Below are positions 1-64,000 of a stretch of DNA of 64,000 bases, piece after piece; within the stretch, counting starts at the first letter, position 1, and every line of letters begins with the position of its first letter. The notes below the pieces were generated by a model that was given only the letters and a program-made list of their open reading frames with translations, was not told where the DNA came from and did no database searches. Where the stretch lies: the NCBI RefSeq assembly GCF_014647375.1, contig NZ_BMPB01000005.1, forward strand, positions 310,001-374,000, written 5' to 3'. The translations under genes were made by a program, and so were the position numbers. The DNA comes from Parabacteroides faecis. GTDB lineage: Bacteria > Bacteroidota > Bacteroidia > Bacteroidales > Tannerellaceae.

Positions 1-616
1 TCCCCTGAATGCAATTGTCGGTTTTGCCAGCCTGTTGTCCGATCCGGCTTGCACTGAGGATGAAAAGACTGAGTTCTCTTCTGTTATCAGTAATAACACT
101 GAATTGTTGCTGAACCTGGTGAACGATGTCTTATGCCTTTCGCAGATCGAGGCCGGGAACCTGAGTTTTACAATTCGTACGGTCGAACTGGTCGATTGCT
201 GCCGGAACGCAATGGATACGATCCGGCACCGGATTGTTGACGGTGTTTCACTTACCTTTACTCCGGAAACACCATCTTTCCTGTTGAATACAGACCCGTT
301 GCGGTTGCAGCAATTATTGGTGAATTTGTTGGTAAACGCCGCAAAATTCACGGAAGCAGGAGAAATAAACCTTTCATTCCACATCGATAGTAAGGAAAAC
401 AAGGTTGATATAATCGTTACAGATACCGGTTGTGGCATACCACAGGATAAAATTACACAGATATTTAAACGCTTTGAAAAGGTGGACGAGTATAAACAAG
501 GTACCGGTCTGGGACTTTCCATTTGCCAGGCTATCGCCAATGCGCTGGGAGGGACAATCCGGGTGGATTCGGCTTATACACAGGGTGCCCGGTTTATTTT
601 TACCCATCCTTGTTGA
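1..616 (+). CDS. Histidine kinase, C-terminal part (cut by window edge)
   Basis: The reading frame is open from base 2, so the gene starts before the window. The first visible residues, PLNAIVGF, are the end of the HisKA H-box; the phospho-accepting His lies just outside. Downstream are the N-box (NLLVNAAKFT), G1 box (DTGCGIP) and G2 box (GTGLGLSI) of a HATPase_c domain, and the protein ends at FTHPC with no receiver domain. It is a clear paralogue of the two complete kinases that follow, so it probably also carries N-terminal TPRs and a membrane segment. It presumably phosphorylates a response regulator encoded elsewhere. The kinase assignment is certain; the signal is unknown. Confidence 0.93.
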   Translation, partial: PLNAIVGFASLLSDPACTEDEKTEFSSVISNNTELLLNLVNDVLCLSQIEAGNLSFTIRTVELVDCCRNAMDTIRHRIVDGVSLTFTPETPSFLLNTDPLRLQQLLVNLLVNAAKFTEAGEINLSFHIDSKENKVDIIVTDTGCGIPQDKITQIFKRFEKVDEYKQGTGLGLSICQAIANALGGTIRVDSAYTQGARFIFTHPC

Positions 617-723
617 TGAGGTATCGTCCGACTACCGGTGGAGTGTTTTATGAATTATTGAAAATCAACAGGACTTTCGTTAAATAACATTGAAAAAAGT
701 CATTCGTTACAGATATTTATTTG

Positions 724-731
724 TAAGTTTG
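724..731 (+). promoter_or_regulatory. Candidate -7 element TAAGTTTG
   Basis: Matches the Bacteroidetes -7 consensus TAnnTTTG. It sits 22 bp before the ATG of the second kinase gene. No good TTTG -33 element is visible at 19-21 bp, so this is a moderate call. Confidence 0.45.
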
Positions 732-753
732 CCAGACACAGAGGAAAATATGC

Positions 754-2856
754 ATGAAGACGAATAGTCTGTATATATATAGGGGAATAAAGTTCGCATG
801 TGTTGTTGTCATTTTACTATACGCTGTATCCGTTTCTTCTCAGAATGAAAAGAGAAGAGATCGTACGGATAGTCTGTCTAGTATATTGCAAGAAATAAAG
901 ACGCCTGGTGAGAAACTGGCTCTTTTGAGAGAACAGGTCGCTATGAACCGGCAGCAGAAGGTCGAAGCACTTTTGGATAAGGAGATAGTAGACATAGCCA
1001 TGCAGCTTGACTCTTTTCAGATAGCTTATAATACAATGGCAGAGTTGAGCCGTTACTATTATAACCGGGATATGCGGGACAGCATGCTTTATTGGTATGC
1101 CATGATCGATACGATTTCCCGGCAGCGTAAAGAATGTCCCGATGCCTTGTTCACGGCCGGTAGTCTGGTATGTCAGGATTATCTGTGGGCAGAGGATTAT
1201 GAACTCGCAATGAACGAAGCTATCCGGCAGATCAACCTGGCGGACAGGGAATCACAGATATATGGACAGGCAAGAGGTAACTACAATCTGGCTTTGATCT
1301 ATCAGGTCGTAGGACAGGATAGTAATGCCGTAGTCGCTTTCCGCAAAGGGTTGGGGTGGTTGGACAAGAATGTGGACATGCAGATGCTGGAATTGCAATT
1401 CCTGTCGGATATGGTTGTTTCGACTCTTCGGCTCAATCTGTTGGATGACTCGGAGGAACTGTTGATACGTTATGAAAACTTATTGGATACGATAGAACTG
1501 GATTATAAGAAGAAAAATTATGTTTTTCCCGCTCTTTATTACAGATGCTTGCTTTATTCAAAATATTCTGATCTTTATACTCGTAGCGGTCAATTAATGA
1601 AAGCGCATGATTATCTGGAAAAGGCTTCCGTTTTTATCAGCGATTCACTGAGTGGCTTCGTGAAATATGCTTATTACCAGTCTGAAGCCCTTTATTATGT
1701 GAAAGCGGGGAATAAGCAGAAAGCATTATCTGCCATCGATAAAGCATTGGCCTTGGAAGACGACCTGGATATGATGAACTTGAAAATGCAGCTTCTTCGT
1801 GATTGCGGGCAGTATCAGGAGGCTATCCGGGTATATAAAAAGATGCTCAAAATGAATGCTTCCATCAATAATGAAGCATTCAACCGCCAGATCACTCAGC
1901 TTCGTTTCCTGAACGATCTGAACGATAGTGAGAAACAGCTCCGTGAACTTGCTTATCAGAATACACAGATAGCAGCCAAACAGCGCCAGTTGATCCATAT
2001 TCTGGGAACGGTCTTTGTTCTGTTGATCCTGTTTTTGGTATTGTACCATTTCTATAGCCGGACACGCCGCCTGAAAAATGAACTGTTGTCCGAAAAAGAC
2101 TCATTACTTGAATCCGAACGGCAACTGCGTCTGATGAAGGAAAAAGCAGTGGAGGCAAATCGCCTGAAAACCATATTCCTTTCGAATATCAGCCATGAGA
2201 TACGTACACCTCTTAACGCGATTGTAGGTTTCTCCGAATTGTTGGTAGATGACTCTTTTAAGGAAGAAGATAAGGTTGCTTTTGCATCGACTATCAACCA
2301 TAGCTCGGAGTTATTGATGAACCTGATAAACGATGTACTCGAACTGTCTCGCCTGGAATCCGGAAATTATAGTTTCACGATCAGGGAATGGGATGCCGTG
2401 ATGCTTTGTCGTGAGATATTGTCGGGTTTTGAAAACATGCCTCGACCGGAAGTGAAACTGACTTTCACGCCTTCGGTCGATTCTTTCCTGATGAATACTG
2501 ACCGGTTCCGTATGCACCAGCTACTGAAGCATCTCCTGTCCAATGCAATCAAGTTTACCCATAAGGGAGAAGTGAATCTGACTTTCGAGGCAGATACGGA
2601 AAATGATCTTGTCCGCTTTATCGTGACCGATACCGGTTGCGGTATCCCGGTCGATATGCACATTCAAATATTCGAACGTTTTGAGAAACTGAATGAATTT
2701 GAACAGGGCACAGGTTTAGGACTGCCTATCTGCCGGCTGGTGGCTACGCATCTGGGTGGTTCACTATATATCGATTCAACTTATACGAAGGGAGCTCGTT
2801 TTGTTTTTATTCATCCCTGTAATTTGCAGATTACAAAAGAGCCCCCATCTAATTGA
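754..2856 (+). CDS. TPR-containing membrane histidine kinase (paralogue 2)
   Basis: A 700-residue membrane sensor kinase. Seen: an N-terminal hydrophobic export segment (about 11-29); a long helical region of degenerate tetratricopeptide repeats (about 80-370), expected in the periplasm; one transmembrane helix (about 412-434); a short coiled coil; HisKA with H-box SHEIRTPLNAI (phospho-His 481); and HATPase_c with N-box HLLSNAIKFT, G1 DTGCGIP and G2 GTGLGLPI. No receiver or DNA-binding domain is present, so it is a classical kinase rather than a hybrid two-component PUL regulator. It lies between two paralogues on the same strand, 7 bp before the next one, so the last two are probably co-transcribed. 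The ligand is unknown; the TPR sensor suggests protein or peptide binding. Confidence 0.92.
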   Translation: MKTNSLYIYRGIKFACVVVILLYAVSVSSQNEKRRDRTDSLSSILQEIKTPGEKLALLREQVAMNRQQKVEALLDKEIVDIAMQLDSFQIAYNTMAELSRYYYNRDMRDSMLYWYAMIDTISRQRKECPDALFTAGSLVCQDYLWAEDYELAMNEAIRQINLADRESQIYGQARGNYNLALIYQVVGQDSNAVVAFRKGLGWLDKNVDMQMLELQFLSDMVVSTLRLNLLDDSEELLIRYENLLDTIELDYKKKNYVFPALYYRCLLYSKYSDLYTRSGQLMKAHDYLEKASVFISDSLSGFVKYAYYQSEALYYVKAGNKQKALSAIDKALALEDDLDMMNLKMQLLRDCGQYQEAIRVYKKMLKMNASINNEAFNRQITQLRFLNDLNDSEKQLRELAYQNTQIAAKQRQLIHILGTVFVLLILFLVLYHFYSRTRRLKNELLSEKDSLLESERQLRLMKEKAVEANRLKTIFLSNISHEIRTPLNAIVGFSELLVDDSFKEEDKVAFASTINHSSELLMNLINDVLELSRLESGNYSFTIREWDAVMLCREILSGFENMPRPEVKLTFTPSVDSFLMNTDRFRMHQLLKHLLSNAIKFTHKGEVNLTFEADTENDLVRFIVTDTGCGIPVDMHIQIFERFEKLNEFEQGTGLGLPICRLVATHLGGSLYIDSTYTKGARFVFIHPCNLQITKEPPSN

Positions 2857-2863
2857 ATAGAGA

Positions 2864-4966
2864 ATGAAAGATAAGAATGGGTATCGGAATAAAAGTTTGT
2901 TAGCTATACTGTTTTTGTGTGGCCTGTTGTTATTGTCTCTGTCTGTGGGAGCTTCGGATGATCAGGTTGCACATGAAACGGATAGTATGCGATCCGTTTT
3001 ATCGCAGAGTACCGATGCAAGAGTAATCATTCCTGTTCTGCTTCGTCTGGCCGATTTGAATGAACAAAAAGAGGAGAGTGTTGTGTGGCTTGAACGTTGT
3101 TATCGGGAAGCGGTCCGGATAGATTCTGTTCCTGCCATCTATGTGACATTGATGAAGTTGTTACAATATTATTACAATGAAAATAACCGGGATAGTCTGC
3201 TCTATTGGGGGACTAAGATCGATTCGGTCAGCAAGCAACACAATGAATATCCAGATGTATTGTTTGATTTCAAAAGCTATTCGTGCCAGACATTGTTGTG
3301 GGCCCGCGATTATGAAATGGCTCTGAATGAGGCAAAGAACGAATACCGTCTGGCAAGTGAACTCAAACATTCGTATGGCCTGCTTCGTTGTACGGAAAGC
3401 CTGGGATTGATTTATCAGGCGATCCGACGTGACAGCGATGCCATAGTCGCTTTTCAGGAAGGTCTCGATTTAAATGAAAAAGTAAATTGTCCGGAGATGG
3501 TAAAAGCAGAAACAAAGGTACGCCTGAGTTCTTATCAGTCTGAATGTGCGATCCGTGTATCTCCTTCTGAACAGACGGAAGAGATACTAGCTCATTATAA
3601 GAAAGCGATCGAAGAGATCGCCGAGGTGAGTGAACGTACCGGGGCAGTGTATAAAATAGGAAGAGACTACTGGCTCCTTTATTGTTTTTATGCAGACTTC
3701 TATATTCGGGAACATCAGCCGGACAAGGCGAAGCGGGCATTGAGCGAGGCGGCAAAATATGTCGGGAATAATCTGACGGAGGACGATTACGTGCTGAATA
3801 CTTATCTGGCAGCCCAGGCCCATTATTATAAAGAGATCGGAGATCTGCCTATGGCTATAAAATTGATCGACAAGGTGTTCGAGACGGAATGTATCATTGC
3901 CGACCTGCAGTTCAAAGCGGATATCCTTCAGGAGGAAGGTAAATTGAAAGAAGCATTGGTTTTATATGATAAATTGTACGGAATGGTATCGGAACGGAAT
4001 AAGGAAACTTTCTTCCGTCAGATCAACCAGCTCCGGACATTACACGAGTTGAACGGACAGGAGGAACAAAAACATGAAATGAAAGTAAATAACGATCGTA
4101 TGGAACAGAAACAGCATCTGCTCCTGTTCTTTACGGTTGTGGCATTCCTTTTATTAATTCTTATATATATACTTTTCAGGTATTATCAACGTGCCCGCCG
4201 CCTGAAGAACGAATTACTGGTAGAAAAACAAAACCTGCTGGAATCGCAGAATAATCTGAAATGTGAGAAAGTGAAAGCAGAGGAAGCCAGCCGCATGAAA
4301 AGTGCTTTTGTTGCGAATATGAGTCATGAGATACGGACACCTTTGAATGCTATTGTCGGTTTCTCCGGCTTGCTGGTCGATGAATCGTCTGATCCGGAAG
4401 AACGGGGGGAGTATGCTTCTGTGGTCCATAATAACACCGAACAGTTACTGAACCTGGTAAATGATGTACTGGACCTGTCGCGGATGGAAACAGGCGACCT
4501 GAATTTTAAATTTGGTGACTACTCATTACAGGAGTGTTGCCAGAGTGCCCTGGATAGTATCCGTCACAGGGTTCCGGAAGGAGTAAAGCTTACTTTTACT
4601 CCGGATACTGTTCCGGTTATCCTGCATACCGATACCTTACGTTTGCAACAGATCCTGACAAACCTGCTTACCAACTCGACTAAATTCACGAGTGAAGGTG
4701 AAATAAATCTGTCGTATAAAGTAGATAAAGAAGGAAAGCAGGTCCGTATCGCCGTAACTGATACCGGTTGTGGCATCCCGAAGGAGAAACAGGCTGCCGT
4801 ATTCCGGCGTTTCGAAAAACTGGACGACTATAAAGCAGGTGCCGGTCTGGGACTATCGATCTGTACCCTGATCGCAGACCGCTTGGGAGGAGTTCTTTCC
4901 ATCGATCCGGATTATGAGGAAGGTGCACGTTTCATCTTTACTCATCCTTACGATATGCCTTCCTGA
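2864..4966 (+). CDS. TPR-containing membrane histidine kinase (paralogue 3)
   Basis: Also exactly 700 residues and collinear with the upstream gene. Seen: hydrophobic N-terminus (about 11-30), TPR-like helices (about 85-380), transmembrane helix (about 418-439), HisKA with MSHEIRTPLNAI (His 488), N-box NLLTNSTKFT, G1 DTGCGIP and G2 GAGLGLSI. The helix linking membrane to kinase (RARRLKNELL) is nearly the same as in paralogue 2 (RTRRLKNELL), while the sensor repeats have diverged, as expected for duplicated sensors adapting to different ligands. The 3' end overlaps the convergent anti-sigma gene by 29 bp. No cognate response regulator is adjacent. Confidence 0.92.
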   Translation: MKDKNGYRNKSLLAILFLCGLLLLSLSVGASDDQVAHETDSMRSVLSQSTDARVIIPVLLRLADLNEQKEESVVWLERCYREAVRIDSVPAIYVTLMKLLQYYYNENNRDSLLYWGTKIDSVSKQHNEYPDVLFDFKSYSCQTLLWARDYEMALNEAKNEYRLASELKHSYGLLRCTESLGLIYQAIRRDSDAIVAFQEGLDLNEKVNCPEMVKAETKVRLSSYQSECAIRVSPSEQTEEILAHYKKAIEEIAEVSERTGAVYKIGRDYWLLYCFYADFYIREHQPDKAKRALSEAAKYVGNNLTEDDYVLNTYLAAQAHYYKEIGDLPMAIKLIDKVFETECIIADLQFKADILQEEGKLKEALVLYDKLYGMVSERNKETFFRQINQLRTLHELNGQEEQKHEMKVNNDRMEQKQHLLLFFTVVAFLLLILIYILFRYYQRARRLKNELLVEKQNLLESQNNLKCEKVKAEEASRMKSAFVANMSHEIRTPLNAIVGFSGLLVDESSDPEERGEYASVVHNNTEQLLNLVNDVLDLSRMETGDLNFKFGDYSLQECCQSALDSIRHRVPEGVKLTFTPDTVPVILHTDTLRLQQILTNLLTNSTKFTSEGEINLSYKVDKEGKQVRIAVTDTGCGIPKEKQAAVFRRFEKLDDYKAGAGLGLSICTLIADRLGGVLSIDPDYEEGARFIFTHPYDMPS

Positions 4967-5303
4967 ATTTATAATCGAGGAACAGGAGTATAAGCGTCAG
5001 TATGCCGATATAGAAATAGAAACTGAAGGCAGAGATATCGATTTTCGGCCATGCCATTGGCGTCATTGTTGTTTCTGGCATTCCTATATAATAAAGAATA
5101 GCAGCGACAGCCATCCCCAGCATCCCCAGCGAAGCAGCAATAACGGCTGCCAGCCCGAGACGTTCGTTACGCTTTCTGACTTTGATCGTTTCACGGGCAA
5201 TCTGTTGCATAACGTTCAGACGGAACGAAGCCGGCAACTCTTCTTCCGGCATTTGCCTGAACAGGTTTTCCAGTATATCCGGGTTCTTTTTTGTATCATC
5301 CAT
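4938..5303 (-). CDS. Probable anti-sigma factor, two-helix membrane protein
   Basis: 121 residues. The N-terminal 45 residues are soluble and charged (PDILENLFRQMPEEELPASF), followed by two hydrophobic helices (about 49-72 and 93-110). It starts 2 bp after the stop of the ECF sigma gene on the same strand, which is the usual place for a cognate anti-sigma factor. The soluble end would be cytoplasmic and bind the sigma factor. No zinc-binding ZAS motif is seen, so the role rests on topology and gene order. Its 3' end overlaps the convergent kinase gene. Confidence 0.7.
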   Translation of the reverse strand: MDDTKKNPDILENLFRQMPEEELPASFRLNVMQQIARETIKVRKRNERLGLAAVIAASLGMLGMAVAAILYYIGMPETTMTPMAWPKIDISAFSFYFYIGILTLILLFLDYKFRKAYRKDE

Positions 5304-5305
5304 AT

Positions 5306-5863
5306 TTATTTCTCCTCCATTCCTTTGATTAATACAAATAACTTTTTCCGTATCCGGTGCAGCTTCACTTTGATGTTGGATGCACTGAAACCGGTAATGA
5401 CCGTTAATTCGTCCACTGTCTTTTCCTTCATATAAAAGAGCAGGATCAATGCTCTTTCATCCGGTGGAAGCAGGGCTAGGGCTGTGTCCAGTTTGTCGAG
5501 TTGCTCGGTCACGGATGTATTCTCTAGCAGTTCACCGACTGCTTCTTCCGATGCGTTGCTGATCTGTGACTCTTCGATGGCAACGAATTCCTGCTTCTTC
5601 TTACGCAATTCCGATATGGCCGTATTGTAAGCAATACGGTATATCCAGGTGGAGAAGCTGCAGTCGGCCTTGAACGACGGCAAGTTACGAAATACTTTCA
5701 TAAATACATCCTGCGCCAGTTCTTCCGCGTCTTCCTTGCTACCAACCATTTTAAGGATTAACGAATGAACCGGACGGCTGTATTTATCCAGAAGGCAGGC
5801 AAAACAACCTGTATCTCCCGCTACTATTCTTTCTATATAATATGCGTCGCTATACAACTCCAT
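5306..5863 (-). CDS. ECF RNA polymerase sigma factor
   Basis: 185 residues. Region 2 (about 24-90) includes the core-binding and -10 recognition helices (DAEELAQDVFMKVFRNL, FSTWIYRIAYNTA). Region 4 (about 125-178) holds a helix-turn-helix (KTVDELTVITGFSASNIKVKLHRIRKKL). It is RpoE-like and differs from the PUL-associated sigma factors later in the window: there is no FecR or SusC neighbour, and its partner is the small two-helix protein downstream. It probably answers an envelope signal. No TAnnTTTG promoter was seen upstream, which would fit autoregulation. Confidence 0.9.
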   Translation of the reverse strand: MELYSDAYYIERIVAGDTGCFACLLDKYSRPVHSLILKMVGSKEDAEELAQDVFMKVFRNLPSFKADCSFSTWIYRIAYNTAISELRKKKQEFVAIEESQISNASEEAVGELLENTSVTEQLDKLDTALALLPPDERALILLFYMKEKTVDELTVITGFSASNIKVKLHRIRKKLFVLIKGMEEK

Positions 5864-6334
5864 CCTACCTTATGGACGCAAGTTCGGCAATTTGGTTACA
5901 ACTTGCAACAATAAAAATATTAAATAGATTATTTATGCATTCGTTCTCTTTTATAATTTGTCACTTATCAGCCGGATAGAAGCAGAGAATATACAATGAC
6001 GAAGTAGTCTGAAAACAGGTATATTGTATGGTAAATACTACTTATACCTAATCCAAACCTCCTTATCTTCTATCTTTTTGACCCAGGTGATATACGTATT
6101 CGACCCAGGTCAAAAACATATTCGCCCTGGGTGGAAAAATTGGTTGACCCAGGTCAAAAGTATAAAAGGTAAGTTGTTTTATATTAGAAGGCAATTATTT
6201 TGTGATTAGAAAACTATTGTCTTGCGGATAAAAAGTCTATACTTGGTGTTTTTGTCTCTGCAGGCTGTAACCTTTTCTGAGATACTGCGTCAAACTAATA
6301 AACGAGATTAATTAACAACTAAAAAATTACAGTT
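5864..6334. other. Gene-free spacer of 471 bp containing a repeat array
   Basis: Lies between the divergent sigma gene (- strand) and the DUF6249-like gene (+ strand). The one recognisable structure is the four-unit 22-bp-period array at 6080-6167. A 61-codon frame runs through the array, but a 22-bp period does not keep a reading frame and the translation resembles nothing, so I treat it as non-coding. The rest is AT-rich with no clear promoter match. Confidence 0.6.
6080..6167. repeat. Four-unit array with 22-bp period (GACCCAGGT core)
   Basis: Units begin at 6080, 6102, 6124 and 6146, exactly 22 bp apart. Three start with GACCCAGGT and the third with the related, partly inverted GCCCTGGGT. 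GACCCAGGTC is close to a self-complementary 10-mer, so each unit carries a small dyad on the same face of the helix, since 22 bp is about two turns. The unit tails are AT-rich and diverged. It is not a CRISPR, because there are no unique spacers. Confidence 0.8.
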
Positions 6335-6739
6335 ATGATGGATTTTATAATGGTTCCGCTGATCGTCGGAATAGTTTGTGCAGGTATTTACGGTTTATTT
6401 GAATTGTTTGTACGTAAAAAAGAACGGTTGGCTATTATTGAGAAGATCGGGGATAAACTGGAACCTTCTGCTTTCGATGCTAAAATAGGTTTACCTCGTT
6501 TGAGTACTAATTTCTCTTTCAGTTCTTTGAAAGCCGGATGTTTACTGGCCGGTATCGGATTGGGATTGCTGGTCGGATTTATTATCTCTGTGTCGCTTAC
6601 GGACTTTAATCTTGATAATTGGGGACGGCGCGAATTAATCAGTACGGTATATGGCGCATCGGTTTTGTTGTTTGGTGGAATCGGACTGATTGTTGCTTTT
6701 ATTATTGAATTGAAACTATCAAAAGAGAAAAATAAATAG
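6335..6739 (+). CDS. DUF6249-like small inner-membrane protein
   Basis: 134 residues with three hydrophobic segments: about 5-25, 66-88 and 103-125. A short charged cytoplasmic stretch lies after the first (RKKERLAIIEKIGD) and a charged tail at the end (KLSKEKNK). I recognise the DUF6249-type layout that is common in Bacteroidetes and often found near ECF sigma/anti-sigma pairs, as here (sigma gene divergent, 470 bp upstream). The function is unknown; an envelope-stress or sigma-signalling role is only suggested by position. A strong terminator follows at 6760-6796. Confidence 0.7.
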   Translation: MMDFIMVPLIVGIVCAGIYGLFELFVRKKERLAIIEKIGDKLEPSAFDAKIGLPRLSTNFSFSSLKAGCLLAGIGLGLLVGFIISVSLTDFNLDNWGRRELISTVYGASVLLFGGIGLIVAFIIELKLSKEKNK

Positions 6740-6759
6740 TTTGGAGAGTTGTGTGTTAG

Positions 6760-6796
6760 ATAAGGGTGGGGTTATACTTTCACCCTTATTTTTTTG
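6760..6796 (+). terminator. Rho-independent terminator
   Basis: Stem ATAAGGGTG (6760-6768) pairs with CACCCTTAT (6781-6789) and is followed by a run of T. It ends the DUF6249-like gene. Confidence 0.88.
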
Positions 6797-6854
6797 TCTA
6801 TTATGCTATATTACTTACTTTTGATAAATTATTAATCCTTTGATCCGGCTGGTT

Positions 6855-8495
6855 ATGAAGACTAAACTATTTTTTTTCCTGATGATTTGCCTCTGTCTTT
6901 CCTGTGCAAAGCAAAATCGTATCATCGATTATCCGGTGATAGATAATAAGAATACAACGACGATGGAACTTTACCGGGTGGAATTGACGGATACGGCAAC
7001 CATTCTCCATGCAGAAATGTATAACCGACCCAATTATTGGGTACGCATCTCCTCTGGTGCTTGTCTGGAAGGTTTGACTTCGGGGAAGAAATATAAATTG
7101 CTGGGATCCACCGATTTTGAGTTGGATAAAGAAGTCTATATGCCTGAGTCCGGTAACAGTCCGGCTACCTTATTATTTGAACCGGTTGATCCGAATGAAG
7201 AAGCGGTTAGTTTTATTGAAGGACCGGAAAAAGGGGATTTCCGTATCGAAGGAATACATCTGAAAAAACAACCTGTTACGCCCGGAACATTTGAATGTGT
7301 TTTGGAGGGTGAAGTAATAGACCGTCCTCAGAGTTCCCGCCTGACGTTGATACGTGCCGGAAAAGATATACGTACAACCCCGTTTATCTCTATTCCTGTC
7401 AGAGACGGTAAATTCAATTATACATTGACTGCCGATGAAAATGAAATGTATGAACTGGTGTTCTGGGATGAACAAATGAACGGAGCCTGGCGTCCGACCT
7501 ATTTCATTTCGGAAAAAGGGACTTTGCATTTCACGCTTTATACTATGGAACATCGTCCGCACAGTGTTCTGCAGGCAGACGGTGCTTTGAATAAGGAAGA
7601 GATACGCATGCAGGAGGAAATGGAAAAACTTTATCCGGTAACCCAACTGGAGAAGGAGAGGGATGTGCTGGAAAAAGAAGAACGTTATTCTTCGAAGGAA
7701 ATGTATGATTTGCAGAAGAGGATGTCGGCAGCAAAAACGGATGAAGACAGAAATAAATTATATGCTGAATATGAGCGTCTGCGTGATGCCGGTAAGGAAT
7801 ATTCGGAAGAAGGCCTTGCTCTGAATGAAAGATTCAAAGAGTCGTTTGATGGCATTCGGCAATGGAAGCTTGATTATGTAAAGAAAGAACCGACGCTGAA
7901 CGGTTTATGTCTTTTAAAGCAAATGCTCGATAATGCCGTGATGATGGCACGCTATTATCCGGGCAAAGAAGAATTTCCGGCTTATCCGGAGATATTCGAG
8001 CGTAATTATAAGGAGAAGTTCGCTTCTCATCCTTATGTGAAGGATATGGAACGGATTATTGCCAGTATGAATGTGAAAGTAGGCGGTTCTTATATCGACT
8101 TTACTGCTCCCGATCTGGAAGGGAATATGGTAAAGCTTTCCGACCAGATAAAAGGGAAAGTCGCTTTGATCGATTTATGGGCCTCCTGGTGTGGACCATG
8201 CCGCCGGTTGTCGTCCAGTATGATACCGGTTTACGAAACGTTCAAGGATAAAGGATTTACTGTTGTCGGTATTGCTCGTGAAAATAATAATACGGATGCC
8301 ATGAAGAAGGCGATCGAGCAGGATAAATACCCCTGGTTGAATCTGGTTGAACTGAATGATAAAGGAAATATCTGGGAGATGTATGGTGCAGGTAACAGCG
8401 GAGGGTGTACGTATCTGGTAGATAAGGATGGAAAGATATTAGCCATCCATCCTTCTGCCGAAGAAGTGACTAAGATCCTGAAAGACTTATTGTAG
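6855..8495 (+). CDS. Lipoprotein thiol-disulfide oxidoreductase (TlpA-like, DUF4369 N-terminus)
   Basis: 546 residues from the ATG at 6855. An upstream in-frame TTG (6840) is less likely because the signal peptide MKTKLFFFLMICLCLSC begins here and ends in a lipobox Cys. The N-terminal half has two beta-rich stretches of DUF4369 type (about 30-235), then a charged helical linker (about 240-330). The C-terminal thioredoxin fold (about 405-546) has the active site WCGPC (Cys 446 and Cys 449). Such proteins sit in the envelope facing the periplasm and reduce disulfides or respond to redox stress; the substrate is unknown. It is monocistronic between two terminators. Confidence 0.88.
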   Translation: MKTKLFFFLMICLCLSCAKQNRIIDYPVIDNKNTTTMELYRVELTDTATILHAEMYNRPNYWVRISSGACLEGLTSGKKYKLLGSTDFELDKEVYMPESGNSPATLLFEPVDPNEEAVSFIEGPEKGDFRIEGIHLKKQPVTPGTFECVLEGEVIDRPQSSRLTLIRAGKDIRTTPFISIPVRDGKFNYTLTADENEMYELVFWDEQMNGAWRPTYFISEKGTLHFTLYTMEHRPHSVLQADGALNKEEIRMQEEMEKLYPVTQLEKERDVLEKEERYSSKEMYDLQKRMSAAKTDEDRNKLYAEYERLRDAGKEYSEEGLALNERFKESFDGIRQWKLDYVKKEPTLNGLCLLKQMLDNAVMMARYYPGKEEFPAYPEIFERNYKEKFASHPYVKDMERIIASMNVKVGGSYIDFTAPDLEGNMVKLSDQIKGKVALIDLWASWCGPCRRLSSSMIPVYETFKDKGFTVVGIARENNNTDAMKKAIEQDKYPWLNLVELNDKGNIWEMYGAGNSGGCTYLVDKDGKILAIHPSAEEVTKILKDLL

Positions 8496-8504
8496 GCAAT
8501 AAAA

Positions 8505-8551
8505 ATAAAATACCGGAGAATAACAATCTCTGTTATTTTCCGGTATTTTAT
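8505..8551. terminator. Bidirectional terminator
   Basis: A long near-perfect hairpin. ATAAAATACCGGA (8505-8517) pairs with TCCGGTATTTTAT (8539-8551), and AATAACA pairs with TGTTATT inside a 5-nt loop. The A/T-rich flanks serve both directions, for the thioredoxin gene on + and the CBM9-like gene on -. Confidence 0.92.
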
Positions 8552-8570
8552 TTTGCCATTAGAGTTTGTT

Positions 8571-9212
8571 TTATAAATAGATTTCTCCAAAGAACTCCGG
8601 ACGATGGAAATCCGGCGTAGGAACGTTTATCGGACTCCAGCTTACGAAATGCGGGAATTCCGTATCGTCGGCGCATTTATAGAAGTTACCCATGATTTTT
8701 TCCGGCAGGTTATCAGGATCGAGACCCATTAGCTGGAATGGGATAGCGACTACCAATTCCCAGGAATATACGCCTTTCTTTTCTGCAAAAGGCTTATGTT
8801 CCAGTGTGGAATACCTACGGATAGAGGCATACTCGTCCGAGTTCAGCGATCTCTTGATATCGCGTGACTGGCGGCGTGCCGCATCGCAGGTGCCGATACA
8901 GTTAAATTCAAAATTCATGTAGTTGTGATCTTCTTCGGTTTTCATAAAAAACTCTACACAACTATCTGTATAAACTGGTGACCCGTCTGCGCTGTGCACA
9001 GCTTTCAGGGAATTTCCTTTCACGAAATAACGAATGTATAAATTCGTGTCTGTTCGTGCTATATCAAAGGCAACAATTGGTTTGTAAGGGTACTCTTCCC
9101 AATTGATCACATCAATATACTCTCGCTGGGCTTTGCTCTCCAGCAGATATCCTGCGGATGATAGATCCAGTACATCCAGCGTCACTAAATACGGTACTTT
9201 AAGCTTCTTCAT
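8571..9212 (-). CDS. Carbohydrate-binding family 9-like protein
   Basis: 213 residues with no signal peptide. The sequence follows the CBM9-like beta-sandwich pattern of Bacteroidetes proteins: an early strand PIVAFDIARTDTNLYIRYFVKG, the YTDSCVEFFM segment, the DHNYMNFEFN strand, WELVVAIPF, and an end containing FPHFVSWSPI and FHRPEFFGEIYL. The family is related to xylanase-linked CBM9 modules, but lone cytoplasmic-looking copies like this have no established ligand. It starts 1 bp after the LysE-type exporter gene on the same strand, so the two form an operon. The family call is good; the function is open. Confidence 0.75.
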   Translation of the reverse strand: MKKLKVPYLVTLDVLDLSSAGYLLESKAQREYIDVINWEEYPYKPIVAFDIARTDTNLYIRYFVKGNSLKAVHSADGSPVYTDSCVEFFMKTEEDHNYMNFEFNCIGTCDAARRQSRDIKRSLNSDEYASIRRYSTLEHKPFAEKKGVYSWELVVAIPFQLMGLDPDNLPEKIMGNFYKCADDTEFPHFVSWSPINVPTPDFHRPEFFGEIYL

Positions 9213-9213
9213 G

Positions 9214-9873
9214 TTAATTATAGATTTGGAGCAACGGCAAATGGAAATATGAGGTAAGGAGCACAGATAATACTCCTACAATAGCCAAAACAATGATGAC
9301 TGTCCCTACAATCCGATTCAATAACCATATTCCTCGTACATTAAACCATTTTTTTAATTTGGCAACTATATATGTGATACCGAACCACCACAAAACGGCA
9401 CCTATACCAATGCATGCAATCCCTCCCAATAACATCCAAACAGAATGATCTGGTAACACAAACCCAAAACGTGCAAACAAGCCAATATATAGAAGCACGA
9501 TTAAAACGTTGCTAAAGGTAAGAAGAAAAGCTGTAATAAAATCCTGTGTGAACGATAACTTTTTTTCACGTTGCTTTTTTAAGTTTTTTACAGGATTGGA
9601 TTGGTATATATAGTAACCGAAAAGTCCGAGAACGATGCTTCCCATTAGTTGGAGCGGTGCCTGATTGGCTTCGACGAAGTTGACAACAACTCCCATTCCC
9701 AGGCAGGTAAGAGCGGCATATATGACATCCGATAAGGCTGCTCCCAGGCCGGTAACGAACCCGTGCCAACGTCCTTTATTTAATGTTCTTTGTATACACA
9801 GCATACCGATCGGACCCATAGGGGCTGATACAAGTACGCCTATCACAATTCCTTTACTAATAAGTCCCAGCAT
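9214..9873 (-). CDS. LysE/RhtB-family amino-acid exporter
   Basis: 219 residues, almost wholly hydrophobic, with about six transmembrane helices. The N-terminus GIVIGVLVSAPMGPIGMLCIQRTLNKGRWHGFVTG carries the LysE family glycine/proline signature. A cytoplasmic basic loop (NLKKQREKKLSFTQDF) lies near residue 100. Members export amino acids such as threonine, homoserine or lysine; the substrate cannot be read from sequence. It is first in a two-gene operon with the CBM9-like gene and has a good promoter at 9902-9909. Confidence 0.88.
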   Translation of the reverse strand: MLGLISKGIVIGVLVSAPMGPIGMLCIQRTLNKGRWHGFVTGLGAALSDVIYAALTCLGMGVVVNFVEANQAPLQLMGSIVLGLFGYYIYQSNPVKNLKKQREKKLSFTQDFITAFLLTFSNVLIVLLYIGLFARFGFVLPDHSVWMLLGGIACIGIGAVLWWFGITYIVAKLKKWFNVRGIWLLNRIVGTVIIVLAIVGVLSVLLTSYFHLPLLQIYN

Positions 9874-9901
9874 TATCTTTTATTTTCTGCCCAATTGCCC
9901 A

Positions 9902-9909
9902 CAAAGATA
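9902..9909 (-). promoter_or_regulatory. Candidate -7 element (TATCTTTG on - strand)
   Basis: Reads TATCTTTG on the minus strand, matching TAnnTTTG, 28 bp before the ATG of the LysE-type gene. No clear -33 TTTG was found. Confidence 0.55.
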
Positions 9910-9949
9910 GTGTCTATTCCCTGATAAAAAAAGGTAAAAACATAAAAAT

Positions 9950-9973
9950 GGTCTGGAACAAAAGTCCCAGACC
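9950..9973 (-). terminator. Rho-independent terminator of sulfatase gene
   Basis: GGTCTGG (9950-9956) pairs with CCAGACC (9967-9973). On the minus strand the stem is followed by ATTTTTATGTTTTT. It ends the sulfatase gene whose stop is at 10005. Confidence 0.85.
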
Positions 9974-10004
9974 GTTGATTCTTAATTCAAATAGGTTATT
10001 CAAT

Positions 10005-11555
10005 TTATTTTGGTTTGACGGTGTTGTTACGAACACCTTTCAGAATTCCCTGCAACTGATAAACGACTTCCGGACGTTTTTCTGACAGATTCTCCTGTTC
10101 GCCTACCTGGGTCATATCGTATAACTGAGGTGTTTTAGAATAACCTGTCTCGATCTTGGGTCCCCAGGGTACCATTTTCGGTCCGTCGCTGGTCTCGATA
10201 TACTTCCAGTCTTTTGTGCGGACCGATAGCGTATGGTCGGAAGCCTGTTCGATCACCCATGGGCGGTCGGCATTGTCTGTGCCCAGTAAGGTTCCCAGGT
10301 AATTGTAACTGTCGGGGGCAGCGCCTTTGGGAAGAACAGATCCTGTCAATGCTGCCAGTGAAGCGAACCAGTCGACCTGTGACATTAAAGCATCGGATAC
10401 TTTTCCTTTTTTTATTTCTTTCGGCCAACTGATAATGGCGGGAATACGTGTTCCTGCTTCGAATGCACTGTATTTTCCTCCGCGTAACGGGCCGCCCGGT
10501 TTGTGATCACCCAGCAGTTCTTCTGCCTGGTCTGCATAACCGTCATCCACTACCGGACCATTGTCGCTGGAGAGGATGATCAATGTATTTTCTCTTAATC
10601 CCAATCTTTCCAGTTCGTCCAGTATCTGTCCGACACTCCAGTCGAACTGCACGATCGCATCTCCTCTGAGTCCCATCGGGTTTTTCCCTCTGAAACGTTC
10701 GTGAGGAAAACGGGGAACGTGCACGTCGTTTGTGGCGAAGTACATAAAGAAAGGTTTGTCCTTGTTTGCCTTGATAAAGTCGAGGGCATGTGTCGTGATG
10801 GAGTCTGCCAGGTTTTCATCTTTCCACAAAGCCTTGCCGCCGCCTTTCATATAACCGATACGTCCGATACCATTGACGATTGCCATGTCGTGGCCGTGGC
10901 TGTGTTTCAGATTATACAGCAGTTCCGGATGGTCTTTGCCCAACGGTTCACCTTCAAAAGGTTTCTGATAACTGACTTCGATAGGTGCCGACGGGTCGTA
11001 GTTGGCTACTTTACCGTTTTCAATGAAGACACAGGGTACACGGTCGGCTGTGGCAGCCATGATATAGGAATAATCGAATCCGAGATCTGCCAACGCTGCG
11101 GGCAGAGGTGCATTCCAGTCCTGTTCGCCTGTTTTATCACCCAGTCCCAGATGCCATTTGCCTAAAGCTGCGGTTGTATACCCTGCACTTTTGAACATGT
11201 CCGCGATGGTATATCTTTCCGGGCGGATGATCATTCCGGCATTTCCTGCAGCAATATCTGTTCCCGGCCTGCGCCATGCATACTCTCCGGTAAGCAGTGA
11301 ATAACGGGATGGTGTGCTGGTCGCTGCTGTTGCGTGGGTATTCGTAAAGCGAATGCCGCTGTTAGCCAGTTTGTTGACGTTGGGTGTCTGTACTCGTGTT
11401 GCACCGTAACATTCCAGGTCGCCATAACCCAGGTCGTCGGCATAAATGAAAATGACATTCGGCGTTTGCGTCTCTTTTGCCTTTTGAGCATGGGAGGTGA
11501 TCGGAGAAACAAGGAATGCTCCCAGTCCGAAACCGATTAGTACGTTTGATTTCAT
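10005..11555 (-). CDS. Serine-type sulfatase (family S1), locus 1
   Basis: 516 residues with a signal peptide (1-23). Metal-site start NVIFIYADDLGYGDLECYG (Asp 40 and 41). The sulfatase signature STPSRYSLLTG puts a Ser (residue 80) where formylglycine must form, so activity needs a radical-SAM anaerobic sulfatase-maturating enzyme, which is not in this window. Later metal and substrate motifs are present (GKWHLGLG, NDVHVPRFPHERF, SSDNGP). It is a close paralogue of the sulfatase at 19534-21090. Last gene of locus 1; it probably has its own promoter, since a diverged copy of the locus-1 element lies just upstream (11586-11616). It removes sulfate from a host glycan; regiospecificity is not assignable by eye. 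Confidence 0.93.
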   Translation of the reverse strand: MKSNVLIGFGLGAFLVSPITSHAQKAKETQTPNVIFIYADDLGYGDLECYGATRVQTPNVNKLANSGIRFTNTHATAATSTPSRYSLLTGEYAWRRPGTDIAAGNAGMIIRPERYTIADMFKSAGYTTAALGKWHLGLGDKTGEQDWNAPLPAALADLGFDYSYIMAATADRVPCVFIENGKVANYDPSAPIEVSYQKPFEGEPLGKDHPELLYNLKHSHGHDMAIVNGIGRIGYMKGGGKALWKDENLADSITTHALDFIKANKDKPFFMYFATNDVHVPRFPHERFRGKNPMGLRGDAIVQFDWSVGQILDELERLGLRENTLIILSSDNGPVVDDGYADQAEELLGDHKPGGPLRGGKYSAFEAGTRIPAIISWPKEIKKGKVSDALMSQVDWFASLAALTGSVLPKGAAPDSYNYLGTLLGTDNADRPWVIEQASDHTLSVRTKDWKYIETSDGPKMVPWGPKIETGYSKTPQLYDMTQVGEQENLSEKRPEVVYQLQGILKGVRNNTVKPK

Positions 11556-11585
11556 GATATTTTTAGTTTATATTAGTTTATGATA

Positions 11586-11616
11586 GTTCGGGAGTTAAAG
11601 GTCTGCATTTTTTTTC
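11586..11616 (-). promoter_or_regulatory. Diverged copy of the locus-1 regulatory element
   Basis: Shares TTCGGGAGT, AAGGT and a long T-run (plus-strand reading), in the same order, with the two strong copies at 18351-18393 and 22694-22738. It is weaker because the GTGTCGC block is only GTCTGC. It begins about 32 bp before the sulfatase ATG at 11555. Confidence 0.4.
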
Positions 11617-11656
11617 TAGTAGCCTTGTTTTATACCGTGTTTTTAACGGATATTGT

Positions 11657-13162
11657 CTACTTTTTTAAAATGGCAGAGCTTATTTCGTATTGAATTTTAG
11701 GATGATGAATCCTGGGGTCATTGTATCGTTCTCCATATTCTTTTAAGTTGGAGGCTAATTGGGAAACGATCTCTTTATAAGCCGGGTCAAAATAACAATT
11801 AAACAATTCGTCCGGGTCTTTTTTTAGATCGGTCAGCCAGGGAATATCTGAACTATATTCCGAATAAGTTAGTTTATAATCAGGTGTTACGGCAGATATC
11901 CACATAGTACGTTTGGCTGTAGCCGATTCATCCCAATCACTTTTTAATTTAGGTGTTGTAGCTCTCATAAAAACAATATCATTGTATTTTTCAGGGAGTT
12001 TATTACCTTTCCATAATGGGGACAAGTCCCGGCCGTCATATTGGTCGGAAGGCTGGATCTGGCAAAAACTAAGTAGAGAAGGAGTAAAATCAACAACAGA
12101 CATGACATTATCGACTCTGATTCCTTCTCGCATTCCCGCCGGGTAACTGATAATGAACGGGACACGGGCTGAATCGTCTAATGGGACACCTTTGTTGATC
12201 AATCCGTGTTGCCGGCACAAGTCTCCATGATCAGATGTGAAAACAATAATTGTATTATCAAGAACACCTTTCTCTTTTAGAGTACTTAATATTCGTCCTA
12301 TATTATCGTCAATGCATTTAATCATGCCGAAGTATTGAGCCATATCTTCGGGCTGGTCTGCCGGGAGATTATCCCCGTGTGACCATGCAGGTCGACTGGT
12401 TGTATCGGCGGTAGCAGTTACTGGTTCCTTGAACTTTATGTGACTGTACTTCGTGTCGTAGGGCGGTCTTACAAGATTCGCACTATGCGGATCCGGAAAA
12501 CAAATCATGCAACAGAACGGCCCGTCTTTTTGTTGGTTTATGAAATCAATGGCCCGTGTAGCAATAAAGTCAGTAGTGAATGTCTTTTCATTTGTTGTTT
12601 TCACATCTGCATTTGTTCTGAACACGGGTCCTTCTTCCGCTTCTTCTATCTTTTTCCAATGGCCACGATTATACATATAAAAATTGTCGGAAAAGCCGAA
12701 GTCACGTTTGGGATGCCATTCCGGTTTTCCTTTTCCATTGAGATGTAATTTCCCGAAGTACCCGGTTGCATAGCCGTTATCCCGTAAGGATTCTCCAAAG
12801 GTGGGTGTCTTTTCAGACAGGGCCATGTCGTTTGTCCATACTCCGTTGTTCTGTGGATAAAATCCGGTCATGAAAGAGGCTCGACTGGGGGAACTAACTG
12901 GGGTTGTGGCATAGCAGCGTGTAAATAATACTCCACGGTGTGCCAGATAATCTATATTGGGTGTTTCCACAATGGCTTCTTCTCCCCATGGGAAAGCTTG
13001 TTCATTTTGCAGGCATTCCCGATAACAACCTAAAGTACGAAAGTTCTGTTCATCTGTATGAATGATGACAATGTTGGGTTGCTGTGTTTGGGAATAACTT
13101 CCGGAAGCAACAATAGATAATAATGATACAGGCAGGATTACTTTATTTATTTTATGATTCAT
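11657..13162 (-). CDS. Serine-type sulfatase (family S1), second type, locus 1
   Basis: 501 residues from the ATG at 13162. An in-frame TTG 30 bp further upstream would add ten residues before a good signal peptide and is rejected. The metal-site start NIVIIHTDEQNFRTLGCY and the HGD motif (VFTSDHGDLCRQHGLI) mark a different S1 subgroup from the other sulfatases here, which have SSDNGP or TSDNGP. The signature is SSPSRASFMTG, with the maturation Ser at residue 90. It lies directly after susD but behind a terminator-like hairpin (13208-13243), so it is probably expressed separately or by read-through. It should act on a sulfated sugar different from the targets of its neighbours. Confidence 0.92.
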   Translation of the reverse strand: MNHKINKVILPVSLLSIVASGSYSQTQQPNIVIIHTDEQNFRTLGCYRECLQNEQAFPWGEEAIVETPNIDYLAHRGVLFTRCYATTPVSSPSRASFMTGFYPQNNGVWTNDMALSEKTPTFGESLRDNGYATGYFGKLHLNGKGKPEWHPKRDFGFSDNFYMYNRGHWKKIEEAEEGPVFRTNADVKTTNEKTFTTDFIATRAIDFINQQKDGPFCCMICFPDPHSANLVRPPYDTKYSHIKFKEPVTATADTTSRPAWSHGDNLPADQPEDMAQYFGMIKCIDDNIGRILSTLKEKGVLDNTIIVFTSDHGDLCRQHGLINKGVPLDDSARVPFIISYPAGMREGIRVDNVMSVVDFTPSLLSFCQIQPSDQYDGRDLSPLWKGNKLPEKYNDIVFMRATTPKLKSDWDESATAKRTMWISAVTPDYKLTYSEYSSDIPWLTDLKKDPDELFNCYFDPAYKEIVSQLASNLKEYGERYNDPRIHHPKIQYEISSAILKK

Positions 13163-13207
13163 GATATGGATGTTCAGGTAATATTTAATCAAAAGCGGAA
13201 AAGAAAA

Positions 13208-13243
13208 CAGAGATACCGGAATTATAAGTAACCGGTATCTCTG
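13208..13243 (-). terminator. Terminator after susD of locus 1
   Basis: Perfect 12-bp stem: CAGAGATACCGG (13208-13219) with CCGGTATCTCTG (13232-13243). On the minus strand it is followed by TTTTCTTTT. Confidence 0.88.
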
Positions 13244-13260
13244 TAAAGTTATTTAACCGA

Positions 13261-14880
13261 CTATCTCAAGTTGGGATTGATATTCTTTTCAGATAGTGGA
13301 ATAGGCCAACGTTCTTGTCCGGCTTTAAAATTACGTTTGTCAACGTACCAGCGGTTATACGGATCAGGCTGTCCATCTTTCTTCTTCATTAACTCTTGAT
13401 TGGTGATGTAAAATGGTGAACCATAAATATCCTGATTTAAGCGTTCTTCAGCGATTCCCCAGCGGAATAAATCCCAAAGGCGAAGTCCTTCAAAAGCAAA
13501 TTCGATCATACGCTCTTTCTGAATAATTTTTAATAATTTATCCGGATTGGTTTCCGTTATCTTTGGCATACTTACGCGTCCCCGAACTGCGTTGATCGTT
13601 TGGTCAAGTAGAGTTTGGGTGATTGGTGTCCCGGCTTCCATCTCGGCTTCCAGGTACATCATTAATACGTCAGCATAACGTGCTAAAGGAACATTGTTTC
13701 CATATTGGCTTTTATCCCCGTTCCAGCTTTCATCAAAGTATTTACGTAAAAGGAAACCTGTTTGAGTTGTTTGTCCCGGGCCGATCTTGTCGGCTGCCGT
13801 TGTTTCAGGATTGCAGCTGTAAACTGTTCCGCGGAAGGTCGAACCATCGTAAATAAGTGTATAATCCAAACGGGGATCACGATTTTCTCCAAAGTTGTTT
13901 TTGTTGAAACGTGGGTCATCATAGCTGAAAGGTGTTCCATCCAGAAAGTCATAGGCTTCAAATAGAATGCTGGATCCATTCACCAAACACCATCCTCCGT
14001 CTTTTATCGGATAAGCATGTTGAGGTAGTCCGTGTCCTGCTAAGTCATCGACAAACTGTGTCGCGAAAATATGTTCAGAGCTATTTATTGCACTGGGATA
14101 AAACAATTTCTGATAGTCGGTATCTAATTTGTTATCTCCCCAATCGATGATTTGCTTACATGCCACAGCAGCTTCCTTGTAATTTTTCGCAACCAGATGT
14201 GTCCGTGCCAAATAAACCAATGCAGCCTGTGCCGTTGCGCGTCCGCGTTCCGAGGATGGTAAATCTTTATGGCGGGGCAGGAGATTAGCAACTTCTGTTA
14301 ATTCGTCAATTGCATATTGAAGAACCTCTGCACGCGGTGACTTTAAAACTGTATTGGCTTCATCCAAGGTCAGGACTGTTTTAATTAGCGGAACATCATA
14401 GTAATAGGAAGCCAGGTAAAAATATTGTACTGCCCGGATAAAGCGAGCTTCCGCTTTCATACGTTCCATTTCCGGATTATCAGATTCGAGCGTATTGATT
14501 CCTTCAATGAATCGGGTACATGCACTGATACGGCGGTAAGGTTTCTGATACAAGTCTTTTACCCATCCGTTATTTTCATCGATTTGTCCGGATGTCAGTT
14601 TCCCGAGATTATTATTGAATCCGCGGCGGTCGTATCCCATATCGCTGACACCATCTATTAGTATTTTTGCACTATAGGCCCACCAATCGGAGGCATTGTA
14701 GTCTACTCCATAGGTGATACCTCCGCGGTATAAACCGATAAGTGCAAGTTTTGTATTTTCTTCTTTATCGAAGAAAGTATCTTCGCTGAAATTTGTCAGC
14801 GGATAACGGTCCAACTCGCAAGAGGTTAAAGATGCAATAGCAACCAAGACCATTATTAATTTCTTTATAATTGATTTCAT
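13261..14880 (-). CDS. SusD/RagB-family glycan-binding lipoprotein, locus 1
   Basis: 539 residues. Signal peptide ends at the lipobox ASLTSC, followed by the SusD-like start ELDRYPLTNFSEDTFF. Conserved SusD features: helical TPR repeats (about 85-240, e.g. EARFIRAVQYFYLASYYYDVPLI), ARYADVLMMYLEAEM, and the C-terminal GLRLWDLFRWGIAEERL with final W-P-I-P motif (RWPIPLSEKNINPNL). It sits on the cell surface as the lid of the partner SusC transporter and helps capture oligosaccharide. It starts 5 bp after the susC stop, so they are translated together. Confidence 0.95.
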   Translation of the reverse strand: MKSIIKKLIMVLVAIASLTSCELDRYPLTNFSEDTFFDKEENTKLALIGLYRGGITYGVDYNASDWWAYSAKILIDGVSDMGYDRRGFNNNLGKLTSGQIDENNGWVKDLYQKPYRRISACTRFIEGINTLESDNPEMERMKAEARFIRAVQYFYLASYYYDVPLIKTVLTLDEANTVLKSPRAEVLQYAIDELTEVANLLPRHKDLPSSERGRATAQAALVYLARTHLVAKNYKEAAVACKQIIDWGDNKLDTDYQKLFYPSAINSSEHIFATQFVDDLAGHGLPQHAYPIKDGGWCLVNGSSILFEAYDFLDGTPFSYDDPRFNKNNFGENRDPRLDYTLIYDGSTFRGTVYSCNPETTAADKIGPGQTTQTGFLLRKYFDESWNGDKSQYGNNVPLARYADVLMMYLEAEMEAGTPITQTLLDQTINAVRGRVSMPKITETNPDKLLKIIQKERMIEFAFEGLRLWDLFRWGIAEERLNQDIYGSPFYITNQELMKKKDGQPDPYNRWYVDKRNFKAGQERWPIPLSEKNINPNLR

Positions 14881-14885
14881 ACTTT

Positions 14886-17800
14886 TCAGAATTTAAGATT
14901 CAAACCAAATGTATAGTTTGCCAATACCGGATAGAATCGGTCATCGGCATTGATTTCCGGATCCCAACCATCCGGATAGCTATGGAATGTGAACGGGTTC
15001 TCTGTTGCTACATAGAAACGTACATTCTGGATGAAAGTGTTCTTTAAGATTGACTTGGGTAAAGTATATCCTAACTGAATGTTCTTTACACGTAGGTAAG
15101 AGGCGTTGCGAATCCAGAAATCAGATTGTTGCGTATTAATTCCAGTTGCATTTCCCAGGTTTGCTATACGTGGGTATTTCGGGTAACGTGTCGGGTTTTC
15201 CGGATCGAAGGCTTCTTTCATCTGCCATTTTTGGATATTTCCTTCACTCCACAAAGCCCAGCCTGAAAAACCGTTTAGCAGTCCGTTGACACCAGCTACT
15301 CCCTGTAAGAAGATGTTCAGGTCAAAACCTTTATAAGCTGCATTTAATGAAAGACCGAATGTGTATTTAGGAATTTTTGAACCTAAATAAACGCGGTCGT
15401 AAGTCGCATCGACTTTTCCGTCGGGAACACCGTCGGGGCCTGAAATATCTTTGTATCGAATATCACCTGGTTTGGTGTTGGCTTTATTTGCTCCCATGGC
15501 GGATTGGTCTGTGTGAGCAAAATAATCGTCTATATCCTGTTGGTTCAGGAATACTCCATCTGTTTGATATCCGTAGTACATATCGATTGGATAACCGATA
15601 AATAGATTGGAACCGTTACCTACCATTCCGTTTGCTTGTTCTACATTACCAAGTCCTAACGTTTCAACCTTATTTTTGATGATTGAGAAGTTGCCGTTGA
15701 TACTATAGCTGAATTCACCTATATTATTTCTGTGTCCTACTTCAAATTCCCAGCCCCGGTTGGAGGCTTCTCCGGTATTAACCTCACTCATTTGTAGTCC
15801 GAAAGCAGATGAGGCGCTTGCGTTTGGTTTGAATAAGATATCATAAGTATATCTGTAGAAGTAAGAAATATTGGCGGTCAGTAAACCATTCCAGAGCACA
15901 GATTCGAAACCACCGTCTATCGTACGGGTCGTTTCCCATTTAAGTCGCGGATCCGTATAGGTTTTCAAAGCGGCTCCCTGCTGTATCGTACCTCCCAGTG
16001 GATAATTGAAGTCATTCCCTAATTCATAGACTGACTGATAAGCATAATTGCCAATATTATTATTCCCCAGAATACCAGCGGATGCTTTTAGTTTGAGGTT
16101 ATTAATAAAGTTCAATTTCTCATTTTCTTTAAAAAAGTTTTCTTCTGAAATTCTCCAACCTATAGCGGCTGAAGGAAAGAATGCATAACGCGAATTTGAA
16201 GGAAAACGTGATGAACCGTCGTAACGCATTGTCACTTCACCTAGATAGCGTTCTGCATAGTTGTATTGTGCACGTCCGAAGAAAGACTGGATGACCCAGT
16301 CGTAACCTCCGCCTTTATTGGTCTGGTTATCCGGTGAACCTACTGTCAGGAACGGGTACTCATTGCTGGGGAAATTATCCCGACGGCCTTCCAGATCGCG
16401 GGCCGATTCTTCTTCCCACGAATAGCCGGCCAGGATACCTAGATTATGTACTTTGTTGAACGTTTTTGAATAGTCAACTGTGGCCTGAAATGATTTATAG
16501 TCAGTGTTGGTATTCTTTTCTTCTAAATAAGAGGGACCTAAAACACTGGTGGCTCCGTTGATTGTGACGGGTAAAGTGGCACGGAACTTTTTGTCTTGTG
16601 CATTCGTGAAATTGTAAGCACCGATAGCGGAGAACTTCAACCCTTCTATCGGGGTATACTCCAGGCGTACATTCGAGTTGATTCTCATGGTAGGCTTTTC
16701 CTGGAATGATTCGGATGCCAGCCATGCTTTAGGTGTTCCGAAGTTTTTAACACCCGGTCCCCATGAACCATCACTTAATACTGAAGGACGGAATCCTGGA
16801 AAACGTAATCCCTGACTGATCAGTGACATCATTCCGTAACCACCGTCTATGGCACCGGCTGTGCCTGGTTCTTTGGTTTGAGCTTTATCACCTCGTAAGC
16901 GAATAGTTAATTTCAGTTTGTCAGATAAATTGGACGTAAGATTGACACGGGCTGTGTAGCGTGAATAGTTGTTGCCCGGTACAATACCGTTCTGGCTTAA
17001 ATAACCGAAAGATGCAAAATACTGGCTTCGGTCGTTGCCTCCGTTCAAAGACAAATCGTGTCCTGTCTGTAAACCGTTTCCGGAGAAAATGTCGTCTACG
17101 AATTTTTCATTGGCCCATAAGTCGGGCATACTTCCCGTACGCATAGCATTGATTTCCTCATCAGTGAAACGGGTAACTCCTTCAGCCTGATTCAGCAAGC
17201 GCGCGTAATCCCAACTGTCTACATACTTTGGAAGAGCGGTTGCCCGGTTAAAACCTACGTAACCATTATAGGAAACAGAGACTTTCGATTCTTTTCCCAT
17301 TTTAGTTGTGACCAATACTACTCCATTTGCTGCGCGTGATCCGTAAATGGCGGCAGTTGATGCGTCTTTTAATATGGAAATACTTTCAATATCATTCGGG
17401 TTTATATCCGTCATATTTCCTGGTATTCCATCTATAAGGATTAGAGCATCGGCTTTTTTGGCATCATTGTCGCTACTGAAAGAGCCGACACCACGCACAC
17501 GTATCGTTCCGGTATTCTCACCCGGACGTCCGCCCGCTTGTGTGATCGTAACACCTGGCATCTGGCCGGTAAGGGCTGAAACGACTGACGAAGTGGCACG
17601 GTTTTCCAGTTGTTTGGAATCAACAGAAGCGATAGAACCGATCACATTCACCTTTTTTGATGTACCATATCCAACAACCACAACTTCATCGAGTGCCTGC
17701 GAATCTTCGATAAGCTGGATTGAATAATTGTCTTTTCCGTCTACACGGATATCCTTGGATAAGTATCCGATGTAAGAAATTTGTAAAGTATTACCCAGAG

Positions 17801-18299
17801 AAGCCTCAATAGAAAATTTGCCTTCCAGATCGGTGATTGTTCCATTGGTTGTACCTTTCACAACAACGTTTGCACCAATAACAGGTAGACCGCTGGGATC
17901 AGTAATGATGCCCTGGATTTTCTGAGTGGACTGTTGTTTTTGCTGTAGCTGTACCGGAACAATAATAATATGTTTCCCTTCAATCCGATAGGTAAAACTA
18001 CTGTTTTCTAGTAGCTCTGTTATAACAGAGGACAGGATTTTATCATTAAAATCCTGATTGATAATTCTATTAACATCTAATTTTGTTTGATTATAAGCAA
18101 TACTCAACCCTGTTTGTTTTTCAATATTTTCGAATACGCTTAACAGTGTCTTGTTTTTTGCAACAATTGATATTCGTTGGTTCTGCCCCCAACCCGAGTT
18201 AAATGTGAATAGGCTTAATAGTGTAAATATTAACAATTTACGTAATTTTAAGAGTCCGTATGTACTCTTATAGTAGTTTAATTTCATACTTTTGTACAT
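14886..18299 (-). CDS. SusC/RagA-type TonB-dependent transporter with STN domain, locus 1
   Basis: 1137 residues. Signal peptide (to about 39); STN signalling domain (41-117, ISIVAKNKTLLSVFENIEKQTG); CarboxypepD_reg-like domain (127-200, GIITDPSGLPVIGANVVVKG); TonB box region DEVVVVGYG (204-212); plug (to about 330) and beta-barrel ending in GLNLKF. The STN domain in the periplasm contacts the FecR anti-sigma factor encoded just upstream, so substrate import activates the ECF sigma. It imports an oligosaccharide with TonB energy. Met 5 is an alternative start. A conserved element (18351-18393) lies in its leader. Confidence 0.96.
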   Translation of the reverse strand: MYKSMKLNYYKSTYGLLKLRKLLIFTLLSLFTFNSGWGQNQRISIVAKNKTLLSVFENIEKQTGLSIAYNQTKLDVNRIINQDFNDKILSSVITELLENSSFTYRIEGKHIIIVPVQLQQKQQSTQKIQGIITDPSGLPVIGANVVVKGTTNGTITDLEGKFSIEASLGNTLQISYIGYLSKDIRVDGKDNYSIQLIEDSQALDEVVVVGYGTSKKVNVIGSIASVDSKQLENRATSSVVSALTGQMPGVTITQAGGRPGENTGTIRVRGVGSFSSDNDAKKADALILIDGIPGNMTDINPNDIESISILKDASTAAIYGSRAANGVVLVTTKMGKESKVSVSYNGYVGFNRATALPKYVDSWDYARLLNQAEGVTRFTDEEINAMRTGSMPDLWANEKFVDDIFSGNGLQTGHDLSLNGGNDRSQYFASFGYLSQNGIVPGNNYSRYTARVNLTSNLSDKLKLTIRLRGDKAQTKEPGTAGAIDGGYGMMSLISQGLRFPGFRPSVLSDGSWGPGVKNFGTPKAWLASESFQEKPTMRINSNVRLEYTPIEGLKFSAIGAYNFTNAQDKKFRATLPVTINGATSVLGPSYLEEKNTNTDYKSFQATVDYSKTFNKVHNLGILAGYSWEEESARDLEGRRDNFPSNEYPFLTVGSPDNQTNKGGGYDWVIQSFFGRAQYNYAERYLGEVTMRYDGSSRFPSNSRYAFFPSAAIGWRISEENFFKENEKLNFINNLKLKASAGILGNNNIGNYAYQSVYELGNDFNYPLGGTIQQGAALKTYTDPRLKWETTRTIDGGFESVLWNGLLTANISYFYRYTYDILFKPNASASSAFGLQMSEVNTGEASNRGWEFEVGHRNNIGEFSYSINGNFSIIKNKVETLGLGNVEQANGMVGNGSNLFIGYPIDMYYGYQTDGVFLNQQDIDDYFAHTDQSAMGANKANTKPGDIRYKDISGPDGVPDGKVDATYDRVYLGSKIPKYTFGLSLNAAYKGFDLNIFLQGVAGVNGLLNGFSGWALWSEGNIQKWQMKEAFDPENPTRYPKYPRIANLGNATGINTQQSDFWIRNASYLRVKNIQLGYTLPKSILKNTFIQNVRFYVATENPFTFHSYPDGWDPEINADDRFYPVLANYTFGLNLKF

Positions 18300-18350
18300 T
18301 AAATCAATGAATACTAAATTTAAGATCTCTACAGTTTTAAATGGATTGTT

Positions 18351-18393
18351 GATTTCGGGGGTTGGAGAAGGTGTCGCAATTTTTTCCAGTCCC
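18351..18393 (-). promoter_or_regulatory. Conserved locus-1 element upstream of susC (copy A)
   Basis: On the minus strand it contains GGGACTGGAAAAA, then GCGACACCTT, then CCCCGAAATC. It matches copy B at 22694-22738 nearly base for base across about 43 bp, and the similarity continues more weakly to the start codon (shared blocks ATCTC and TACTAAATTTA, plus-strand reading). I infer the promoter or leader recognised by the locus-1 ECF sigma factor. Confidence 0.65.
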
Positions 18394-18401
18394 TTTTTTT
18401 G

Positions 18402-19412
18402 TTATTTTACTCCTTTCTTTTTTAGTGAATAAATAGTTATTGTATCATCATCTGTTTCATAAGTTAATCCATTGACAGTCATTGTCAGAATTTTCATGAC
18501 TGTATCAATGTCTTCATTCTGGCGGAATTTTATAGTGTATAAATCCGGGGTAAACAAGCGGGGATTTATAATGAAGTCAACGGCATATTTTCGCTGGATT
18601 GTAGCCAGAATCTCTTTTAGAGGCATATTTATAAAATTGAGTTCACCTTTTATCCAGGCAGAATAATTGGCTGCATTGATAGTTCTTTTTTCGAATATGC
18701 CTGTTTTGTAATTATATTCCAATTGTTCGTTTGGTGATAAGATGAAAGAGTTTTCATCATCTTCGATTTTATTTACTTTGATGCTTCCGTTTTCGAGTGT
18801 CGCAATGATTTTATCACTCTCCGAGTAAGCTTGTACATTGAATTTTGTACCAAGTGCCTCAACCCTTAGAGAACTTGTCTTTACAATAAAAGGATGCTTT
18901 TTGTCCTTTTTTACCGTGAAGTTTGCTTCTCCTGCCAGATGCAGGGTACGAGTGTCTCCTTTGAATTCTTTTGGATAGATTAATATACTCCCTGAATTGA
19001 TGTTTACTATGGAACCGTCGGGGAGGGTTAACTCCTGTTTCTCTCCTTCCGGTACGAAACATTGTATTAGTTCCGGATTATATGTGTTATGTTTAACATA
19101 CAGATAGGAACCGATTACCGATAATAAAGGAATAATAAGTATTGCTGCTATTCTCGATAGTTTGTATGTCAGTCTATATTGTTTATGTGAGGATTTATTT
19201 TGTTTGATCTTTTCCTGAGTAGCTTTCAGTGAAAGATAAGTATTTGCATCTGTTTTTGCCGGATATTCATTCCATATAGACAGGAGTGCTTTTTCTTTTT
19301 CTTCTTGATTGGATGAATTAACCAGCCATTGCCATATCTTGATCCGAAGTTCCGAATCGAATGTATGGGAAACCAGGTTATATAGTATTTTATATGTTTT
19401 TGATGTGTGCAT
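18402..19412 (-). CDS. FecR-family anti-sigma factor, locus 1
   Basis: 336 residues. Cytoplasmic N-terminal part (1-85) with SIWNEYP as in Bacteroidetes FecR proteins; one transmembrane helix (about 91-107, ILIIPLLSVIGSYLYV); periplasmic FecR domain (about 118-215: VPEGEKQELTLPDGSIVNINSGS, LEALGTKFNV-like segment); C-terminal DUF4974 domain (about 255-330), which resembles an STN fold. It holds the ECF sigma factor inactive until the STN domain of the SusC protein signals. It sits between a terminator (19489-19518) and susC. Its sigma partner is two sulfatase genes upstream rather than adjacent, which is unusual. Confidence 0.93.
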   Translation of the reverse strand: MHTSKTYKILYNLVSHTFDSELRIKIWQWLVNSSNQEEKEKALLSIWNEYPAKTDANTYLSLKATQEKIKQNKSSHKQYRLTYKLSRIAAILIIPLLSVIGSYLYVKHNTYNPELIQCFVPEGEKQELTLPDGSIVNINSGSILIYPKEFKGDTRTLHLAGEANFTVKKDKKHPFIVKTSSLRVEALGTKFNVQAYSESDKIIATLENGSIKVNKIEDDENSFILSPNEQLEYNYKTGIFEKRTINAANYSAWIKGELNFINMPLKEILATIQRKYAVDFIINPRLFTPDLYTIKFRQNEDIDTVMKILTMTVNGLTYETDDDTITIYSLKKKGVK

Positions 19413-19488
19413 ATTATTGCCGTTTTATATAAGAGACGTAAGGGAGATGGAACACACAGTCAGAATGTGATTTTTTATAAAAAAAGAT

Positions 19489-19518
19489 GCTGGAAGATGT
19501 TTTGACACACCTTCCAGC
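19489..19518 (-). terminator. Rho-independent terminator between sulfatase and fecR
   Basis: GCTGGAAG (19489-19496) pairs with CTTCCAGC (19511-19518). On the minus strand it is followed by ATCTTTTTTTAT. It splits locus 1 into a sigma/sulfatase part and a fecR-susC-susD part. Confidence 0.9.
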
Positions 19519-19533
19519 TTGTAAGGGTTTTGT

Positions 19534-21090
19534 TTAATGTGATCCTTGTTTTTGTATCTTTTTCAGGATTTGCTGCAATTTGAAAACAATTTCAGGATGT
19601 AGAGATGCTTTATTGGTTTGTTCTGTAGATTCTTTCATATCATATAACTGGGGTTCCGTTGAATAGCCGGTTTCAATATTTGTTACTCTGGCTACTTTAA
19701 CAGGATTGAAACTGGTTTCTATATATTTCCAGTCTTTTGTCCGGATGGAAAGTGTATGGTCAGAGGCTTGTTCGATTACCCATGGTCGGTCCGTATTGTC
19801 TTTCCCAAACCAATTAGATAGCATATCGAAGCTATCTGATGCAGATCCTTTAGGTAGTATTGCATGTATGAGAGTTGCAAAAGATGCAAACCAGTCGATC
19901 TGGGAAACTAAAACATCTGAAATTTTTCCTTTTTCTACAATAGTTGGGTAGCTTACAATTGCAGGAATGCGTGTGCCACCTTCGAAGGCACTATATTTTC
20001 CTCCGCGTAATGGGCCGGCAGGCTTATGATTACCTACTAATTCTTGAGCCTGGTCGGCGTAGCCGTCATCGAGGACGGGACCGTTGTCACTTGAAAGAAT
20101 GATCATTGTGTTTTGGGTCAATCCTAATTTATCCAATTCTTCCATCAACTGTCCGACACACCAGTCGAACTGTACAATTGCATCTCCTCTTAGGCCCATC
20201 GGGTTTTTACCTCTGAAACGGTCATGCGGGAAACGGGGTACATGTACATCGTTCGTTGCAAAATAGAGAAAAAACGGATTGTTTTTATTTTCCCGGATGA
20301 AGTTTAGTGCATGTGTCGTTATTGAATCGGCTATGTTTTCATCTTTCCAAAGAGCTTTGCCTCCTCCTTTCATGTATCCTATACGTCCAATACCGTTTAT
20401 GATAGCCATATCATGCCCGTTACTGTGTTTCAGATTATACAACAGTTCAGGATGGTTTTTGCCGAGTGGCTCTCCTTCAAATGGTTTTTGATAACTTACT
20501 TCAATGGGAGCGGAAGGATCATAGTTGGCTACTTTTCCATTTTCGATAAATACGCAGGGGACCCGATCGGCAGTAGCTGCCATGATATAGGAGTAGTCGA
20601 ATCCGATATCTAAAGCAGTAGGCAAGGGGGCGTTCCAATCCTGTTCGCCGCTTTTATCCCCTAAACCGAGATGCCATTTCCCGATAGCTGCTGTTGTATA
20701 TCCGGAGTTTTTGAACATGTCTGCCATCGTATATTGTTCGGGACGAATGATCATACCGGCATTTCCAGCTGCGATATCTGTTCCTTTTTTTCTCCAGGCA
20801 TATTCTCCGGTAAGCATAGAATAGCGAGAGGGAGTGCTGGTCGCTGCTGTGGCATGCGCATTGGTAAAACGAATCCCGTTTTGTGCCAGGCGGTTGATAT
20901 TAGGCGTGGCGGCTCCTGACCCTCCATAACATTCCAGATCACCATAACCCAAATCGTCTGCATATATAAGTATGACGTTAGGTGTCGGCTTCACTTCTTC
21001 ACTGTTTTTTTGTTGCGAAAGGGATGGAACGGGGAGAAATATACTTCCGATACCTAATCCGATCAATATATCTTTCTTTTTTATTGTCAT
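19534..21090 (-). CDS. Serine-type sulfatase (family S1), locus 1, paralogue of 10005-11555
   Basis: 518 residues with a signal peptide (to about 26). Metal-site start NVILIYADDLGYGDLECYGG (Asp 45 and 46); signature STPSRYSMLTG with maturation Ser 85; GKWHLGLGDKSGEQDWNAPLP; NDVHVPRFPHDRF; SSDNGPVLDDGYADQ. It aligns along its whole length with the sulfatase at 10005-11555, with differences mainly in the signal peptide and C-terminal 100 residues, so it is a within-locus duplicate. It starts 23 bp after the end of the broken sulfatase and is followed by a strong terminator. Two copies may mean dosage or slightly different sulfate positions. Confidence 0.93.
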   Translation of the reverse strand: MTIKKKDILIGLGIGSIFLPVPSLSQQKNSEEVKPTPNVILIYADDLGYGDLECYGGSGAATPNINRLAQNGIRFTNAHATAATSTPSRYSMLTGEYAWRKKGTDIAAGNAGMIIRPEQYTMADMFKNSGYTTAAIGKWHLGLGDKSGEQDWNAPLPTALDIGFDYSYIMAATADRVPCVFIENGKVANYDPSAPIEVSYQKPFEGEPLGKNHPELLYNLKHSNGHDMAIINGIGRIGYMKGGGKALWKDENIADSITTHALNFIRENKNNPFFLYFATNDVHVPRFPHDRFRGKNPMGLRGDAIVQFDWCVGQLMEELDKLGLTQNTMIILSSDNGPVLDDGYADQAQELVGNHKPAGPLRGGKYSAFEGGTRIPAIVSYPTIVEKGKISDVLVSQIDWFASFATLIHAILPKGSASDSFDMLSNWFGKDNTDRPWVIEQASDHTLSIRTKDWKYIETSFNPVKVARVTNIETGYSTEPQLYDMKESTEQTNKASLHPEIVFKLQQILKKIQKQGSH

Positions 21091-21113
21091 ATCAGTATAA
21101 TATTTGTGTAGTG

Positions 21114-22628
21114 TTAAAGTATGAATTTAGGATTCTCAGGTGAAGTTGTGGATGTATACATTAATTCATAGAACTTCTTAACAATATCTGGATGCTTATC
21201 GGCAACATCATGTAATTCCTGCAGGTCGTTTTCCAGATCGTACAGTTCCATTCTTGTATTTCCCTTACGGATATCGGTAATAATCCCTTTCCAGTTTCCC
21301 ATGCGAATCGCTTTATTTCCGATTTTTGGATCGGGATATTCCCAATACAAATATTCGTGTTGTTTTTGTTTGTCTTTTTTATCGAGTAGTGTCGGTAGGA
21401 AGCTGATCCCGTCAGTTGGAGGACATTTGATAGAAATAATATCGGCCAGTGTCGGCATAACGTCCTGGAATGCACATATATGATCGGATTCTGTCCCCGC
21501 TTTGATCTTGCCCGGCCAGAATACGATAGCCGGAACACGTATCCCTCCTTCGTGAAGGAAAGATTTCCCCCATCCGTATTCTGATTTGAATAGTCCGCCA
21601 CTATTGAACCAAGGGGAATCGGTTCCTCCGTCGGAGGCAGGTCCATTATCAGATGTGAAAAAGATAAGTGTGTTTTCGTATATTCCTTCTTGTTTTAATT
21701 TCTCAACGAGTTTTCCTATTTGTTCGTCAAAATAGCTGATCATGGCGGCATAGGTTGCATGTGGATAACGGCATGGCATGTATCCTTTATCTCCGATATA
21801 AGGTTCTTCATTTCCAAATTTTTCCACATAGTGTTTTACCCAGCGTTCCGGAGCTTGTAGGGATACATGTGGGATCGGGGTTGTCCAAAACAGAAAAAAC
21901 GGTTGATCTTTATTGTCATCGACAAACTGTATCATTTCATCAAAAATAAGATCGTTTGCATATTCATCCTGAGTGAATTTTTTGTAGCTGGCCTCGTCCT
22001 AGGGGTCTGCTCCTTCATCCAGTTTAGTCTGGTGGGGGTCACGTACCTGATTACTAAGGTATACCCGTTGATCATTTTTATACAAAAAAGGAGGATAGTA
22101 GGTATGTGCTTGTCGTTGACAATTATATCCATAGAACCGGTCAATACCCTGTTTGTTCGGAACTCCTTCTGAGCCGGGATAACCCAGTCCCCATTTTCCG
22201 AAACACCCCGTTGTATATCCTGCATTTTGCATCATACGTCCGATTGTCATGGTTCCGGCTTTCAAAGGATATTGTCCTTCCAATTCGGGATGTATGAACA
22301 TCGAATCATGGCTGCTGACCGCTCCTCGTGACGACATAGGGTCATTTGCTCTGATCTGTGCGTGTCCGGAATGTAATCCGGTTGTCAACACACATCGTGA
22401 CGGAGCGGAGACCGGCGAGCCACTATAATGCTGCGTTAATTTGATACCGTTGTCTTTCAATCGGTCGATATTGGGTGTCTCAATTTTTTCCTGACCGTAA
22501 CATTGCAGGTCACCATACCCCATATCGTCCATCAATATGTATATGACATTAGGCTTACTTTTTTCTTTTTGACAGGAAGATAAACTTGCTGCACAAAGTA
22601 TCCCAACCAATAAAGTTGTCTTTTTCAT
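21114..22628 (-). pseudogene. Sulfatase interrupted by one in-frame amber codon, locus 1
   Basis: 505 codons, the same length as the intact paralogue at 23552-25066. It is open throughout except for TAG at codon 210 (21999-22001), in the context Asp-Pro-TAG-Asp-Glu-Ala-Ser-Tyr; the paralogue has Tyr there, so one base change from TAC or TAT explains it. Both halves keep every motif: lipobox SLSSC, MDDMGYGDLQCYG, SAPSRCVLTTG (maturation Ser 74), GKWGLGYPG, TPIPHVSLQAPERW and TSDNGP. The first half ends before a complete active site. It may be a young pseudogene, a readthrough gene or a sequencing error. It is the first gene after the ECF sigma and has the strongest copy of the locus-1 element in front. 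Confidence 0.88.
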
Positions 22629-22693
22629 GTTTTATTAGTGCTTTAAATCGATGATTACTAAATTTATGATCTCTGTTATTAAATTCAAATATA

Positions 22694-22738
22694 GATTTCG
22701 GGAGTCCTGAAAAGGTGTCGCTGTTTTTCCGGTCCCTT
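22694..22738 (-). promoter_or_regulatory. Conserved locus-1 element upstream of the amber sulfatase (copy B)
   Basis: Minus strand: GGGACCGGAAAAA, GCGACACCTT, then CTCCCGAAATC; about 43 bp shared with copy A. It lies 66 bp before the ATG, between the sigma gene and the sulfatase. Duplicated non-coding conservation next to two genes of one locus suggests a common sigma-dependent promoter. Confidence 0.65.
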
Positions 22739-22821
22739 TTTTACATGTTCTTATTTCCTCCGTATTTTATTTATTAAGATACGTGAGAAAGAGTTTGCAC
22801 ACGGTTTGAGATGAGCTTTTT

Positions 22822-23388
22822 TTAAAAGAAGATGAGAATGAAGAATCCGATCAGTTTACGGATGTCGGCTAATGCCAGTGTAAGATGATTTTCTACCGTC
22901 CGTTTACTGATCACAAGCCGTTCGGCGATTTCGTCGTTGGATAATCCTTCCATACGGCTCATTTTATAAATCTGCTTTCGTTGGGACGGCATTTTTTCGA
23001 CGGCAACAGAAATGAGATATTCCAGTTCTTTTGCATATATTTCTTCTTCAATAGTTTCATTGTTGGCGGATGAAAATGAGGAACGTTCGGCTTGTTGTTG
23101 CTGATAATCCCTGAATAACAGAGACCGCTCGATATGGCGGAAAACAGTATTTTTAGCCATACGGAACAGATAAGCGTTCAGATTTTCAATGCCGGTTAAT
23201 CGGTCTTTGTTTTGCCACATCGAAACGAAAATATCCTGTGAAATATCCTCTGCCTCTTCCTCGTTTTGCAGAATCCCGCAGATGAATCCTTTTATCCGTG
23301 GAAAGTAATGCAGGAACAATGACTCGAATGCCTGTTCATCCCCCTTGCTAACAGCCTCTATGTATCCCTTTTCGGTGGCAGAATCCAT
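22822..23388 (-). CDS. PUL-type ECF sigma factor, locus 1
   Basis: 188 residues. Region 2 (about 20-90: AFESLFLHYFPRIKGF, EAEDISQDIFVSMWQNKDRL, LNAYLFRMAKNTVFRHI). Region 4 (about 125-180) has LSNDEIAERLVISKRTVENHLTLALADIRK. It belongs to the Bacteroidetes group that works with FecR/STN-SusC systems. It is expected to be released by the FecR protein of locus 1 and to switch on the sulfatases and susCD. The hydrophobic C-terminus (LIGFFILIFF) is unusual for a soluble sigma factor. A housekeeping promoter is visible at 23425-23432. Confidence 0.92.
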   Translation of the reverse strand: MDSATEKGYIEAVSKGDEQAFESLFLHYFPRIKGFICGILQNEEEAEDISQDIFVSMWQNKDRLTGIENLNAYLFRMAKNTVFRHIERSLLFRDYQQQQAERSSFSSANNETIEEEIYAKELEYLISVAVEKMPSQRKQIYKMSRMEGLSNDEIAERLVISKRTVENHLTLALADIRKLIGFFILIFF

Positions 23389-23424
23389 TAATAGATAGAT
23401 TTAATATCTCTTTGTTATTGGATA

Positions 23425-23432
23425 CAAATATA
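23425..23432 (-). promoter_or_regulatory. Candidate -7 element (TATATTTG on - strand)
   Basis: Minus strand TATATTTG followed by TATCC, matching TAnnTTTG, 36 bp before the sigma-factor ATG. It suggests the sigma gene uses the primary sigma factor. Confidence 0.6.
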
Positions 23433-23502
23433 CAGATCGTTTGTTATTAAAAAGAAAAAGTTTGATTAAAACTGCATTTTATGATACGTAGTTCGTTAAT
23501 CG

Positions 23503-23546
23503 GAGATCATTCCGACAAGAACAGAATTCCATATCGGAATGATCTC
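23503..23546 (-). terminator. Hairpin between locus 2 and locus 1
   Basis: Perfect 13-bp stem GAGATCATTCCGA / TCGGAATGATCTC (23503-23515 and 23534-23546) with an 18-nt loop, just after the locus-2 sulfatase stop. No T-run follows on the minus strand, so it may only stabilise the 3' end. Confidence 0.6.
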
Positions 23547-23551
23547 TTTTA

Positions 23552-25066
23552 CTAGAATCTGAACTTCGGATTTTCCGGAACAGTGCCGGACTCGATCATC
23601 CATTCATTCATCTTTCCGACGATGTCCGGATGTTCGGCGGCAACATCATGAAGCTCCTGTAAATCGTTCTCCAGATCAAAGAGTTGCATGGTAGTGTTTC
23701 CTTTCCGGATATTAGTGATGATCCCTTTCCATTTTCCCCATCGTATGGCTTTATTCCCGATAACCGGATCCGGATATTCCCAGTATAGGTATTCATGCTC
23801 CTTTTGTTTGGAGGATTTTCCTAATAAGGTTGGCAGGAAACTGATACCGTCGGTCGGAGGACATTCGATAGAGACAATTTCAGCTAAAGTAGGTATGACG
23901 TCCTGGAATGCACAGATATGGTCGGACTCTGTTCCGGCTTTGATCTTTCCCGGCCAGGAGACGATAGCCGGTATGCGTATTCCTCCTTCATGGAGAAAAC
24001 ATTTCCCCCATCCGTATTCCGATTTGAATAATCCTCCGCTGTTGAACCAGGGTGAATCGGAACCTCCGTTGAATGTCGGACCGTTATCTGAAGTGAAAAT
24101 GATCAGGGTATTTTCATATAGTCCCTCTTTTTTCAACTTCTCTACCAGTTTGCCGACCTGTTCGTCGAAATAACTGATCATAGCTGCATAAGTAGCATGT
24201 GGATACCTGCAAGGCATATATCCTTTGTTTCCGGTATAAGGTTCTTCATCCCCGAATTTGTTGACATAATATTTTACCCAATGTTCGGGTGCCTGCAACG
24301 AGACGTGTGGGAGCGGAGTGGTCCAGAGCAGGAAGAAAGGTTGTTCTTTATTCTGATCTACAAATTGGATCATTTCGTCAAAGATGAGATCGTTGGCATA
24401 TTCGTTCTGCGTGTATTTTTTATAACTTGCTTCGTCATAGGGATCTGCTCCTTCGTCGAGTTTGGTCAGATGCGGATCACGTACCTGATTGTCGAGATAA
24501 ACCCGTTCATCGTTTTTCCAGAGAAAGGCCGGGTAATACGTATGTGCCTGTCTTTGGCAATTATAACCGTAAAACTGGTTGATCCCCTGTTTGCCTGGAA
24601 CACCTTCCGAGCCAGGATATCCCAATCCCCATTTCCCGAAGCATCCGGTGGTATATCCTGCATTTTGCATCATCCGCCCGATCGTCATTGTTCCGGCTTT
24701 CAGAGGAAATTGTCCTTCCAGTTCCGGATGGACATACATGGAGTCGTGGCTGTTGACCGCTCCCCGAGATGCCAGTTCATCGTTGGCTCTGATCTGCGTG
24801 TGTCCTGAGTGTAAGCCGGTCATCAACACACATCGGGCGGGAGCGGAGACCGGCGAACCCGTGTAATGTTGTGTCAGTTTGATGCCATTGTTTCTCAAAC
24901 GATCTATATTCGGTGTCTCTATCTTTTGCTGGCCGTAACATTGCAGGTCGCCATAGCCCATATCATCCATCAATATATATATAATGTTAGGGCGGCTTTC
25001 TTTTTTCTGACAGGAAGATAAACCTGCCATGCAGATCAGGCCTGCCAATAATTTTATACTTTTCAT
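23552..25066 (-). CDS. Serine-type sulfatase (family S1), locus 2
   Basis: 504 residues. Lipoprotein signal MKSIKLLAGLICMAGLSSC; MDDMGYGDLQCYG (Asp 34 and 35); signature SAPARCVLMTG with maturation Ser 74; GKWGLGYPGSEG; TPLPHVSLQAPEHW; TSDNGPTFNGG. The signature has Ala where most S1 enzymes have a second Ser (S-A-P-A-R), still within the C/S-x-P-x-R rule. It is the intact paralogue of the amber-interrupted gene in locus 1 and has the same codon count. It starts 16 bp after the GH20 gene stop, so it is the last gene of an operon with GH20 and susCD. It probably desulfates the sugar that GH20 then removes. Confidence 0.93.
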   Translation of the reverse strand: MKSIKLLAGLICMAGLSSCQKKESRPNIIYILMDDMGYGDLQCYGQQKIETPNIDRLRNNGIKLTQHYTGSPVSAPARCVLMTGLHSGHTQIRANDELASRGAVNSHDSMYVHPELEGQFPLKAGTMTIGRMMQNAGYTTGCFGKWGLGYPGSEGVPGKQGINQFYGYNCQRQAHTYYPAFLWKNDERVYLDNQVRDPHLTKLDEGADPYDEASYKKYTQNEYANDLIFDEMIQFVDQNKEQPFFLLWTTPLPHVSLQAPEHWVKYYVNKFGDEEPYTGNKGYMPCRYPHATYAAMISYFDEQVGKLVEKLKKEGLYENTLIIFTSDNGPTFNGGSDSPWFNSGGLFKSEYGWGKCFLHEGGIRIPAIVSWPGKIKAGTESDHICAFQDVIPTLAEIVSIECPPTDGISFLPTLLGKSSKQKEHEYLYWEYPDPVIGNKAIRWGKWKGIITNIRKGNTTMQLFDLENDLQELHDVAAEHPDIVGKMNEWMIESGTVPENPKFRF

Positions 25067-25082
25067 TTTCTTCTGTTTTTAG

Positions 25083-26630
25083 TTAATCCCAACTGAAATC
25101 ACTGGTAATTTCTTCTTTTAATCCGGGTCCGAAAAGATATCCCTGTTTTTCAAACCAGCCTTTTTGGCTTTTTACCTTTTCGTAGAATACTTCAAAAGTT
25201 TCCGGTTCGTTCCGGTTCCACATCTGTTCGGCTATAGCCAGGATACGGGGAAATAGTCTCTTGTCGATCATATGTTCCCTGACCCCATGATCGGTCCATA
25301 AAGCACAGCTCATTCCTAATAAACAGGAATTCTTATCTTTTATATAGGAGGGATTGGCTGTATATACATCCTTTATATCGAAAGTTCTCTGTTCTTCATA
25401 TCCATTCCAGGGAGTAAGCGGAAAGTTCAGGTACGTATAGTAATTGGTTCCGCAAATAACAGGAAGATCTCTTTTTATCGCTTCCCGGAGCGCTTTATCT
25501 TTGTGTCCTCTCCAGTTCCACCAATGGATAACCGTATTGTCGGGCAACGGATATCCGTCATGGTAAACGACATCTCCCCAAAAGACCGCTTTTCTACCTT
25601 TGGCCTTCAGATAATCGGCCATTGTTGCGGCAAACCAGAGTTGGAGGTCATGACTGTCTTTCAGACCGTACTGTTTGATGCGTTGCCGGCAGTCAGGACA
25701 AATATCCCAATTGCCTTTAGGTGCCTCGTCGCCTCCTAAATGAATGTATGTGGAAGGGAAGAGTTCACAGACCTCATCGAGAACGTTCTTCAGGAAGTCC
25801 AGTGTATGTGTTTTACCTGCACAAAAGATATTTTTTGTAAAACCGTTTTCCGGAACTTCTATCGTATCGCCAAAGCAACCTAATTCAGGATAGGCGACCA
25901 ATGCCGCTTCGGCATGTCCCGGCATATCGATTTCCGGGATGATGGTAATGCAGCGCCCGGCAGCATAGTTGACAACTTCTTTTATTTCTTCCTGTGAATA
26001 GAAGCCTTGCTGTTCAGGCCCTTTCCCTACAAAAGCACCTGTTTGTGTGAGGCGCGGATATCGTTTGATCTCGATACGCCATCCGAGTCCCTCCGTCAGA
26101 TGCCAGTGGAAATAGTTCATTTTCAGCATGGCGGCCATGTCGATGTACTTCTTTATAGTCGATACTTTTTGATACTGGCGGCCGGAATCCAGTAGAAAGC
26201 TCCGGAAACCAATCCGCGGACTGTCTTCTATTTTCAGGCAGGGGAAGATCAAAGTCCCGTTTTGCCCGGAAGCCAGTTGTCGTAGTGATTGCATAGCATA
26301 AAAGAAACCTTCATTTCCGGCTGCCCGGATCTCGATATAATCAGGTGTAATCTGCAACCGATAGGCCTCGGTTACGAGGCTGGTGTCCGTGATCATCCGG
26401 ATATCGGCTTCTGCTTTACCGTTGACTTGGTTTAGTTCGGATGTTCTCAACAATTCGTTTAGCAGGTACTCCAGACAATCCGGTTTTGTTCCACCGATAA
26501 ACAGGTTCATTTGTTTTTTTGTCTGAAACTCTCCATCGCTTTGTACGATCTTTTCCGGAGAAGGAATGATCGTCTGTGCCGGTAGACACAACGTGTGAAG
26601 CATAAGAATGATGACAATTACATATTTCAT
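25083..26630 (-). CDS. GH20 beta-N-acetylhexosaminidase, locus 2
   Basis: 515 residues with a signal peptide (1-19). N-terminal GH20b domain (about 20-137) and catalytic TIM barrel (about 140-480). The family signature HLGGDEAPKGNW provides the Asp 301-Glu 302 pair used in substrate-assisted hydrolysis; HWHLTEGLGWRIEIKRYP and PEIDMPGHAEAALVAYP line the site. It releases terminal beta-linked GlcNAc or GalNAc. It follows susD (84 bp gap) and precedes a sulfatase, so it probably works on sulfated N-acetylhexosamine chains in the periplasm or at the surface. Confidence 0.95.
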   Translation of the reverse strand: MKYVIVIILMLHTLCLPAQTIIPSPEKIVQSDGEFQTKKQMNLFIGGTKPDCLEYLLNELLRTSELNQVNGKAEADIRMITDTSLVTEAYRLQITPDYIEIRAAGNEGFFYAMQSLRQLASGQNGTLIFPCLKIEDSPRIGFRSFLLDSGRQYQKVSTIKKYIDMAAMLKMNYFHWHLTEGLGWRIEIKRYPRLTQTGAFVGKGPEQQGFYSQEEIKEVVNYAAGRCITIIPEIDMPGHAEAALVAYPELGCFGDTIEVPENGFTKNIFCAGKTHTLDFLKNVLDEVCELFPSTYIHLGGDEAPKGNWDICPDCRQRIKQYGLKDSHDLQLWFAATMADYLKAKGRKAVFWGDVVYHDGYPLPDNTVIHWWNWRGHKDKALREAIKRDLPVICGTNYYTYLNFPLTPWNGYEEQRTFDIKDVYTANPSYIKDKNSCLLGMSCALWTDHGVREHMIDKRLFPRILAIAEQMWNRNEPETFEVFYEKVKSQKGWFEKQGYLFGPGLKEEITSDFSWD

Positions 26631-26714
26631 AACATACGGATAAAGTAAAGCTGCCTGACAAATTGTTTTTTCATACTTATCAGACAGCTTTGTTAGTATT
26701 TTAGATCTTATAAA

Positions 26715-28550
26715 TTATTCCCAACCCGGATTCTGTTTGATATTCGGGTTTAATACCATCTGATTTAAAGGAATCGGATAAAGATAGTAATATTCCGGCC
26801 AAAGTTTGCCGGGTGCCGGATGAAATTCCAGATAACCTTCTTCCGTACCTCCGTCGATAGTAACAGCCGTACCATCCGGGAAATCGGATTTTCGGACATA
26901 TTGCCCGAGCTTTTTCTTCATGGCATACTGGCATTTTTTCCATCTTCTGAGATCGTCGAAACGGAAGTTCTCGGCAAATAGCTCGATACGTCTTTCGCGG
27001 CGGACTTCCCACAGGAGCGGCGATACGGCATAATCTCCGCTGTAACTGGCATTGCCCAGATCCCTTTTCGGGTCGAAGCTTTCGTTTATTTGCGAAACGA
27101 CCATCGGAGAAACGTTTGTTCTTGAACGTATTTTATTGATCGTCATATCGGCTGTCGCCTGGGTAAATTCTCCCAGCTCGACCATTGCCTCGGCATAATT
27201 CAACATAACTTCTTCTACCCGGAAGATCGGCATATCCGTTTCTTCGTTCCTCTGTGACCCCATGCTCAGGTAGGTATTGAAATATTTCCAGTTATTATAT
27301 CCGAAAGCAGATTTGTACCAGGGTTGACCATTCAGATAAAAATCAAAATGCGGATTTTCTCCTAAAATACCTCCGTCGTATCCCTGGCGGAAAGGCAATG
27401 TTTTCTGACGTTCTGCCGGGACGATCATATTGATACTGTCAATGAAACTCCTGTCCTTCGGGTTGTCTGTGAATTTCCATTTGTTATCCCAGGCAGTGGT
27501 CGATTCCGAACGATCGACTACGTAAGGAGGTGTGACATGTAACCAGAGACGATGATCCCTGTTACTGAATTCATTGTATATATCTTTATCACCGAGATAC
27601 ATCGGACTGTTCCAACGGGGTTTTCCATCTGAACATAAATAACTGTCTACCATGTCTCTGGTCACGTTATAGAATGATTGTGCCGTAGTTCCCCCGATAC
27701 TGGTGGCATGTACTACACCCGCTTCGTTCGAATAAGCTTTGTACAGGATAATTCCAGGTATACCGTTTAACGACAGAGAGTTGAATAAATCGTCATAGTT
27801 GCTGTGTATGTTCGGATATACTTTCAATACCTCTTCGGAAGCCCGTTTACATTCCCGCAGGAATTTATCGGCTTCCTGAAGGGCGTGATATTTTCGCCAG
27901 GTTCCTTCAAACAAACAGAAACGGGATAGTAATGTCTGTACCACTACCCGATTGATCGTATTGGCTCCGTCGCCGTTCTGGTTGATATGCTGTTCGGCAT
28001 ACTGCAGGTCTTCCAGAATATGGTTGGCAATTACATCGCGCGATTCTCTCGCACCGTAAATGATATCCGTTTCATCGTCCGCCAACACATGATCCACCCA
28101 GGGCACACCACCGTAGGCAGATAGTAACGTCATGTAACGATAGGAGCGGAAGAAGTAACCGACACTGCGCCAGTGTTCTCTTTCCGTTTCACTCATTTCC
28201 GAGCTCTCGATATGATCCAGCATCAGGTTTACCCGGCGTATGAACGAATATTGTGCCCAGGGCGTATTGGTTGTATTGGAAGGAGGTACGACGATCCCTC
28301 TGATCCAATCCGTTTCTCCCGAACCGCGTGTGGAGTTATAGGATATATTATCCGTGTTGGTTTCTCCATAGCTGAGTGCCGGGAACGTTTCATACAAGCC
28401 CCATGCATATGTTTTGAAATTGTCGTATGACTTGAATACGGTTTCTGCCGTAGGATTCCCCAGCGGATATCTTTCCAGGAAGTCGTTGTTCATGCAACCT
28501 GAAAATCCGAGAATAAGGAGTAATCCGAATATTATTTTGAATGTTTTCAT
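26715..28550 (-). CDS. SusD/RagB-family glycan-binding lipoprotein, locus 2
   Basis: 611 residues from the ATG at 28550. An earlier in-frame ATG at 28580 lies inside the end of susC and precedes no signal, whereas this start gives MKTFKIIFGLLLILGFSGC with a lipobox. Typical SusD parts: NNDFLERYPLGNPT, helical repeat region (about 85-260), FRVEEVMLNYAEAMVELG, REVRRERRIELFAENFRFDDLRRW-like segment, and the end YLYPIPLNQMVLNPNIKQNPGW. It forms the surface lid of the SusC pair encoded 16 bp upstream. Confidence 0.95.
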   Translation of the reverse strand: MKTFKIIFGLLLILGFSGCMNNDFLERYPLGNPTAETVFKSYDNFKTYAWGLYETFPALSYGETNTDNISYNSTRGSGETDWIRGIVVPPSNTTNTPWAQYSFIRRVNLMLDHIESSEMSETEREHWRSVGYFFRSYRYMTLLSAYGGVPWVDHVLADDETDIIYGARESRDVIANHILEDLQYAEQHINQNGDGANTINRVVVQTLLSRFCLFEGTWRKYHALQEADKFLRECKRASEEVLKVYPNIHSNYDDLFNSLSLNGIPGIILYKAYSNEAGVVHATSIGGTTAQSFYNVTRDMVDSYLCSDGKPRWNSPMYLGDKDIYNEFSNRDHRLWLHVTPPYVVDRSESTTAWDNKWKFTDNPKDRSFIDSINMIVPAERQKTLPFRQGYDGGILGENPHFDFYLNGQPWYKSAFGYNNWKYFNTYLSMGSQRNEETDMPIFRVEEVMLNYAEAMVELGEFTQATADMTINKIRSRTNVSPMVVSQINESFDPKRDLGNASYSGDYAVSPLLWEVRRERRIELFAENFRFDDLRRWKKCQYAMKKKLGQYVRKSDFPDGTAVTIDGGTEEGYLEFHPAPGKLWPEYYYLYPIPLNQMVLNPNIKQNPGWE

Positions 28551-28566
28551 AATCGTACCGTTTATT

Positions 28567-31500
28567 TTAGAAAGTAACATTTATGCCCAGTGAATACTTT
28601 TTCATGAAAGGATATTCCCAGGCTCCTTTAGAAAGCATATCCGATTCCAGACCTTCGGGCAGATGGTCCCAGGTATGCAGGTTCTCGCCGCTGACGAATA
28701 CCCGGATATTGTCCATATAGATCCTCTGGCAGAAGCTTTTCGGAAGTGTATAAGACAAAGTGATATTCTGTATTTTCAGATACGCTGCGTTCGCCAGATA
28801 TTTGGTCTGCACCTTTCTGTTGAATGATGTATTGGTCTGGTCCTGCGAATAGACTCTGGGGAAATACGCATCCGTGTTTTCCGGTGTCCAGAAGTCGAGT
28901 GTTTCCTTGAACAGACTTCCCCAGCCGCCGGTAGGCCATGCCATCTGGTCTGTACGCCAGTAATCCCGTTTGCCTACTCCGCGTAGAAAGATGGACAAGT
29001 CGAAACCTTTGTATGTTACACCGGCTGTAATGCCATATTGGTAACGGGGCGTGTTGTTTCCGATGATACGCTGGTCTCCGGGATTGTAAACCGTATTTTC
29101 TCCCTGGAAGATATATTCGGTATCTTCATCGAAGTTCTTATAAAGGATATCTCCCGGATACACTTTCCCGGCTCCTTTGAACATCGGGATACCCGGTTTG
29201 AGGGTTCCGTCGGCATTGAAATCGTCTTCCGTATAGAAACGGTCGGTGACGTATCCCCATATTTCTCCCAACTTCATGCCTTTGCGGTAGATGTTCGATC
29301 CGATCAGTCCCGCTTCATTATCGTACTTTGTGATTTCCGATTGTGAGTCATACAGATTGAAACCTACCCGGTAACCTACCTGTCCGATTTGGTCACGCCA
29401 GTTGATCTTCAGTTCCCATCCATACGTTTTCAGGTCTGCTGCATTTTGCTTTGCTGCGCTGGCGCCGACAACTCCCGGTAGTTCCATTCCCGGAGCCAAC
29501 ATTCCTTTGGTATCGCGGCGATACCAGTCGAAAGTCGTATTCAGTTTATTGTCGAACAGATCCAGGTCGAAGCCGAAATCGAGCGTATATACCTTTTCCC
29601 AACCGAAACTGCTGCTGACCATAGCGGGTGCTCCCAGTGTCGTGATCTTCTGTCCGTCTACCAGCCAGCTGGAGAGATAAACGTTCATATCCGGGATATA
29701 CGGATAGTTGTCCGGCGTATTATCGGATTTCAGGATAACCTGGTTACCGATAGACCCCCAGGATGCTCTCAGCTTCAGGTTGGAAAGATAACTGTTCATC
29801 CCTTGCATGAAACTTTCTTCCGAAACCCTCCAACCGGCAGAGAAAGAGGGGAAGAAACCGAAACGGCTGTTTTTAGGGAAACGCGAAGTCCCATCATAAC
29901 GTCCGTTGGCTTCGAACAGGTATTTTCCGTCATAACTGTAGTTGACCCGGTAAAATAATCCGCGGATAGCGAATTCTTCGAACGCATCGCTGGTTATTGG
30001 GGTTCCGGTCGATAAAGACAATGACGGAAGCGAACCGACTACAACGTCTGTCCGGTATGAATACTGGGATTCGGTATGGCTTGATTCCTGATTGTATCCG
30101 CCCATCAGGGAGATATCGTGTTTACCGAATGTCATATCATAATTTGCGAATAAGTTGACGGCATTATAATCCGTGTATTTGGAGGTAACTGCATAACTGG
30201 AATTTTCCGTGCTGTTCAGAACCCCGGTAAAGTTCAATCCGATATACTGATATTTATTCTTATAGAACTTGTTTTGCGAGGAAGTACGGTTATATGTATA
30301 TTCCCCGGTAATACGTAAGCCTTTTAAGGGCGTCAGTATAACGCGTCCCAATACACGGAGATCGTTTTGTTTGATCTTACGCGGTTCGCCGTAGCGGATA
30401 TAAGTGGCTGGTGACTCCGGGGCATATGTAATCCCGTCCTGCTCATAATCTTCGTTGTTCTGATAGGAGGGCAGATTCATTGCTGCCACCCATACGGTAT
30501 TACGTCCTCCGGCTTCCACTTTGTTCTGCTTCGAGTTGCCATATTTCAGGTCGAGTTGTGTTGTCAGCCATGAGTTGACATCTACGCCCATGAATGTAGA
30601 CAGGTTGAGTCGGTCGTAACTGTCTTTGTCGGTGATCAGGATACCGTCTTCTCCGGTGTAACCGACACCGATACGGTAAACCGTTTTCTCGCTACCGCCG
30701 GATACGGACATGCTGTGGTTCTGCATAAAACCGAAATTGTCGGTCATATCATCGAACATGTTCCGTTCCTTCATCAGGAAAAGATTCCCTTTTTCATCGA
30801 AGATATATCCTTTCGGGTATTTGCCGGGATCGCTCATGTAATCGCGGATATATCCTTCCCATTGAGTAATATTCTTGCCGTCCACATAAGTGTCGTTCGG
30901 CCAGCCCATTTCCTTATAAGCCAGGACCGATTCCAGCGGACTTGCCTTTTGGGGCAGTTCCAACGCTTTGGAGAAAGATATATTATTGTTGTAATTGAAT
31001 TTCGGGGCAGAGTCTTTTTTCCCTTGTTTGGTTGTGATCAGAATTACCCCGAATGCCGCTCTCGCCCCGTAGATGGCTGCGGATGCTGCATCTTTCAATA
31101 TGGATACCGACTCAATCTCTTGTGGGTCGATCATATTGATATCCATAGGAACGTTGTTCACCAGTACGAGCGGAGTACCTCCGTTGATGGAAGTCGTACC
31201 ACGGATATTATAGCTCATCGCATCGCCGGGTGTTCCGGTCTCCGAACCGATCTGTAATCCCGGTGTGGCTCCTTGCAAGGCTGCCGTGACATTGGCTATC
31301 GGACGGTCGCCCAGTGTTTCGGACAGATTGACGGAGGCAACGGCACCGGTCAGGTTTACTTTCTTCTGGGTACCGAAACCGACTACTACGACTTCGTCTA
31401 TCAGTTGCGAATCTTCCTTGAGTGTGACCGTCAGTTCTTTCTGTCCTTTCAGATGGATCTCCTGTGAAATGTATCCGATGAACGAGACAGTCAGCACAGC

Positions 31501-32004
31501 ATTCTGGGGTGCGTCAATCGTGAATTTGCCATCCAGATCGGTAATCGTCCCGCTATTGGTTTTCTTATCTATCACGTTGGCTCCGATAATGGGCAGTCCG
31601 GTTTCATCAAGTACCTTTCCGGTGATTTTCCCTTCCTGCTGAGGTTTATCGGCGAGCAGGACAATTTTATAATTCTCTATCCTGTAATTGTTGGACGATA
31701 GTAACTGGTTCAGAACTTCTTTGATACTGGCATCTTTGGCATTCAGGCTGACCTGCCGGTTCATGTCGATGTCCGAATTATTGTAGAAAAAGACGAACGG
31801 TGTCTTTTCTTCAATCGTTTTAATTGCTTCGCTGAGCTTTACACCGGATAATTCCAGGCTTATTTTAGTGTTTTGTGCATAGGTGCTTACTGCATAAAGC
31901 TGGAAGAAGCAAAAGCTTATAAGTAATAGTATTAGCTTCATTTTTCTAAATGAATTAATGTTAAGAAAGGAGATAACATTCCTTCCCGTGGAAATTTTTT
32001 TCAT
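28567..32004 (-). CDS. SusC/RagA-type TonB-dependent transporter with STN domain, locus 2
   Basis: 1145 residues. Signal peptide with a long N-region (to about 44; Met 22 is an alternative start); STN domain (46-117, ISLELSGVKLSEAIKTIEEKTP); CarboxypepD_reg-like domain (125-198); TonB-box region DEVVVVGFG; plug with NVTAALQGATPGLQIG; barrel ending GINVTF. The STN domain makes it the likely surface signal receiver for the FecR/ECF pair upstream. Same architecture as the locus-1 SusC, but divergent enough to imply a different glycan. A hairpin sits between fecR and this gene (32076-32104). Confidence 0.96.
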   Translation of the reverse strand: MKKISTGRNVISFLNINSFRKMKLILLLISFCFFQLYAVSTYAQNTKISLELSGVKLSEAIKTIEEKTPFVFFYNNSDIDMNRQVSLNAKDASIKEVLNQLLSSNNYRIENYKIVLLADKPQQEGKITGKVLDETGLPIIGANVIDKKTNSGTITDLDGKFTIDAPQNAVLTVSFIGYISQEIHLKGQKELTVTLKEDSQLIDEVVVVGFGTQKKVNLTGAVASVNLSETLGDRPIANVTAALQGATPGLQIGSETGTPGDAMSYNIRGTTSINGGTPLVLVNNVPMDINMIDPQEIESVSILKDAASAAIYGARAAFGVILITTKQGKKDSAPKFNYNNNISFSKALELPQKASPLESVLAYKEMGWPNDTYVDGKNITQWEGYIRDYMSDPGKYPKGYIFDEKGNLFLMKERNMFDDMTDNFGFMQNHSMSVSGGSEKTVYRIGVGYTGEDGILITDKDSYDRLNLSTFMGVDVNSWLTTQLDLKYGNSKQNKVEAGGRNTVWVAAMNLPSYQNNEDYEQDGITYAPESPATYIRYGEPRKIKQNDLRVLGRVILTPLKGLRITGEYTYNRTSSQNKFYKNKYQYIGLNFTGVLNSTENSSYAVTSKYTDYNAVNLFANYDMTFGKHDISLMGGYNQESSHTESQYSYRTDVVVGSLPSLSLSTGTPITSDAFEEFAIRGLFYRVNYSYDGKYLFEANGRYDGTSRFPKNSRFGFFPSFSAGWRVSEESFMQGMNSYLSNLKLRASWGSIGNQVILKSDNTPDNYPYIPDMNVYLSSWLVDGQKITTLGAPAMVSSSFGWEKVYTLDFGFDLDLFDNKLNTTFDWYRRDTKGMLAPGMELPGVVGASAAKQNAADLKTYGWELKINWRDQIGQVGYRVGFNLYDSQSEITKYDNEAGLIGSNIYRKGMKLGEIWGYVTDRFYTEDDFNADGTLKPGIPMFKGAGKVYPGDILYKNFDEDTEYIFQGENTVYNPGDQRIIGNNTPRYQYGITAGVTYKGFDLSIFLRGVGKRDYWRTDQMAWPTGGWGSLFKETLDFWTPENTDAYFPRVYSQDQTNTSFNRKVQTKYLANAAYLKIQNITLSYTLPKSFCQRIYMDNIRVFVSGENLHTWDHLPEGLESDMLSKGAWEYPFMKKYSLGINVTF

Positions 32005-32075
32005 ACATTTGTACTGTTTTAAATTTAACTTATTGTTCTCATTTCTAAGTTTAGAGAACAGTTTGTTTCACATTA

Positions 32076-32104
32076 CCAGGCAGATGTTACCAGCATTTGC
32101 CTGG
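32076..32104 (-). terminator. Hairpin in the fecR-susC spacer
   Basis: 11-bp stem (one G-T pair) of CCAGGCAGATG with CATTTGCCTGG and a 7-nt loop. No T-run follows on the minus strand. It could be an attenuator or mRNA processing site that sets fecR low and susCD high. Confidence 0.5.
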
Positions 32105-32164
32105 ACTGTTTTTATACTTCCCTGTTTGTTTACTTCATAGGCATTTCATTTTTATTGATTCGTA

Positions 32165-33169
32165 TTATTTTTTAGGCTTCACATAGATTATATCGTCTTT
32201 GATGGAATAACGGATCGGAACGATCATTTCCAATAGTTTGAATATCTCATCGGGAGACTCTTTCCGGATGGTCAGCGACAGGCGTTGATCGACCGGAGTA
32301 CCTTGCTGGCAGACCAGTTCCATACCGTACCATAACTTTATCTTATGCAGGACGACGGACAATTTCTCATCCTGACAGATCAGTTTGTCATTGATCCATA
32401 AGATATATTCGGATGCATCTACCTGTTTTATTTCATGAACTCCTGTCTGTTTGTCGACAGTCAGCCGTTGATCCGGTTTCAGAAGGATCGCATCGGGATT
32501 GCCGGGCAGGTGTATCTCAACTTTTCCGGTAAGCAGGGTTGTCTCGCTATTGGTCTTGTTCGGATAATCTTTTACATCGAAACTGGTTCCCAGTACATTG
32601 ACGGTCATCTGGTTGGTTTCCACATAAAAAGGAGCCTTTTCGTCTCTTTTTACTTCAAAGTATCCTTCACCTTCCAGCTTCACCTTTCTGTATTTATCGG
32701 AGAATTTTTCCGGATAAACCAGTTTGCTGTTCGCATTCAGCCAGGCGATACTTCCGTCGGGCAGCGTGACCGATCCTTTGCTGTCTTTCCCCATAATAGC
32801 CTGGTTTATAACAACAGCTTCTTTCTCTCTATATACGATATCCGGTGTCTGCCTGCCTATAAAATATCCGCCTGCAGAACATACCAGGATGAGGGCGACT
32901 GAAGCTGCGATACGTAATAAAGGACGTAACCGGTAGCTGGTCTGCCTTTTTTTCTTTTCATATTGTTGTACGTTCTCTTTGAACTGCCGGAAAGCATTTT
33001 CGGAATACTCTGCCGTTTGTGGCGGAATGTTCCCGGAAGCCAGCCAGATATCCCGCAGACCGGAGAATGTTTTTTTATTCCCTTCGCTTTCCCGTAGCCA
33101 GTCGAGTAGCTGTTTTTTTTCTTCCGTACTCGCCGTTTGTTGTAAATATTTTAATATGATGTTTTCCAT
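32165..33169 (-). CDS. FecR-family anti-sigma factor, locus 2
   Basis: 334 residues. Cytoplasmic N-terminus with LRESEGNKKTFSGLRDIW; one membrane helix (about 90-107, ASVALILVCSAGGYFIG); FecR domain (about 125-215: GSVTLPDGSIAWLNANSKLVYP, LEGEGYFEVKRDEKAPFYVE, VNVLGTSFDVKDYP); DUF4974 C-terminus (about 262-330). It should hold the divergently encoded ECF sigma inactive and release it when the locus-2 SusC STN domain signals. Spacing to the sigma gene start is 136 bp, leaving room for both promoters. Confidence 0.94.
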   Translation of the reverse strand: MENIILKYLQQTASTEEKKQLLDWLRESEGNKKTFSGLRDIWLASGNIPPQTAEYSENAFRQFKENVQQYEKKKRQTSYRLRPLLRIAASVALILVCSAGGYFIGRQTPDIVYREKEAVVINQAIMGKDSKGSVTLPDGSIAWLNANSKLVYPEKFSDKYRKVKLEGEGYFEVKRDEKAPFYVETNQMTVNVLGTSFDVKDYPNKTNSETTLLTGKVEIHLPGNPDAILLKPDQRLTVDKQTGVHEIKQVDASEYILWINDKLICQDEKLSVVLHKIKLWYGMELVCQQGTPVDQRLSLTIRKESPDEIFKLLEMIVPIRYSIKDDIIYVKPKK

Positions 33170-33281
33170 CCGCTCTGTGTATCCCTGTTATTTCTGTAAT
33201 ACTCTTCTTCTTATACCTATCACAAAACAAAACCGGTTATCCCTACCTCGATGATGAAAAAAAAGCCTATTTTTACAGAAA

Positions 33282-33289
33282 TATTTTTG
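33282..33289 (+). promoter_or_regulatory. Candidate -7 element TATTTTTG
   Basis: Matches TAnnTTTG, 16 bp before the ATG of the locus-2 sigma gene, giving a very short leader. No matching -33 element. Confidence 0.45.
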
Positions 33290-33305
33290 AATAGGGGATC
33301 GTTGA

Positions 33306-33905
33306 ATGCAAACCATAGGTAGAAATCAGTATGATAAGGAGGAAAACGGATTAGGAGAATTGATGCTGTTCCAGGAGCTTTTCGAACGTTATTTTCGTTC
33401 TTTGGTGACTTATGCTTACAGATATGTAAACGATTGGAATGTAAGTGAGGATATTGTCCAGGATGTTTTCATGGCTTTATGGGTTAACCGGAACGAGATC
33501 GATTTTGAGGAACCGGTAAAGCCTTATCTGTATCGTGCTACTTACAACCGGTCGATCAATCATCTTAATTCTGTGCTGGTTCAGCGTCGTGTCGACCATG
33601 CCGATAATCTGGATGAACTGATCGACTACGAGATCCTTTCCTATAACCAGCATGATAATCTGCTTTTGAAAGAGATAGAAGAGGAAATATCATCTTTTGT
33701 CAAGACGCTTCCGGAGCAACGAAAGAAAGTATTCTTGTTAAGTCGTGAAGAAAATATGAAGAATAAAGAAATTGCATTCCTCTTGAATATCAGTGAAAAG
33801 ACCGTAGAGAAACATATAACTAAAGCCTTGTCCGATATCCGTACCCATCTGACACAAACCGGGCTGATGTCCGGACTGATTTACTTCTTGCTGAACCAGA
33901 ACTGA
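33306..33905 (+). CDS. PUL-type ECF sigma factor, locus 2
   Basis: 199 residues. Region 2 (LFQELFERYFRSLVTYAYRYV, SEDIVQDVFMALWVNRNEI, PYLYRATYNRSINHL) and region 4 (about 130-185, NKEIAFLLNISEKTVEKHITKALSDIRTHL). Transcribed away from its FecR partner and the susCD-GH20-sulfatase operon. Met 21 is an alternative start (GELMLFQELF), which would remove the non-conserved first 20 residues. Together with FecR and the STN-SusC it forms a complete transenvelope signalling chain. Confidence 0.93.
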   Translation: MQTIGRNQYDKEENGLGELMLFQELFERYFRSLVTYAYRYVNDWNVSEDIVQDVFMALWVNRNEIDFEEPVKPYLYRATYNRSINHLNSVLVQRRVDHADNLDELIDYEILSYNQHDNLLLKEIEEEISSFVKTLPEQRKKVFLLSREENMKNKEIAFLLNISEKTVEKHITKALSDIRTHLTQTGLMSGLIYFLLNQN

Positions 33906-33990
33906 TTGTATCTTACCGCAGGAAAGCTTTATAATTCGGGCTAAATGCCATATTTATGCTGCAATTGTCTTGTAGTTAAATAATAAAGCG

Positions 33991-33998
33991 TATTTTTG
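33991..33998 (+). promoter_or_regulatory. Candidate promoter, -7 TATTTTTG
   Basis: TATTTTTG with an imperfect -33 (CTTG at 33969-33972) 18 bp upstream, just before the DUF6078 gene. The leader would be about 10 nt. Confidence 0.5.
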
Positions 33999-34015
33999 TT
34001 AAAACGATATGCATT

Positions 34016-34450
34016 ATGGATAAAGACTTTGATTACAATTTACTGCCGTATAAGTTTGCTCATTGTATGAACAGACAATGCAAACAAGCTGATAGGTGTC
34101 TTCGTAGCAGGGCTGCCCAGCATATACCGATTGAGCGTAAGACTGTTACCTTTGTTAATCCTGCACAAACGAATCCTGCCAATGAAGATTGTCCCTACTT
34201 TAAGGCCGACCAATTGGAACAATTTGCTTTGGGTATGACAAATTTGCTGGCGTATATTCCACATAATGATGCAATAGCCATCAAACAAGAGATGTTAACC
34301 TATTTCGGACGAACGCATTTTTACCGGCTTTGGCGTAAAGAGCGTCTTTTTACTCCCGAGCAACAGGAGTATATCCGGCAATTGTTCCTTCAAAGAGGTC
34401 TTCAGGAAGCTCCCGTATTCGATGAATATGTTGAGCAATATGAGTGGTAA
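34016..34450 (+). CDS. DUF6078-family protein with a Cys cluster
   Basis: 144 residues, soluble. I recognise the DUF6078 pattern of Bacteroidetes: YKFAHCMNRQCKQADRCLR near the N-terminus, giving Cys 17, 22 and 28, with a fourth Cys at 59 (EDCPYF). That spacing would suit a zinc or iron-sulfur site. The C-terminal half (YFGRTHFYRLWRKERLFTPEQQEYIRQLF) looks like a small helical nucleic-acid or protein-binding module. No function is established. It stands alone between the locus-2 sigma gene and a repeat array next to the IS element. Confidence 0.7.
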   Translation: MDKDFDYNLLPYKFAHCMNRQCKQADRCLRSRAAQHIPIERKTVTFVNPAQTNPANEDCPYFKADQLEQFALGMTNLLAYIPHNDAIAIKQEMLTYFGRTHFYRLWRKERLFTPEQQEYIRQLFLQRGLQEAPVFDEYVEQYEW

Positions 34451-34461
34451 AAGTATATAAG

Positions 34462-34549
34462 CCAGATTTTGTTTCTCCCTAATGAAACAGTTGTTTCTCC
34501 ATAGTGGAACAAGTGTTTCATTAGTATGAAACAATATTTGTTCAGTATG
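34462..34549. repeat. Four-unit array with 22-bp period (GAAACA/TGTTTC core)
   Basis: Units start at 34462, 34484, 34506 and 34528, exactly 22 bp apart. The clearest unit is GAAACA-GT-TGTTTC followed by TCCATAGT; the others are GGAACAAGTGTTTC with ATTAGTAT and GAAACAATATTTGTTC. Each unit contains a short inverted repeat and ends in a TAGTAT-like tail. It lies between the DUF6078 stop and the IS element. Same design as the arrays at 6080 and 59240 but a different sequence. Confidence 0.75.
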
Positions 34550-34830
34550 GACTGTTTACCGGAAAAGTGACACATTTGTAGTTTAACGATTTTAGTTGAC
34601 TACTTTCTGCCTAATCAATAAAAAGGGTTGACTCGGTTTATAGTTAATAATAAAAAGGGTTGTCCCTTTTGTTGTTTATTTCTGAAAGAGGTTTACTCTC
34701 TAATTATTTGCCGGCAAAAATAATCAAGAGTGTGATTCTCTCCAAATAAATTATGAAAAACCACCGCGGAGGATTGCCATGCGGCTGGAGGCGTGAAGCC
34801 TCCAAAGAGCTTCCTCAGCCTGATATTCTT

Positions 34831-35733
34831 CTATCCAGTCAGACTTACGTTTATCTGGCTCTTAATGGCATTTTCCCGATAACTTATCCACCTTTTCTTC
34901 AGTTCTCCCCTGCACTGTGCAGCCTGAGACGGGGTCATGCCGTCCAGACTCCAATGCGGACGTTCATTATTATAGAAGTCTACAGCCGATTTTACCGCAG
35001 TTTTCACTTCCGGGATACAAGTAAACTTCATATCTTTAAGAAGTTCATTCTTAATGGTATTATTTACCCGTTCGGCTATGGCATTTTCCTTGGGGTTTCC
35101 ATTTTCAGTCATGCTTATGCGGATTCCGCAGTCTTTCAAGCGGGCTGTATAGGCATAACTGGCATACTGGATACCACGGTCAGAATGATGGATCAAACCG
35201 GACAAGTCTTTTCGACCATAATGGCTGATAGCCATTTCCAAAGCATCTAAAGGATACTTAGTATCCAACGTTTCTCCAATACTATATCCTATGATTTCCT
35301 TACTATAAGCGTCGGTGACGACTGACAAAAAACAAAAAATATTTTTACCCGTTACCAGATTCTCTCCCAGATGAATATAGGTAATGTCGCTGACCATCAG
35401 CTGACAAGGAGCCTGAGGGAGGAAGTTTCTAACCAGATTGGGATAAACAGGACGGTCATGTTCCGAGTTGGTGGTACGGGTACGATGATGCCGTTTGCGA
35501 ATTTTCAGCGAGAAACGATCCAGTATATCATAAAAACGATTATAACCCACGCTGTTTTCCTGACCAAATCGGCTACGGTACATCAGCCAGAGTTTGTTCC
35601 CTCCTATTCCGGGGTCTTTGGCACGGACTTCTTTAACGTATTCTATCACAAATGATTCCAATGCCAATCTTTGCATCAGATTGTCCTGATGTTTATAGTA
35701 GGCTTGTTTGCTTACACCAAGTAGACGACACAT
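34831..35733 (-). CDS. IS3-family transposase OrfB (rve integrase core)
   Basis: 300 residues. N-terminal HTH_21-like part (CRLLGVSKQAYYKH, KDPGIGGNKLWLMYRSRFG) and rve catalytic core with the DDE residues in SDITYIHLG, IHHSDRGIQYAS and NPKENAIAERVNNTIKNE, ending with FYNNERPHWSLDGMTPSQA. Its frame is open upstream past this ATG into the end of orfA (WHQVAGRLHNRDKKRY), so the active product is most likely an OrfAB fusion made by -1 frameshifting at the seven-A run in orfA. The region encoding that linker is 35734-35802. Confidence 0.93.
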   Translation of the reverse strand: MCRLLGVSKQAYYKHQDNLMQRLALESFVIEYVKEVRAKDPGIGGNKLWLMYRSRFGQENSVGYNRFYDILDRFSLKIRKRHHRTRTTNSEHDRPVYPNLVRNFLPQAPCQLMVSDITYIHLGENLVTGKNIFCFLSVVTDAYSKEIIGYSIGETLDTKYPLDALEMAISHYGRKDLSGLIHHSDRGIQYASYAYTARLKDCGIRISMTENGNPKENAIAERVNNTIKNELLKDMKFTCIPEVKTAVKSAVDFYNNERPHWSLDGMTPSQAAQCRGELKKRWISYRENAIKSQINVSLTG

Positions 35734-35780
35734 AGGGACAATGCAATATCGCTTTTTGTCCCTATTGTGCAGCCTACCTG

Positions 35781-36140
35781 CTACTTGGTGCCAGCTTTTT
35801 TTAGGTCAATCCCATATACTTCTTTTCCAAAAGCGACCATTTCCTCATAAAAATCAGCACGCAAGCGTTCCTGGGCAAGGCTTTTCTTCAACTCGCTTAT
35901 CTCCTTGAGTAATTCTTTGTAATCTTCAGGAGTCACATTTTTACCTTGTTTCTTCATCTGTTCTATCTGTTTGGGATTATCGCGTTCAAAAGTAGATAAT
36001 GAACGATAAACTGTCACACGACTTACATGCATTTTTTCCATGATGGGGGATATGTCCAGTCCTTCTATTACACGAAGACGGTAGATTTCCTCATTACGAC
36101 TATACTGTATTCGCTTTTGTTGATAATTTTGTTCTCTCAT
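35781..36140 (-). CDS. IS3-family transposase OrfA (helix-turn-helix)
   Basis: 119 residues. HTH region (RNEEIYRLRVIEGLDISPIMEKMHVSRVTVYRSL) and a C-terminal leucine-rich coiled coil (YKELLKEISELKKSLAQERLRADFYEEMV). Near the 3' end the minus strand has A-AAA-AAA-G (seven A, plus-strand T-run 35796-35802), a typical -1 slippery sequence. Slipping there joins OrfA to the OrfB frame with no stop between. OrfA alone would bind the ends and repress; OrfAB would transpose. Confidence 0.9.
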   Translation of the reverse strand: MREQNYQQKRIQYSRNEEIYRLRVIEGLDISPIMEKMHVSRVTVYRSLSTFERDNPKQIEQMKKQGKNVTPEDYKELLKEISELKKSLAQERLRADFYEEMVAFGKEVYGIDLKKAGTK

Positions 36141-36253
36141 TTTGGATTCTTATAGAGAGTCAACCATATCTACAAAAAGACACTTCACTGTAAAGTGATA
36201 TATAGTTACCATATTTTATTTCAATCATTTAAAAAAGGCTCTAAATAACAAAA

Positions 36254-37342
36254 ATGGCTTGGAGGAAGATAACAATTACACTCGATAATGGGATTTGTAC
36301 CGATGCACAGGCCCCTGAAATCGTATCAGCAAGTAGAAGTACAGATATACCGGCATTTTATGCAGACTGGTTTTTCTATCGCCTTGCTAAAGGATATTCA
36401 GCATGGACAAATCCCTTTAACGGGAAAAAAAGTTATGTCTCTTATCAGAATACCCGGTTTGTTGTTTTTTGGTCGAAAAATCCGGAAAAGCTTATTTCTC
36501 ATCTTGATGAATTGGCACAGCATACTCCAAAAATCAACTGTTATATTCAATACACCCTAAATGATTACGTTGAAGAAGGGTTAGAGAAAGGCGTTCCATC
36601 CCTCAATAAGAGAATAGATACCTTTAAAAGGCTTGTCGATAAATTGGGTAAAGGTCATGTCGTTTGGCGTTTTGATCCATTATTGCTTACAACCCACATA
36701 TCTCCCGACAAGTTGCTTAAGAAGATAGAGAATATTGGGGACCAGCTGTTGGGCTATACTGAAAAACTTGTTTTCAGTTTTGCGGATATTGAATCATACA
36801 AGAAAGTTAGGAATAACTTGATTAACAACAATATCCCTTATCAGGAATGGACGGAAGATTTGATGGTTGACTTTGCTAAAAAACTTTCAGAACTTAACCA
36901 ACGTAAAGGATGGAATTACAAACTTGCCACCTGTGGAGAAAAGCCTATCTTCAAAGAATATGGAATTCTACCGAACCATTGCATTGATGACAACTTGATG
37001 ATTAGATTCGCTTGGCAAGATTCGGCGCTGATGAAGTTCCTTGGGGTTGAGATAAGGCAAAAGAACCTACCTCAAAGCCTATTTGGTGAGTCAGAAAAAG
37101 TCCCTTCTGATGCTATTATGCTGGATGATGGCATTCACTATGCCATTAAGCGAAAAGATAATAAAGACAAAGGCCAACGAACACTTTGCGGTTGTATGGT
37201 GAGCAAAGATATTGGACAATACGATACTTGTCCACATCAATGCGAATATTGCTATGCAAATACAAGTAAGCAGACAGCTATTGCGAATTTTAAATCAGCC
37301 ATAGCAGCAGGGCTTAAAGGCGAAACAATAACCGGAAAGTAA
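36254..37342 (+). CDS. DUF1848-family protein with C-terminal CxxxCxxC cluster
   Basis: 362 residues, soluble. The N-terminus has the family signature VSASRSTDIPAFYADWFFYRL, followed by a TIM-barrel-like alternation (NTRFVVFWSKNPEKLI, CYIQYTLNDY, GHVVWRFDPLLLT, KLVFSFADIESYKKV). Near the C-terminus a cysteine group CGC (312, 314) and CPHQCEYCYANTS (Cys 326, 330, 333) gives C-x3-C-x2-C, the iron-sulfur pattern of radical-SAM enzymes, here at the unusual C-terminal end. The family has no established reaction. It is first in a tight operon: the next ATG is 5 bp after its stop. The AT-rich composition matches the two genes that follow and not purL. Confidence 0.82.
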   Translation: MAWRKITITLDNGICTDAQAPEIVSASRSTDIPAFYADWFFYRLAKGYSAWTNPFNGKKSYVSYQNTRFVVFWSKNPEKLISHLDELAQHTPKINCYIQYTLNDYVEEGLEKGVPSLNKRIDTFKRLVDKLGKGHVVWRFDPLLLTTHISPDKLLKKIENIGDQLLGYTEKLVFSFADIESYKKVRNNLINNNIPYQEWTEDLMVDFAKKLSELNQRKGWNYKLATCGEKPIFKEYGILPNHCIDDNLMIRFAWQDSALMKFLGVEIRQKNLPQSLFGESEKVPSDAIMLDDGIHYAIKRKDNKDKGQRTLCGCMVSKDIGQYDTCPHQCEYCYANTSKQTAIANFKSAIAAGLKGETITGK

Positions 37343-37347
37343 AAAGA

Positions 37348-40300
37348 ATGAGTGCATTTATTGATAATCTAAAGCAAACAAAACGTATCTCATTCGGTAG
37401 CATGAGGTATGTTGCTATGGAGCATCTTAGAACAATAAGTAAGGTGCAACAAGATACGATATACGAAGAACTTCAAAGAGGTAAAGGAATCCTTGATGAC
37501 GATGAGCATCTAGATATGTATCTCAAAAGCTTTGGAAAGATGCATGAAGCCAAATTGCATGAGGCTTTCGAGTGTTTGCCGTCTACTATGGATTTTGAAA
37601 ATACATTGTTCGAAATCTATGATTGGGGCTGCGGACAGGGCACTGCCTCGATTTGTTTATTGGATTATTTTGAAAACAACCACATTCAAGCTAAAATAGA
37701 ACGCATAACTTTGATTGATCCGTCAAAAGCTGCACTAGATAGAGCCCTATCAGTAATTGCTATTCATCATCAGAAACCAATCGAAATACGTCAAGTACAA
37801 AAAGGTTTTGATTCTCTTGTAGAAAATGATATAGTAGGTAGAGTAAAACATAAATTGCATCTGTTTAGTAATATTCTTGATGTAGAATTCTTTGATTTAT
37901 CTGAGTTCATTCACCTCTTTCAGAAGAGTATAGCAGGAGACAATTACTTTATCTGTGTAGGTCCTTACTATACGAACAACAAGAGAGCGGATGAGTTCAT
38001 CGCAGCAGTATGCCCGGACACAATTTTCGCTATTCAAAATTATGAAAAGGGTAAATGGATTAATGATTGGAGTATGTCTCTTCGTGAGTTCTCCAAAAAT
38101 ATCGATAAGGTTGAAGAAGTCAATACTATCAGAAAACGTATTGCCGAATTTAAGAAAAGACAGCAGTTTTTTGCCGGCTATATTATTGATGCTGTATCAG
38201 AAGAGTTGTCACAATATGATACAGAGAATACAGAAAAACTTCTTAAATCAATCGCAGCTTTTGATGTAATATCTAATAAGCCATTTGACTTACCACAAGA
38301 TTTGGATTCAAAATGGGCTGTTGTAAATAATATCGTGACAAGAGGAATTCCTACTCTGGCCCCTGTCTTTTTGGAAGAAATATTCTCAAAAATATACGGA
38401 ATATCTAGTGTTCCAGATGCTGATAGCCCTTCACTGAGATATAAATCCAATGGGACACTTAGTGGGGGAATTCTATTTGAAGCTCTTCACGTGATTGATC
38501 CACGATTCTCAACTGAGTATTATAATGGGGATATGCTTGAAAGTTCATTTGAAAAGGCTTTTATCGAAAATAAATTTAAACATGAAAATAGTGAATATCT
38601 AATTCAATTGTTGGAACCCCAACGTTGTCTTTCTTCGTTAGTCCGTATTCCTGATAAACAATTTGTATATGACAGACGTGTTGATTTTGCATTGGAAATG
38701 CCATATACTAAGAGTGATGGGACCTCAACCGGCGAATCTCCTGTCGGTTTCATAATTGAGGTGGATGGTTCATTATACCATTCAAACATATTTGATAGAA
38801 TTAAGGATGAACGCCGCGATAGAATGACATCCCAAAATCATTGGGATACTTATCGGCTGACAAATTTGTTAGACAATTCTTTTATTGACAATTGGGAGCA
38901 TGAAGCAGCTTTCGTTGATTATCTCAGTATTATTAAACAAAACTATTCTAAAAAAATAGAGGGGGATTGGAGAAGCTATCTTGAAATGGCATTGGCTCCT
39001 TTTGCAATTGCTCGTATTCAAAAAATGCTTATCGAAGCTATTCTCTGCGGACATCTAACCATGGAGACTGATTCGTGGAGGTTTGCTGTCATAGAAAGGG
39101 ATATACCTTGTGCAGCAATAGCCATAAAAGACTTGCAAGATAAATTTGAGCATCTGGCAGAACTGGATGGAACTGACATTAAGCTTCCCTTTATTCGGCT
39201 GGATATAATCTCTACGGACGAATTTAAGAATTCCAAGCTTCATCTTGGAAATAGGATTTATACTGAACAACCTGAAGGAAAATATGATTTTTGCATTGAT
39301 ATATCGATGCTTTTGCGTGCTCAGATTGATTCACAGCCTATGCGCATTGATGCAGATACATATTACATTGCTCGCAGTTCTCACTACAAGAGAGAGGAAA
39401 GAAGAATATACAGCGCTCGCAGTATAAACTACGTCCCATTGGTCAATAAGAATGGAAGAGGTGAATATACGGATTTAGAGGGACCCAAAAAGGTCCTGAC
39501 TTATTTTCTTAATGAAGTGTTTCGTAAACGTTCTTTTAGGAAAGGTCAGTTGCCTATTATAAGTCGTTCCTTATCTAATCACACAACCATAGGATTGCTT
39601 CCTACTGGAGGTGGAAAGTCCCTTACTTATCAAATATCATCAGTCCTTCAACCTGGTGTTACTTTAGTTGTAGATCCTCTTATTTCCCTTATGGTGGATC
39701 AATGTCGTGGACTAACGGATATCAGAATAGATGCTAGTGCTTGTGTAAATAGTACGCTGAAAAGAAAAGATAGAGAAAGCAATCTTAACCAAATGCAAAA
39801 TGGAAATTTGCTTTTTATACTTCTGTCTCCTGAAAGATTCATGATGACGAATTTCCGTGAATCTCTTTATAAAATGTCAACAAAGAACAATGTTTACTTC
39901 TCCTATGGAGTAATTGACGAGGTTCATTGTGTTTCTGAATGGGGCCATGATTTCAGGCCTTCCTACTTACATTTAGGAAGAAACATGATTCGGTATATGT
40001 GTACAAAATCAGGAAAGCCAATATCCATAATAGGATTAACGGCGACTGCTTCTTTTGATGTCTTAGCTGACGTGGAACGAGAACTTACATTGGGGGGCGA
40101 TCTGTCGTTTGATAGCGAAGCCATAATCAGACCTGAAAATGACACCAGACCTGAACTCACTTATAAAGCTGTTCCGGTAAATGCTGATTTCTCAACTATC
40201 AGAGATATGCATCAACCGACTTTACTGATCGGTGATGAATGGACTATAAAAGGATGTGTGGCAGAGGCTAAGAAAAAGGCAATTCGAGAGCTTTTTGATG

Positions 40301-42525
40301 AAATACCCCACGACTTGGAACGCTTAAATGAGCATGGGACTTGTAAGATTACTAATTATATACCTGATGAATTTTACGAGCCCGATGATAATCAATTATT
40401 CCCATATGCAGGTATCATATTCTGTCCACATAAAAGGGGCACATTTGGTGTCATTGATACTGATACTACACAAGGCATAGCTTCTTATATATTATGTTGT
40501 AAAGGCGATCTTCATGTTGGAACGTTTGTTGGAGGTGATAAGCCAAGTGGAGATATGAAATCGTTCAATGATAATGAGCAGAATGTAATGGTGGCCACAA
40601 AAGCTTTCGGTATGGGGATTGATAAACCTAATGTTAGATATACGATTAACGTAAACCATCCATCTTCAATAGAAAGCTTTGTTCAAGAAGCGGGACGTGG
40701 TGGGCGTGACCGTAAAAATGCTATATCCTATTTGTTATATGAATCAACAGAATTCATCAATCTATCCGTTGATAAGATTAATGATATTCGTTATATCATG
40801 GGAAAAGAAAATGATCCGATTTGGTTGTGGAACTATCGGAATAGATATATACTGGCAGAAGACTTAGCCACGATTTGTTTTGAAAATGGTTGCAATTCAA
40901 GCCAAACCAATCAGATTATCACTATTTGTAAAGGGCATGGTTTCTATGAAAACGTTGATAAGAATATAGAGCTTTGGTTTCATAATAATTCATTTAGAGG
41001 CCTGTATAAAGAAAAGGTTATCTTAAACGAAATGACAGATCGTATTCTCAATACAAAACCAAGCCGATTTCTTGAAGTTCAGGAAAAATTGCGAGATAAC
41101 CTTGGGTCTACAGATTATAGAATCAGATTGAATGTCGCTAAGAATTCGTTGCAGGTCGTATCTGAAGATGATGGATCCAAGCAATACGGCTATTTATTCC
41201 TGGAAAATCTTCATGTTACTTACAAGTTTATAGGTTTTGATATGGCTTTGTGTCAGTCTGTTATGAGCGAACTGGTCTCAATCTTACATGATTATCCGCA
41301 ACATGATGCTGCTTGGCTTAATCATCCCATTGATGATCTTGAAGTAGATGATTTCGGTATTTATGCTGCTATCAAATCAATGGGACAAGATGACTATATT
41401 TATGTTACTGTTTCGTGGGAAAACCAAATTCAGCAGAATTATGATGTATTTGTGCAAAATATTCATGAGGCAATTCAACAGATTGCAATAGCTCAACAAT
41501 GGAATATACCGAACGAACAGAAACATGGTTCGCTTAAATTGGATAAAATAAATGACTTTGATTCTCTTCTTTCAAAAATTGCTAAAATATCAGAAGACCC
41601 ACGATGGCTGATTTATCATGCTAATACGGATATATATAGGCCATTACAAAATGCATTCTGCAAAAAAAGAGATAAGGATGATACCGACAAGGCTATCTAT
41701 AGAATGTGTTGTGTCGGTTTGGTAGAAGATGTTACTATTGATTATGGAACACAAACCTATCAATTAATGATAAAAAAACGTGATGATCAAGAATATCTTG
41801 GTTATATGCTTGATTTCTTTAAAAAGTATTATTCGTCAGAGCAAGCAGAAGAGAAAGTTGCTGAAATTCAGAATCAAAAGGGGAGAAATATTCTTGATAA
41901 ATGTTTATCATATTTAGCCAGTTTTGTCTACAATAATTTGGAGAAGAAACGATTTCGCGCTATTGAAGATATGAGATTGGCATGTGAAGATGGTATTGAA
42001 AAAGGAGAAGATTGGCTGAAAGAGTTTATTCACTTATACTTCAATTCAAAGTATGCTAGGGATGATTATAAGATTGATGGAAATCCCTACTCTTTGAAAA
42101 TGGATACGGATAAGAAAACAGAAAGTTTCGAACTCGTTAGAAAGTACATAAAGGCCATGCGTACAGATTCTTCTGGGAGCGAAGTTGATAATGTAAAACA
42201 TCTCTATGGTGCAACTTTATTGGTATTGAGAGCACACCCTGAGCACGCTGTATTACACTTATTAAGAACATATTGTATAGCCTTTTTGGGTACGGGAACC
42301 AATGCGACATTGCAAAAAGATGCACTTTCAAGCTATGTAGATGGATTTATACAGCTTGATAAATCAAAAAATATCAATGTAATGGGACTAATTGACGAGT
42401 ATAATGCATTTCTTTCAATCTCAAACGACGATTATGTGAAAAATAAAATCCTTAAGGAAGGAAAGGATCTCGTAATGTTGTACAAACATGGAAATTGGTT
42501 CGATGATTTCACTGATAAGTATTAA
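37348..42525 (+). CDS. Methyltransferase-like / nuclease-like / RecQ-type helicase fusion protein
   Basis: 1725 residues. (a) About 60-240: class I SAM-methyltransferase fold, motif I DWGCGQGTAS (Asp 92) and motif II LIDPS (Asp 124). (b) About 380-560: a Vsr/DUF559-like or PD-(D/E)xK-like nuclease segment with E471-V-D-G-x3-H478 then DRIKDERRDRM (483-492). (c) About 725-1150: superfamily 2 helicase of RecQ type, with FRKGQ Q-motif, Walker A PTGGGKS (752-758), DEVH (857-860), GLTATAS (896-902) and motif VI QEAGRGGRD (1113-1121). A roughly 100-residue insertion separates the two RecA lobes. (d) 1150-1725: long helical region I do not recognise. No RQC zinc site or HRDC domain is evident. This is not housekeeping RecQ; the fusion suggests DNA defence. 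The boundaries are by eye. Confidence 0.82.
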   Translation: MSAFIDNLKQTKRISFGSMRYVAMEHLRTISKVQQDTIYEELQRGKGILDDDEHLDMYLKSFGKMHEAKLHEAFECLPSTMDFENTLFEIYDWGCGQGTASICLLDYFENNHIQAKIERITLIDPSKAALDRALSVIAIHHQKPIEIRQVQKGFDSLVENDIVGRVKHKLHLFSNILDVEFFDLSEFIHLFQKSIAGDNYFICVGPYYTNNKRADEFIAAVCPDTIFAIQNYEKGKWINDWSMSLREFSKNIDKVEEVNTIRKRIAEFKKRQQFFAGYIIDAVSEELSQYDTENTEKLLKSIAAFDVISNKPFDLPQDLDSKWAVVNNIVTRGIPTLAPVFLEEIFSKIYGISSVPDADSPSLRYKSNGTLSGGILFEALHVIDPRFSTEYYNGDMLESSFEKAFIENKFKHENSEYLIQLLEPQRCLSSLVRIPDKQFVYDRRVDFALEMPYTKSDGTSTGESPVGFIIEVDGSLYHSNIFDRIKDERRDRMTSQNHWDTYRLTNLLDNSFIDNWEHEAAFVDYLSIIKQNYSKKIEGDWRSYLEMALAPFAIARIQKMLIEAILCGHLTMETDSWRFAVIERDIPCAAIAIKDLQDKFEHLAELDGTDIKLPFIRLDIISTDEFKNSKLHLGNRIYTEQPEGKYDFCIDISMLLRAQIDSQPMRIDADTYYIARSSHYKREERRIYSARSINYVPLVNKNGRGEYTDLEGPKKVLTYFLNEVFRKRSFRKGQLPIISRSLSNHTTIGLLPTGGGKSLTYQISSVLQPGVTLVVDPLISLMVDQCRGLTDIRIDASACVNSTLKRKDRESNLNQMQNGNLLFILLSPERFMMTNFRESLYKMSTKNNVYFSYGVIDEVHCVSEWGHDFRPSYLHLGRNMIRYMCTKSGKPISIIGLTATASFDVLADVERELTLGGDLSFDSEAIIRPENDTRPELTYKAVPVNADFSTIRDMHQPTLLIGDEWTIKGCVAEAKKKAIRELFDEIPHDLERLNEHGTCKITNYIPDEFYEPDDNQLFPYAGIIFCPHKRGTFGVIDTDTTQGIASYILCCKGDLHVGTFVGGDKPSGDMKSFNDNEQNVMVATKAFGMGIDKPNVRYTINVNHPSSIESFVQEAGRGGRDRKNAISYLLYESTEFINLSVDKINDIRYIMGKENDPIWLWNYRNRYILAEDLATICFENGCNSSQTNQIITICKGHGFYENVDKNIELWFHNNSFRGLYKEKVILNEMTDRILNTKPSRFLEVQEKLRDNLGSTDYRIRLNVAKNSLQVVSEDDGSKQYGYLFLENLHVTYKFIGFDMALCQSVMSELVSILHDYPQHDAAWLNHPIDDLEVDDFGIYAAIKSMGQDDYIYVTVSWENQIQQNYDVFVQNIHEAIQQIAIAQQWNIPNEQKHGSLKLDKINDFDSLLSKIAKISEDPRWLIYHANTDIYRPLQNAFCKKRDKDDTDKAIYRMCCVGLVEDVTIDYGTQTYQLMIKKRDDQEYLGYMLDFFKKYYSSEQAEEKVAEIQNQKGRNILDKCLSYLASFVYNNLEKKRFRAIEDMRLACEDGIEKGEDWLKEFIHLYFNSKYARDDYKIDGNPYSLKMDTDKKTESFELVRKYIKAMRTDSSGSEVDNVKHLYGATLLVLRAHPEHAVLHLLRTYCIAFLGTGTNATLQKDALSSYVDGFIQLDKSKNINVMGLIDEYNAFLSISNDDYVKNKILKEGKDLVMLYKHGNWFDDFTDKY

Positions 42526-42544
42526 CAATAAAAATATCAACTAT

Positions 42545-43330
42545 ATGGATTACAATATAAATAACGCATTAGAGAATTTGGAGAAGAATCTGCAAAAGGT
42601 GGATTCGGCTCGTGAACAGGTTGAAAAGACTGTAAACGCATACTCTCAGCTTCAAGGAAAAGTTGAAGTATGCACTAATTGCTTCCATGACCTTGTATCA
42701 AGTGTAGAGGCATTGATATCTATAGCTAAAGAACACCGGAATTTTATTTCAACAGAAATGAATTCATCTTTAGTCTCAATAAAAGAATCATGCGACAAAA
42801 TTAATAAATCATTTGATGACTCTTGTGGAAAAGCAGCATCTAATTTTGAAGAGAAAGCTACTAAGAGTGTGATTCAACTTAACGAAAACATTGATAGCCT
42901 TAAAAGACAAATCAGTGGCTTAGATTCCATTGAGAAATCTTTTGCTTTATCAATGGATCAAATACGATCTTTAAAGATAAAGATTGAAAATATTGCTGAA
43001 AATTTGGATTCATCTCAATCTTCTCAGGATGATTTACTCAATGCAATAGATAATAATGTAAATGAGTGCAAACGGATGATTGAAACTGTCACAAAGGGGT
43101 TGTTGCGCAAACAAGAAGAACTGCAAACTCTGATTGGCACAAAATCGTCAGAAGTATCATCGTGCATCAATGAATCCTCCAGTAAAACACAGAAACTCTT
43201 ATCTGAAAGCAAAGATAGTATAACTCAACAAAACAATATAAATGCCAAAATGATTGCTAAGAGTCATAAACTGATCTATTGCATAATCGCTCTTATAGTT
43301 ATAGATATAGTGATGCACTTCATAATATAA
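42545..43330 (+). CDS. Coiled-coil protein with C-terminal membrane anchor
   Basis: 261 residues from the ATG at 42545. An upstream in-frame ATG (42488) lies inside the helicase gene and adds unconserved residues. Residues 1-225 are almost all charged/heptad helix (NALENLEKNLQKVDSAREQV, SLKRQISGLDSIEKSFA, IKIENIAENLDSSQ), followed by one C-terminal transmembrane helix (about 241-260, LIYCIIALIVIDIVMHFII). No enzyme motif is seen. Third gene of the operon, 19 bp after the helicase fusion. A tail-anchored coiled coil could be a membrane sensor, scaffold or effector for the other two proteins; this is inference from order only. Confidence 0.75.
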   Translation: MDYNINNALENLEKNLQKVDSAREQVEKTVNAYSQLQGKVEVCTNCFHDLVSSVEALISIAKEHRNFISTEMNSSLVSIKESCDKINKSFDDSCGKAASNFEEKATKSVIQLNENIDSLKRQISGLDSIEKSFALSMDQIRSLKIKIENIAENLDSSQSSQDDLLNAIDNNVNECKRMIETVTKGLLRKQEELQTLIGTKSSEVSSCINESSSKTQKLLSESKDSITQQNNINAKMIAKSHKLIYCIIALIVIDIVMHFII

Positions 43331-43451
43331 TCTAAAAAAATACAAGTTTGTTTGATTTGTTCGTTATCTAGTCTCTTTTTTAGCTTGGTCTTTGCCTAAA
43401 AAAGGTGGAGAAATCCTCTGTGGAATTTGGATAGGAGTCCAACTTATTTTG

Positions 43452-43459
43452 TATCTTTG
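43452..43459 (+). promoter_or_regulatory. purL promoter, -7 TATCTTTG
   Basis: TATCTTTG matches TAnnTTTG, with TTTG at about -33 (22-bp spacing, slightly long), giving an approximately 85-nt leader before purL. Confidence 0.6.
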
Positions 43460-43463
43460 CACC

Positions 43464-43516
43464 CTGTAAGCGAGAGGGTATACCCCAGCTGATTACAGAA
43501 CGGACGGAAATCCGTC
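43464..43516 (+). promoter_or_regulatory. Structured 5' leader of purL
   Basis: Right after the predicted start of transcription: CTGTAA (43464-43469) can pair with TTACAG (43493-43498), enclosing the perfect palindrome GGGTATACCC (43476-43485). A second hairpin GACGG/CCGTC (43503-43507 and 43512-43516) follows with loop AAAT. It could be an operator or an RNA element controlling purine synthesis; I do not recognise a known riboswitch. Confidence 0.4.
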
Positions 43517-43548
43517 GCACACAAAGAATATCTTAATAAATCGACGAT

Positions 43549-46500
43549 ATGATTCTATTCTTTCAATCTCCAACAAAGACGGTGCTGGCTGTTGAGGCGG
43601 CACATGCTTTCTCTCCTGAAGATGTTCAAAAGCTCGTTTGGTTGTTTAGTGAAGCAACTCCCGTTCAATCGGAAACATTGGATGGCTGGTATGTTGGTCC
43701 CCGCCGGGAAATGATCACCCCGTGGAGTACTAATGCCGTGGAAATCACCCAAAATATGGGATTGAGCGGTATCTCACGTATCGAAGAATACTTCCCTGTA
43801 TCTTCCGGTGAGGCAGACCACGACCCGATGCTGCAACGCATTTACAACGGACTGAACCAGGATATCTTCACGATCAGTAAACAACCGGATCCGATTGTTT
43901 ATATCGAAGATATTGCAGCTTACAACCAACAGGAAGGGCTGGCGCTGAGTGCTGAAGAGGTGTCTTACCTGAACGAAGTAAGCCAGAAGCTGGAACGTAA
44001 GCTGACCGACAGCGAAGTGTACGGTTTTGCACAGGTAAATTCGGAACACTGCCGTCACAAGATCTTCGGCGGTACATTCGTTATCGACGGAGAAGAGAAA
44101 GAAAGCTCTCTCTTTAACCTGATTAAGAAAACATCGGCAGAAAACCCGAACAAACTGGTTTCTGCTTATAAAGATAATGTGGCTTTCAATGAAGGTCCGG
44201 TGATCGAACAGTTTGCTCCGGCAAGCGGTGACAAACCTGATTTCTATGAAACAAAGGTATATAAATCGGTTATCTCTCTGAAAGCTGAAACACATAACTT
44301 CCCGACAACGGTTGAGCCGTTTAACGGTGCTGCTACCGGTTCAGGTGGTGAGATCCGTGACCGTCTGGGCGGAGGTAAGGCTTCTTTGCCTATCGCTGGT
44401 ACAGCCGTTTACATGACTGCTTATCCGCGTACGGAAGGTGCTCGTGAATGGGAAAAGATCATGGACCCGCGTCCTTGGTTGTACCAGACACCGGAACAGA
44501 TCCTGATCAAGGCTTCCAACGGTGCTTCCGACTTTGGTAACAAGTTCGGCCAGCCGCTGATCTGCGGTTCGGTACTGACTTTCGAACACGAAGAGAATAA
44601 TAAGAAATATGCTTACGATAAAGTGATCATGCTGGCAGGTGGTGTTGGTTATGCCAATATGCGCGATGCTTTGAAGGGTGATCCTCAGCCGGGTGAAAAG
44701 GTCGTACTGCTGGGTGGTGACAACTACCGTATCGGTATGGGCGGTGGTGCCGTATCTTCTGTAAATACAGGACAGTACACCAGCGGTATCGAGTTGAACG
44801 CCGTACAGCGTGCCAACCCGGAAATGCAGAAACGTGTATCGAACGTGATCCGTGCGATTGCAGAGTCTGACAACAATCCGGTAATCTCTATTCACGACCA
44901 CGGTGCAGGCGGTCACCTGAACTGTCTGTCTGAGTTGGTGGAAGCTACCGGCGGACATATCGATATGAGCCAGTTGCCTGTCGGTGACCCTACGCTTTCT
45001 GCTAAGGAAATCGTAGGAAACGAGAGCCAGGAACGTATGGGCTTGCTGATGAAGGAAGAAGACGTTGCCCGCGTACGCCGCATTGCCGACCGCGAACGCT
45101 CTCCGATGTATGTAGTAGGTGAAACGACCAACGATATGAAATTCGTATTCGAGCAGGCCGACGGTGTGAAACCGATCGACATTAAGCTGGAATATATGTT
45201 CGGTAAACCGCCTAGAACAATCATGACAGACCATACAGTGAGCGAAACTTATGCTCCTGTGGTTTACAAAGATTCAGAAATACATCATTATCTGGAAAAC
45301 GTACTTCAGCTCGAAGCTGTTGCATGTAAAGACTGGTTGACCAACAAGGTAGACCGTTCCGTAACAGGTAAGATCGCCCGTCAGCAGTGCCAGGGTGAAT
45401 TGCAGTTGCCGTTGAGTGACCTGGGTGCCGTAGCATTGGATTACCGCGGAAAGGCTGGTATCGCTACTTCCATCGGTCATGCTCCGCAGGTGGCTTTGGT
45501 CGATCCGGCTGCCGGTTCGGTAATGGCTATCGCTGAGTCGTTGACGAATATCGTATTCGCTCCGCTGGCTGATAAGTTGACCGGTGTTTCTTTGAGTGCT
45601 AACTGGATGTGGCCGTGCCGCAACGAAGGAGAAGACGCTCGTCTGTACACGGCTGTTCAGGCCGCTTCAGATTTTGCCTGCGAACTGGGTATCAATATCC
45701 CGACAGGTAAAGACTCTTTGTCGATGACACAGAAGTATGGCGACGATAAGGTGATCGCTCCGGGTACGGTAATTATTTCGGCAGGTGCTGAGGTAAGCGA
45801 TATTCGCAAGATCGTTTCTCCGGTATTGGCTCACGAAAAGAATTCTTACATATATTATATAGACTTCTCGTTCGATACGATGAAGTTGGGCGGTTCTGCT
45901 TTTGCACAGGCTTTGAACAAGCTGGGTAATGAAGTGCCGACCGTGAAGGATAGCGAATATTTCGCAGATGCGTTCAACGCCGTACAGGATGCGATCGAGA
46001 AAGGTCTGATCCTTGCCGGACACGATATTTCTGCCGGTGGTATGATCACTACCATGCTTGAAATGTGTTTCGCAAACGTAGAAGGCGGTCTGGAAGTCAA
46101 TCTGGATAAGCTGTCTGAAACAGACATCGTGAAGATCCTGTTCGCTGAAAACCCGGGTATCCTGGTACAGGTGAAAGACAAGAAAACTTTCGAAAAGTTG
46201 ATGGAAGAAGCCGGTGTCGGTTTCGCTATCATTGCCAAACCGACTGCCGAACGTCATATCCTGGTGGAAAAAGACGGTGTTCAGTATCACTTCGGTATCG
46301 ACTATATGCGTGACGTATGGTACGAATCGTCTTACAAACTGGATATCAAGCAGAGCGGTAGCGTATGCGCAGGCAACCGTTTCGAAAACTATAAGATGCA
46401 GCCGCTGGAATTTAAATACGGCAAGAATTTCACCGGTAAGCTGGCTGACTACGGTCTGACTCCCGACCGTAAAGGTAAGAGTGGTATCCGTGCTGCGGTA

Positions 46501-47238
46501 ATCCGTGAAAAGGGTTGCCAGTGCGAACGTGAAACATCTTACGCATTGTATCTGGCCGGTTTCGACGTGAAAGACGTTCACATGACTGACTTGGCTTCGG
46601 GACGCGAAACACTGGAAGATGTGAATATGATCGTATTCTGCGGTGGTTTCTCCAACTCCGACGTTTTAGGTTCAGCCAAGGGATGGGCCGGTGGTTTCTT
46701 GTATAACGAAAAGGCTAAGAAAGCATTGGATAACTTCTATGTACGTCCTGATACGTTGAGTCTGGGTATCTGTAACGGTTGCCAGCTGATGGCTGAACTG
46801 GGTGTGGTTTATCCGGAACACGAAAAGAAACATAAGATGTTGCATAACGACTCTCACAAACTGGAGTCTAACTTTATCTCTGTAGAGATTCCGAAGAACC
46901 ATTCAGTGATGTTCGGTCCGATGAGCGGACAGAAACTGGGTATCTGGATCACACACGGAGAAGGAAAGTTCAGCTTCCCGTACGAAGAGAAAGAATATCA
47001 TATTGCTCTTAAATATAACTATGAAGGCTATCCTGCCAACCCGAACGGTTCGCCCTGGTCGGTTGCCGGTGTCTGCTCACACGACGGACGCCACATGGCT
47101 ATGATGCCTCACTTGGAACGTGCTTTGTTCCCATGGCAGTGCGGTTATTATCCTGCTGACCGTAAAGGTGACGAAGTAACTCCGTGGATTGAAGGTTTTG
47201 TAAATGCACGCAAGTGGATTGAAGAAAACAAGAAATAA
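43549..47238 (+). CDS. purL: Phosphoribosylformylglycinamidine synthase (FGAR amidotransferase)
   Basis: 1229 residues, the single-chain large PurL type. It converts FGAR, glutamine and ATP to FGAM, the fourth step of purine synthesis, in the cytoplasm. Seen: N-terminal PurS-like domain; linker VNSEHCRHKIFGG; first AIRS-like domain with SLKAETHNFPTTVEPFNGAATGSGGEIRD and GGDNYRIGMGGGAVSS; second AIRS-like domain (SIGHAPQVALVDPAAGS, NIPTGKDSLSM, AGHDISAGGM); C-terminal class I glutaminase with nucleophile motif GICNGCQ (Cys 1075) and MPHLERALFPWQ. Full length, normal base composition, monocistronic, ended by a strong terminator. Confidence 0.98.
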   Translation: MILFFQSPTKTVLAVEAAHAFSPEDVQKLVWLFSEATPVQSETLDGWYVGPRREMITPWSTNAVEITQNMGLSGISRIEEYFPVSSGEADHDPMLQRIYNGLNQDIFTISKQPDPIVYIEDIAAYNQQEGLALSAEEVSYLNEVSQKLERKLTDSEVYGFAQVNSEHCRHKIFGGTFVIDGEEKESSLFNLIKKTSAENPNKLVSAYKDNVAFNEGPVIEQFAPASGDKPDFYETKVYKSVISLKAETHNFPTTVEPFNGAATGSGGEIRDRLGGGKASLPIAGTAVYMTAYPRTEGAREWEKIMDPRPWLYQTPEQILIKASNGASDFGNKFGQPLICGSVLTFEHEENNKKYAYDKVIMLAGGVGYANMRDALKGDPQPGEKVVLLGGDNYRIGMGGGAVSSVNTGQYTSGIELNAVQRANPEMQKRVSNVIRAIAESDNNPVISIHDHGAGGHLNCLSELVEATGGHIDMSQLPVGDPTLSAKEIVGNESQERMGLLMKEEDVARVRRIADRERSPMYVVGETTNDMKFVFEQADGVKPIDIKLEYMFGKPPRTIMTDHTVSETYAPVVYKDSEIHHYLENVLQLEAVACKDWLTNKVDRSVTGKIARQQCQGELQLPLSDLGAVALDYRGKAGIATSIGHAPQVALVDPAAGSVMAIAESLTNIVFAPLADKLTGVSLSANWMWPCRNEGEDARLYTAVQAASDFACELGINIPTGKDSLSMTQKYGDDKVIAPGTVIISAGAEVSDIRKIVSPVLAHEKNSYIYYIDFSFDTMKLGGSAFAQALNKLGNEVPTVKDSEYFADAFNAVQDAIEKGLILAGHDISAGGMITTMLEMCFANVEGGLEVNLDKLSETDIVKILFAENPGILVQVKDKKTFEKLMEEAGVGFAIIAKPTAERHILVEKDGVQYHFGIDYMRDVWYESSYKLDIKQSGSVCAGNRFENYKMQPLEFKYGKNFTGKLADYGLTPDRKGKSGIRAAVIREKGCQCERETSYALYLAGFDVKDVHMTDLASGRETLEDVNMIVFCGGFSNSDVLGSAKGWAGGFLYNEKAKKALDNFYVRPDTLSLGICNGCQLMAELGVVYPEHEKKHKMLHNDSHKLESNFISVEIPKNHSVMFGPMSGQKLGIWITHGEGKFSFPYEEKEYHIALKYNYEGYPANPNGSPWSVAGVCSHDGRHMAMMPHLERALFPWQCGYYPADRKGDEVTPWIEGFVNARKWIEENKK

Positions 47239-47265
47239 GAAAAAGAGATACATCTTTATAAAAGT

Positions 47266-47302
47266 AAAGGTTGCAATGTTCTGAACGTTGCAACCTTTTT
47301 TT
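47266..47302 (+). terminator. Rho-independent terminator of purL
   Basis: AAAGGTTGCAA (47266-47276) pairs with TTGCAACCTTT (47288-47298), then a T-run. Confidence 0.93.
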
Positions 47303-47388
47303 CTATGAATAAGCAGCCTGGAATTTATTATTAAGTGCTGAATTGTTAGTAGATGCGGCCGCTTATTCATAGTTGTTTCATCAGATGA

Positions 47389-49107
47389 TTACCAGCCTTT
47401 TGTCGTTTGCTTTAACAGTGGGTTGGCGTCCAGTTGGCGCTTAGGGATCGGGAAGATCGTGTATTCTTTATCCGACGGATCGACATCTTTATCCCACCAG
47501 GCATTACCGAAACGTCCCCAACGGATCAGGTCCGAACGGCGGCGGCGTTCGCCGATAAACTCGCGTCCCCATTCGTCGACAAACTCCTGGTCGGTCAGCA
47601 GGGCCGGATTTTGTACATAGCTGTATTTACCCCATTCGTCTGCCGGATAGTTTCTGACACGGATAAAATCGAGCAGTTCGGCAGCCTTAGCTTTGTTGCC
47701 GCTTCTGTAATTGATCTCTGCCAGCATATAATAGATTTCTGTCAGACGGATCTCCGGTGCGGATTGGCACATATATAGTCCGTCGCCTTCCTGCAGATAC
47801 GGGAACTTATTGAAACGTACGCCTGAATTTTCTTCTCCTGTCGTTACGCGCGAACCTTTTTCTTTAGCCGTGCTGAGACCTTCGGAGAAACGGCCGACCT
47901 GATCTACGTAGATCAACGGTTCACCTTTGTATTCTTCTGTTCCTTTTACTGTCTCGTCCGTGTAGCCGTATCCTTTTGTATAGTCGAACTTGTATTGGGT
48001 TCCGATCATAAAGAAACCTTCGTAATCGCCGTTGGCGCTAGTGATTTGGAACGGTTGTTTACGGTAATCGCAGTCTGCATACTTTTCATACGGGGTTCCC
48101 AGTTGGCTGGCGAAACTATACACGTTGCCATCGAAATCCCGTGAAGGTGTCATGTGAATACCATTGTTGCCACCGTCGGGATTACCCAAAGCCTGGCCGG
48201 AAGTATAATGCAGGAAAGAATCATGGAAACCGCCGAACTGGTACACATTGCGTTTGTGGGGGAATTCGAACAACAATTCAGGTGACCTGTATCCTTTGAT
48301 GCCGGAGCGGAACGGATCGCGGTAATCGTTCTGGTTGATATGATATTCCCCGTATTTACCGGCAATGATATCTTCGCAGAATGTTTTACAGTCTGCCGAA
48401 CGGTCGACATTGAGCCATACCTGCGAATTGAAATAGATACGGGCCAGTAATGCCGCAGCAGGAGCCTGGGTGAAACGACCGACGATATTCTCTTTTTTCA
48501 GTTGAGGCAATACATCTTTCAGTTCGCTCTCGATATAGCTGAATACTTCTTCGGGTGTAGCCTGGGCGAGCAGTTCGTCCGGTGCATCCTTTTCCGTGAA
48601 GATAGGCACATTCCGGTAGAAGTCGATCAGGAAGATATAGAACCAGGCACGCAAAGTACGTAATTCGCCGATGTAGTTGTTTTTCTCTTCATCCGTGATC
48701 CCCATGGCCTGGAAGTCCAGGACATTGAAATCGCGAAGGAGTGAATTGATCTGTTGGATACCCTGGTACGGACCGACCCAGCCTCCATTGATCTGGTTCA
48801 TATCGTAATTCCATTTATGCTCGTGCAGACGGACCCATTGTCCGTCGTCGTAGCCGTGGCGTCCTTTCTGTGTCCAGACGAAATGGTCGCCGGTAAGTTC
48901 CTGCAACTGCCAGCGGTCGCCGTCCCAGCCACACCATTGAGCGTGTTCGTAGGGGCGGAGTACGGTTGCTTCGACAGACGCTTTGTCTGTGAAGTAGTTG
49001 TCGCTTGTCAATATATTGAATGGCTCCTCCGTCAGATCCGTACAGGAAGTGAAAGCCATGGTTGTAGCCATCAGGCTGACTGCACAAAGTGATTTTATAT
49101 TTTTCAT
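47389..49107 (-). CDS. SusD/RagB-family glycan-binding lipoprotein (third pair)
   Basis: 572 residues. Lipoprotein signal MKNIKSLCAVSLMATTMAFTSC; then TDLTEEPFNILTSDNYF. TPR-type helices (ELRTLRAWFYIFLIDFYRNVPIF), RLTEIYYMLAEINYRSG, and the C-terminal FIGERRRRSDLIRWGRF with final YTIFPIPKRQLDANP. Surface partner of the SusC encoded 18 bp upstream. No degradative enzyme is linked directly to this pair on the same strand, so the substrate is open; GH20 and GDPD genes lie across the divergent promoter region. Confidence 0.95.
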   Translation of the reverse strand: MKNIKSLCAVSLMATTMAFTSCTDLTEEPFNILTSDNYFTDKASVEATVLRPYEHAQWCGWDGDRWQLQELTGDHFVWTQKGRHGYDDGQWVRLHEHKWNYDMNQINGGWVGPYQGIQQINSLLRDFNVLDFQAMGITDEEKNNYIGELRTLRAWFYIFLIDFYRNVPIFTEKDAPDELLAQATPEEVFSYIESELKDVLPQLKKENIVGRFTQAPAAALLARIYFNSQVWLNVDRSADCKTFCEDIIAGKYGEYHINQNDYRDPFRSGIKGYRSPELLFEFPHKRNVYQFGGFHDSFLHYTSGQALGNPDGGNNGIHMTPSRDFDGNVYSFASQLGTPYEKYADCDYRKQPFQITSANGDYEGFFMIGTQYKFDYTKGYGYTDETVKGTEEYKGEPLIYVDQVGRFSEGLSTAKEKGSRVTTGEENSGVRFNKFPYLQEGDGLYMCQSAPEIRLTEIYYMLAEINYRSGNKAKAAELLDFIRVRNYPADEWGKYSYVQNPALLTDQEFVDEWGREFIGERRRRSDLIRWGRFGNAWWDKDVDPSDKEYTIFPIPKRQLDANPLLKQTTKGW

Positions 49108-49125
49108 GCTGTATATACTTTTAGT

Positions 49126-52122
49126 TTAGTAACTGATTTGAACTCCGAATGATACGTTGCGGGCTGTCGGATATAAGTCCATACTGCCTCTACCGGCCCA
49201 TAAGCCAGTGACGTCGACACTTGACGGGTCCATGCCGCCTGAATACTTCGTGATGGTGAACACGTTCTTCATGGTTGCATAAATACGCAGGTTGGAGATC
49301 CATTTCGTATTCAGTTTAGGTGTCCATCCCAGCGTGATGTTATCCAGTTTCAGGTAATTACCGTTTTCGAGGAAGTAGTCGCACATGATCTTTTCTCCTT
49401 TGATATGGGCATTTTCCTTATAGGCGGATGTCAGCTTGTTAATACCTGTTACTCCTTGCAAACCATAATACATCTGGTATTGATTCAGGATCTGGTAGTC
49501 GAAACGTCCGCGGAAGTAAAGGGATAGGTCGAATCCTTTATAAGTAAATGTGTTTCCCCAGGCCATTTCCCATTTGGGCGTACCGTTACCGATATAGGTT
49601 CTGTCCGCTTCGCTGGCGTCACGTCCCCGTACGGTTTCTCCTCCTTTGATACCATTTTTGAAAACCATGATATTCCCATCTTCATCGACACCGGCGTAGC
49701 GGTATCCGTAGAATGAACCGATTTCAACACCATCCTGCAAACGCTGGCACGGGCCGGGGTTTCCGGGTGAAGGCAGACCGTCGCCTTCCATATAACCCAA
49801 CTCATATTTCTCGTTAGAGAATGATTTCAGCTTCGATTTGGTATAGGCAAGCGTGGCATTGGTTGAATAGGTGAACTTGTCGTTTTGTACGGCATCCCAG
49901 TTTACCTGTAATTCAAAACCTTTGGAATTGGTTGTACCTACATTAGTCATGATCTTTTCGTGCAAATAGGGAGGAACAGGAACCTGATATTCACCGATTA
50001 CATCTTTCCCTTCGCGGATGAAAAGGTCTAAACTACCGGATAGGCGGGAGTTGAACAAGGTATAATCGATACCCAGGTTGTAGGATATTTGTTTTTCCCA
50101 GGACAGGTCTTTGTTAGGATTGTTTCCCGGGCCGTATACCTGAACCCATTTACCTTCACTGTTCGGCATCCATCCGTAACCGGTATATTTTGCCAGGGAG
50201 ATGTATTTATCGAAGCCCGAGCGTCCAGTCTGTCCGTAAGAGAAACGGAGTTTCAGGTCATTCACGGTCTGAGAATCTTCGAAGAAGGAAAGACGGGAAA
50301 CACGCCATGCGGCAGAAGCAGCAGGGAAAGCCCCCCATTTATGATCCGTACCGAATTTGGTGTTCCCTTCGTAACGGATAGAACCCGTGAACAGGAAAGT
50401 ATTATCGAAATCATAGTTGACGCGTCCCAGGAAAGCGATCGTCTTTTCTTTGTTTTTATCGGATTCCATGCCCAGACGTCCGTCGGCCTTGTTGTAGTCG
50501 CCGGCTCCCAGGTTGTTGTACAGGAAAGCGTCTGTCGGGAAGTTCATGTTTTCGGCATTGAACTTTTCCCAGTTGAATTCCTGATAGGAGTAACCGCCCA
50601 TTACTTTCAGGTGGTGCCGATCTATATCCAGCGAATAATTGCCTAACCATTCTAACGTATAGTCCACCCATTTCTCATTTTCCAGGCGGGCACGTCCGTT
50701 ACGGCTGTTGTTGATCGACTCGCGATGGTCTTTGAAATAATACTCGCGTTGCTTCTTGTCATGTCCCTGGCGGCCGAGTTTTAATTCGGTATTCAGGTTC
50801 TTCAGGATGTTGAGTTTGATGTTGAAGTCGGTAGTCAGGTATTCCTGTGTAGCTCCGTTTTCACGTCTTGTCAGGTTGAAGATCGGGTTGTAACTATCGA
50901 AGTTATTCCGGAATGCATCCATTTCATCCTTCGAATAGGTCGGGTTCAGTTCGACTGCCTGTTTGAAACTTCCGTAATCGGTGTAATCTTCATCGGCGTA
51001 ACGATAGGATATGTTTCCTGTCACTTCCAATAAACCTTCTAAAGTGATTTGTTTGAAGCTGGCACGTAAACCATATTCTTTACGGTCTGTTGCAATGTCG
51101 AGCCCCTCTTTCGAACGGTAGTTTGCCGAGATACGGAAGATGCTGGATTCGCTACCACCGGAGAGGGCCAGGTTGTGGTTCTGTCCGAAGTTGTTTTTGT
51201 TGAGCAACTCGTTGTACCAATTCGTACGGGAACCGTAATCCTTTCCGATATTGTTGGCCACAAACTCTTCCGGACTCAGTATTTCCGGTCGTGCAGCAAC
51301 GAAATCATGTTCGGCATAACCATCGTATGTGATGGATACTTTACCGGCTTTCCCCTGCTTCGTCTGAACTAGGATAACTCCGTTTGCTCCGCGGGAACCG
51401 TAGATGGCAGCGGCGGAACCATCTTTCAATACGGTAATAGATTCGATGTCTTGCTGGGCAAGATTTCGCAGGTCACCGCCCGGCATCCCGTCGATAACGA
51501 TCAACGGACCGTTTCCGGCTTTCAAAGAAGAGGCTCCGCGTACCTGGATACTCGGACTGGCATTCGGGTCGGCTGCTGCCGTATTGGATACGGATACACC
51601 GGCTACTTTACCGTCGATCATCTGTAACGGACTATTGGAAGCTCCTTGCAGGAAGTCTTTACTTTTTACACTTGTCACGGCAGTTGTCAGGTCTTTTTTC
51701 ACCGTACTACCATAACCGACAACAACTACTTCCTGTAGATTTTCGGTATCTTCTTCCAGTGTAACTTCTATTTTTAACTGGTTGCCTACCGGTATCTCCT
51801 GTGATTTGTAACCGATATAAGATATTTGTAGCGTTGCATTCGCAGGTACATTGTTCAGCGTAAAATTTCCGTCGAGGTCCGTAATGCTCCCATTGGTTGT
51901 TCCTTTTACTACTACATTGGCTCCGATAACAGCCATCCCTTTTGTATCGGTAATGGTGCCTGTTATTGTTTTGCTTTGCTGGGTAATACTTGTTACCGGT
52001 GAATTTTCTGTTGTCGATCGTTTTATATCAGATGCATTTACAGGAAAGGCATAGAATAGAAAACAGAATGCTGACATTTTTGCTATCTCGTTGAAAGAGA
52101 TGTGATTAAATGTTTTCTTCAT
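49126..52122 (-). CDS. SusC/RagA-type TonB-dependent transporter without STN domain
   Basis: 998 residues. Signal peptide (to about 31); CarboxypepD_reg-like domain (about 52-122, TITGTITDTKGMAVIGANVVVKG); TonB-box region QEVVVVGYG; plug with NSPLQMIDGKVAGVSV and SITVLKDGSAAAIYGSRGANGV; barrel ending SFGVQISY. It lacks the STN domain of the other two SusC proteins and has no FecR or ECF gene nearby, so it is not under transenvelope sigma control. Instead its upstream region carries the AGTTC-N5-GAACT inverted repeats of a phase-variable promoter. Imports an unknown oligomer with its SusD partner. Confidence 0.95.
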   Translation of the reverse strand: MKKTFNHISFNEIAKMSAFCFLFYAFPVNASDIKRSTTENSPVTSITQQSKTITGTITDTKGMAVIGANVVVKGTTNGSITDLDGNFTLNNVPANATLQISYIGYKSQEIPVGNQLKIEVTLEEDTENLQEVVVVGYGSTVKKDLTTAVTSVKSKDFLQGASNSPLQMIDGKVAGVSVSNTAAADPNASPSIQVRGASSLKAGNGPLIVIDGMPGGDLRNLAQQDIESITVLKDGSAAAIYGSRGANGVILVQTKQGKAGKVSITYDGYAEHDFVAARPEILSPEEFVANNIGKDYGSRTNWYNELLNKNNFGQNHNLALSGGSESSIFRISANYRSKEGLDIATDRKEYGLRASFKQITLEGLLEVTGNISYRYADEDYTDYGSFKQAVELNPTYSKDEMDAFRNNFDSYNPIFNLTRRENGATQEYLTTDFNIKLNILKNLNTELKLGRQGHDKKQREYYFKDHRESINNSRNGRARLENEKWVDYTLEWLGNYSLDIDRHHLKVMGGYSYQEFNWEKFNAENMNFPTDAFLYNNLGAGDYNKADGRLGMESDKNKEKTIAFLGRVNYDFDNTFLFTGSIRYEGNTKFGTDHKWGAFPAASAAWRVSRLSFFEDSQTVNDLKLRFSYGQTGRSGFDKYISLAKYTGYGWMPNSEGKWVQVYGPGNNPNKDLSWEKQISYNLGIDYTLFNSRLSGSLDLFIREGKDVIGEYQVPVPPYLHEKIMTNVGTTNSKGFELQVNWDAVQNDKFTYSTNATLAYTKSKLKSFSNEKYELGYMEGDGLPSPGNPGPCQRLQDGVEIGSFYGYRYAGVDEDGNIMVFKNGIKGGETVRGRDASEADRTYIGNGTPKWEMAWGNTFTYKGFDLSLYFRGRFDYQILNQYQMYYGLQGVTGINKLTSAYKENAHIKGEKIMCDYFLENGNYLKLDNITLGWTPKLNTKWISNLRIYATMKNVFTITKYSGGMDPSSVDVTGLWAGRGSMDLYPTARNVSFGVQISY

Positions 52123-52280
52123 AATTGTGAATTAATACTAGTTAGAATTAATAATTTTAATAGGTAAGTGATACGTATCTTATACGTATTGTCTGAACTG
52201 TTGTTTTTTCTACGTCATAGGCCTTATTTCTTTAGATTAGAATTAAAGTTGATTTAATACTCGCATTGAAATTCAATCAA

Positions 52281-52297
52281 TAGTTCTTCAGGAACTA
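52281..52297 (+). repeat. Left inverted repeat of putative invertible segment
   Basis: TAGTTCTTCAGGAACTA. Contains AGTTC-N5-GAACT, the motif reported for invertible promoters in front of SusC/SusD genes in Bacteroides fragilis. It is exactly reverse-complementary to the copy at 52532-52548, and each copy is itself a dyad. Confidence 0.8.
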
Positions 52298-52490
52298 ATT
52301 ACTTTATGAATTTGATTGAGAGAGGAGGTAGTCCCTTTATTGGGAAATTTTGCGAATAATGTTCTTGAGAAGGAGGAATAAGTCAAGGTAAAACATCGAA
52401 TTCTGTGTTTTTATAATAAAATATTAGCTTATTAATTACTTCATCTGATTTTAAAGCCGGGGTATTATGATATTATATTAATTTTTTTAT

Positions 52491-52498
52491 TATTTTTG
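52491..52498 (+). promoter_or_regulatory. Promoter -7 element TATTTTTG inside the invertible segment
   Basis: TATTTTTG matches TAnnTTTG and points right, away from susC and toward GDPD, with a start expected near 52505, just before the right repeat. Inversion would point it at susC. No good -33 motif; the upstream bases are nearly all A/T. Confidence 0.55.
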
Positions 52499-52531
52499 CC
52501 CTGTGTTTTTCTCAATTTGATTTGTTTTCCA

Positions 52532-52548
52532 TAGTTCCTGAAGAACTA
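52532..52548 (-). repeat. Right inverted repeat of putative invertible segment
   Basis: TAGTTCCTGAAGAACTA, the exact reverse complement of the left repeat. Outer-edge distance between the repeats is 268 bp. Confidence 0.8.
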
Positions 52549-52727
52549 TGTCCGATATCTTCTATTCCCGTTAAGATAATGTAAGACCATCATTTTTTAT
52601 ACTCGTATTGATTACCGGCAGTTTTAGCCGGAGTTAGAAATCTTCCGCGGATGCTCCCGAATATCGGATAAAATCTGTAAGTTTACATGCTCAATATTTT
52701 GTAACGGATTCTAATACAAAAAAGAAG

Positions 52728-53495
52728 ATGAAGAAGAGATCAATGTTAACTATCCTGCTTGCCGTATGTTTATATGGAAGTAATGTTTTTGCCCAGACAA
52801 AAGTAATTGCCCATCGGGGATATTGGGATTGTGAAGGTTCTGCCCAGAACTCGATTACGGCTTTAAACAAAGCCCATGAGGTTGGTGCGTATGGTTCTGA
52901 ATTCGACGTATCTATAACGGCTGACGGTATTCCGGTCGTCAACCACGATGACAGTATTCAGGGTTTTTGTATAGAAACATCTCTCTATGAACAACTGAAA
53001 GACCTGAAGTTGAAGAACGGGGAGAGATTACCGACTCTGGAAGAATACCTGATCCAGGGAAAGAAAAATCAGGGAACTCAACTTATCCTCGAGATCAAAC
53101 CTCATAGAAGAGTAGTCAATGAAGACAAAGCTGTCGCGGCAATTCTTTATCTGGTACAAAAATATCAGATGGAAGACCAGGTAGAATATATTTCTTTCAG
53201 TATGAATATTTGTAAGGAGTTGATCCGGCGTGCTCCGGCAGTACAGGTCTCTTATCTGCGCGGAGAGGTTTCTCCGGCCGATTTGAAAATACTCGGATTC
53301 TCCGGTTTGGATTATCATTATAAGGTATTTGACAAACATCCTGAATGGATTCAGGAAGCGAAAAACGAAGGTTTGACCATTAATGTCTGGACAGTGGATG
53401 ATCCGGCTGTTATGGAGTCGATGGTTGCAAAGGGGGTTGATTTTATCACAACAGATAAACCGAAGGAACTGAAAGCTGTTATTGCAAAATTCTGA
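52728..53495 (+). CDS. Glycerophosphodiester phosphodiesterase family protein
   Basis: 255 residues with a signal peptide (1-22, ending VFAQ). GDPD TIM-barrel motifs: VIAHRGYWDCEGSAQNS (catalytic His-Arg), GAYGSEFDVSITADGIPVVNHDDS (metal-binding Glu/Asp and second His), LILEIKP, and the end INVWTVDDPAVMESMVAKGVDFITTDKP. It hydrolyses glycerophosphodiesters or related phosphodiesters in the periplasm to alcohol plus glycerol phosphate. It is divergent from the SusCD pair and could be read by the invertible promoter in the orientation seen here. Confidence 0.94.
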   Translation: MKKRSMLTILLAVCLYGSNVFAQTKVIAHRGYWDCEGSAQNSITALNKAHEVGAYGSEFDVSITADGIPVVNHDDSIQGFCIETSLYEQLKDLKLKNGERLPTLEEYLIQGKKNQGTQLILEIKPHRRVVNEDKAVAAILYLVQKYQMEDQVEYISFSMNICKELIRRAPAVQVSYLRGEVSPADLKILGFSGLDYHYKVFDKHPEWIQEAKNEGLTINVWTVDDPAVMESMVAKGVDFITTDKPKELKAVIAKF

Positions 53496-53612
53496 TCCTA
53501 TATCCAGTTGCTCCGTTATTTCTTTATAGCTCAATTGCGTGTGACGGCTTCTTTTCTGTTTGTCAGGGAAATTACTATCTTCGTGCAGAATTTCTAACAT
53601 AAACAAAAAATA

Positions 53613-55532
53613 ATGAAAAGAACACTGCTAAGTTTTGCTACAGCCGCTTTGTTGTTTACCTCTACGTCTTGTGCCGACAAGACCTGTGCGACAGCGGACA
53701 AAGAACTCGCCTTGATTCCCGTGCCGCAGGAAATGACTGTCGGTTCGGATTGTTTTACACTTACACGCAGAGCTTCAATCACGTTGGATACTTCGAACGA
53801 AGATCTGAAGGGTATTGCGCAGTATTTTAATGAAAAGATAGCTCCGGCTACCGGCTTCACTCTCCCTGTAGAGAAACATGGGAAGATCGAATTCAAGCTG
53901 ACCGACGATGCGGCATTGGGTGATGAAGGATACCACCTGAAAGTGAAACACGGCGATATTATCCTGACTGCCAATAAACCTGCGGGTATCTTCTACGGTG
54001 TGCAGACCTTGTTGCAGATGCTTCCGGCTGAGATCAAGAGCACAACCGAACAGCCGACAGATAAGAAATGGACGATCCCCTGTGTCGATATCACGGACAA
54101 ACCGCAGTTCCCCTGGCGTGGTCTGATGCTCGACGTAAGCCGTCATTGGTTTACTAAAGAGGAAGTGATGAAATATATCGACGAATTGGCAGAATACAAA
54201 ATGAATGTCTTCCACTGGCATCTGACGGATGACCAGGGATGGCGTCTGGAAATAAAATCTTTGCCGAAACTGACAGAGGTAGGTGCCTGGCGTGCTCCGC
54301 GTGTCGGACAGTGGTGGCAGCGCGAACGCCAGCAACCGGGAGAAGAAGCTACTTACGGCGGTTTCTATACCCAGGAAGATGTGAAGGAAGTGTTGGCTTA
54401 TGCTGCTAAACGGTTTGTTCGCGTTATTCCTGAGATAGATGTACCGGGGCATGGTGTTGCTGCGCTGGTGGCTTATCCGGAACTCGCTTGTATGAAAGCG
54501 CCGGATGCAGTGAATGTCGGGAATAAATTTTACGGAGAAGACGAAAACACGCTTTGTATAGGAAAAGAATCTACTTTTGAATTCATGGATAAAGTGCTGA
54601 CGGAAGTGGCTGCCCTTTTCCCGGATGAATATATCCATATTGGCGGTGACGAATGCTTCAAAGGCTTCTGGCATAAATGTCCCCGTTGTCAGGCTCGTAT
54701 GAAAGCAGAGAACCTGAAGAATGAAGAAGAATTACAAAGCTATTTCATCCACCGGATGGGAGATATGCTGAAAGAGAAAGGCAAAAAGCTGGTCGGCTGG
54801 GATGAAATCCTGGAAGGTGGTCTTGCCCCGGATGCCAATGTAATGAGCTGGCGCGGTATGGAAGGCGGTATCAAGGCAGCCCAGGCGGGACATCATGTGA
54901 TCATGACACCGACAAACCATTGTTATATCGACCTGTGGCAGGGTGAACCTTCCGTAGAACCGGATACCTATTCCATGTGCCGTCTGAAAGACTCCTATAG
55001 TTTCAATCCCGTACCGGAAGGTGTACCTGCCGAAATGGTGCTGGGCGGACAGGGAAATCTGTGGGCTGAATCGGTTCCGACTTTCCGTCATGCTGAATAT
55101 ATGACGTGGCCGCGTGGCTGGGCATTGGCCGAGGTGTTATGGAGCGGACCGGCTAAGAGCGACTGGAACGGATTCTGGCCTCGTGTAGAGAAACATTTCG
55201 TACGTGCCGACCAGGCAGACATTAATTACGCCCGTAGTATGTATAATGCAATTGTCAGCCCGTACCTGCAGGACGATGTCTTGAAAGTGGAGCTGGGTAG
55301 CGAGATCGACGGAACGGATATTTATTACACATTCGACAATACCGATCCCGACCGCCACACTCCGAAATACTCGGAACCGCTCAGTATTCCAAAGAATGCA
55401 ACATGGCTCCGTATCGTAACTTACCGCGACGGTAAACCAGTCGGAAAAGTCATTACCCTGACTGTAAAAGAGCTTGCCAAACGTGCCGAAAAGGACAAAC
55501 GTACCACCCACGGTAACCTGGATGTAAGCTGA
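53613..55532 (+). CDS. GH20 beta-N-acetylhexosaminidase, lipoprotein
   Basis: 639 residues. Signal peptide with lipobox FTSTSC (Cys 20). N-terminal GH20b domain (35-160), catalytic barrel (165-510) with YIHIGGDECFKGFW (Asp 346-Glu 347), HWHLTDDQGWRLEIKSLPKL and PEIDVPGHGVAALVAYP, then a C-terminal chitobiase-like beta domain (about 555-630, DGTDIYYTFDNTDP). Longer than the locus-2 GH20 because of that domain. Releases terminal GlcNAc or GalNAc. Not in a PUL; likely monocistronic with a hairpin after the stop. Confidence 0.95.
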   Translation: MKRTLLSFATAALLFTSTSCADKTCATADKELALIPVPQEMTVGSDCFTLTRRASITLDTSNEDLKGIAQYFNEKIAPATGFTLPVEKHGKIEFKLTDDAALGDEGYHLKVKHGDIILTANKPAGIFYGVQTLLQMLPAEIKSTTEQPTDKKWTIPCVDITDKPQFPWRGLMLDVSRHWFTKEEVMKYIDELAEYKMNVFHWHLTDDQGWRLEIKSLPKLTEVGAWRAPRVGQWWQRERQQPGEEATYGGFYTQEDVKEVLAYAAKRFVRVIPEIDVPGHGVAALVAYPELACMKAPDAVNVGNKFYGEDENTLCIGKESTFEFMDKVLTEVAALFPDEYIHIGGDECFKGFWHKCPRCQARMKAENLKNEEELQSYFIHRMGDMLKEKGKKLVGWDEILEGGLAPDANVMSWRGMEGGIKAAQAGHHVIMTPTNHCYIDLWQGEPSVEPDTYSMCRLKDSYSFNPVPEGVPAEMVLGGQGNLWAESVPTFRHAEYMTWPRGWALAEVLWSGPAKSDWNGFWPRVEKHFVRADQADINYARSMYNAIVSPYLQDDVLKVELGSEIDGTDIYYTFDNTDPDRHTPKYSEPLSIPKNATWLRIVTYRDGKPVGKVITLTVKELAKRAEKDKRTTHGNLDVS

Positions 55533-55593
55533 TCCTGATGGACGAAACGCTTGTAACGTATTTGTAATAAGGATGCAATACATGTGAAATAGC

Positions 55594-55632
55594 AATGCTG
55601 TTTCTTTGCAGCCGGAAACAGCATTGTAATAC
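55594..55632 (+). terminator. Hairpin/terminator after GH20
   Basis: AATGCTGTTTC (55594-55604) pairs perfectly with GAAACAGCATT (55615-55625), followed by an interrupted T-run (TACATTTTT). Confidence 0.65.
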
Positions 55633-55660
55633 ATTTTTCACTGCACCAACCAACTCAGGA

Positions 55661-56947
55661 ATGAAGATAACAAATGTAATGGCGCTCCTCCTGTTGGCGC
55701 TGCTTCCCTTTTTCGCGGAAGCTCAAAACACGGAACAATTAGATGCCCGCATCGATTCGCTTGCGGAAGAAACAGCAACACTGGATAAGATCGTAAAGGG
55801 ACTGAGTAAGTTCAAAGTCTCTGCTTATATCCAGGGGCAATATCAGTATGGACAGGAAGATGCTACCCTGAAGGTCGGCGATAAGAACGAACACGAAGAT
55901 AAAGGTTTTAACCGCATCGGCATCCGTCGCGGACGACTGAAGTTTGAATATAACGACGGTATCGGTACCGGAGCCGTACAGATCGAAGCTAACGATAAAG
56001 GTGTCAGTTTCCGCGATCTGTATATCGGTATTAAGGATCCCTGGACGAAGCGAAGCCAGCTGATGGCAGGTGTTTTCAACCGTCCTTTCGGTTACGAGAT
56101 CGGTTATTCGACCAGTGGCCTGGAGTCGCCCGAACGTGCTACGATCATCCAGTATTTTTTCCCGGATGAACGCGACCTGGGGGCCATGTTAACGCTGCGT
56201 GCGAAGAAAGAAAGTCCTTTGGGTTTCCTTCGTCTGGACGCCGGATTGTTTGCCGGTAACAGTATCAATCGCGAAACCGACAGCCGTAAAGATTTCATCG
56301 GACGTCTGGGAGCCGAGAAAGAAATCGGAAACTGGGGTAAATGGGGAGCCGGTTTCTCTTATTATAATGGCGGTGTTTACAATCCGACAACGGAAGCTTA
56401 CGAAATGAAGGATAAACGTTTCGTCAAAATAGATAAAGATGAAACGGGTACGTATATGAAGCGTGAATATCTCGGTCTGGATGCGCAGTTGAGTTTTCTG
56501 AGTTCATGGGGAACAACAACATTACGCGCTGAAGGCCTGTTGGGTACGCAGCCTGGGATTGCTTCCAGCAGTAAAAGCCCGAATACCGGTACGCGCCCTG
56601 AAAACCTGCCGGAGAATGCCTTGTTCAAACGTCCGTTCATCGGCTATTTTTTCTATTTGGTACAGGATATCGGAACTTCCCCGTTCTCAGCCGTATTTAA
56701 GTATGATGTATATGATCCGAATACCAAGTTGAAAGGGAATGAGATCGGTTTGGACGGTTCCAATACCTCTAAAACTGACCTGGCACAAAGTACGTTCGGT
56801 GTCGGTGCTCTCTATCGTTTTAATAAACATATCCGTGTACAGGCTTACTATGAATTCAATTTCAATGAAAAGAGCGACTTCGTAAAAGGATACGAAAAAG
56901 ACCGCAAGGACAATGTCCTGACCGTCCGTTTACAGTATAAATTCTAA
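55661..56947 (+). CDS. Phosphate-selective porin O/P-type outer-membrane channel
   Basis: 428 residues from the ATG at 55661. An in-frame start at 55595 falls inside the upstream hairpin and adds residues before the signal peptide MKITNVMALLLLALLPFFAEAQ. Then a short coiled coil (LDARIDSLAEETATLDKIVKGL), followed by repeated amphipathic strands (KVSAYIQGQYQYGQ, IRRGRLKFEYN, AVQIEANDKGVSFRDLYIGIKDPW, SQLMAGVFNRPFGYEIGYS) typical of OprP/OprO porins, ending LTVRLQYKF. An outer-membrane trimeric channel, expected to pass phosphate or other anions. The PstS gene follows 160 bp later, which supports a phosphate role. Confidence 0.88.
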   Translation: MKITNVMALLLLALLPFFAEAQNTEQLDARIDSLAEETATLDKIVKGLSKFKVSAYIQGQYQYGQEDATLKVGDKNEHEDKGFNRIGIRRGRLKFEYNDGIGTGAVQIEANDKGVSFRDLYIGIKDPWTKRSQLMAGVFNRPFGYEIGYSTSGLESPERATIIQYFFPDERDLGAMLTLRAKKESPLGFLRLDAGLFAGNSINRETDSRKDFIGRLGAEKEIGNWGKWGAGFSYYNGGVYNPTTEAYEMKDKRFVKIDKDETGTYMKREYLGLDAQLSFLSSWGTTTLRAEGLLGTQPGIASSSKSPNTGTRPENLPENALFKRPFIGYFFYLVQDIGTSPFSAVFKYDVYDPNTKLKGNEIGLDGSNTSKTDLAQSTFGVGALYRFNKHIRVQAYYEFNFNEKSDFVKGYEKDRKDNVLTVRLQYKF

Positions 56948-57107
56948 AACAAGTCGGAATGGGAGCCTGTCCGGGCATAAGCTTCAGTTACAAATAAGGC
57001 ATGCCTGATTACAGGTTTATTCTTCATAGAAATGTAACACCTGTTTCATGCCGTTGAAATACGCCTGTACTTACTTTGCAGTAAGAAAATTAATTCAATA
57101 AAGAGTA

Positions 57108-57926
57108 ATGAAAAAGACGATTCTTTTGGCCGCTATGGCCATCGGTTTATTTACAACAAACGTATTTGCACAGAAGATCAAAGGTAGCGATACCTGTTTA
57201 CCGGTCAGCCAGACGGAAGCCGAGAACTTTATGAATAAGAATAAAGGAACGAAAGTAACGGTTACAGGTGGCGGTTCGGGTGTCGGTATTTCTGCCCTGA
57301 TGGAAGGTACGACTGATATCGCCATGTCTTCCCGTAAGATGAAATTCGATGAAAAGGTCCGTCTGCAGGAAGCAAAGAAGAACGCAAAGGAAGTGGTGAT
57401 TGCCTATGATGCCCTGGCAGTGGTTGTCCATCCGTCCAATAAAGTAGATAACCTGACCCGCGAACAACTGGAAGGTATCTTTACCGGGAAGATCAAGAAC
57501 TGGAAAGAAGTAGGCGGAGCCGATATGAAGATCGTGGCTTATTCACGTGAAACATCTTCCGGTACCTATGAGTTTTTCAAGGAAAGTGTATTGAAGAACA
57601 AGAACTATATGAACGGTATCCTGAGTATGCCCGCTACCGGAGCTATTATCCAGTCGGTGAGCCAGACAAAAGGTGCTATCGGTTACGTCGGACTGGCGTA
57701 TGTCAATAAGGACGTAAAACCGCTTCATGTCTCTTACGATGCCGGGAAGAATTATGTAGAACCTTCTTTTGCGAATGCAAAGAACAAGACCTATCCGATC
57801 GTTCGTCCGTTGTTCTACTATTACGAAGTGAAAAGTGAAGGCCGCGTAAAGCCTTTCATCGATTATGTGTTGTCTGCTGAGGGACAAGAAATTGTGAAGA
57901 AAGTGGGTTATATCCCGGTTAAATAG
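57108..57926 (+). CDS. Phosphate ABC transporter substrate-binding protein (PstS-like)
   Basis: 272 residues with a signal peptide (to about 22, NVFAQ). KIKGSDTCLPVSQTEAENFM and TVTGGGSGVGISALMEGTTDIAMSSRKM form the phosphate site (Ser/Thr/Gly-rich), followed by VVHPSNKVDNLTREQLEGIFTGKIKNWKEVGG and YSRETSSGTYEFFKE. Binds phosphate in the periplasm for delivery to PstCAB. No pstC, pstA, pstB or phoU gene follows in the window; the next gene is a flavin enzyme. Either the permease is elsewhere or this is a second, specialised binder working with the porin upstream. Confidence 0.92.
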   Translation: MKKTILLAAMAIGLFTTNVFAQKIKGSDTCLPVSQTEAENFMNKNKGTKVTVTGGGSGVGISALMEGTTDIAMSSRKMKFDEKVRLQEAKKNAKEVVIAYDALAVVVHPSNKVDNLTREQLEGIFTGKIKNWKEVGGADMKIVAYSRETSSGTYEFFKESVLKNKNYMNGILSMPATGAIIQSVSQTKGAIGYVGLAYVNKDVKPLHVSYDAGKNYVEPSFANAKNKTYPIVRPLFYYYEVKSEGRVKPFIDYVLSAEGQEIVKKVGYIPVK

Positions 57927-57962
57927 TTTAGTCTTTAAAGGTTTTGCTTTAGTTTTAATCTG

Positions 57963-58020
57963 AAGGGCCGATGTTATTGCACAAAAAAGATATACCTGTG
58001 CAATAATATTGGTCCTTTTT
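57963..58020 (+). terminator. Long hairpin terminator after pstS-like gene
   Basis: About 21-bp stem with wobble pairs. Its core TTATTGCACA (57974-57983) pairs with TGTGCAATAA (57997-58006), and it ends in CCTTTTT. Confidence 0.8.
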
Positions 58021-58051
58021 GCACATCATTTGGTTTATTGTGCTACCTTTG
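58018..58051 (+). promoter_or_regulatory. Promoter of nitronate monooxygenase gene
   Basis: TTTG (58018-58021) and TACCTTTG (58044-58051) fit the Bacteroidetes -33/-7 pattern with 22-bp spacing; start codon at 58081. Confidence 0.6.
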
Positions 58052-58080
58052 CTGCGTATTTATAAACTATATAAACTTAC

Positions 58081-59148
58081 ATGAAGACATTAACAATCGG
58101 AGATCTCAAACCCCGTTTCCCAATTATCCAGGGTGGGATGGGCGTAGGTATATCTCTATCCGGCTTAGCCTCGGCCGTAGCAAATGAAGGTGGGATTGGC
58201 GTTATCTCCGCCGCCGGTCTCGGACTTTTATATAAGAAATTATCTCCCAATTACACTGAAGCTGGCAATTTAGGCCTGGCTGAAGAGATACGTAAAGCCC
58301 GTGAAAAGGCCAAAGGTATCATCGGTGTAAACGTGATGGTCGCATTGTCTGACTTCGCTGAACTGGTGAAGACAAGTATCGCTGAAAAGGTCGATATTAT
58401 CTTCAGTGGTGCAGGTCTGCCTCTCGACTTACCGTCTTTCCTGAAGAAAGACAGCGTAACGAAGCTGGTGCCTATCGTATCGAGTGCACGTGCCGTACGC
58501 ATCATCTGCGAGAAATGGAAAAACAACTACGACTATCTTCCCGATGCTGTCGTGTTGGAAGGCCCGAAAGCAGGCGGTCACCTTGGTTACAAGGAAAACC
58601 AGCTTGAAGACGAACATTTCTCACTGGAAGAGTTACTGCCGCAGGTAGTACACGAAGTTTCTCTCTTTGAAGAGAAATATCACAAGAGTATCCCGGTAAT
58701 TGCAGCAGGAGGCATTTATACGGGTGAAGATATCAAACGCATGATGGACCTTGGAGCATCAGGCGTTCAATTAGGAACCCGTTTTGTCACCACCACCGAG
58801 TGCGACGCTTCTGATGCTTTCAAAGAGAGCTACATCAAAGCGGAAGAGAAAGACATCGAGATCATCAAGAGCCCTGTCGGAATGCCGGGGCGTGCGATCC
58901 ATTGTAACTTCCTCGAGAAGGTGAAGGCAGGCATCAAGCAACCGAAGGCATGTCCTTTCAACTGCATCAAGACGTGCGATATCTCGAAGAGTCCTTATTG
59001 CATCGTTACGGCGTTGTATAATGCTTTCAAAGGAAACTTTGAAAACGGTTATGCTTTTGCCGGAAGTAATGCTTGGAAGACCAGCCGTATCATGTCGGTG
59101 AAGGAAACGATCAATGAACTGATCAGCGAGTGGAAGTCGAAAGAATGA
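58081..59148 (+). CDS. Nitronate monooxygenase / 2-nitropropane dioxygenase-like flavoprotein
   Basis: 355 residues, cytoplasmic. FMN-binding TIM barrel: FPIIQGGMGVGISLSGLASAVANEGGIGVISAAG at the N-terminus, DAVVLEGPKAGGHLGYKE near 165, PVIAAGGIYTGEDIKRMMDLGASGVQLGTRFV. The family includes nitronate monooxygenases and FabK-type enoyl reductases; the GGHLG motif favours the nitronate/NMO side, but family names are loose. A late Cys group (ACPFNCIKTCDISKSPYC) is typical of the Bacteroidales/Clostridia subgroup and may be structural or a metal site. Own promoter and terminator. Confidence 0.88.
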   Translation: MKTLTIGDLKPRFPIIQGGMGVGISLSGLASAVANEGGIGVISAAGLGLLYKKLSPNYTEAGNLGLAEEIRKAREKAKGIIGVNVMVALSDFAELVKTSIAEKVDIIFSGAGLPLDLPSFLKKDSVTKLVPIVSSARAVRIICEKWKNNYDYLPDAVVLEGPKAGGHLGYKENQLEDEHFSLEELLPQVVHEVSLFEEKYHKSIPVIAAGGIYTGEDIKRMMDLGASGVQLGTRFVTTTECDASDAFKESYIKAEEKDIEIIKSPVGMPGRAIHCNFLEKVKAGIKQPKACPFNCIKTCDISKSPYCIVTALYNAFKGNFENGYAFAGSNAWKTSRIMSVKETINELISEWKSKE

Positions 59149-59171
59149 TTTTTATCTACTTATATGAATAC

Positions 59172-59210
59172 AAAACCCCGGTAGGCATAATGCTTATCGG
59201 GGTTTTATTA
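59172..59210 (+). terminator. Rho-independent terminator
   Basis: AAAACCCCG (59172-59180) pairs with CGGGGTTTT (59198-59206), followed by TTTTATTATT. Confidence 0.9.
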
Positions 59211-59239
59211 TTATTATTCAGGATGTTGCCCTGTCTTAG

Positions 59240-59331
59240 TAGTGTTACCGTATGTAGCATGCTAGTGCTGCTGTATGTAGGTAAGTAGTGTTACTATGTG
59301 TACGTTAATAGTGCTACTAAGCATGACTTAC
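59240..59331. repeat. Four-unit array with 23-bp period (TAGTGyTrC core)
   Basis: Units start at 59240, 59263, 59286 and 59309, each 23 bp apart, with cores TAGTGTTAC, TAGTGCTGC, TAGTGTTAC and TAGTGCTAC and GTATGTAG-like tails. It sits between the convergent ends of the flavoprotein and DUF3868 genes. Third example in the window of the four-unit, two-helical-turn layout. Confidence 0.75.
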
Positions 59332-59353
59332 CTATCCTGTCGGCAAGCAGTGA

Positions 59354-60802
59354 TTATTGCTCATCCAACCATTTGCTTAATCCTTCCTTATTCTGTACTG
59401 CGGCTGCAACACCAGCATTAGCTGCTTTGCTGAAATACTCGAGCGCTTTCTGATACTCTTTCTTTTTTGCATAGGCAACACCGAGGTTGTTCCATGCTTC
59501 CGGCGTGTTGATCTTCTGCAGACGTTCGATGCCGGCGTCGGTAGCTCCGCGTTCTATTTCGAGAGCAGCCGTGTTCTGTTGTGCAACCGGATCGGTCGGG
59601 TAGAGACGTACGGCAATATCGAATACTTCTTTGAATTCAGCACTTTCCTTCGGATAGGTGTTGGCTACCACGAACATTTCGTTCAGGCTCAGATACTGAG
59701 GTTTCGTTTTGATTACCTGTTTGGCTTCGTTTACATCGAACGGGCGGGCAATATAAGCCAGTGTATAGTCGATACGACGCAGGGCAGGATAATAATCGTC
59801 CAGCAACATGCGATATGTCTTACCACCGTTCAGCGCTTTTAGTTGTGCTTTACGTTTGTTGATATCGGAGATTTCCAGCACTTTGAGGATTTCATCGCGA
59901 TTGGACAGGTTGGATGCTTTGACTGCGTTGCGCAGGCCGATCCAGTCTTCACCTTCCCAATTGACTTTCATCAGTGAAGCAGCCATATCTTCCTTATCCT
60001 TCATATAAGTGGCAAAAGCTTTGGCACGGCTTTCCGACAATTTCATATTATACTCGTAACCACCTTCAGGAGATGCATAACCGGTGATGTTGAACTCGGT
60101 GAACTTCAGGTTCTTGTCATTACGTACTTCATTCACGATCTTGTTGACGTCTTTCAGTTCGGCAGCGTTATTCTTGAAGTCATGTAACAGGACAGACTTG
60201 CCTACTTCGAAGTTCAGATAAGCCGAATGGGTTTCGCTACGTTGTTTTACCGGTTCTGCCGGAGGAGTTACATAGCTTAGTTCGTAAGTCGGTGCAACCA
60301 CGGGCGGCAATATACGTGACGACAGCGGAGTGATGTTGCTGGCTACATCACATGAGGCACATCCGGTCGTATTCGCCTGCATCACCAGTGAGGCGTTACG
60401 CATCCAGCTCTCGTACGGCACGGAGAGGGTCATCGGAATAGACTCTGCCTGGTTTTTCTTGTGACGGAAGATGACGGTCGGTGTCTGTGCGAACGGTTCG
60501 GCACCGAAGCCCATTTCGCGGTCGAGCGCTTTCATACGTTTCTTGCCGGTTACGACGAACGGATCGAACTTGATCGTATTTGCCTTGTCGGCCGATTGAA
60601 GAACCGGAGTGATGATAACCATGTTCTGCGATTTCAGGTTCATGTTGGTGAGGTTGGCGGTTGTCGATAATACAACCTGGCTACCCTCTTTTTTTACTTG
60701 TAGGTCGCTGTATGCTATACCGTCGGGGCTAACAGTCTGTGCCTGCATGCTCCCATAGGCGGAGCATAATAAAACGGTTGCTATATAGAATAACTTCTTC
60801 AT
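59354..60802 (-). CDS. DUF3868 / OmpA-like protein with C-terminal TPR
   Basis: 482 residues. Signal peptide (1-21, ending MQAQ); N-terminal DUF3868 domain (about 22-175, with a Cys pair TTGCASCDV); OmpA-like peptidoglycan-binding domain (about 192-330, LNFEVGKSVLLHDFKNN, NITGYASPEGGYEYNMKLSESRAKAF); C-terminal TPR (about 405-470, WNNLGVAYAKKKEYQKALEYFSKA). In Bacteroidales this protein goes with a DUF3575 protein, as here (15 bp gap), in clusters for surface fimbriae of the FimA/Mfa type. It probably anchors an envelope assembly to peptidoglycan. No fimbrillin gene follows. Confidence 0.88.
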   Translation of the reverse strand: MKKLFYIATVLLCSAYGSMQAQTVSPDGIAYSDLQVKKEGSQVVLSTTANLTNMNLKSQNMVIITPVLQSADKANTIKFDPFVVTGKKRMKALDREMGFGAEPFAQTPTVIFRHKKNQAESIPMTLSVPYESWMRNASLVMQANTTGCASCDVASNITPLSSRILPPVVAPTYELSYVTPPAEPVKQRSETHSAYLNFEVGKSVLLHDFKNNAAELKDVNKIVNEVRNDKNLKFTEFNITGYASPEGGYEYNMKLSESRAKAFATYMKDKEDMAASLMKVNWEGEDWIGLRNAVKASNLSNRDEILKVLEISDINKRKAQLKALNGGKTYRMLLDDYYPALRRIDYTLAYIARPFDVNEAKQVIKTKPQYLSLNEMFVVANTYPKESAEFKEVFDIAVRLYPTDPVAQQNTAALEIERGATDAGIERLQKINTPEAWNNLGVAYAKKKEYQKALEYFSKAANAGVAAAVQNKEGLSKWLDEQ

Positions 60803-60817
60803 TTTGCTTGCTTGATT

Positions 60818-61384
60818 TTAGTGGATAAAATAGATAAAAGAGATAGACGCTTTCGTCACACCCCAGTAGTTGTGGTTGCCTGTACGAAGTTTCGGCATAT
60901 CTTTGCCTTTGGCGTATTCGTCGTAATGCATACGGGCGTAGCCTGCACCGATCTCGGCTTCGAGTCCCCAGCGTTTGCTCAATATCCATTGATGACCGAT
61001 ACTGACGCCTCCACCATACATATAACCATCGTAGCGATGGTTTTCCAGTTTCTTAAACATATCGAACGGCAACTTGAATCCGGCTACATCGTACTGCCCG
61101 CCCAGGGCATGGACTCCGATGAACGTACCGTTGAACTTCTCGCAAGTCCAGAAACGAACGCCGGCATGGGCAAGCCAATGCTTGAACTGTTTGTCGTTGT
61201 TAAACTCGAATGGGTTATAACCCGCAGAAAGGTCCATCGTAACCTTCTTCCCCAATCCTACTTCCAGACCTAAGTTGGGAGTGGCGGTGGCATCGTAGAC
61301 GATATTGTTCTTTAACGCAACATGCTGTGCACTTGCATACAATGAGAATAATAACGTTGCTCCTATTAAAAAGAATCTCTTCAT
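60818..61384 (-). CDS. DUF3575 outer-membrane-type protein
   Basis: 188 residues from the ATG at 61384 (an earlier in-frame ATG at 61411 only adds polar residues before the signal peptide MKRFFLIGATLLFSLYASAQ). The mature part is a run of beta strands: HVALKNNIVYDATATPNLGLEVGLG, TMDLSAGYNPFEFNNDKQFKHW, YGGGVSIGHQWILSKRWGLEAEIGAGYAR. It resembles an eight-stranded outer-membrane barrel. Operon partner of the DUF3868 protein; probably part of fimbria or envelope assembly. Confidence 0.87.
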   Translation of the reverse strand: MKRFFLIGATLLFSLYASAQHVALKNNIVYDATATPNLGLEVGLGKKVTMDLSAGYNPFEFNNDKQFKHWLAHAGVRFWTCEKFNGTFIGVHALGGQYDVAGFKLPFDMFKKLENHRYDGYMYGGGVSIGHQWILSKRWGLEAEIGAGYARMHYDEYAKGKDMPKLRTGNHNYWGVTKASISFIYFIH

Positions 61385-61511
61385 ATGATATTCATTATTA
61401 GTGATACTCATGAATGTAACATAAGTAGAGACGTGAATGTTCGTGGTTGTTATAAAAAAAGGGTGAAATGTTAGCGTTAATTATTAAGGGGCACGCCGAA
61501 GCCTCTCCAAG

Positions 61512-62117
61512 TCAGGCCTTTTTGATGTCACTAAGTTCTACCAGCTTGTTCACTATGGCATAGACCGTAAGGGCACTGGCACTGTGTACCTGTAGTTTGC
61601 GGGCGATGTTCCTCCGGTGTGTGATGACGGTGTGGGTGGAGAGAAACAGGCGGTCGGCTATCTCGCGGTTGGTCATACCTTTGACTACACAGACGACGAT
61701 CTCTTTCTCGCGCGTACTCAAAGTTTGTTGTTCGTCTGCGTCATTACCTTCTTCTTTCTTTGCGTGCAGGCGCTCCAGTTTATGCTTCAACTCGTCGGCA
61801 CTGTCGAAGATGCTGATCTGATCGTCGTAATAACGGGTGAGGGAATGGTCCGTGAGTGTATAAAGCAGGGCGAAACACTTCATATCCGGGCATCCGGTCA
61901 TCTCTTTTAAGTGAGGGATCGTGAAATAACCCGGGATAGAAGGGTTGATGATAAGGATATCCGGTTGGTGTGTCCGGAGATCTTCTGTAAGCGATTCGAT
62001 GGTTGCTATTTCTGAGATCTGGATGCGGAGACCTGGCAGGTGCTTCAACATTGTTTCCAACCCGCTGCGGATAATAGCGGAAGGTTCAGCAATAACGATC
62101 TTCAAATAAGCACTCAT
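61512..62117 (-). CDS. LuxR-type regulator with degenerate receiver domain
   Basis: 201 residues. The N-terminal receiver fold (1-115) lacks the phosphorylation Asp: the expected site reads LIINPS (Asn 58), and the acidic pocket near the start reads IAEPS with a single Glu. C-terminal LuxR/GerE helix-turn-helix (about 130-195, LSTREKEIVVCVVKGMTNREIADRLFLSTHTVITHRRNIARKL). So it is a DNA-binding regulator not controlled by normal phosphotransfer. It follows the hemerythrin gene by 6 bp, so its input could be the iron/oxygen or NO state of that protein. A nearby target could be the DUF3575-DUF3868 operon. Confidence 0.9.
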   Translation of the reverse strand: MSAYLKIVIAEPSAIIRSGLETMLKHLPGLRIQISEIATIESLTEDLRTHQPDILIINPSIPGYFTIPHLKEMTGCPDMKCFALLYTLTDHSLTRYYDDQISIFDSADELKHKLERLHAKKEEGNDADEQQTLSTREKEIVVCVVKGMTNREIADRLFLSTHTVITHRRNIARKLQVHSASALTVYAIVNKLVELSDIKKA

Positions 62118-62123
62118 AGGTTG

Positions 62124-62816
62124 TTATTTAATTGTTTTTTCTAATGCAAGTATTGCAGGCATGAAGAGGTAGTCTTCCACATGGTTGTGGGAAGCCAGGT
62201 CTTGTTCCGTGGCGAAGATATCGAAGAGGACACTGTTCAGCAGGTTACTTCCGGGACCGGGGTAATATTTGATCAGGATGTTCTTCAGTTCGACAATCTT
62301 CATTTCTATCTGGTCATGCCGTTTGCGGAAAATAGAAATATTATATTTCGGATCTTTTACTCCTTTCAACAGATCGCGGACATACGGGAAAACGACTTTC
62401 TCTTCGTATGACATATGTTTATTTACCTCTTCGGCATATTCATCGAAGAAACGCTGGATGACAAAGGCTACGTCCTGCGGACATTCGCCGATCGATTCCA
62501 GCAGCTTTCTGCGCAGATGCGGCAGCCGGAAATTGAGGAAGTAATCGTGTGCATTATGGAGATAAGTGATCAGAGCCTCGATGGACAGGCATTTGTCCAC
62601 GTTCATAACCGGAGCGGATACATCTTGTGTCAGGAAGTTGACGACTGTGAGAAAAGTACAGGCATCGACACCATTCTGACGGCATACTTCTCCGATGTTC
62701 TTTTCACCGAAGCCCAGGGCAATGCCAAAACGACTCATCACGAGCACCATCGGATAGTTCTCGCATATAAGATCACTCATTTTGTCGGTTTCCCGGTATT
62801 TCCCATTTTTATACAT
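62124..62816 (-). CDS. Hemerythrin-domain protein (RIC/ScdA-like)
   Basis: 230 residues, soluble. The N-terminal part (about 13-80, IGEVCRQNGVDACTFLTVVNFL) resembles the ScdA_N helical domain of iron-cluster repair proteins. Hemerythrin-like bundle (about 85-228) with candidate di-iron ligands in LITYLHNAHDYFLNFRLPHL, VNKHMSYEEKVVFPYV, RKRHDQIEMKI and LASHNHVEDYLF. Such proteins sense or repair nitrosative/oxidative damage. Met 13 is an alternative start. Operon with the LuxR-type regulator; promoter at 62861-62868. Confidence 0.88.
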   Translation of the reverse strand: MYKNGKYRETDKMSDLICENYPMVLVMSRFGIALGFGEKNIGEVCRQNGVDACTFLTVVNFLTQDVSAPVMNVDKCLSIEALITYLHNAHDYFLNFRLPHLRRKLLESIGECPQDVAFVIQRFFDEYAEEVNKHMSYEEKVVFPYVRDLLKGVKDPKYNISIFRKRHDQIEMKIVELKNILIKYYPGPGSNLLNSVLFDIFATEQDLASHNHVEDYLFMPAILALEKTIK

Positions 62817-62860
62817 AAGCTATAATCGTCCTTTCTTTTTTGTTTTGGTGTTTGACTGCT

Positions 62861-62868
62861 CAAAGATA
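62861..62868 (-). promoter_or_regulatory. Candidate -7 element (TATCTTTG on - strand)
   Basis: Matches TAnnTTTG, 44 bp before the first ATG of the hemerythrin gene; also fits translation from Met 13. Confidence 0.55.
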
Positions 62869-62899
62869 CTTCTTTTTTAGGGAACCTCTTGGCTTGTTA

Positions 62900-63055
62900 T
62901 TAATCTTTCACGTTTGTTGGGTCTGTTTGTTCTCCATCCTTCAAAAAGTTGCTGTATCGGGGACTGCCATTACGTTCATAGTAGAACTCCATAATACATT
63001 TAACTTCTGCTTTGGAGTTCTGTGTCCAACTTATTCTTCTTCTTTTCCTAGCCAT
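62900..63055 (-). pseudogene. Truncated ParE/RelE-like toxin remnant
   Basis: A 51-codon frame beginning at the ATG at 63055, inside the 3' end of the antitoxin-like gene. Residues 8-40 (ISWTQNSKAEVKCIMEFYYE then RNGSPRYSNFLKD) read as the N-terminal third of a ParE-type toxin: W-T, A-x2-D/E-x-K, and FYYERNGSPRYS. After about 40 residues the similarity stops and a short unrelated tail ends at TAA. A full ParE is about 95-100 residues with catalytic or contact residues in the missing part, so this copy should be non-toxic. Confidence 0.65.
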
Positions 63056-63300
63056 TCGTCAAAGAATTGATCCATTTCCTCTTCCGTATAAGTCTGCCCG
63101 CTCCGCATCTGTTCTAATGCCAAGTCAATTCTTCCTTTCAGTTCGGGGGAGAAATGGAGAACACCGTCTTCAACATAGGGACTTTCTGCTTTAACGCCAT
63201 CCTGTTCGTTGAAGATTTTTTCAATCCTGTCGAGGATATCCTCGTCGAAGGTCTCTTCCAGGCGGTCTATCAGTTTCTGTTTGCGTTGTAAGAATGTCAT
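63031..63300 (-). CDS. Small acidic antitoxin-like protein
   Basis: 89 residues. The N-terminal helix pair (RKQKLIDRLEETFDEDILDRIEKIF) and C-terminal segment (LHFSPELKGRIDLALEQMRSGQTYTEEEMDQFFDEWL) match the general layout of Bacteroidetes ParE/RelE antitoxins: the C-terminal part wraps the toxin. Strongly acidic. The overlapping downstream frame is a truncated ParE-like toxin, so this is an orphan antitoxin that may still protect against related toxins or repress its own promoter (63327-63334). Confidence 0.7.
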   Translation of the reverse strand: MTFLQRKQKLIDRLEETFDEDILDRIEKIFNEQDGVKAESPYVEDGVLHFSPELKGRIDLALEQMRSGQTYTEEEMDQFFDEWLGKEEE

Positions 63301-63326
63301 AAGGCTTTTGTTTTAAAGTGTTGCTA

Positions 63327-63334
63327 CAAATGTA
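63327..63334 (-). promoter_or_regulatory. Candidate -7 element (TACATTTG on - strand)
   Basis: TACATTTG matches TAnnTTTG, 27 bp before the antitoxin-like start codon. Confidence 0.5.
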
Positions 63335-63348
63335 AGCATAATAATCGA

Positions 63349-64000
63349 TTATAACGGAGCATATTCCGGTTCATCTACGGCTATGACGGCAATACATTCG
63401 ATTTCGACCAACCAACCCGGGCGGCATACCGGAGCCCGGACGATGAGGTAAGGCATATTCGGATGTTGGGTTTCCATATACTGTTGCACACGGGCGAAGT
63501 CGCCGGTATCGCGTATATAGACGATGGCTTGCATGATATCGTTCAGGTCGGCACCGGCTTCGTTGAGGAGGGCGGTGATATTTTCGATCATACGCTCCGA
63601 TTGCCTGATCACATCGCCCGGATGAACGATCTCGCCATATCTGTCGATACTCGCCGTACCGGATACGAAAACATGACGGCGGTCACCGTATGTGATGGCA
63701 ACACCTCTTTCAAAGGTTACTCCGTATTCATAAGTCCGGCTCAGATGGTCGGGAGCATACAGATATTGGATCTGTTCCCGTCCGATACCCGAAACAGCGT
63801 ACGTATCCATGGTAACGAACACATTTGTATCCTGATAACGGCCTTCGATACCGGTACTGGCTATGAAATGGGTGTTTTCTGTCAGGTTCTGCGTGGCGAA
63901 AACCTCCTTGCGGGCTTTGACTACCCCCGGATAGTTCACGTCGACATTCTGTACGAATATCCAGGTGCGTATACAGTTATTGGCCAGTGTGCAGTTGGCA
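63349..64000 (-). CDS. Rid-family (RidA/YjgF-like) protein, N-terminus outside window
   Basis: The frame is open to the window edge. The in-frame GTG at 63939 is not the start, because upstream codons read NNCIRTWIFVQNVDVNYPGVV, clearly coding. The C-terminal 110 residues have the RidA fold: VFVSGTASIDRYGEIVHPGDV, RMIENITALLNEAGADLNDIMQAIVYIRD, MPYLIVRAPVCRPGWLVEIECIAVI, with the conserved Arg and Glu of the substrate pocket. The extended N-terminal half resembles the double-domain, chorismatase-like Rid proteins. It may deaminate reactive imines or be an atypical member; the missing start prevents a firmer call. Confidence 0.82.
   Translation of the reverse strand, partial: ANCTLANNCIRTWIFVQNVDVNYPGVVKARKEVFATQNLTENTHFIASTGIEGRYQDTNVFVTMDTYAVSGIGREQIQYLYAPDHLSRTYEYGVTFERGVAITYGDRRHVFVSGTASIDRYGEIVHPGDVIRQSERMIENITALLNEAGADLNDIMQAIVYIRDTGDFARVQQYMETQHPNMPYLIVRAPVCRPGWLVEIECIAVIAVDEPEYAPL

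Follow-up and report, generated by a model that had tools for sequence, protein, structure and literature searches.

Several described bacterial systems share components with the locus analyzed here. RqlHI, PsyrTA and ShosTA combine DprA with a phosphoribosyltransferase, with a RecQ helicase in RqlH, and are reminiscent of our locus in that a RecQ-type helicase is fused to a possibly toxic enzymatic domain and has a partner gene in the operon; neither RecQ nor DprA was found in the accessible portion of PMC10853773. Hachiman (HamAB) is described, in the accessible portion of PMC12278908, as a sensor helicase coupled to an effector nuclease. A RecQ-type helicase core is also present in DpdF of the 7-deazaguanine DNA modification system, and a DUF1848 protein is known to PADLOC as a DRT-associated family (RTasDUF1848).

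The window, a 64,000-nucleotide stretch of a Parabacteroides faecis genome, contains three genes on one strand that an earlier note had proposed as an undescribed system. They are present as claimed, with all motifs looked for intact, and comprise the following features:

34831..36140, minus strand: IS3-family element with two ORFs, one of them with an rve integrase core (Pfam)
36182..43442, no strand: inserted block, approximate extent from alignments to L137, L138 and L141
36254..37342, plus strand: gene 1, DUF1848 protein of 362 aa (Pfam E 6.3e-84)
37348-42525, plus strand: gene 2, fusion protein of 1725 aa
37348..38190, plus strand: class-I methyltransferase-like domain, gene 2 residues 1-281 (motifs, weak Pfam matches, 1im8)
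38488..39027, plus strand: PD-(D/E)XK / DUF559-like nuclease region, gene 2 residues 381-560 (motifs, homologous region in relatives)
39478..40782, plus strand: RecQ-type SF2 helicase, gene 2 residues 711-1145 (DEAD 2.4e-15, Helicase_C 2.1e-12)
40783..42522, plus strand: family-specific C-terminal region, gene 2 residues 1146-1725 (10-row alignment)
42545..43330, plus strand: gene 3, tail-anchored coiled coil, 261 aa from ATG 42545

None of the named systems accounts for this arrangement, in agreement with the earlier note. Unlike RqlHI, PsyrTA and ShosTA, the trio has a methyltransferase-like domain together with DUF1848, a nuclease region and a tail-anchored coiled coil; no phosphoribosyltransferase family was detected in gene 2 by Pfam, PADLOC or NCBIfam, the best stretch of the PsyrT profile being the RecQ part, and the partner in the window is DUF1848, a DprA-like partner having been met solely in the Klebsiella relative L028. 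The best PADLOC matches were to models labelled DpdF; identity with DpdF is ruled out by a score of 147.5 bits against an NCBIfam cut-off of 550, and other Dpd names matched the scanned trio genes weakly (DpdJ E 0.003-0.02, DpdH 0.015). As in Hachiman, a helicase is joined to a nuclease-like region in gene 2, but the helicase is of RecQ type and comes with an added SAM-chemistry pair and a membrane anchor, and no Ham names appear among the PADLOC matches listed. Gene 1 belongs to the same family as the DRT-associated DUF1848 (E 6.9e-34); in contrast to DRT, Pfam detected no reverse transcriptase in the trio, in either IS ORF or in the DUF6078 gene.

The genes are separated by 5 bp and 19 bp, as had been noted, provided that gene 3 starts at ATG 42545, a start backed by the alignment of relatives, whereas the mechanical ORF opens earlier at ATG 42488 (280 aa). 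They are AT-rich compared with purL (GC 33-38% in 1-kb bins over 36001-43000, against 47-50% over 44001-47000) and lie between the IS3-type ORF pair upstream on the opposite strand and the housekeeping gene purL, which begins at 43549. The trio is an insertion that is polymorphic between genomes: in a congeneric genome it is missing and a DUF6078 gene lies about 130 bp from purL, while L138 matches the window with 99.2% identity over 8267 bp, trio included, with no match to the IS. Since the element is missing next to the L138 copy of the trio, the IS3 element is not part of the unit, and we reject the trio as IS3 cargo. On the IS side, similarity to L138 stops at 36182; the real left boundary of the insert falls somewhere in the approximately 220 bp between this position and the DUF6078 similarity in L138. 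Similarity to L137, which lacks the trio, starts at 43442. Direct repeats were looked for at the insertion edges and nothing convincing was found; no tRNA occurs in the 64-kb window and no Rfam family reached the gathering threshold within 30000-50000, which removes an RNA component from consideration.

The earlier note had described gene 2 as a methyltransferase/nuclease/RecQ fusion, and its three parts fared differently: the helicase is recognized outright by Pfam, the methyltransferase is seen through Pfam matches below cut-off, and the nuclease through its motif. The helicase carries TGGGKS at 753, DEVHCVSEWGHDFRP at 857 and QEAGRGGRD at 1113 and scores 214.9 bits against recQ_fam in the family scan (cut-off 219.8) and 219.8 bits in the genome search, with neighbours in the frame. 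Neither RQC nor HRDC is among the Pfam matches of gene 2 or of its C-terminal family. The genome holds three full housekeeping RecQs besides gene 2, and the helicase separates from them in the tree, so that tree and genome search together rule out a housekeeping RecQ. The C-terminal region shows the consensus stretches RDKxDTEKAIYRL, YFNSKYAR and KHLRGA and has no Pfam family match in the window member, with one weak match in 1 of 10 members; a match of its profile to 26 residues of a repeat protein (7rdr, E 1.8e-6) was dismissed as repeat-like. At the N-terminus, the methyltransferase-like motifs DWGCGQG at 92, LIDPS at 122 and HLFSNILD at 171 are found, and the glycine-rich SAM-binding motif is conserved in a 21-row alignment. 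Several Pfam methyltransferase models match weakly, those to the window member (residues 85-175) all staying below cut-off, and a PDB search returned 1im8 (E 0.0035). The nuclease region of the window copy contains a catalytic motif of the D...ExD type (VDF...IIEVDG...D..RRD, with VDFAL at 445, IIEVDG at 469 and RIKDERRD at 484) that recurs in relatives: a pattern search recovered it from 14/20 helicase proteins of the family, and inspection by eye added L076, where it reads EMDG, while L025, L030, L038, L107 and L124 either lack it or gave no match. The window copy has no Pfam match to a DUF559/Vsr-like nuclease, the Klebsiella relative L028 matches DUF559 at 7.5e-10, and the nuclease profile finds 3hrl weakly (E 0.088). 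From its domains and motifs, the gene 2 protein is predicted to unwind DNA and probably to cut it.

Pfam lists DUF1848 as a domain of unknown function, and the name, alone or with RecQ, was not found in the literature searched. The cysteine cluster that had been ascribed to gene 1 is borne out by a 27-row alignment with seven invariant cysteines (C227, C243, C312, C314, C326, C330 and C333), the last three of which form a CxxxCxxC motif at residues 326-333 of 362 that is invariant in 27/27 rows and is covered by a radical-SAM profile match at residues 316-340. The structure model (pLDDT 92.2) has a radical-SAM barrel fold, and the first 26 rows returned by VIA-align are radical-SAM enzymes without exception, with spore photoproduct lyase among the fold matches. 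A PDB sequence search with the DUF1848 profile gave just two unrelated matches (E 0.27 and 0.29), so the assignment of the fold draws on hhalign, the profile match, the model and VIA-align. The motif and barrel are common to DUF1848 and the radical-SAM superfamily (spore photoproduct lyase, MqnE, Elp3, PA0069 family), but in the superfamily the motif precedes the rest of the barrel, whereas in DUF1848 it follows, and DUF1848 has four further invariant cysteines. Measured against the positions that we take the cluster motif to hold in the matched PDB entries, the gene 1 motif seems displaced; as it sits at the wrong, C-terminal end of the fold, circular permutation is probable. In line with this, hhalign aligns about 231 columns collinearly only once a permutation at 250-310 is introduced (25 columns without), although the aligned length alone grows and the scores do not rise. 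Since the scores are flat and the second unpermuted match is weak (19.5 against 14.1 for reversed controls), permutation is probable rather than proven. In other words, the "cysteine-cluster protein" is very probably a radical-SAM enzyme and probably a circularly permuted one. This placement, together with the genetic tie of DUF1848 to one methyltransferase family and AlkB, leads to testable chemistry.

Gene 3 encodes a coiled coil with one membrane segment at its extreme C-terminus, and a gene of this type follows 20/20 helicase genes of the family examined, near-copies included. The view of the trio as a single system holds for co-location and fails for indivisibility, as it consists of two modules that also occur apart. 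The first is a scaffold of the nuclease-like/RecQ-type helicase and the tail-anchored coiled coil; the second is a SAM-chemistry pair of DUF1848 and the class-I methyltransferase-like domain. The scaffold is constant and the pair exchangeable. Among 393 Bacteroidales genomes, DUF1848 (match at E <= 0.001; 77/80 genomes above the Pfam cut-off, the G561 piece at 7.5e-6 below) is found in 18/19 genomes with the methyltransferase and in 62/374 others (p = 1e-12), with the weak methyltransferase genomes G577, G487, G655 and G662 (E 8.8e-6 to 4.1e-4) and two fragment rows left out of the counts. The two are mostly near each other and once fused (L114), and we are confident that they form a functional pair. 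In relatives, with 40 other DUF1848 places examined as a part of those matched, the pair is attached to SF1 helicases, an ADP-ribosyltransferase-like protein, or LRR, Sel1 and FGE repeats or domains; no nuclease is among the Pfam matches of the genes of the LRR-, Sel1- or FGE-attached or ADP-ribosyltransferase-associated pairs. AlkB, a demethylase family, is found in two relatives and can accompany or replace DUF1848.

The combination recurs in few places, so that its conservation in other genomes holds narrowly: near-identically in the same species (L001), with DUF1848 as a 111-aa ORF only (L076), and with an added AlkB and the nuclease region missing (L107). Distribution is patchy (14/395 genomes, own included). 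Known defence genes lie within about 5 kb at 5/6 related loci whose surroundings were scanned; the neighbours of related loci include BREX, DISARM, Zac and type I R-M, the last near L026, L038 and L107. In the plasmid relative L028 from Klebsiella (4/232 matching plasmid records were examined), DprA and a PRTase occur on the same nuclease-RecQ-coiled-coil scaffold. We consider a defence role of the operon likely, and probably an anti-phage one.

Our tentative model as a whole, which we hold at somewhat below even odds, is a mobile, membrane-tethered helicase-nuclease defence operon with an antidote-like writer/eraser pair. The C-terminal helix of gene 3 would anchor in the inner membrane and hold the large protein, which would load on DNA, where the RecQ motor may unwind and the DUF559-like nuclease cut. 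Methyltransferase and DUF1848 would be linked partners with a shared nucleic-acid target, the former writing a methyl adduct that blocks invader or essential host nucleic acid, and the latter, as a permuted radical-SAM enzyme, removing or preventing the adduct on self. AlkB could take this slot beside or instead of DUF1848, and DprA with the phosphoribosyltransferase could fill it in the Klebsiella plasmid relative. That the two enzymes antagonize each other rather than co-operate is possible, with a chance that we likewise put short of even; if true, the antidote would work by radical chemistry on nucleic acid. A broader and rather unlikely proposal is that the pair constitutes a new portable conflict module, in which a permuted radical-SAM eraser of its partner's toxic methyl mark, interchangeable with AlkB, is carried on helicase, ADP-ribosyltransferase or repeat-protein chassis, with the window as the nuclease-RecQ, membrane-tethered form. 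The conserved pairing of helicase and tail-anchored coiled coil would represent a recurrent core of bacterial defence, labelled DpdF or plain RecQ by the profile sets used.

Co-operation is the strongest rival. The pair might build a single nucleic-acid hypermodification in two steps as a label of self, while the helicase-nuclease attacks unlabelled DNA, in the manner of R-M or Dpd/Dnd, which would fit the co-occurrence, proximity and single fusion of the pair, the union of nuclease motif and helicase in one polypeptide and the type I R-M genes near three relatives; we regard it as fairly unlikely, given that the pair also occurs on LRR, Sel1 and FGE proteins or with the ADP-ribosyltransferase-like protein, with no Pfam nuclease there, that a target-recognition domain was not seen, and that AlkB in the same slot is ill-suited to a marking step. 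It is improbable that the pair merely reads, for instance, SAM state or nucleic-acid damage and leaves killing to the nuclease-helicase: such a switch would explain why the pair stays the same while its several partners vary, helicases and an ADP-ribosyltransferase-like protein among them, but the motifs are conserved in both enzymes, and several of the partners (Sel1, LRR) are repeats of the kind typical of recognition and not effectors, a hint that the pair is itself the active part. Weaker again is an operon for repair of alkylation or photo-damage instead of defence, to which AlkB in two relatives and the fold match to spore photoproduct lyase beside a RecQ-type helicase would lend themselves; it sits poorly with the patchy distribution and insertion polymorphism, the membrane-anchored partner at 20/20 loci, the BREX, DISARM, Zac and type I R-M neighbours, and a genome already equipped with three full RecQs.

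The operon examined here lies within the window as follows.

36254..43330, + strand: DUF1848 protein (gene 1), methyltransferase-like/nuclease/RecQ-type helicase fusion (gene 2), tail-anchored coiled coil (gene 3)

Re-reading of the window sequence bore out what an earlier note had reported of the three genes, their gaps, composition and neighbours. A search of genome contigs matched a single locus, on a contig of Parabacteroides goldsteinii (99% identity in gene 2), and the window, which spans 310001-374000 of contig 5 in its genome, is close to that species. The operon is an insertion with roughly placed edges, because similarity of a related stretch that lacks the IS3 element (L138) begins at window position 36182, a congeneric genome (L141) has about 130 bp with nothing operon-like between the DUF6078 similarity and purL, and the similarity of L137 is restricted to 43442 onward. 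Flanking repeats were looked for at the operon edges and none was convincing.

Gene 1 and METHYLTRANSFERASE are an exchangeable pair, of DUF1848 with a class-I methyltransferase-like domain. The profile of this domain (A2), run against 393 Bacteroidales genomes, picked out 21 places in 19 genomes as strong (E <= 1e-30), four genomes with weak matches being left out of the counts; Pfam DUF1848, searched identically (again 393 genomes, same handles where listed), was found in 80. DUF1848 is present in 18 of the 19 methyltransferase genomes versus 62 of the 374 others (Fisher p 1.1e-12), and at 17 of the 21 places it lies on the methyltransferase's contig, the two genes being no more than about 3.5 kb apart. 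These 17 include two loci, L112 and L113, where DUF1848 is truncated by the start of the contig; at L114 the two are fused, a second methyltransferase ORF being counted apart from the fusion. The four places without a close DUF1848 fall in three genomes: in G653 (one place) the methyltransferase is at a contig edge and another contig ends in a DUF1848 piece, in G449 (one) DUF1848 sits on a different contig, and in G741 (two) a Pfam search found none anywhere in the genome. The pair also occurs in L029, L037 and L076-L079, from a phage record, viral contigs and a phylum search.

Parts attached to the pair, by locus
Nuclease-RecQ and coiled coil: window, L076
RecQ and coiled coil: L107
SF1 helicase fused after the methyltransferase-like domain: L029, L117, L122
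Separate SF1 helicase and 2CompART ADP-ribosyltransferase-like protein: L110 (Pfam E 3e-25), L115 and L116 (both assigned from gene order and similarity by eye)
Sel1 repeats: L108, L119, L121
Sel1 and BspA-type LRR: L118
LRR alone, without adjacent DUF1848: L111
FGE-sulfatase domains: L037

With gene 2 residues 1-701 as query, 14 of 395 phylum genomes matched, the window's own included; these matches, plasmid relatives and loci found later bring the helicase genes of this family collected for comparison to 20, near-copies among them (window/L001, L027/L041, L039/L040). Directly 3' of all 20 lies a gene of 114-292 aa whose most hydrophobic stretch is the extreme C-terminus, at a gap of -98 to +102 bp (mechanically assigned starts). 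When the 896 ORFs of 100-320 aa from the loci read were put to a strict tail-anchor rule, 24 passed. Of these, 18 are genes after family helicases (those of L033 and L036 fail), two of the other six are the second such gene in two near-identical Rhodothermus loci, and none lies in the own genome's three housekeeping RecQ loci. In these Rhodothermus-type plasmids (L027:11022-13869, L041:2501-6116) the second tail-anchored coiled-coil gene adjoins a large protein without PADLOC match, both next to the RecQ operon. L031 carries a reverse-transcriptase-like gene (7671-8630, by eye) a short way upstream of its nuclease-RecQ/coiled-coil operon.

In the helicase tree, 19 family rows split from three housekeeping RecQs (support 100/100), and the methyltransferase-RecQ fusions of the window, L076, L030, L107 and L124 form one clade (97/96), L124 being a very long branch of unsure placement. 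The gene 3 proteins of this clade have a motif in common near the N-terminus, around SAREQV (SARIQV in L107), and its position sets the start of the window's gene 3 at 42545. Of the 20 family proteins, 14 match the nuclease motif pattern: VDF, then [IV]E[VI]DG followed by His or Tyr, then D..RD. L076 has EMDG by eye, L025, L038 and L124 gave no match, and L030 and L107 lack the region. A family-specific region C-terminal to the motor aligned in 10 rows, where the window member gave no family match and another row one weak match.

Upstream of the fusion stands DUF1848 in the window and L076 (a 111-aa ORF), AlkB then DUF1848 in L107 (AlkB confirmed by further search), AlkB alone in L030 (Pfam 6.2e-33; DUF1848 searched for in that genome and not found) and no partner in L124, whose genome, G741, yielded neither. 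The motif-IV Asp, kept in 19 of 21 aligned methyltransferase rows, differs in both G741 copies (Glu in L124, Gly in L123). Alternatively, general decay may explain the losses of partner and Asp in L124, where the helicase motifs are lost too.

A scaffold of the same kind occurs on a Klebsiella plasmid (NZ_CP058546.1, L028:4104-10233), where one operon, with insertion sequences around it, encodes an upstream ShosA-type DprA, a fusion of HAD and a ShosT-like PRTase stretch with DUF559 and RecQ, and a tail-anchored coiled coil. The arrangement resembles ShosTA assembled on the nuclease-RecQ/coiled-coil scaffold. Given its fit to L028 protein residues 469-1471 (E 1.8e-111), the PADLOC model PDLC02868, labelled DpdF, may describe this scaffold family instead. 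According to PMC9122126 and PMC4670107, DprA homologs act as antitoxins, and the genotoxicity of RqlH resides in its PRTase part. From this precedent, L028 and the upstream pattern, we prefer, as an argument by position, that DUF1848 and the methyltransferase would form a writer/eraser, toxin-antidote-like pair.

In working mode the trio is closest to RqlHI/ShosTA and helicase-nuclease defences, but it lacks PRTase and DprA, and its helicase scores far below the Dpd cut-off; judged by these comparisons it resembles known defences in kind and belongs to neither RqlHI/ShosTA nor Dpd. The name DUF1848 was absent from the literature searched, which included few subscription papers or preprints. 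A bolder reading is a portable radical-SAM/methyltransferase module.

We infer a defence role for the operon family from neighbours within about 5 kb: ZacB/ZacC and BrxC flank L030, DrmA lies about 4 kb beyond L025, L038 has type I specificity and DrmD-like genes, and L026 and L107 have type I methyltransferases. The neighbours scanned were chosen as promising (10 proteins from five loci, three without match; also L107 and L115), and the single one scanned at L027 had no match; with the scan confined to these loci, the pattern does not amount to an unbiased test of enrichment. Presence/absence among close relatives and patchy distribution fit such a role.

The DUF1848 family is broader than this pairing. 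Among 40 other Bacteroidales DUF1848 loci, two show weak methyltransferase-profile matches, many look solitary, and a few, judged by eye, have a different methyltransferase-like gene or an SF1-helicase gene alongside. At L206, L214 and L216, which gave no strong methyltransferase-profile match, DUF1848 by eye lies close to an SF1 helicase or an ADP-ribosyltransferase-like protein. Of the 55 genomes of the phylum that carry DUF1848, 51 fall in one family, f18, nearly all with a single copy, and DUF1848 may serve a non-defence role there. On contig 8 of the own genome (L143:4501-6377), a further DUF1848 gene overlaps the gene upstream of it, which is Cys-rich and contains a methyltransferase-like glycine motif; L198 and L199 hold like pairs by eye. 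A Moraxella osloensis plasmid has a standalone methyltransferase-like relative (L073:5881-6723) in a stretch without DUF1848 match; a viperin-family radical-SAM gene precedes it by a few genes, and an SSB gene follows two genes later.
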